Part shown: in pieces, positions 1 through 22,309 of the stretch
How the letters are laid out: the number at the start of each line of letters is the position of its first letter
How positions within the stretch are numbered: position 1 is the first letter of the stretch
DNA from: Acidobacteriota bacterium
Lineage (GTDB): Bacteria; Acidobacteriota; Terriglobia; Terriglobales; Acidobacteriaceae
Length of the DNA stretch: 22,309 nt
Assembly (NCBI GenBank): GCA_021793595.1
Contig: JAJYSL010000053.1
Span: 1 to 22,309, forward strand
Direction: 5' to 3'
Translations under genes and position numbers: made by a program
Notes under the pieces: model-generated
Told to the model about the DNA's origin: nothing
What the model saw: only the letters and a program-made list of their open reading frames with translations
The model's database searches: none

Positions 1-148
1 ATAACTGAACATCGCCGACTGTTTCTGATCGTCTCCACGCATACTGATTGGATACAGCAAAACCGCGAAAAAAGATGTGACCGCCATCAGTCGAGGAGTT
101 TTTCCGCAGCCTGTTCAGCGCCTTGATCTGCACATCAGTGAGAGCCAT
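1..148 (-). CDS. Tyrosine integrase-like N-terminus (DUF4102-type), partial
   Basis: An open frame starts at an ATG at 148 and runs leftward off the window without a stop (49 codons seen). The first residues, MALTDVQIKAL, match the opening of the N-terminal arm-binding domain (DUF4102) of phage and genomic-island tyrosine integrases, and an STDGG segment at about residues 19-23 sits where the family has its DGGGLYL-type motif. The following residues fit the family less well, so the gene may be divergent or decayed. GAGGAT lies just upstream as a possible ribosome-binding site. It points away from mnmE, in the same direction as mnmE, with 183 bp of repeat-rich DNA between. The catalytic domain lies outside the window, so the call rests on the N-terminus and on the location beside the 3' end of mnmE. 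Confidence 0.5.
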   Translation of the reverse strand, partial: MALTDVQIKALNRLRKNSSTDGGHIFFRGFAVSNQYAWRRSETVGDVQL

Positions 149-235
149 CTATCCTCGAGTCTGGGACTCCACAGTAGGCTTTAAGAATATCGCCTCCCAG
201 AGTCCCGGTGGAGTCCCATTCGTGCTGAGATCACA

Positions 236-326
236 TGAGACCGGGTGAGACCAAAGGATACCCTTATATGTCTCATAATGTGATAGTCAATGCAGGCTGT
301 GAGTCTTGGTGAGACCGGATGAGACC
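236..326. repeat. Paired direct repeats flanking the integrase-gene promoter
   Basis: The 17-mers TGAGACCGGGTGAGACC (236-252) and TGAGACCGGATGAGACC (310-326) differ at one base and are 74 bp apart. Each is itself a tandem of TGAGACC spaced 10 bp, about one helical turn, giving four copies. A related pair of GAGTCCC-type units lies at about 200-217 and more GAGTC/GACTC words at 157-172. I infer integrase arm-type sites or regulator-binding sites. Confidence 0.6.
263..290 (-). promoter_or_regulatory. Candidate sigma-70 promoter for the integrase-like gene
   Basis: On the minus strand TTGACT (285-290) and TATAAG (263-268) are separated by 16 bp, each 5 of 6 to the -35 and -10 consensus. The promoter lies exactly between the two 17-bp repeats, so proteins bound to the repeats would flank or block it. 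Confidence 0.5.
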
Positions 327-331
327 TAACA

Positions 332-349
332 TTATTTTCCGATGCAGAA
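332..349 (-). other. Candidate attachment-site core at the 3' end of mnmE
   Basis: The last 18 bases of mnmE on the minus strand, TTCTGCATCGGAAAATAA, encode FCIGK and the stop. Salmonella genomic island 1 and relatives are known to use the last 18 bp of mnmE (trmE/thdF) as their attachment site. An integrase-like gene beginning 183 bp downstream in the matching orientation makes this the natural junction. The second copy would lie outside the window and was not seen. Confidence 0.4.
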
Positions 350-1723
350 GGTGGAGAAGATCAGATTCAAAATATCGTCGGCTGTTGTAGCGCCGGTCAA
401 TGCATCCAGGCTGCGCAGCGCGGTATGAAGATCGATCAGCAGCATCTCGTGGGGGACTTCGGCAGCGATCGCCTGTTCTGCAGCCTGAAGGGCTTGCAGC
501 GTTTCCGACACCGCCTGCTGCTGGCGAACATTGGTCATCAGCCCGCTCTCGACTTCATTTCCTTCTCCGCGAATCAGCGTTAGGATTGCTTCGCGTAGTT
601 GCGAAATTCCTTCGCCAGTCAGTGCCGAGGTCTCAATCGCGCCGCGCGATCGGTTCGCAGAATGGACAACTTCGCTTCCGGATATCCCGCGGACCAGGTC
701 CGTCTTGTTCAACACCACCAGTGCTCGACGTGTTCGCATCTGTTCCAGCAGAGAGATCTCTTCGTGGGTCAACGCTTCCGCGGTGGCGTCGAGCACCAAC
801 AACACGACATCAGCATCCGCCAATGCCTCGCGCGATTTTTGAATACCGATGCTTTCGGCTTCATCCTGCGCGGTTCGTAACCCTGCCGTATCGATCAGGT
901 CGAGCGGGATTCCACCCAGCGAAACACGCTCCGTCACCAAGTCTCGCGTGGTTCCTGGGGTGGCCGTCACGATGGCACGTTCCCGTTGTACAAGCTGATT
1001 GAATAGGGAGGACTTTCCCGCGTTCGGACGGCCGACAATCGACAGCGAGATTCCATCGCGCACCACTCGGCCGTAGGCGAACGATGCGGCCAGCGCCTGC
1101 AGCGGTTCGATGATCGTCGCCACCCGATTCGCAATGATTGCTGCCGGCATCACGTCGATGTCGTCTTCGGCGAAGTCGATCCCCGCTTCCAATTCCGCAA
1201 TCAGATGCACCAGCGCCTGCTTGATCGGCTGGATACGACGCGAGAGTGAACCTTCCATCTGCTCGGATGCAATTTTTGCCTGGAACAGGGTTTGCGCCTC
1301 GATCAGATCACGCACGGCTTCGGCTTGCGTCAGGTCGATGCGCCCGGAAAGAAACGCGCGCTCGGTGAACTCGCCGGGCCGTGCTAATCGAGCGCCTCGC
1401 GTGATGGCAGCCCGCACCAGTGACTCCAACACCACCGGCGAGCCATGCGCGGCGATTTCGACGACATCTTCTCTAGTGTAGGAATTGGGCGACTGAAAGA
1501 ACGTGACCACCGCTTCGTCGATTCGAGTCGCTCGTTCCGCGTCTTGATTCTCTGGATCGAGAATGTCGGCCAGTTGGGCATGGGTTGGTACGAGAGGTTT
1601 TTCTAACAGCATCAGGCTTGAAGCAATCGGAACCGCGTCCGCGCCGGAGAGACGCACGATGCCGATGCCGCCGCGACCCGGCGGTGTTGAAACGGCTACG
1701 ATCGTGTCGCGCGCTGCACTCAA
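332..1723 (-). CDS. mnmE: tRNA modification GTPase MnmE
   Basis: MnmE acts with MnmG to install the carboxymethylaminomethyl-type modification on wobble uridine 34 of certain tRNAs. The 463-aa length is normal. The N-terminal tetrahydrofolate-binding domain opens with DTIVAVSTPPGRGGIGIVRL. The embedded Ras-like G domain shows the P-loop GRPNAGKSS (about residue 231), DTAGL (about 277) and NKTD (about 338), and the protein ends with the invariant FCIGK. The start at 1723 is TTG: the nearest upstream ATG (1729-1731) is in another frame and stops after three codons, and the family N-terminus fits TTG. The purine-rich AAAGAAAAAGAAATAA in front is also the 3' end of the upstream toxin-like gene, whose stop is 7 nt away, so the two are probably co-transcribed. 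mnmG is not in the window. Confidence 0.97.
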   Translation of the reverse strand: MSAARDTIVAVSTPPGRGGIGIVRLSGADAVPIASSLMLLEKPLVPTHAQLADILDPENQDAERATRIDEAVVTFFQSPNSYTREDVVEIAAHGSPVVLESLVRAAITRGARLARPGEFTERAFLSGRIDLTQAEAVRDLIEAQTLFQAKIASEQMEGSLSRRIQPIKQALVHLIAELEAGIDFAEDDIDVMPAAIIANRVATIIEPLQALAASFAYGRVVRDGISLSIVGRPNAGKSSLFNQLVQRERAIVTATPGTTRDLVTERVSLGGIPLDLIDTAGLRTAQDEAESIGIQKSREALADADVVLLVLDATAEALTHEEISLLEQMRTRRALVVLNKTDLVRGISGSEVVHSANRSRGAIETSALTGEGISQLREAILTLIRGEGNEVESGLMTNVRQQQAVSETLQALQAAEQAIAAEVPHEMLLIDLHTALRSLDALTGATTADDILNLIFSTFCIGK

Positions 1724-1730
1724 GCGAACA

Positions 1731-2201
1731 TTATTTCTTTTTCTTTGGGTTCTTGGGGCCAGTATGGTTTGGATGATTGTCTGGATATAGCTTGTGGAGG
1801 GCGTCCAGCCAGACGATATAGAAGATGTTCCCGATTAATATGCCGGATGCGCGCCATCCTATCTCCGGTTCTTTCTTTTCTTCTGGGCAAATCCTGATCT
1901 GCCATGCTTCTTCCATATTTAGGTTCTCATCCAAGGAAGAAAAGCCGTCGCGTTCCGATGTTTCGGAGAAATCAATCGTATGTCGATCTATTTGTTTATT
2001 CTGATCGCGAAAACGATCAACAGTATAGCCAGAATACTTTTGCACAGCGATTATAAGGTTGCGGAAATACTCGGCGGTGCACAAGGCAATGTTGAACTTC
2101 TTTGACTGAATATCGAGATGCTTGAAAGAAAACTCGAGAGTTTCTGTCTCTTTGGCTTTCTTGGCAACAGGGATTCTAAGTCCCTGTTGCTGTTTAGCCA
2201 T
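1731..2201 (-). CDS. Putative toxin partner of a Panacea/SocA-type antitoxin
   Basis: A 156-aa cytoplasmic protein without signal peptide or membrane segment. Visible blocks are FSFKHLD (24-30), DRFRDQNKQIDRH (62-74), EEAWQI (97-102), and a hydrophobic C-terminal block FYIVWLDALHKLYP (127-140), followed by a lysine tail (NPKKKK). I recognise this pattern as a partner often found beside DUF4065 proteins but cannot name the family or its activity. Its start overlaps the end of the antitoxin-like gene by 8 nt, which implies translational coupling. In Caulobacter SocAB, a SocA-type protein delivers the toxin SocB, a DnaN inhibitor, to ClpXP; whether this protein works that way is unknown, and no clear clamp-binding motif is visible. 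The gene is more AT-rich than its neighbours, which suggests transfer. It lies 7 nt upstream of mnmE. Confidence 0.7.
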   Translation of the reverse strand: MAKQQQGLRIPVAKKAKETETLEFSFKHLDIQSKKFNIALCTAEYFRNLIIAVQKYSGYTVDRFRDQNKQIDRHTIDFSETSERDGFSSLDENLNMEEAWQIRICPEEKKEPEIGWRASGILIGNIFYIVWLDALHKLYPDNHPNHTGPKNPKKKK

Positions 2202-2646
2202 CCAAGCGCGCGTGATAAAAGTTTTTCATCGACTCATGGGTGATGACCCGATTAGACGGCTCATCGGGCGCAAGCGAGCCCCGAGCTTCCTTCCATGGGC
2301 CTTCTTGATGGGTCATGCGTTCCAAAGTGGTCGCATCGAACTCCCCATACACGCGGGTGACCTCTTTCAGATGAAAGGTCAAATCGCTTAGGGTTTCCGC
2401 CTTCACTTCCTCTGTGATGGGACGCCATGCGTAATCCTTGTACTGACGAAAGACGCTTGGTACGACGGGACCATGAACCCATGCCTGAATTGGATCCAGA
2501 AATAACGGTTTCCCATAAAGCGCCAGATGCCAAGCTTGTGCGTAGTACAACAGCTTCTGCAGCTTTAAGTTGCTGATTTCCTTATTTTTCTTTTGGAAGG
2601 AGGAAATGAAATACTTTGCCACCTCTGATGCTGTCGTAGATTTCAT
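2194..2646 (-). CDS. Panacea (SocA-like, DUF4065) domain antitoxin
   Basis: A 150-aa protein dominated by a Panacea/DUF4065 domain at about residues 5-110. Diagnostic blocks are SNLKLQKLLYYAQAWHLALY (about 25-44), PLFLDPIQAWVHGPVVP (about 47-63) and VFRQYKDY. Proteins of this family are antitoxins in many toxin-antitoxin pairs; Caulobacter SocA is also a proteolytic adaptor. It is the first gene of a two-gene unit and overlaps the putative toxin by 8 nt (TAA inside the downstream ATGGCTAAA). A GGGAGAGGG ribosome-binding stretch precedes the ATG. A candidate promoter with a palindrome over its -10 box lies upstream, so autoregulation is plausible. The unit interrupts the usual jag-mnmE order. 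Domain identity is firm; the antitoxin role is inferred from family and arrangement. Confidence 0.85.
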   Translation of the reverse strand: MKSTTASEVAKYFISSFQKKNKEISNLKLQKLLYYAQAWHLALYGKPLFLDPIQAWVHGPVVPSVFRQYKDYAWRPITEEVKAETLSDLTFHLKEVTRVYGEFDATTLERMTHQEGPWKEARGSLAPDEPSNRVITHESMKNFYHARLDG

Positions 2647-2675
2647 GGCCCTCTCCCTATTCCTTAGATGTAACT

Positions 2676-2709
2676 CTCCTACAATAGGAGCGAAATAACA
2701 TTAACACAA
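2676..2709 (-). promoter_or_regulatory. Candidate promoter and operator of the toxin-antitoxin unit
   Basis: On the minus strand TTGTGT (2704-2709) and TATTGT (2681-2686) are spaced by 17 bp. The -10 box lies inside the perfect palindrome CTCCTACAATAGGAG (2676-2690, 6-bp arms, 3-bp centre), a good place for a repressor to block transcription. Predicted transcription would start about 25-30 nt upstream of the antitoxin ATG. Confidence 0.5.
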
Positions 2710-2739
2710 CGAAAAGTTCGCCGATTCGTATGCCTTCCG

Positions 2740-3294
2740 TTATCCTCGCCCAAAGGTGCGTGCCCGCCCGGTTCCCGCGGAAGGAGTTCTGGGCTGCCAG
2801 TTTTTTGGATAGACCACGACGGAACGACGCATGCCTTCTCCGCTGCTTTCGCTGCGCAGATCGTCATAGTGTTTCAAGGCCAGGTGCAGCATGCGCCGCT
2901 CGCGGGAGTTCATCGGCGCGAATTGATACGGCTCGCCAGTTCGATGCACTTGCTCTGCGGCAGTGTCGGCTGCGAGCTTAAGTTCCTGAGCGCGCAACGC
3001 TTTGTAGCCTCGCGCGTCGAAGCTGACCAGATCGTGCTCGGAGGGCTCCAGTCGCAGCGATTTTGCCGCGATGTGCTCCAAAGAGCGCAACAGCTCCGCA
3101 TTATGTTCCAGCACCAGGTCCACATCCGGCCCCGCAATTTCCACGTAGATTTCGCGTGACTCGAACTTGTGTGGATCCGCCGCGCCCGCACCTGCGGTAA
3201 TCCTGTACTTGAGCCGCAAACAGCCTTTGCCGACCACAGTTTTCAAAAACGCATCGATTGTTTCTACGGCAGATTGATAGTTTTCAATGGGCAT
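2740..3294 (-). CDS. jag: Jag/KhpB-like KH-R3H RNA-binding protein
   Basis: A 184-aa protein with the single-stranded nucleic acid-binding domain pair of Jag (SpoIIIJ-associated protein, also KhpB/EloR). The KH-like region at about residues 20-95 contains GPDVDLVLEHNAELLRSLEH. The R3H domain at about 123-162 contains NSRERRMLHLALKHYDD followed by SESSGEGMRRSVVVYP. The N-terminal Jag_N domain of Firmicutes versions is absent, as is common outside that phylum. In other bacteria the protein binds RNA and influences cell elongation and division. It starts 32 nt after the yidC stop, the usual yidC-jag order, which supports the call. The C-terminal 15-20 residues are basic and glycine-rich. Confidence 0.9.
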   Translation of the reverse strand: MPIENYQSAVETIDAFLKTVVGKGCLRLKYRITAGAGAADPHKFESREIYVEIAGPDVDLVLEHNAELLRSLEHIAAKSLRLEPSEHDLVSFDARGYKALRAQELKLAADTAAEQVHRTGEPYQFAPMNSRERRMLHLALKHYDDLRSESSGEGMRRSVVVYPKNWQPRTPSAGTGRARTFGRG

Positions 3295-3326
3295 TGGTAT
3301 TCCTTAGTCTCGCTTGTGCAGATTTG

Positions 3327-5132
3327 TCAACGCCGGGTGAGTGCTGCCGGTCGTCCGCCCTTCTTTTTCAACGCTCGCCTGGCTTGAATCTCCCGCAACT
3401 CTTTGCCTAACTTGGTGCGGTTAATGATCATTTGCTGCCCGATGCCGATCAAGTTACTCCCCGACCAATACAACGCCAGCCCCGACGCATAATGCCAGCA
3501 GATAAATCCGCTGAACAACGGCATCGTAAACGCCATCATCTTTTGCTGGGCGGCATCGACGCCCGGCGACGGCGTAAACATCTGGAAGAAGAACTGCGAC
3601 ACCACCATCAAAATCGGAAGAATGTGATACGGATCCGGAGCCGACAAATCATGCAGCCAGAACCAGTGCGCATGGCGCAGCTCGATCGCGTTTTCCAGCA
3701 TGGCATAAAACGCGAAAATCAGGGGAAACTGAACCAGCATGGGAAGGCAGCCTCCAAACATGTTGACGCCCTCCTTTTTGTACAGCTCCTGCATTTCCCG
3801 GTTCATGTCCTGCTTGCGCGGGTCGTCGAACTTGTATTTCTTGTACTTCTCCTTGATAAAGTTCATCTGCGGCTGGATGCGCTGCATTTTGATCGATGAC
3901 TTCATCATGGTGAAGCGCGTCGGGAACATGGCCAGCGTCAGAAACACTGTCAGGATCAGGATCGCCCAGCCCCAGTTCGGGACCACATGCTGATATACCC
4001 AGCGCAGCAGGTAAAACAGCGGCTTGGCAATGATCGACCACATGCCGTAATGCACAATCGGCTCCAGGTTCGGACCGGTCGGTTTTCCATCCGGCCCCAT
4101 GGCACGGATCGACGACAACACCCCCAGCGACTTGGGGCCGGCAAAAATCCGCACCGTCGTTGGGCCATTCACGGCACCCACGGCTGCACCTAATATCGGC
4201 TCAGGCTCAGTCTCGCTAGTCTTCGGCTCGTCCGGATTTTTTGGAATATCCAGCGTATGGCGCAGCGCCACAAAGGTGCTATCGGCCGGTGTCTCCGGAA
4301 GAAACATCGCGGCAAAATACAGGTCACTTACACCTCCCCAGTCGAGCGAGCCTGCCTGCGTTTCGCCGTCATTTACTTTCTTCGGCGCAATGCTTTCTAT
4401 CTTGCCGCTGCTCGATCGATCAATCTTCTGATACGTGGAGTAATCGCGCGCCTCGCGTTGATCGCCGAATCCCGCCGGCCACGCAACCAGCGCCTCGACC
4501 GGCGCACCATTCTGCGTCACACTCACATCCGCCGTGACAACGTAGCTGTCGTCGAAATGGAACGTCTTGCGAACCACCAGGCCGCCGGCGGAATAGTTAA
4601 ACGTCAACTGATTGGGCGCCGTCAGCGTTCCGGTTGCGGAAGGCACATACAGTGCCTGCGCCAGGCGCTGCCGCAATCCTGCGTCATAGGTATAGATCGA
4701 CAGCGGATACCCAAATTTTTCGGCGGCCGTCGGATGCACCAGGTCCAGCGGCTTGTCATCGTAGTTTGTGTACTTCTTCAAAATCCACGAGGTCACTTCG
4801 CCGCCGCGATTGCTGAACGTAATCCGGTACAGCTCGTTTTCGACGACCGTGGAGGTCTGGGTTGCGGCCGCTACCTTCGGTGTTGCCGCCGCTATGGATG
4901 CTTCCTTACCTGTGGCGTTTGGAGCATTGTTGCCGACGGTCGCGCCATTTTGCTCGGTCGCACTCGTGTTCGCAGCGGAGGTGGGGGCTGCAGTTGGAGT
5001 CGGAGTTGCCGGGTGCTTCGGCTTGAAAAATTGCATGCCCAGCAGAATTGCCGCAAACACAACGGTAAACACCAGCAGGGAATTCGTATCCTGCTTCCCG
5101 CCTTGCTGGTTAGGATTTTTATATTCGGCCAA
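3327..5132 (-). CDS. yidC: Membrane protein insertase YidC
   Basis: YidC inserts proteins into the inner membrane, alone or with SecYEG. It has an N-terminal membrane segment (LLVFTVVFAAILLGMQFF, about residues 18-35), a Pro/Ala/Thr-rich linker, a periplasmic beta-sandwich (about 90-330) and the five-helix Oxa1-type core. The core includes the helix ending FPTRFTMMKS with its conserved arginine, the charged cytoplasmic hairpin (MQRIQPQMNFIKEKYKKY), GGCLPMLVQFPLIFAFYAML, and the last helix ending ALYWSGSNLIGIGQQ. The frame extends to another TTG at 5153, but I chose the TTG at 5132, giving MAEYKNPNQQ, because AGGAAG lies 5-6 nt upstream and the product then has the usual N-terminus (601 aa). 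It lies between yidD and jag on the same strand. Confidence 0.95.
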   Translation of the reverse strand: MAEYKNPNQQGGKQDTNSLLVFTVVFAAILLGMQFFKPKHPATPTPTAAPTSAANTSATEQNGATVGNNAPNATGKEASIAAATPKVAAATQTSTVVENELYRITFSNRGGEVTSWILKKYTNYDDKPLDLVHPTAAEKFGYPLSIYTYDAGLRQRLAQALYVPSATGTLTAPNQLTFNYSAGGLVVRKTFHFDDSYVVTADVSVTQNGAPVEALVAWPAGFGDQREARDYSTYQKIDRSSSGKIESIAPKKVNDGETQAGSLDWGGVSDLYFAAMFLPETPADSTFVALRHTLDIPKNPDEPKTSETEPEPILGAAVGAVNGPTTVRIFAGPKSLGVLSSIRAMGPDGKPTGPNLEPIVHYGMWSIIAKPLFYLLRWVYQHVVPNWGWAILILTVFLTLAMFPTRFTMMKSSIKMQRIQPQMNFIKEKYKKYKFDDPRKQDMNREMQELYKKEGVNMFGGCLPMLVQFPLIFAFYAMLENAIELRHAHWFWLHDLSAPDPYHILPILMVVSQFFFQMFTPSPGVDAAQQKMMAFTMPLFSGFICWHYASGLALYWSGSNLIGIGQQMIINRTKLGKELREIQARRALKKKGGRPAALTRR

Positions 5133-5401
5133 GAGACTTCCTGTTGCGTTCAATTTCCGCTCTGCAATTTCAGCGCAAACGCTTCCACGACCAGGGCAGG
5201 CCTGCGGTGGAGGCTGAATTTTCTGCTGTCTCGATCGTTCCTCGACGCTTCTGGGGTTCGACGTGCCGGGACGGTTCGCGCAGATGCGGGTATACCTATC
5301 CTACCCGTTTTTATGCCCTACTTGCAGGCGGTTCGGCAGCCCGCGACGCCTGCACCTGCCGAGACAGTGAGATACGAAGAAAATGGCCGCGACTGAAACG
5401 C
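5133..5401. other. Gap between yidD and yidC without a supported gene
   Basis: This 269-bp stretch has no supported gene, although yidD and yidC are normally close. It holds a small inverted repeat, CGGGTA (5287-5292) with TACCCG (5302-5307). On the minus strand a weak promoter-like pair, TGCAAG and TAGGAT with 17 bp between, suggests that yidC might have its own promoter. Neither signal is strong. Confidence 0.3.
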
Positions 5402-5674
5402 CTATGGCACTGGGTCGAAACCGCCGCGCCGGCCCTTGCGGCTCCAGGGATGACAGCGCGAAATTCTCGCGATTGCCATTCCGGACCCACGCAGCCAGCC
5501 GTAACGCGCCACCGCGATGGCAGCATACTCCGAACAAGTCGGTTGAAAACGGCAGCCGCTGGGCATTGGCAGCAGCGAGCCCCCCAGCGCATGCAGGCTG
5601 GGAGAAATCCATCGCTGATAGAGGCTGGCCAGCCGCTCCACCCGAGCCGCACGCCGCTCCTGACTAGTTGCCAT
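5402..5674 (-). CDS. yidD: Membrane protein insertion efficiency factor YidD
   Basis: A 90-aa protein of the YidD family, a small membrane-associated factor that assists YidC-dependent insertion. It contains the family pattern: [10 protein letters not shown], then [12 protein letters not shown] (about residues 40-51) with two conserved cysteines, and [18 protein letters not shown] at the C-terminus. The amphipathic N-terminus is rich in arginine. Its ATG overlaps the end of rnpA by 11 nt, so translation is probably coupled. The order rnpA-yidD-yidC is the conserved one. Confidence 0.95.
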
Positions 5675-6143
5675 GGCTCGGGTCTGTATCGCAGCGTGAC
5701 TTCAGCGCCAGTTGTACCGCGCGAAACGCCCGCCGTACATCCCGCTCAATCTGAGAAAATTCGGCTTCCAGCACGGTACGCCGAGGATGAAGCACCACAT
5801 CCACATTAGCCGTCAGTTCCGTCTGCACCTGCCGGATCGCCTGCCGCATACGCCGCTTAATGCGATTGCGAGCCACCGCATTCCCCAGCACTCGGCCGGC
5901 AGTCAGGCCAACCCGGGACCCAGGAGGAATTTCCATTGCATGGCTACGCGCGGGCTTCACTGTGCTGCCAACCTCGGTCGCGTCCTGCAGCTTGCGAGCC
6001 GCGAAAAAATACGTCATCAGCGGCAACGACTGCCGCTTCCCCTCGCGATAGACCCGCTGATAGTCAGCGTGCTTGCGCAGCTTTGATTCCCGCCGCGGGG
6101 CGGCCACGGGCTTGCGCACTCGAACTGGAGATGGGGCTGGCAT
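5664..6143 (-). CDS. rnpA: Ribonuclease P protein component
   Basis: The small basic protein subunit of RNase P, which with the RNA subunit matures the 5' ends of tRNAs. The hallmark is [20 protein letters not shown] (about residues 82-101), containing the RNR motif, preceded by RVGLTA. The early [17 protein letters not shown] is typical of the family N-terminus. At 159 aa it is longer than the usual 110-130, owing to a basic N-terminal extension (residues 1-18) and an insertion before RVGLTA (about residues 52-76) not typical of model RnpA. GGTGAG precedes the ATG. It is followed directly by yidD with an 11-nt overlap. Confidence 0.95.
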
Positions 6144-6280
6144 CGCTCACCGTTAGTCCTATTGTCGCGCAACCGGGCTCAAAAACTAGTGGCCATGCCC
6201 GCAGCACCATACAGAGCTGCGGTATCGAACAGCGAATCCCAGGGAAATAGGAGGTTGCGGCGGTGGGAACCAGGCTGCGG

Positions 6281-6315
6281 ACCCATCCTTCGGTCGCCTC
6301 AGCGACAAGGGTGGG
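6281..6315. repeat. Intergenic palindrome between rpmH and rnpA
   Basis: The segment starting CCCATCCTTCGGTCGCC and ending GCGACAAGGGTGGG folds as a hairpin: CCCATCCTT against AAGGGTGGG (8 of 9) and an inner GTCGC-CTCA-GCGAC perfect stem. From memory this type of element is frequent between genes in Acidobacteriota, but I cannot count copies here; only this copy was seen in the window. It may affect rpmH-rnpA mRNA processing. Confidence 0.5.
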
Positions 6316-6324
6316 GGAGGGAAG

Positions 6325-6480
6325 CTAGTCGCGGTAGCCGGCGCTGACAGACACGCGCTTGCGGCCTTTGGCGCGACGGCGCGATAGTACGGCTTGCCCC
6401 GCCTTGCTCTTCATACGGGCCCTGAAGCCATGCGTCTTGGCGCGGTGGCGGCGATTCGGTTGAAATGTGCGCTTCGGCAT
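6325..6480 (-). CDS. rpmH: 50S ribosomal protein L34
   Basis: A 51-aa protein translated directly from the sequence. It begins [19 protein letters not shown] and continues with [20 protein letters not shown], the full L34 signature, and ends VSVSAGYRD before a TAG stop. L34 is a component of the large ribosomal subunit, and rpmH is normally the first gene of the rpmH-rnpA-yidD-yidC run, as here. AGGAG lies upstream of the ATG, inside a small GGAG-CGCA-CTCC hairpin that could modulate translation. A well-formed promoter lies 50-75 nt upstream. Confidence 0.97.
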
Positions 6481-6527
6481 CGGAGTGCGCTCCTAAACGG
6501 AAAATCTTATATAGACAGCAAACTTTG

Positions 6528-6556
6528 AGTATACCGGAGAACAGTCTGCCGCACAA
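6528..6556 (-). promoter_or_regulatory. Promoter of the rpmH operon
   Basis: On the minus strand TTGTGC (6551-6556) and TATACT (6528-6533) are separated by exactly 17 bp, a good match to a sigma-70-type promoter. Transcription would start near 6521 and give a leader of about 40 nt before rpmH. Confidence 0.65.
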
Positions 6557-6771
6557 AGCGCAGTCGCGATTCCGTAGGAGGAATAGGCATGTCCGTCGGC
6601 AAGCATCATGTAGATGATGGGGATATTTGTGGCAGCGGTGAGAAAGCTGAATGTCGTAGTCGGAAGCCGACCCCCTGCCGGCAAAGGTCTTCAACCGCGA
6701 CAAAGGCAGGAACCGCGTCAGCCTGTGGGAGCCCGCGCACATTCCTGCCAATTTCCTTCTTACCTTTTCAC

Positions 6772-6915
6772 TCAGATCACTCGCAACAACAGCAGGATGA
6801 TCACGATCAGCAAAATCAGCCCGAGCCCGCCGCCCCCGTAGTAGCCAACTCCGGGGCCCAAGCGATACCCGCCAAACACCACAATCAAAAGTAGAACGAT
6901 CAAGATAAGTAGCAT
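6772..6915 (-). CDS. DUF3309-like small membrane protein
   Basis: A 47-aa peptide read directly from the sequence. It has two hydrophobic helices, MLLILIVLLLIVVFGG (1-16) and LGLILLIVIILLLLRVI (31-47), joined by a glycine/tyrosine-rich turn (GYRLGPGVGYYGGGG). This two-helix, Gly-rich-loop pattern is that of DUF3309, a family of tiny membrane proteins of unknown function. GGGAG lies 6 nt upstream of the ATG, which supports real translation. It lies 100 bp downstream of the AsmA-like gene on the same strand and could share its transcript. Confidence 0.75.
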   Translation of the reverse strand: MLLILIVLLLIVVFGGYRLGPGVGYYGGGGLGLILLIVIILLLLRVI

Positions 6916-7015
6916 TTTGTCTCCCTTGCGGCGAACGCCCCTCGCCATGTGCTAGCCGATTGGATGCAAATGCCAAGAAAGCGTGCGCGCCTCCAACCGG
7001 TTTTTTGCGACCGCC

Positions 7016-8338
7016 TCAGTGGACGACAGTGAACTGCGGGTTCGCCAACGTGCCCGTCAGCTTGATGGGAAACACCAGGCGTCCATCTTTTTCTTTGGCC
7101 CCTTTGAACCAGCGCGCAAATGTATTGGTAAAAAAACCCTGCTTTTTTTCGATGGTGGCCGTTCCTCGATAATTCACTGGCCCTCCTGCCAGAGACATGC
7201 TGCCAGTCCCATCTACAGTGACTCCGTAAAAATCGACCGCGATCCGCTTGCTGTACATCCGTCGATTTTTCAGTTCCATATCACCGGCAAACGTGGAGAA
7301 TGCCGACGCCGGCTTCCCTGCCGCGTCCTTGATTCGAAACTGTTCGACCTGCTTCATGCTGGCATTCCGGTTCAGGCCCGGCAGTTGTCCCTGGTGCACC
7401 ATCAGCGTGCCCATCCCATCCATGTCGCCCAATGGGCTTGAGGAGTGCGCGATCTCTCCGCCGACATCGAGCGTGGCCTCCAGCATTCCCGTCATCTTTG
7501 GCAGTCCGGTTTCAAACTCAGCCAGCAGATAGGGCATGCCGACACCGGTCACGTGCATCTTTGCGTGGAATGTTGTCTTCTTCTTCCCTTGAAAATTGAA
7601 GCTGAAATCTCCCTTCGCTTCTCCGCGATAGGTCCTGGCTTCTAGATTCTTGAAGACCAATTCCAGCGCTTGAATTTGAACATCGGAACGCAGATCTCGC
7701 GTATGGATCGAGCCAAAACCGGCACTCGCCGCCGTCAGCCGGCCTTGAATCGTCTTGCCCGACGCACCCTGGCCATGCCGGTGAAATTGAATCTGCTTCA
7801 AGTTGCCGTTAACGTCCCGCAGCTCCAGAATCACGGGGCCGGGCTTGTCGGAAGGATCAATCAGGTTCGACCCCAGCAGCACACCGTGCCGCACTTCCAG
7901 GTTTGCAATCGACCCGGTCGAAAACCGGGTGGGTTGATTTTTCGGCCCGGCTGGATTTTGGAAGTTCCACAGACCATCGGGATCGGAGATGAAATCGATC
8001 GCCGGTTGATGCAGCACCAGCGAGCGAATCACAACCTTTCTTTCCAGCAGCAGCGGCGTCCATTCGACAGAAGCCTCCAGCATGGGAACCTTCAGGAAAT
8101 CTCCCGCCGGAAAGGGTTTTGGATTTTTTACCTCCAGCCCATACACACGCACCCGCAATGGAAGATATCGAATGTCGAGATGCCGGGCGGCGATCTGTAG
8201 CCCGGTTCTCTTCTCGGCATTCGCAATCACCATGGGGAGATAGCGATCGGGGTTGTGCAGCCAGTACCAGGCCGCCGCAATAGCGACAACGATCACTCCT
8301 GCAAAAATAACGAACGCAATCTTTAAGCGAGCCTTCAT
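7016..8338 (-). CDS. AsmA-like membrane-anchored periplasmic protein
   Basis: A 440-aa protein with one N-terminal signal anchor (KIAFVIFAGVIVVAIAAAWYW, within residues 6-26) followed by a long beta-rich periplasmic part. NPDRYLPMVIANAEKRTG and the repeated LEV/IRSLVL-type strands are typical of AsmA-like proteins (AsmA/TamB/DUF748 relatives), which are thought to help lipid transport or outer-membrane homeostasis. The C-terminal part (VDFYGVTVDGTGSMSLAGG, then VFPIKLTGTLANPQFTV) matches the AsmA C-terminal repeat style. GGAAG lies 5 nt before the ATG. It follows the nucleoside hydrolase gene by 90 bp on the same strand, but no functional link is evident. The substrate is unknown. Confidence 0.8.
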   Translation of the reverse strand: MKARLKIAFVIFAGVIVVAIAAAWYWLHNPDRYLPMVIANAEKRTGLQIAARHLDIRYLPLRVRVYGLEVKNPKPFPAGDFLKVPMLEASVEWTPLLLERKVVIRSLVLHQPAIDFISDPDGLWNFQNPAGPKNQPTRFSTGSIANLEVRHGVLLGSNLIDPSDKPGPVILELRDVNGNLKQIQFHRHGQGASGKTIQGRLTAASAGFGSIHTRDLRSDVQIQALELVFKNLEARTYRGEAKGDFSFNFQGKKKTTFHAKMHVTGVGMPYLLAEFETGLPKMTGMLEATLDVGGEIAHSSSPLGDMDGMGTLMVHQGQLPGLNRNASMKQVEQFRIKDAAGKPASAFSTFAGDMELKNRRMYSKRIAVDFYGVTVDGTGSMSLAGGPVNYRGTATIEKKQGFFTNTFARWFKGAKEKDGRLVFPIKLTGTLANPQFTVVH

Positions 8339-8428
8339 CGAACTTCCACAGAACAGGTTTGCCTTCTCTGCGCACCTTTGACCTTAGATGCAATGCGCCG
8401 CCTCTCTCCAGAACCGAATCCCGTCCGG

Positions 8429-9442
8429 CTACTTTTTTTCTGCCTGCGCCGAACATCCAGGGTTCAGGCTTCCCATGCCCAGCCTCTGTTCCATCAGCCG
8501 GGGCAGCAGAAACTGAAAAAAGCGGTCTGAGTCGGAATGCAGGCACACCATGGCGTTCGTCTTTCCCCGTTCCGGGCGGGTATATCCAGCATCGTCAACT
8601 TCGATATGCATGGGTTGCGACGGGCACAGGTCTCCGTCAATCGTCGCCTCCACCGCCATCACGTCGAACAGCGTCGGCGTGGCGGAATTTCCGCCTCCCC
8701 ACTCCTGCGTCAGCACCTCAAGCGAGTCCGTCAGCGGCGTGCTCTGGCGAAACAGAATCGACCGCATCACCTCATCCAGCTTCAGCTGGGTCGAATCGAG
8801 CGGAGCCATCGTGATGGGCACACCGGAGGCAAACAGTTTTTTCGCGGCGGCCACGTCCATCGCGATGTTGTATTCCGCGGACGGACCACGATCCGGAGCG
8901 TAGCCCAGGTCCCCATAGCCGCGATGAATCGAGCCACCCATCATGACCACCCGCTTCAGCATGCGGAAGGCGGCCGGGTCTCGATCGATCAGCGCACCGA
9001 CATTGCTCAGCGGTGCAATTTCAATCAGCGTGATCTGGCCCGGATTGGCGCGAATCGTTTTCGCCATCCATGCAATCGCATCTGTATCCGTATTCGTAGG
9101 AGGCGGAAAACGGCCGGCCCACGAGGCCTGGGTAAATACGTTATGGGCTTTCGTCGGAACTCCGATAAACACCGGGATATTTTGCCGTCCCGTCTTGCAC
9201 AACAGGCCTTCCACCAACTGCGCGCGCAAGCCGGTATTGCCCCATGCGGTCGTCACGCCCAGCAACTTCAGTTCCGGACTGGTCAACACCAGTGCCAACG
9301 CATACGCATCGTCAATGTCATCGCCAATGTCCGTATCCAGAATCACCTTTTGTGGAGCGGGCTGTGGCTTTTGCGCCCGCGCAAACTTCGAGCCCGCGAC
9401 CAGCAGGCAAAGGACAACCATCCACCAACACTTCACGCGCAT
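8429..9442 (-). CDS. Secreted inosine/uridine-type nucleoside hydrolase
   Basis: A 337-aa member of the nucleoside N-ribohydrolase family, which cleaves ribonucleosides to base and ribose. A signal peptide (MRVKCWWMVVLCLLVAG, cleavage likely near ARAQ) implies a periplasmic or secreted enzyme. The calcium and ribose-binding motif is DTDIGDDIDDAYAL (residues 36-49), with the acidic cluster of the family. Further family blocks are VMMGGS, SAEYNIAMDVAAAKKLF and MAPLDSTQ. The frame stays open upstream to about 9742, but the ATG at 9442 directly precedes the signal peptide, so I chose it; no clear ribosome-binding site is visible there. An upstream in-frame ATG at 9469 lies in a perfect hairpin. 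Base specificity cannot be read from the sequence. Confidence 0.85.
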   Translation of the reverse strand: MRVKCWWMVVLCLLVAGSKFARAQKPQPAPQKVILDTDIGDDIDDAYALALVLTSPELKLLGVTTAWGNTGLRAQLVEGLLCKTGRQNIPVFIGVPTKAHNVFTQASWAGRFPPPTNTDTDAIAWMAKTIRANPGQITLIEIAPLSNVGALIDRDPAAFRMLKRVVMMGGSIHRGYGDLGYAPDRGPSAEYNIAMDVAAAKKLFASGVPITMAPLDSTQLKLDEVMRSILFRQSTPLTDSLEVLTQEWGGGNSATPTLFDVMAVEATIDGDLCPSQPMHIEVDDAGYTRPERGKTNAMVCLHSDSDRFFQFLLPRLMEQRLGMGSLNPGCSAQAEKK

Positions 9443-9667
9443 ATGCAACCATTCTAGAGCGGAATGCATGATGAACCGCTGCGCTGGTTCATCATGCGCG
9501 CCTCCCCCCGGTGTTGATGCGCCCTGGGTGTCGCCGGCCACCGCCCGTGGTGCAGGGAATGTGCCGTCCCCAGCGCCAAGAAGTGCCGCTCTGCGCCGCA
9601 ACCGTGTGCTTGAACAGCAAACAAGTGCCAGAATCGCCGCCACAAAAAAGATCTTGGATTTGCTCAT
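9443..9667 (-). other. In-frame open leader with its own signal-peptide-like start
   Basis: The nucleoside hydrolase frame is open upstream. An ATG at 9667 with AAAGG 7 nt before it starts a peptide MSKSKIFFVAAILALVC that looks like a signal peptide, followed by a GDGTFPAPRAVAGD stretch reminiscent of an FG-GAP/VCBS repeat. It runs in frame into the hydrolase. It may be the remnant of another secreted gene, a fused leader or chance. I do not claim a functional gene. Confidence 0.25.
9466..9497. repeat. Perfect 12-bp inverted repeat ahead of the nucleoside hydrolase
   Basis: GCATGATGAACC (9466-9477) and GGTTCATCATGC (9486-9497) are exact reverse complements around an 8-nt loop. There is no T-run on either side, so a terminator is unlikely. 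It ends 24 nt upstream of the hydrolase ATG at 9442 and contains the alternative ATG at 9469 in its 3' arm on the minus strand. It could be an operator or an mRNA hairpin. Confidence 0.6.
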
Positions 9668-9806
9668 GGTAGCCTTTCGCGGTTGTGGCGTATGCTGCGT
9701 GGGAAAGCCATATGATTCTGTTTCATAGCCGGCAAGCGACAATTCGCGCTCAAAGTATTCCCGCTATGTCGCTCGTGGATGTCCCACTCAGTGAGGAGTT
9801 CGATCG
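9668..9806. other. Divergent intergenic region at the strand switch
   Basis: All genes to the left lie on the minus strand and all to the right on the plus strand. The segment contains a spaced inverted repeat, GCGACA (9736-9741) with TGTCGC (9767-9772), and GAGGAG ahead of the GH106 gene. I found no consensus DnaA box and no clear promoter pair. Confidence 0.4.
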
Positions 9807-12665
9807 ATGAAAACCACCGCAATTGCGTTGCTTGGCCTCATCGTATGTGCACCCTTGGTCGCCCAGAATGCGTCCACCGTTGCGCAACAATTTCAGAATC
9901 CCGCGAAAGCCTACCGCCCCATGGTGCGCTGGTGGTGGCCCGGTGGGGATGTCGCAGATGAGGAATTGCGTCGAGAAGTTGTGCTGCTGGACCAGGCAAA
10001 TTTCGGCGGCGGCGAGATTCAGCCGTTCGTGATCGGACTCCACACCGATATGCCGGCGGATACTCGCAAGCGCGTCGACGACTACCTGACGCCAACGTTT
10101 TATGCGCACCTGCGAGCTGCCCTGGAAGAAGCGCGCGACCGCGGCATGTGGATGGACTATACCTTCGGCTCCGGCTGGCCATTCGGCGGAGCTGGGGTCA
10201 TTACTCCGGAACTTTCCGCAGTCGAGCTGCGATCCACCCATCGGAGCATTCGCGGTCCGGTCCACTTCCACGCTGCACTGCCAATGCCTCGGCTCGGCGA
10301 AGATATTACGACGAATCATGACCTGCCCGCAGGCTGGCTGCAGCGATTTCAAAAACGAGAAAAGCTGGTCGCCGTGGTCGCGGTTCGTGGCGATGTGCCC
10401 CAGTATTTTCAGAGTCAATCGCCCCACCAGCAACAGTCCGAGCGATTTCCGGGCCATCTCGATCCTGGAACCTCCGTGGTACTGACGAGCCATCTGAGCC
10501 CGGACGGAACGCTCGATTGGGATGTGCCTCCGGGGACCTGGCAGGTCTTCGTCTTTAAAGAATTGCCGACCGGGCAGCAAGTGACGGGCGGAACCGGCGC
10601 TGGAACACAACTGGTTCTCGACCACATGAGCCGACAGGCTTTTGACGCCTACGCGAATCGGGTTGGCGGCACCGCGAAACAATACGATGGCCAGTTCTTC
10701 GGCCATGGACTCCGAGCCATCTTCTGCGACAGTCTGGAGGTCCAGGCGAACCTCTATTGGAATGACGACTTTCTGAATGAGTTTCGCAAACGCCGCGGCT
10801 ATGATCTCACTCCGTATCTGCCCATTCTGAAAGTGGCCGGGTTTAGCGTGCCCTACGGTGCGTCGCCAGTCGACCTGCCTGTGTATGACATCTCCGGAAT
10901 CGGTGATCGTATTCGGCAGGACTATTGGCAGACCGTTTCCGATCTGATGATCGAGAATTTCTACTCGCCCTTCATCCAGTGGGCTGCCAACAACAATTTG
11001 CTGTCACGCGTGCAGGCGCATGGATCGCCCACCGACCTGCTTCGCGTCTATGGCGAGTCCAGCATTCCAGAGACAGAAGACCTGTACGACAGCGGACGTT
11101 ACGACTTCCTGAAAATGTCAGCGTCCGCCGCTGATTTGTTCGGTCGAAAAATTGTATCCAGCGAGAGTTTCGTCTGGCGCGGCAAGGCGTACCAAACTAC
11201 GCCCGAGAAAATTAAGCGCTATGCTGACGAACTGCTCACCGCCGGCATCAACGAGATTGTCTATCACGGCTTTCCTTACGAATACATGGACCGCCCCGAA
11301 CCCGGCTGGCACCCCTTCGCCGCCAACGGTTCGTATTCCTCCCACATGAACCGGCACAACGCCTTCTGGCCGTATCTTCCACGCCTGAATGAGTACATCG
11401 CCCGCGTGCAATACATGTCACAAACCGGCACTACAGTCGTGCCGGTCGCACTCTATCGCGGTCTGCTCGCCTACGACTCGATCGAACCCGCTCCGCCGGA
11501 ACCAGAAATTGCCGTCCGCATGATGGCGGCGGGATATAACTACGACCACATCGATGCCTACGTGCTGCTGCATTCGAAGGTGCTCCGTGGCAAGTTGATC
11601 TCTCCCGGCGGTGAAGCCTACCGTGTTCTCGTCCTTCCCAATCAGAAAACTGTCGCCCTCCAGGTCGCTGATCAGTTGGCGACATTCGCTCGCCAGGGCC
11701 TTCCTATTGTGTTCATCGGCCGCACTCCTCTCACAGAACCCGTCGTATCGGATGGACAACTGCCCACCGCAGCCCCGACGGATTCGCTGGCGAAGCTTCT
11801 CACAGAGAAGAATGTCCACTCAACTCCCGATGCATCCGGCGCCGTAAAAATCCTTGCCGCCAACATTCAGCCCAATCTGCAATTCGATGGAGCCTCCGTT
11901 CCCTTCATTGAAAAACGCATTGGCTCGCTGGATATATTTTTCCTGCGCAATCCATCCAGCGCCGAAAAGCTTGTGACCGCGGACTTCCTCGCCAAGGGCA
12001 CTCCGGAAATCTGGGACCCCTGGACCGGCCAGCACCGTCCGTTCACACAATTCCAACGGCGTACAGGCACCTTACGCGCCCGGCTCGACATGGATCCGTA
12101 TGGTTCCGCGCTGCTGGTCTTCGACCCCGCGGCCAAACCGGTGAAGCCTTCCGCATTCGTATCCGAGACCATTTCTCCCACCGCACAAATTGATATCGGC
12201 CAAAGTGGCTGGAAGTTTCACGGCGTTGGCATCGGTCCCGGCAGTCAGCCTGAAACTGTCGACCTGGATTTCCCGACGCTGGTCGACTGGACGTCCATCG
12301 ACAAGCTGAAGAATTTCTCCGGACGAGGACAGTACACGACTACGTTCAACGTGCCCGCGGAGTACCTCGCCAAATATCCGCACATATTGCTCGACCTGGG
12401 CGACGTTAAAGATGTGGCCGAAATCTCCATCAATGGGAAGCCCGGTCCCGTCCTGTTGCTGCGTCCCTATCGAGCCGACGTGACCACGTTATTGCATGCA
12501 GGAGAAAATACATTGCAGGTGACGGTGGTCAACACGCAGTACAACGCGCTTTCCGCGCGCGGCGCAGACCGAAACTTTGTTCCAGGTCCGACAGATACGG
12601 CGAATGGCCTCATGCCTTCCGGCCTGCTGGGACCTGTGCGGCTGGAGGCGGCAACACAGCAGTAA
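9807..12665 (+). CDS. Secreted GH106 alpha-L-rhamnosidase-like glycoside hydrolase
   Basis: A 952-aa protein with a signal peptide (MKTTAIALLGLIVCAPLVAQ). The start of the mature part, RPMVRWWWPGGDVADEELRR, is the characteristic opening of GH106, whose known members release alpha-L-rhamnose from plant polysaccharides such as rhamnogalacturonans. Other family blocks are MWMDYTFGSGWPFGG (about residues 113-127), RVQAHGSPTDLLRVYGESSIPETE around residue 401 (split here by me as one block), SSESFVW (about 452-458) and the following GINEIVYHGFPYEYMD. A C-terminal galactose-binding-like beta-sandwich (about 800-940) includes YTTTFNVPAEYL and AEISINGKP. GAGGAG precedes the ATG. It is followed by a permease gene after a 100-nt spacer. 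The exact glycosidic linkage is not predictable. Confidence 0.88.
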   Translation: MKTTAIALLGLIVCAPLVAQNASTVAQQFQNPAKAYRPMVRWWWPGGDVADEELRREVVLLDQANFGGGEIQPFVIGLHTDMPADTRKRVDDYLTPTFYAHLRAALEEARDRGMWMDYTFGSGWPFGGAGVITPELSAVELRSTHRSIRGPVHFHAALPMPRLGEDITTNHDLPAGWLQRFQKREKLVAVVAVRGDVPQYFQSQSPHQQQSERFPGHLDPGTSVVLTSHLSPDGTLDWDVPPGTWQVFVFKELPTGQQVTGGTGAGTQLVLDHMSRQAFDAYANRVGGTAKQYDGQFFGHGLRAIFCDSLEVQANLYWNDDFLNEFRKRRGYDLTPYLPILKVAGFSVPYGASPVDLPVYDISGIGDRIRQDYWQTVSDLMIENFYSPFIQWAANNNLLSRVQAHGSPTDLLRVYGESSIPETEDLYDSGRYDFLKMSASAADLFGRKIVSSESFVWRGKAYQTTPEKIKRYADELLTAGINEIVYHGFPYEYMDRPEPGWHPFAANGSYSSHMNRHNAFWPYLPRLNEYIARVQYMSQTGTTVVPVALYRGLLAYDSIEPAPPEPEIAVRMMAAGYNYDHIDAYVLLHSKVLRGKLISPGGEAYRVLVLPNQKTVALQVADQLATFARQGLPIVFIGRTPLTEPVVSDGQLPTAAPTDSLAKLLTEKNVHSTPDASGAVKILAANIQPNLQFDGASVPFIEKRIGSLDIFFLRNPSSAEKLVTADFLAKGTPEIWDPWTGQHRPFTQFQRRTGTLRARLDMDPYGSALLVFDPAAKPVKPSAFVSETISPTAQIDIGQSGWKFHGVGIGPGSQPETVDLDFPTLVDWTSIDKLKNFSGRGQYTTTFNVPAEYLAKYPHILLDLGDVKDVAEISINGKPGPVLLLRPYRADVTTLLHAGENTLQVTVVNTQYNALSARGADRNFVPGPTDTANGLMPSGLLGPVRLEAATQQ

Positions 12666-12740
12666 AGACTTGTTGGGAACACGAAAAAAAACCATCCAGG
12701 AACGAATCGTCGAGACGCAATCACAATTCGCGCGGATCCA

Positions 12741-12773
12741 CGCCGCATGGAGAGCTCCTCGCTCCATGCGGCG
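12741..12773. repeat. Perfect 12-bp inverted repeat over the permease start codon
   Basis: CGCCGCATGGAG (12741-12752) and CTCCATGCGGCG (12762-12773) are exact reverse complements around a 9-nt loop. The probable permease ATG (12766-12768) is inside the 3' arm, so the hairpin would bury the start codon in the mRNA. No U-run follows, so it is not a classical terminator. Translational control between the GH106 and permease genes is inferred. Confidence 0.65.
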
Positions 12774-14118
12774 GCTGCGGCTGCTTCCATTGGTCGCGGC
12801 CACGTACTTCATGGTGTCAGGCGGTCCCTACGGACTGGAAGACATCGTCGGCCAGGCTGGATACGGCCGAGCGTTGTTGCTACTCCTCATCGTCCCGCTG
12901 ATCTGGAGCCTGCCGACCGCATTGATGGTTGGCGAGCTGGCCAGCGCGCTTCCTGAAGATGGCGGCTTTTACATCTGGGTCAGCCGCGCTCTTGGCCGCT
13001 TCTGGGGATTTCAAGAGGCCTGGCTCTCCCTTTCCGCCAGCATTTTCGACATGGCGATTTATCCGGCCCTCGCCGTCGCCTACCTCGGGCAACTGGAGCC
13101 CACACTGACGGCTGGCCATCGCGGCGTGGCCTGGTCGCTGGTCGCGGTGGTGATTTGCGTTGCGTGGAATTTGCGCGGCGCTTATTCCGTCGGCCAAGGT
13201 TCGCTGTGGATGCTGGCCGTGTTGCTGACGCCCTTCTTCGGAATCATCGGTTTAGGCGTTTGGAGAAGTGGCTTGTTTCACGTTGCGGGGCATTCCGTGC
13301 GCCATGCAAGTATGTCGCGCACACCCCACGGCAGCATGGTGACTGCGTTGCTCTTCGTGGTGTGGAACTACATGGGATGGGACAACGCTTCCACCATTGC
13401 AGCGGAGGTCGAAGATCCGCAGCACAATTACATTCGCTCCATGCTGGCGGCTGTTCTGTTGGTCGCGGGCAGCTATGTTCTGCCCATCGCCGTGGTCGCG
13501 TTGACCGGAATTCCGTCGTCGATGTTTGTCACCGGTTCGTGGGTAGAGACAGCCCAGATTTTAGCGGCGCACGTCGGTCCGCGCTTTGCCGAATGGCTTG
13601 CGATTGCTGTAGTTGCCGGCGGTGCGCTGACCGGCATTGCCATGTTCAACGCCCTCATGCTTTCCTACGCCCGTGTTCCCGCTGCCATGGCCGGCGATGG
13701 TCTGCTTCCCAAGGCATTGGAGCGTCGCATGGCCAACGGTGTTCCCTGGGTCGCGGTGCTGGCATGCGCCGCTGCGTGGGCGCTGGCGCTGGGATTCAAT
13801 CTGAGACGCCTGCTGGAACTCGACATCCTGCTGTATGGATTGAGCCTGGTTCTGGAATTTGTTGCGCTCGCGGTTTTACGCTGGCGAGAACCTTCGCTTG
13901 TCCGGCCCTTCCGCGTGCCCTTCGGCCGCTTCGGCGCAGTGGCGATTGGCATCCTTCCCACCGCGTTGGTTTTGTTCACCATTTTCGCTGCCAGCGCCGA
14001 TCGCATTGCCGCAAGGTTACCAGCGATACTCTTCGGAACTTTCTTGGCTGCCATGGGTCCGCTATTCTATCTGTGCACGCTCCGTCGAAAACGCGCGGCG
14101 GACGATACAACTTCGTGA
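12766..14118 (+). CDS. APC-superfamily amino acid/polyamine permease
   Basis: About 450 aa with roughly 12 membrane helices and the APC fold. The first helix has MVSGGPYGLEDIVGQAGY, with the glycine-rich unwound segment that binds substrate. Next come PLIWSLPTALMVGELASALP and GGFYIWVSRALGRFWGFQEAW. These blocks resemble bacterial and plant polyamine/amino-acid:proton symporters of the APC group, so a polyamine or amino acid is the likely substrate (inference). The frame is open upstream to 12577, but that part overlaps the GH106 end and does not look like a transporter; ATG 12766 fits best, with TTG 12670 as an alternative that would add 32 residues. No clear ribosome-binding site is seen at 12766. 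Probably co-transcribed with the GH106 gene. Confidence 0.85.
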   Translation: MRRLRLLPLVAATYFMVSGGPYGLEDIVGQAGYGRALLLLLIVPLIWSLPTALMVGELASALPEDGGFYIWVSRALGRFWGFQEAWLSLSASIFDMAIYPALAVAYLGQLEPTLTAGHRGVAWSLVAVVICVAWNLRGAYSVGQGSLWMLAVLLTPFFGIIGLGVWRSGLFHVAGHSVRHASMSRTPHGSMVTALLFVVWNYMGWDNASTIAAEVEDPQHNYIRSMLAAVLLVAGSYVLPIAVVALTGIPSSMFVTGSWVETAQILAAHVGPRFAEWLAIAVVAGGALTGIAMFNALMLSYARVPAAMAGDGLLPKALERRMANGVPWVAVLACAAAWALALGFNLRRLLELDILLYGLSLVLEFVALAVLRWREPSLVRPFRVPFGRFGAVAIGILPTALVLFTIFAASADRIAARLPAILFGTFLAAMGPLFYLCTLRRKRAADDTTS

Positions 14119-14533
14119 TGCAGCGGTACGCGAAATTGATGTCCGCGCAAGCCCGGTTTTGACGGAGAAAATTTCCCATTGTCAATCCAAACCCGGCATT
14201 TGATGTGCCCTTTCACCACCCTTGGTGCAGTTTCGAGAAGAAATGATTTTGCGTCAAAAACACTGCTGCCTACAGGCACTTGAATGTGCTAGTATCGGCT
14301 TCGCTAGCGTCATCCGAACAACCCGTTCCGTGTGCTCGGACCACCCCAGGCTGATCACTTTTCAGCGAGTATCGGACAAACCGTAGCCAACATTTCTCAC
14401 GACCTTTGGCAATTTCAAGTTCGTAGCATGAACATGGAGTTCGCCGTATTGTTTAGCTTCGAAGGAGTAATCTCCGCTGCAGATGTCTCATTGGCATCGG
14501 CGATCGCAACGCAACGTTGAAAGTGAAAACAGC
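14119..14533. other. dnaA upstream region without a gene
   Basis: A 415-bp stretch between the permease gene and the chosen dnaA start. It has no convincing coding frame and no TTATCCACA-like cluster on either strand. It does hold a possible dnaA promoter (14267-14295) and GAAGGAG with a GGAG-TAAT-CTCC hairpin at 14464-14475. Two small inverted repeats, CACCA-CCCT-TGGTG near 14214-14227 and TGCCT-AC-AGGCA at 14267-14278, are also present. Confidence 0.5.
14267..14295 (+). promoter_or_regulatory. Candidate dnaA promoter with upstream palindrome
   Basis: TGCTAGTAT (14287-14295) reads as an extended -10 element (TGN followed by TAGTAT). No consensus -35 lies at the right distance; instead the palindrome TGCCTACAGGCA (14267-14278) covers the -35 position and could be a regulator site. 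The predicted leader before dnaA would be about 230 nt. Confidence 0.3.
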
Positions 14534-15952
14534 ATGTCATTTCCCGCCACAGCTTCCTCGACCGTCAATCCCTGGCTTCGCATCCTGACCGCGCTTGAGA
14601 AAAAGATCAATCACCAGTCCTTCGACACCTGGTTCAAACCCACCCGCTTTAGTCGCATTGACGGCCGAGTCCTGGTCGTCACCGTGCCCACCCGCGAGTT
14701 TGAACACATCGGCGAACGCTATAACGATCACATCCTGGAGGCCGTCGACCAGCTTGGCCTGGAAGTCGACGAAGTTTCCTTTGAAGCCCTGCAGGACGAA
14801 GCGCCGCCGCCCCGCGTGCGCCAGGATGGCGGCTTTGCGCCGCAGCCGACACGCTCTTCCAACCCCACGCGCAATCGCTACAACACCAACCCAGCCGTGA
14901 CGCCGCAGCAATCCCGCTTTGATTGGGACACCGCAGCGCAGTTGAATCCTCGTTACACCTTCGACGCGTTCGTGATCGGCAACGGCAATCAGTTTGCCCG
15001 CGCCGCCGCCGAGGCTGTCGCTGAACGTCCTTCCAAGGCGTACAACCCCTTGTTCCTGTATGGCTCTGTCGGCAACGGCAAAACACATCTGATGCATGCC
15101 ATCGGCCATGAAGTGAAACGGCATCAGCCGCAGGCTTCCATCTGCTACGTGTCGAGCGAAAAATTTACCAATGAGATGATCAACTCGCTGCGCTACGATC
15201 GCATGTCCAGCTTTCGCGACAAGTACCGCTCGGTCGACGTGCTGTTAATCGACGATATCCAGTTCCTGGCGCAAAAGGAGCGCACCCAGGAAGAGTTCTT
15301 CCATACCTTCAACGCCTTGCATGAAAGCATGAAGCAGATTGTCATCGCCAGCGATCGCCCGCCCAAAGAGTTGGCGGAAATTGAAGATCGCCTGCGCAAT
15401 CGCTTCGAGTGGGGCTTGATTGCCGACATTCAGCCGCCCGATCTTGAAACCAAGGTCGCGATTCTGCAGAAGAAAGCAGAGAGCGAGCATGTTACGCTGC
15501 CGGTCGACGTGGCCCTGTTCGTCGCGTCCAACGTGCGCACCAATGTCCGCGAGCTGGAAGGTGCGCTGGTTCGTCTGCTGGCGTGGTGCAGTTTGCATGG
15601 CGTCGAAATTACCTTGGCTGTCACGCAGCAGTGCCTGAAGCAATTCATCGACACGCAGGTGCGCAAAGTTACGATTGAAGTGATTCAGCGGGCCGTCGCC
15701 GATCAGTTCGGCATGAAGATCACCGAGCTGAAGCAGAAAAACAATTCTCGCTCCATCGTTGTTCCGCGCCAGATCGCCATGTATCTCGCCAAGCAATTGA
15801 CGGAAGCGTCGCTGCCGGAAATCGGCCGCCACTTCGGCGACAAGCATCACACCACTGTGATGCACTCCATCGCCAAGATCGACGAGTTGCGCCACACCGA
15901 CACCGATCTCAACCGGATGATCAACAATCTGATGGAACAGCTCAATAAGTAA
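14534..15952 (+). CDS. dnaA: Chromosomal replication initiator DnaA
   Basis: DnaA binds oriC and melts it to start replication. Domain I (about residues 1-80) includes LEKKINHQSFDTWFKPTRF; the variable domain II linker is rich in Pro, Arg and Asn. The AAA+ domain III has NPRYTFDAFVIGNGNQFA, Walker A GSVGNGKTH (about 177-185) and Walker B LLIDDIQFL (about 237-245). Domain IV ends with the DNA-binding helix-turn-helix and DnaA signature GDKHHTTVMHSIAKID (about 435-450). I chose ATG 14534 (472 aa), because MSFPATASSTVNPWLRILTA looks like a family N-terminus. An in-frame ATG at 14483 would add 17 residues; GAAGGAG lies 15 nt before it. The ribosome-binding site at 14534 is weak, so the start is uncertain. 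No stop-proximal terminator was found; the nearest candidate is at 16174. Confidence 0.96.
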   Translation: MSFPATASSTVNPWLRILTALEKKINHQSFDTWFKPTRFSRIDGRVLVVTVPTREFEHIGERYNDHILEAVDQLGLEVDEVSFEALQDEAPPPRVRQDGGFAPQPTRSSNPTRNRYNTNPAVTPQQSRFDWDTAAQLNPRYTFDAFVIGNGNQFARAAAEAVAERPSKAYNPLFLYGSVGNGKTHLMHAIGHEVKRHQPQASICYVSSEKFTNEMINSLRYDRMSSFRDKYRSVDVLLIDDIQFLAQKERTQEEFFHTFNALHESMKQIVIASDRPPKELAEIEDRLRNRFEWGLIADIQPPDLETKVAILQKKAESEHVTLPVDVALFVASNVRTNVRELEGALVRLLAWCSLHGVEITLAVTQQCLKQFIDTQVRKVTIEVIQRAVADQFGMKITELKQKNNSRSIVVPRQIAMYLAKQLTEASLPEIGRHFGDKHHTTVMHSIAKIDELRHTDTDLNRMINNLMEQLNK

Positions 15953-16406
15953 TCGAGTCGGACCCGCCAGGCCGCTCATCCCGCCCCGCAGGCTTGCATT
16001 CTGGGAGTCTTCGGGGTGTTTTCTTGTGCATTCAAATCGCCGCCGCTTTCGTACCGGGCTGGGTGCCACCGGGCTCGCCGCCGGTGCCGCGAAGGTTTCG
16101 GCGCTCCTCGCTGCCTTCTAGCCTCGAGTCCGCTGTCCCTTCGCGCTGCAGATTGCTCGTCTTCGTCCTCCTGCTGCATGTCGAGCGATCGGCATGCAGT
16201 TTGTTTTTCTCTGTCGGCAAAAAAAATCCGTTACAGCATGGCGAGACAAATATTTGCCACGACGGATTTCTCCCGGCGAGGCAACCGTAAGTCTCGGTTG
16301 ATTCTCTACATGGAGTGGTAGACCATGATTCCAGCATTCTTTTGGCTCATAGCTTTGAGTCCTCCGCTTCGTCTATGGGCCGATTCGCTCAGCACAAGGG
16401 GGAACC
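15953..16406. other. Gap between dnaA and the cfa-like gene
   Basis: A 454-bp non-coding stretch. It contains the probable terminator at 16174-16209. It also has a long-range inverted repeat AAATCCGT (16224-16231) with ACGGATTT (16262-16269), which could fold the leader of the next gene. A short frame at 16325 starts with a hydrophobic peptide but overlaps the next gene and is not supported. No DnaA-box cluster was found. Confidence 0.5.
16174..16209 (+). terminator. Probable Rho-independent terminator after dnaA
   Basis: CTGCATG (16174-16180) and CATGCAG (16193-16199) are exact reverse complements around a 12-nt loop and are followed by TTTGTTTTTCT on the plus strand. It lies 220 nt past the dnaA stop. 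There is no T-run on the minus strand, so it acts in the plus direction. Confidence 0.5.
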
Positions 16407-17690
16407 ATGCTTTCGGCTTCGAACCAGACGCAACGCACGCAGCTGTTTCGCGATCTCTTCCGCGATTATTCCGGCCCGTGTTTCGCTATTCGGAGCGCGG
16501 ACGGGTGGTCCTGGTGCTCGTCGCAGAATGAGCCACCACAATGCACGTTTGTGATTAAGTCTTCCGCCGCCTGGCACGCGCTGCTGAAAGACCCTACGGA
16601 CCGCACCCTGGGCGAAGCCTTCATCAACCAGGATCTGGATGTCGAAGGCGATCTGTTCGCCGCGTTCCCGCCGGTTCGCCATCTGTACCAGCATGTCGGC
16701 AGTGTCGGCCACCACATCCTGCGCACCCTCTGGCGCTCCTCATCCGACCTGGCTCAGTGGTTCCGCTATGGGCGACAGCACTCGATGGAGAGGGACCGTA
16801 CCTCGATCTCCTACCATTACGATCTTCCCGTCGACTTTTATCGCACCTGGCTCGGACCCACGCTGGCCTACTCCTGCGCCTATTTCCGCGATCCCACGGA
16901 GGGGTTGGAGAACGCCCAGACGAATAAGCTGGAATTGATCTGCCGCAAACTTGCCCTGTCCCCCAAGGAGCGCTTCCTGGATATCGGCTGCGGATGGGGC
17001 AGTCTTCTGCTGCACGCCTCCTCCCGCTATGGGGCGGATACCTACGGCATCACTCTGAGCCAGGAGCAGGCGGATGTGACCGCCAAAAGAATCAGCCGCG
17101 CCCAGCTCCAAGATAAGTGCCGCGTCGAGCTGCGGGACTATCGCACCATTCCGGAGATGCAGACTCGCTTCGACAAAATCGCCAGCGTCGGCATGTTTGA
17201 GCATGTTGGGTTGAAAAATCTGGGCGAGTACTTCACCACGGTGATGCGCATGCTCTCCCCGGATGGCCTGTTTCTGAATCACGGCATCGCCAGGTCCGCA
17301 GGCTGCCCTCCCGCAAAAGATTCCTTCATGGATAAGTATGTGTTTCCCGACGGCGAATTGGTCACCCTCGGCGAAGTGCTGGCGGTGGCCGAATCTGTTG
17401 GCTTTGAGGTACGCGACGTCGACAACCTTCGCGTCCATTATGAGCACACACTGCGCCTTTGGGTGGATAACCTTCAGAAAAATGTTCAGGCCGTGCTGAA
17501 AACTGTTTCCGAACGAACCTATCGCATCTGGCTGCTTTACTTGGCGGGCTCGGCTTACGCCTTCCAGCAGGGCAACATCGAACTCTATCAAGTCCTGCTG
17601 GCCCGACCGGGCAAACCACTACCGACCTTCACGATGCGAGAGAATTGGTATCAAGGTTGGACGACAGCGGAATCGAAAGCCGCCGTTTGA
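16407..17690 (+). CDS. cfa: Cyclopropane-fatty-acyl-phospholipid synthase-like methyltransferase
   Basis: A 427-aa SAM-dependent enzyme of the CFA synthase/mycolic acid cyclopropane synthase family, which transfers a methylene group to double bonds of membrane phospholipid acyl chains. The N-terminal lipid-binding-like domain (about 1-100) precedes SISYHYDLPVDFYRTWLG and LAYSCAYF, the family's substrate-binding segment. The SAM motif FLDIGCGWGSLLLHASSRYG lies at about residues 190-209, then SVGMFEHVG with the conserved Glu-His, and YVFPDGEL. The usual HYDxGNDFY reads HYDLPVDFY here, a small deviation. AGGGGGAA lies just before the ATG. A small secreted protein gene follows after 16 nt. A related fatty-acid methyltransferase is possible, hence some caution on the symbol. 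Confidence 0.88.
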   Translation: MLSASNQTQRTQLFRDLFRDYSGPCFAIRSADGWSWCSSQNEPPQCTFVIKSSAAWHALLKDPTDRTLGEAFINQDLDVEGDLFAAFPPVRHLYQHVGSVGHHILRTLWRSSSDLAQWFRYGRQHSMERDRTSISYHYDLPVDFYRTWLGPTLAYSCAYFRDPTEGLENAQTNKLELICRKLALSPKERFLDIGCGWGSLLLHASSRYGADTYGITLSQEQADVTAKRISRAQLQDKCRVELRDYRTIPEMQTRFDKIASVGMFEHVGLKNLGEYFTTVMRMLSPDGLFLNHGIARSAGCPPAKDSFMDKYVFPDGELVTLGEVLAVAESVGFEVRDVDNLRVHYEHTLRLWVDNLQKNVQAVLKTVSERTYRIWLLYLAGSAYAFQQGNIELYQVLLARPGKPLPTFTMRENWYQGWTTAESKAAV

Positions 17691-17706
17691 TAAAAAAAAG
17701 GAAGAG

Positions 17707-18615
17707 GTGTACGTGCAAGTTTCAAACGGACGGAAGACTTTTCAAGCCGTGGTTTCCGAGGCAAGAGTTTCCCTGTGTATAGCCTTGGCCTTGCTTCCTG
17801 GTTTCCTGTTGACAGGGTTCTGTGGAGTATCTGCTGCACAGGAACTTTCTGCGCATCAACTGGTCAAGCAGGTTGTCGCTAACGAATTGCAGGCCAACCA
17901 GAACGACCACACCCACTGGATGTATCGCGATTCCAACACTGTGCCAGCAAAGAGCACGGTCAAGCTGGTCGTCGAAACGCCGGAAGGCACCGCGTCCAAG
18001 TTGATTCTATTGAACGGCCAACCCTTGACGCCGCAAGAGCGGGCGCAGGACGAAGCCCGCATGGAGAGTGTCCTCACCGATCCCTCAGTCGTGGCAAAGC
18101 AACGCAAGAGCAGTGCGCACGACGACCAACAGGCAGTCTCCCTGATGAAGATGTTGCCCGACGGTTTCCTTTGGAGCTACGCCGGCGAGTCGGACGGCAA
18201 AATTACCCTCGCCTTCAGGCCCAATCCCGGCTTCCAACCCCCCACCTACGCTTCCCGTGTGTTTGCCGCAATGGCCGGCAAAATGGTCGTGAACGCAGCT
18301 CAGAAACGCCTGATTGTGCTGAGCGGCAAGTTGATTCAAAGCGTCGAATTTGGTTGGGGATTTTTTGGAAAAATGGATAAAGGTGGCACGTTCCGTGTCA
18401 TCCGCTCGGAGGTGGCCCCCGGCATCTGGGAAATCACGGAAACCCACGTACACATCCAGGGTCACATGTTGATTTTCAAAAGCATCAACGAGCAGGAAGA
18501 TGAAGTCACCAGCCATTACAAGAAAACTCCCTCATCGATGACCCTTCGCGAGGCCATAGACAAGCTGAAAAACGGCGAAATCGCCAAGGAGTTGGGCATC
18601 GAGTTGGAAAAGTGA
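17707..18615 (+). CDS. Secreted protein of unknown function
   Basis: A 302-aa protein that I do not recognise as a named family. It has a signal peptide (hydrophobic LCIALALLPGFLLTGFCGV, about residues 23-41, with cleavage likely near SAAQ). The mature part contains THWMYRD, VKLVVETPEGTASKLILLNG, PLTPQERAQDEARM and a C-terminal block TETHVHIQGHMLIFKSINEQ, and ends with a charged helix (LREAIDKLKNGEIAKELGI). The regular strand pattern might be a lipoprotein-sorting-like beta fold, but that is a guess. It starts with GTG at 17707, or with GTG 17713, which has the better GAGG spacing. It begins 16 nt after the cfa-like stop, so the two genes are probably one operon and could act together in envelope upkeep. 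Confidence 0.75.
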   Translation: MYVQVSNGRKTFQAVVSEARVSLCIALALLPGFLLTGFCGVSAAQELSAHQLVKQVVANELQANQNDHTHWMYRDSNTVPAKSTVKLVVETPEGTASKLILLNGQPLTPQERAQDEARMESVLTDPSVVAKQRKSSAHDDQQAVSLMKMLPDGFLWSYAGESDGKITLAFRPNPGFQPPTYASRVFAAMAGKMVVNAAQKRLIVLSGKLIQSVEFGWGFFGKMDKGGTFRVIRSEVAPGIWEITETHVHIQGHMLIFKSINEQEDEVTSHYKKTPSSMTLREAIDKLKNGEIAKELGIELEK

Positions 18616-18754
18616 CGGTTGTGCATCGTCGCAACCGCTGGGGGACCCGCTATTCTTGCACCGGGATCAGCTTTGCACATCAGGTGCGAGAAATGAACAA
18701 GGGTTGAAGCTTTGCCTGTGGAGCGTGTGGAGATTCAGGCGGCCAAAACCTCCT

Positions 18755-18796
18755 GCAACCCGGGTAGCACGTCGTTTTTCCCGGTTTTGCTTTTTC
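18755..18796 (+). terminator. Probable Rho-independent terminator before dnaN
   Basis: GCAACCCGGG (18755-18764) pairs with CCCGGTTTTGC (18780-18790) through CCGGG/CCCGG and GCAA/TTGC with a small internal bulge, followed by TTTTTC. It would end the transcript carrying the cfa-like gene and the secreted-protein gene. Confidence 0.45.
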
Positions 18797-19082
18797 TCGG
18801 TGTCCAGTTTTAGAAAACAGGACATAACCCGCAGCCGAGGTTTCATTGGACACGGACTCATTATCCTAATTTCCACCGCCATCTACTGCTACTACTGTCT
18901 TTGTATTTCCAATTGAGTTTTTCAGTAGTACTTTGCAAGAGAGCCTTTCCCAGAGCGCCAACGAACTGCATAAAAACCGCGAAAACAGAACCCTTCTAGC
19001 AGGGCTGGCCGACGCCTTATTTTCATCGTCTGGACCCTATTTTCCGCAGCGGATTTCCACGCCGGACCCTAGGTTTGTTCTC

Positions 19083-19088
19083 TACAAT
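19083..19088 (+). promoter_or_regulatory. Candidate -10 element for dnaN
   Basis: TACAAT matches the -10 consensus at 5 of 6 and lies about 75 nt upstream of the first dnaN start. No consensus -35 is visible; that region overlaps the second GGACCCTA repeat, which could point to activator-dependent use. Confidence 0.35.
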
Positions 19089-19162
19089 GAAGTCAACGCC
19101 AACAGTAGGTTCGCAGCGGGATGCTCCCGTGGTATATAAGGTTGAAAAGAGAGACGTTCTGA

Positions 19163-20332
19163 ATGCCAAGTCTGGAAGTCCAGCCGGAGAAGCCAGTGGT
19201 CGAAAGTACTGCGATGGAAATCAGCGTAAATCGGCAGCTTTTGCTGCGCGAATTAACAGCCACTCAAGGCGTTGTCGAACGCAAGACGACGATTCCAATC
19301 TTATCGAACTTCTTGCTGGAAGCGGATCAGGATCGACTGACCATCACCGCCACCGATCTCGATCAAAGCATCCGCACTTCCTGCGTCGCCAAGGTCAAGA
19401 GGCCAGGCTCCTGCACCATTCCAGCGCGCAAATTATTTGACTACATCAAACTGCTGCCGGATGGCGAAATCAGCATCAAGTTGATGGAGAATCATTGGGT
19501 GCAGATTCGTCTCGGCCGCTCCAACACAAAAATGGTAGGCATGGCGAGAGCCAATTTTCCTCAGGTGCTGCCGTTCCCGACCGCCGGCGCGATTCGTCTG
19601 CCTGCCGCCGTGCTCCGCGAGATGATCGGCAAAACCATCTTCTCGGTTGCGAATGAAGAGTCGCGCTATACGCTGAACGGTGCATTGTTGCTGGTGAAAG
19701 CAGGCAGCCTCACCATGGTTGCTACCGATGGTCATCGTCTCGCGCACATCGAGAAGACAAATGAAAATCTTGCCGTCAGCGGAGAGAAGAAACTTCTTAT
19801 TCCTCGCAAGGCACTCTCCGAACTACAGTCGCTGCTGGCGAACGCAGAGGAAGAATTCATCGACTTTTCTGACGATGAACAGACGCTCTATTTCCAGGTG
19901 GGCAATCGCGTTCTCACTTCGCGCAAACTCACCGGCCAGTTCCCAAATTATGAGGCGGTTCTGCCGCGCGACAACAATCGTTTCGTGATCGTTCGCACCG
20001 CCGACCTGCTGGCTTCTATCCAGCGTGTTGCGCAATTCGCGGACGAACGATCCGGTGCGGTCAAGGTGCGTCTGGAACAGAATGAGATGAAGATTTCTTC
20101 CTCCTCTACCGAGGCAGGCGAATCAGAAGACACCATCGAGACGCCGTACAACATGGACCCGCTCGTCATCGGGTTCAACTCCACCTACATGGTCGATTTT
20201 CTGAAGGCTGTTGGAGATGTCAGTGAGGTGCGCCTGGAATTCAAAGACGCCCAGACCGCGGGTCAGGTTCGTCCGGAAGACGCCAAGGACGATTTCCGCT
20301 ATCGCTACATCATTATGCCAATGCGCATCTGA
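19163..20332 (+). CDS. dnaN: DNA polymerase III beta subunit (sliding clamp)
   Basis: DnaN forms the ring that tethers DNA polymerase III to DNA. The 389-aa frame has the three-domain clamp pattern: MEISVNRQLLLRELTATQGV, then RKTTIPILSNFLLEA, TDGHRLA in the second domain, and the C-terminal MPMRI (the family usually ends MPMRL/I). The conserved NPL/MDPLVIGFNSTYM block lies near the end of domain III. The classical N-terminus begins at the internal ATG 19214; starting at 19163 adds 17 residues (MPSLEVQPEKPVVESTA). GAGAG lies 11 nt before 19163 and no ribosome-binding site is seen before 19214, so I keep the longer form but regard the start as open. dnaA is usually adjacent; here two genes lie between. 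Confidence 0.96.
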   Translation: MPSLEVQPEKPVVESTAMEISVNRQLLLRELTATQGVVERKTTIPILSNFLLEADQDRLTITATDLDQSIRTSCVAKVKRPGSCTIPARKLFDYIKLLPDGEISIKLMENHWVQIRLGRSNTKMVGMARANFPQVLPFPTAGAIRLPAAVLREMIGKTIFSVANEESRYTLNGALLLVKAGSLTMVATDGHRLAHIEKTNENLAVSGEKKLLIPRKALSELQSLLANAEEEFIDFSDDEQTLYFQVGNRVLTSRKLTGQFPNYEAVLPRDNNRFVIVRTADLLASIQRVAQFADERSGAVKVRLEQNEMKISSSSTEAGESEDTIETPYNMDPLVIGFNSTYMVDFLKAVGDVSEVRLEFKDAQTAGQVRPEDAKDDFRYRYIIMPMRI

Positions 20333-20846
20333 CCTCTAGTCTTCGCCTTCGGCGGAAAAAAGATTAACTGGCCAAATGTCCGCTTTATGTGTCTTTCGAA
20401 ACAGTAAATGCCAGTGTAATGACCACGTCAGAGTCCTGATGCCGTTTTCGCAAGTAGACTCTGGTTCCTTTAAGGGTATGCTGTCGCGCGTGACTGGTCC
20501 GATCGGCGACCGCTGACCTGAACCTCGATGAGTGATCCAGAGTGTTATCGCGCATTGACCACTCAGTGTCCGAGGTGCCCGTGATTCGGAGCGCTCCCCA
20601 TACAGTCCTAAGACTTCCCAGTAGTAACTTCTCAGGAGCTGAAGGCGCTCGCGCGTTTTCTTCACGGATGCGCGGCAATCTTGAGCTTATTGCCACAGGT
20701 GCTCCTAGGTAACAGTCCAGAATTAAGGAGTGGCCATTTTCTGACCAGGGCTTCGCACTATGCCACAGCTCTACCTGGCTTACCTTAGTTATGATTTCGC
20801 ATGAGGAACCTGGGGACAGGTCAAAGCCGTTCAAGAAGGGAATGCA
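20333..20846. other. Gap between dnaN and the fucosidase gene
   Basis: A 514-bp stretch in which I see no supported gene; a minus-strand 109-codon frame has no family features. It contains the short palindrome ACCTGGGGACAGGT (20808-20821) and a -10-like TATGAT (20790-20795) without a matching -35. The composition looks like decayed or regulatory DNA. Confidence 0.4.
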
Positions 20847-22289
20847 ATGCAGCGGAGAGAATTCTGCAAGTTGATAGGGGTATCGGCGGCCGTAAAGGCG
20901 GTTGGCGTGGCAGGGGCTTCGGAGACGAGCAACCCATACGTTCCAGTGACGGATCCACTTGTTGTGCGCAAGCTTCATCAATGGCAAGACTGGAAGTTCG
21001 GTTTCATGATGCATTGGGGAGCGTACAGCCAGTGGGGAGTGGTGGAATCGTGGTCGATCTGTTCCGAGGATTGGTGCAAACGTCCAGCCGGTATCAGCTA
21101 CGTTGACTACAAGCAAAAGTACGAAGCATTGCCGAAGACATTTAATCCGATCGGGTTCGATCCTGATGTTTGGGCCAACGTCGCCAAAAATGCAGGCATG
21201 AAATACGTTGTCTTTACGACAAAGCACCACGACGGCTTTTCGATGTTCGATACGAAGCTGACCGACTACCGCATCACCGCGCCTGACGTTCCCTTTCATA
21301 CAAATCCGCGGGCAAACATCGCCAATGAAGTCTTTGCCGCATTTCGCAAGCAATCCTTCGGAATCGGCGCGTATTTTTCCAAGCCCGACTGGCATAGTCC
21401 GGACTATTGGGCGCCTGACTGGGCAACTCCAAACCGGGACGTGAATTACGATACGCGCGAATATCCTCAGCGCTGGCAGAAGTTCGTTGCGTTCGTGCAC
21501 GGACAGGTCGGCGAGTTGACCTCTGAATACGGATCGGTTGATATTCTCTGGCTCGACGGCGGCTGGGTGAATCCCAAGACGCATCCTCATGCGATCGTCG
21601 GCGGCAGCGAAGTGCCGTGGCCGCAGGATATCGACATGCCGGGCCTCGCAGCGCTTGCACGCAGGAATCAGCCTGGCCTGATCGTCGTTGACCGCGCGGT
21701 TGGCGGCCCCTACGAAAACTACCGCACGCCGGAGCAACAGATACCCGATACACCACTCCCCTATCCTTGGGAAACCTGCATGACGCTAGGCAATTCGTGG
21801 TCGTACAAACCGGATGATCACTATAAATCTTCGCGCCAGATCGTGCACATGCTGGTCGATATTGTCGCTAAAGGCGGCAATTATCTACTCAACGTTGGTC
21901 CTGATCCGACGGGCGAACTGCCGACGGAGGCTGTTGCGCGGCTCGCCGAAATCGGGGCGTGGATGAACAATAACGGCGAGGCGATTTATGCGACTCGTCC
22001 GGTCGCGCCCTATCGCGACGGCAAGATGTGCTTTACCCAGGGCAACGATGGCGTTATTTACGCGATCTATCTGCTCGACGAAGGCGAGGCAGTTCCCAGG
22101 ACGATTGCATTGAAAAACATTGCGCCAGCGCCGGGTACGAGCCCACGTCTACTTGGGTATGACACTGAGCTGAAGTGGCAGCGTGATGGCGCCGGGGCGC
22201 GCATCACGCTGCCAGAAGCAATATGCAGACAAGCTGCGAACGACTGCGCCGTTAGCCTGCGTATTTCAGCGATACGGCCCACAAGGTAA
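20847..22289 (+). CDS. Tat-secreted GH29 alpha-L-fucosidase
   Basis: A 480-aa glycoside hydrolase family 29 enzyme, which releases alpha-L-fucose from glycans by a retaining mechanism. The N-terminus MQRREFCKLIGVSAAVKAVG carries a twin-arginine motif (RREFCKLIG), so export through the Tat path is likely. Family blocks are KFGFMMHWGAYSQWG (about residues 50-64), YVVFTTKHHDGFSMFDTKLT (about 117-136) and DILWLDGGW (about 231-239), whose aspartate is the expected nucleophile, then GGNYLLNVGPDPTGELP. A small C-terminal beta domain follows. GAAGGG lies 6 nt before the ATG at 20847. It is separated from dnaN by 514 bp and probably has its own promoter. With the GH106 gene it suggests use of rhamnose- and fucose-containing polysaccharides. 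Confidence 0.93.
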   Translation: MQRREFCKLIGVSAAVKAVGVAGASETSNPYVPVTDPLVVRKLHQWQDWKFGFMMHWGAYSQWGVVESWSICSEDWCKRPAGISYVDYKQKYEALPKTFNPIGFDPDVWANVAKNAGMKYVVFTTKHHDGFSMFDTKLTDYRITAPDVPFHTNPRANIANEVFAAFRKQSFGIGAYFSKPDWHSPDYWAPDWATPNRDVNYDTREYPQRWQKFVAFVHGQVGELTSEYGSVDILWLDGGWVNPKTHPHAIVGGSEVPWPQDIDMPGLAALARRNQPGLIVVDRAVGGPYENYRTPEQQIPDTPLPYPWETCMTLGNSWSYKPDDHYKSSRQIVHMLVDIVAKGGNYLLNVGPDPTGELPTEAVARLAEIGAWMNNNGEAIYATRPVAPYRDGKMCFTQGNDGVIYAIYLLDEGEAVPRTIALKNIAPAPGTSPRLLGYDTELKWQRDGAGARITLPEAICRQAANDCAVSLRISAIRPTR

Positions 22290-22309
22290 TTATTGGGCAA
22301 GTCCCAACA

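Follow-up and report, generated by a model that had tools for sequence, protein, structure and literature searches.

The DNA analysed here is a stretch of 22,309 nucleotides from an acidobacterium, referred to as the window, whose open reading frame list gives the minus-strand gene order yidC, jag, panA, panT candidate and mnmE. The features of the locus are the following.

3327-5153, minus strand: yidC, from the open reading frame list
2740-3294, minus strand: jag, encoding an R3H protein (PF01424, E 5.4e-18), the core gene upstream of the pair
2704-2709, minus strand: -35-like element TTGTGT upstream of panA, of a pattern common to carriers
2681-2686, minus strand: -10-like element TATTGT upstream of panA, within the palindrome CTCCTAcaaTAGGAG at 2676-2690
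2194-2646, minus strand: panA, ATG start, encoding a standalone Panacea-domain antitoxin candidate of 150 amino acids
2194-2201, minus strand: overlap of panA and the panT candidate, 8 nt, from the open reading frame coordinates
1731-2201, minus strand: panT candidate, ATG start, encoding a phrog_8366-family protein of 156 amino acids with a RelE-like predicted fold
1734-1802, minus strand: C-terminal tail of the putative toxin, 23 amino acids past the last WLD motif, long in copies adjoining mnmE
1731-1746, minus strand: AAAGAAAAAGAAATAA, read from the sequence as the last part of the toxin gene and as the purine-rich stretch preceding the mnmE start
332-1723, minus strand: mnmE, TTG start (NF003661, 386.1 bits against a cut-off of 380)

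According to the open reading frame list, the pair represents the only plausible genes between jag and mnmE in the window. An initial annotation of this DNA had described a Panacea gene and a partner overlapping by 8 nt in the jag-mnmE interval and running in the same direction, a toxin-like stop codon 7 nt from the mnmE TTG, and a purine-rich stretch ending the toxin-like gene ahead of mnmE. The coordinates bear out all three, with the panT stop codon at 1731-1733 and the mnmE TTG at 1721-1723. A start scan identified this TTG as the sole in-frame ATG, GTG or TTG from the preceding in-frame stop to the TIVA codons of mnmE. At the other end, comparison of the jag ends of the relatives G174 and G118 places the beginning of the cassette at about the jag stop codon; jag ends were located in seven of the 14 rows of this comparison.

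PanA matches the Panacea family PF13274 with 78.1 bits (E 1.2e-21), above the gathering cut-off of 25.7. Its AlphaFold2 model reached a pLDDT of 93, and the protein is conserved. A Foldseek comparison of the model with the PDB gave nothing meaningful (best E 2.8), a search against the sequences of solved structures returned only five weak rows (E 0.06-0.92), and PADLOC matched neither PanA nor its partner. As in the type VI system SocAB, in which SocA carries a Panacea domain, residues 8-85 of PanA are matched by the SocA model NF047745; the score of 72.1 bits, however, misses the equivalog cut-off of 190, and the partner matches no NCBIfam model.

The partner likewise matched no Pfam family and no sequence of a solved structure, tblastn against plasmids and phages gave no match, and nine pattern stretches in viral contigs yielded no relative. 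The initial partner search returned seven proteins, the window's own included. A Panacea scan of species genomes supplied the best 80 of 496 relatives, which represent 79 distinct loci, and these were searched with a profile grown from the window's partner. Among these best 80 of 496, a partner homologue was present at 63 of the 79 loci and lay on the same strand, at most 600 nt behind the Panacea gene, at 61 of them: within 60 nt at 57, with many genes overlapping, and at 145-454 nt at four further loci. Of the remaining 18 loci, two run into a contig end within 264 nt; at L030 and L044 the match starts just outside the test range. Partner-positive loci include members of Cyanobacteriota, Bacteroidota, Chlamydiota and Acidobacteriota, and within this set the linkage of Panacea gene and partner exceeds chance.

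Fifty-three partner members were aligned. Fifty of them match the profile of phrog_8366, a functionally unannotated family in a phage-protein library, at E 0.1 (best 3.7e-31; the window's protein 2.8e-5), and none matches a RelE-type Pfam family at the same threshold. The toxins RelE, HigB, YoeB and YafQ are the top structural neighbours of the predicted model, and the partner differs from them in lacking a sequence-family match and in its longer N- and C-terminal ends. All 53 have R117 and G120, and F24, S25, F127, W131, D133 and H136 are nearly invariant. R117 (53/53), H136 (51/53), D133 (51/53) and H74 (47/53) may correspond to known active-site residues. On the favoured reading, PanT most likely acts as a ribosome-dependent, mRNA-cleaving toxin restrained by PanA, and both proteins probably form a type II toxin-antitoxin locus of the Panacea kind. 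Comparison supports the "toxin-antitoxin unit" of the initial annotation as a candidate.

The copies next to mnmE differ from other members in their C-terminus. The tail past the last WLD motif comprises 17-23 residues, often ending in lysine, in the seven embedded copies, compared to a median of seven in 58 others, a few of which reach 15-32 (Mann-Whitney P 1.8e-5, a value inflated by kinship). Eight of 66 toxins, which have no WLD motif, and four duplicate loci were omitted from this comparison. In the toxin tree the embedded toxins lie close together, yet they form no single well-supported clade, and the same long tail is present in five metagenome relatives of unknown context (P0002-P0006).

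The distribution of the pair was analysed in two samples. The first consisted of 150 genomes of the family of G003 (the genome of locus L003, recorded as Edaphobacter aggregans), in which Panacea was detected in 30, the MnmE N-domain in 147 and R3H in 144 genomes. In 86 of the 150, jag and mnmE share a contig and a strand and are no more than 12 kb apart, separated from domain to domain by 62-4320 nt (at most 300 nt in 47 of the 86). Panacea was found inside this gap in five of the 86 (G001, G003, G018, G091 and G092); G142 has it upstream of mnmE, close to the end of a contig. The second sample comprised 398 genomes of one acidobacterial family, searched by PanA alignment at E 1e-20. Twenty-three genomes were positive; the top eight (G001, G003, G018, G091, G092, G142, G174 and G002) scored 249-280 bits and all carry the gene beside jag and/or mnmE, and the remaining 15 scored at most 194 bits, with neither jag nor mnmE on the fetched segments, which were at most about 3.5 kb long. 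Within the 398-genome sample, the close PanA lineage is thus restricted to one address.

Besides the window, six assemblies (G001, G018, G174, G003, G091 and G092) have the pair between jag and mnmE. In G142 it stands ahead of mnmE at a contig end, and in G002 it follows jag, with the toxin cut by the contig end. Two full-length open frames are kept in the window, G142, G018, G001, G003, G091 and G092. The toxin frame of G174 is interrupted, which may be real or an assembly error. Since the mnmE of the window is 91% identical to that of G236, we place the window in the same presumed genus. Its ten genomes include the carriers G174, G142 and G002, the empty genomes G236, G213, G118, G068 and G225, G158 with a 3' remnant of the toxin gene, and G188, in which no mnmE was detected. 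The site is uninterrupted in G236, G213, G118 and G068, and in G118 the jag stop is 90 nt from the TIVA codon.

The comparison of jag-mnmE spacing gave a patchy presence, with the close form in eight of 398 genomes, and a conserved ancestral part of the operon, as the pair would be on another reading, was rejected. In the mnmE tree the nearest neighbour of the window (G236), of G142 (G225) and of G091 (G022) is empty, with support; G174 and G118 are nearest by path length only, and G018 and G001 are nearest each other. On the 80-row mnmE tree, which excludes G174 and G002, the seven carriers need six changes, at least five of them on well-supported branches, compared to a mean of 6.8 for shuffled labels. 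A single clean gain is therefore unsupported, and as losses are also likely (G158, G225), gains cannot be counted. Change counts on the PanA and toxin trees (eight and four) were not used because metagenome rows of unknown context were labelled as not embedded there. The term "core jag-mnmE operon" of the initial annotation turned out to be too strong, given the proximity in 86 of 150 genomes, the variable gaps and the many mnmE genes that seem to have their own promoter; the pair itself does sit at that place.

Other genes were also observed between jag and mnmE. A similar protein of 279-312 amino acids occupies the gap in eight of 40 fetched regions (G013, G011, G056, G066, G110, G138, G080 and G031; loci L153, L156, L157, L163, L166, L172, L174 and L175), and the one tested, from L153, contains cNMP_binding and DUF1003 domains. 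A carbonic anhydrase or esterase-like gene is found in further gaps (L167 tested). This interval has the look of a general hot spot for insertions.

Two pairs of relatives were compared along the locus. In G018 and G001, which belong to one genus, identity amounts to 90% for mnmE, 93% for PanA residues 1-60, 60% for PanA residues 61-110 and 39% for the toxin; at the DNA level it is 91-93% where panA begins, drops to 62-76% between mid-panA and the end of the toxin gene and is about 85-91% in early mnmE. For the window and G174 the values are 84% (mnmE), 90% (PanA 1-60), 88% (PanA 61-110) and 37% (toxin, open G174 fragment). With the G001 toxin the same G174 fragment shares 64% identity, the identity to the mnmE of G001 being 71%. 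This mismatch between toxin and mnmE identities indicates that toxins change hosts, and in both comparisons the toxin gene is swapped between conserved flanks. Covariation of PanA residues 61-110 with the toxin is not supported, as the window shares 72% of this segment with G001 (toxin 42%) and 60% with G018 (toxin 65%).

G158 is taken as one of the 398 genomes and does not figure among the 23 in which a close PanA was detected. Its mnmE is preceded by a frame whose end lies 28 nt upstream of the TIVA codons and which is 38% identical over 60 amino acids to the G091 toxin (E 9e-7; profile E 8.7e-6). At this locus (L244) the toxin 3' remnant and a different small gene precede mnmE and jag is not in front, so that a rearranged locus has kept the toxin end.

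The junction with mnmE was examined for signs of how this gene is expressed. A TANAAT box 6-7 nt from the start codon is the layout of leaderless transcripts. Such a box stands 4-9 nt before an in-frame mnmE start in 27 of 72 non-carriers whose mnmE start could be recognised (at 6-7 nt in 26 of the 27, with GTG in 24), is missing in the other 45 and was found in none of seven carriers. The 72 are those left of 81 non-carriers with nearby jag and mnmE, eight having never been fetched and G010 having no motif; G002 was dropped as well. As background, a TANAAT box precedes 50 of the 10,239 start-like codons of this DNA, the 27 mnmE starts included. The box is not accompanied by a -35 element (two of 26 cases, against a background of 9%). 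In the presumed genus the box lies 6 nt before the mnmE GTG in four of the five empty genomes, the exception being G225; G125, outside this genus, also has none. Many mnmE genes of the family thus seem to have their own promoter, and the close empty relatives appear to start mnmE from a leaderless promoter of its own, which argues for capture of promoter and start by the pair, beyond mere embedding.

The toxin stop lies 14-28 nt ahead of the mnmE TIVA codons in all nine junctions, with G174 and G158 judged by the remainder of the last frame. Around this near-constant stop the mnmE start shifts: it is a TTG 7 nt after the stop in the window, TTG in G018 and G142, GTG in G003 and G092, and an ATG inside the toxin gene in G091, and G001 has none of ATG, GTG and TTG. 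G225, empty and without a box, shares the jag C-terminus of G142 and has a gap of 40 nt, which looks like a deletion scar. Terminator-like sites between 1600 and 3000 did not exceed chance (three found compared to 2.1 in shuffles). The claim that mnmE is tied to the pair holds for the physical tie, and we read this tie as a putative capture of promoter and start.

Upstream of panA, TTGNNT-N17-TANTGT occurs at near-constant distance in six of nine carriers (window, G174, G142, G018, G001 and G002) and is absent in G091, G003 and G092. In 240,804 bases of 81 regions, a set to which G174 does not belong, the pattern, which was picked after the sequences had been viewed, has five sites, equal to the number of panA-upstream sites there. 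A strict promoter scan returned no site upstream of panA in the window. The palindrome CTCCTAcaaTAGGAG (2676-2690) over the -10-like element is perfect and is absent at that place upstream in the other carriers.

Taken together, the box loss in carriers, the near-constant stop distance and the panA element suggest that mnmE is now expressed from the pair. We regard it as reasonably probable that, in some soil acidobacteria, a pair of the Panacea type whose alleles are exchanged at a single site took over the promoter and start of mnmE, the partner of PanA likely being a ribosome-dependent toxin; the core of the earlier reading, a toxin-antitoxin pair tied to mnmE, is likely. The cassette of promoter, panA and panT would fill the interval from about the jag stop to 14-28 nt before the TIVA codons and thereby replace the promoter and start codon of mnmE. 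PanA, the presumed antitoxin, would be translated first and PanT next via the 8-nt overlap; PanT would cleave mRNA on ribosomes, with PanA holding it in check. The panAT promoter, supplemented by any read-through from jag, would drive transcription of mnmE, and ribosomes terminating at the toxin stop codon would reinitiate on mnmE. Relatives would exchange the cassette and its toxin, with homologous recombination in the jag and mnmE flanks as the probable route.

The pair might instead be an ordinary passenger in a tolerant spot of a long yidC-jag-mnmE transcript, with mnmE expressed independently of it. Pairs inserted between core genes are already known (available parts of PMC7167474), other, unrelated genes occupy the same gap in the family, and the 45 box-less non-carriers would fit as well. 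Nevertheless, we consider this rather unlikely, as the box is present in most empty genomes of the presumed genus and absent in carriers, the toxin stop is nearly constant relative to mnmE, and a toxin 3' remnant still stands ahead of mnmE in G158. That the partner is no toxin, and PanA and the phrog_8366 protein form a sensor/regulator pair, with the ribosome or mnmE expression as possible targets, appears improbable: its RelE-like predicted fold, PHROG membership, cross-phylum Panacea linkage and high allelic divergence are more in keeping with a toxin or defence protein, although it belongs to no curated family, and of 25 Panacea pairs chosen for testing eight had partners that were not toxic in E. 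coli (available parts of PMC8832971). The interrupted frame of G174, the G158 remnant and the possible scar of G225 would also suit a decaying relic, inert in most carriers, whose toxin end persists only because mnmE starts there; the full-length frames in seven loci and the conservation of PanA and of the core motifs of the toxin make this very improbable.

The new elements here are the proposed capture of promoter and start and the allelic turnover; pairs of this type lodged between core genes have precedents. At relA/mazG the inserted pair is mazEF, and at dinB/yafP it is yafNO. Insertions at these sites and at folA/apaH are described in the available parts of PMC7167474 and PMC7232551; where the pairs are missing, relA-mazG and dinB-yafP form intact operons, the sites are plastic, and the mechanisms of chromosomal integration "remain unelucidated" (available parts of PMC7167474). 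The pair described here resembles those at the three sites, as far as these are covered there, in lying between core genes that are uninterrupted in strains without it and at a site taking different inserts, and differs in that the insert seemingly replaced the downstream promoter and start and in the swapping of its toxin among relatives. Panacea antitoxins have many toxin partners, and RelE/ParE is among the recurrent folds listed for the NetFlax network (available parts of PMC8832971 and PMC10440598). With the PanAT (Panacea/DUF4065) systems, as described in those parts, our pair shares the standalone Panacea protein, the antitoxin gene in first position, the overlapping partner and an architecture present in many species; unlike them, it lies within a core-gene run next to mnmE, with toxin alleles exchanged at a fixed site. 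The window's partner family was not found in the PanAT descriptions in the available parts of these two papers. SGI1-type islands have a hot spot at the 3' end of trmE/mnmE; they share mnmE as recurrent landing site but use its 3' end and an integrase, whereas the pair lies at the 5' end and is two genes long (available parts of PMC9035990). A search of the open-licence literature found no report of a toxin-antitoxin pair joined to the 5' side of mnmE, a weak negative.

The locus offers a natural series at one site, with filled, empty, half-lost and swapped states among relatives. Capture, if real, would by simple means make loss of a pair costly with no need for plasmid-style killing, and would physically link a toxin and tRNA modification. 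More tentatively, and in our view doubtful at present, the allele series may secure its place by holding mnmE, a gene for translational fitness, hostage: since an incoming cassette would delete the mnmE promoter and start, losing the pair would cost the host MnmE. As mnmE would share the promoter of the pair and start at the toxin's lysine-codon tail, toxin release might also reduce wobble-uridine modification of AAA/AAG-reading tRNAs, linking toxin activation to codon decoding.

Further genes were noted in the surroundings. Downstream of mnmE, at 200-330, short repeats of the type TGAGACCgg/ATGAGACC were seen by eye only. A block of about 8 kb (6299-14482) with AsmA-like, nucleoside hydrolase, GH106 alpha-L-rhamnosidase and amino acid permease genes is flanked by rnpA (5664-6143) and dnaA (14483-15952), and an alpha-L-fucosidase gene (20847-22289; PF01120, 9.6e-95) lies downstream of dnaN (19163-20332). 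Fucosidase and rhamnosidase together suggest polysaccharide use encoded near the origin.
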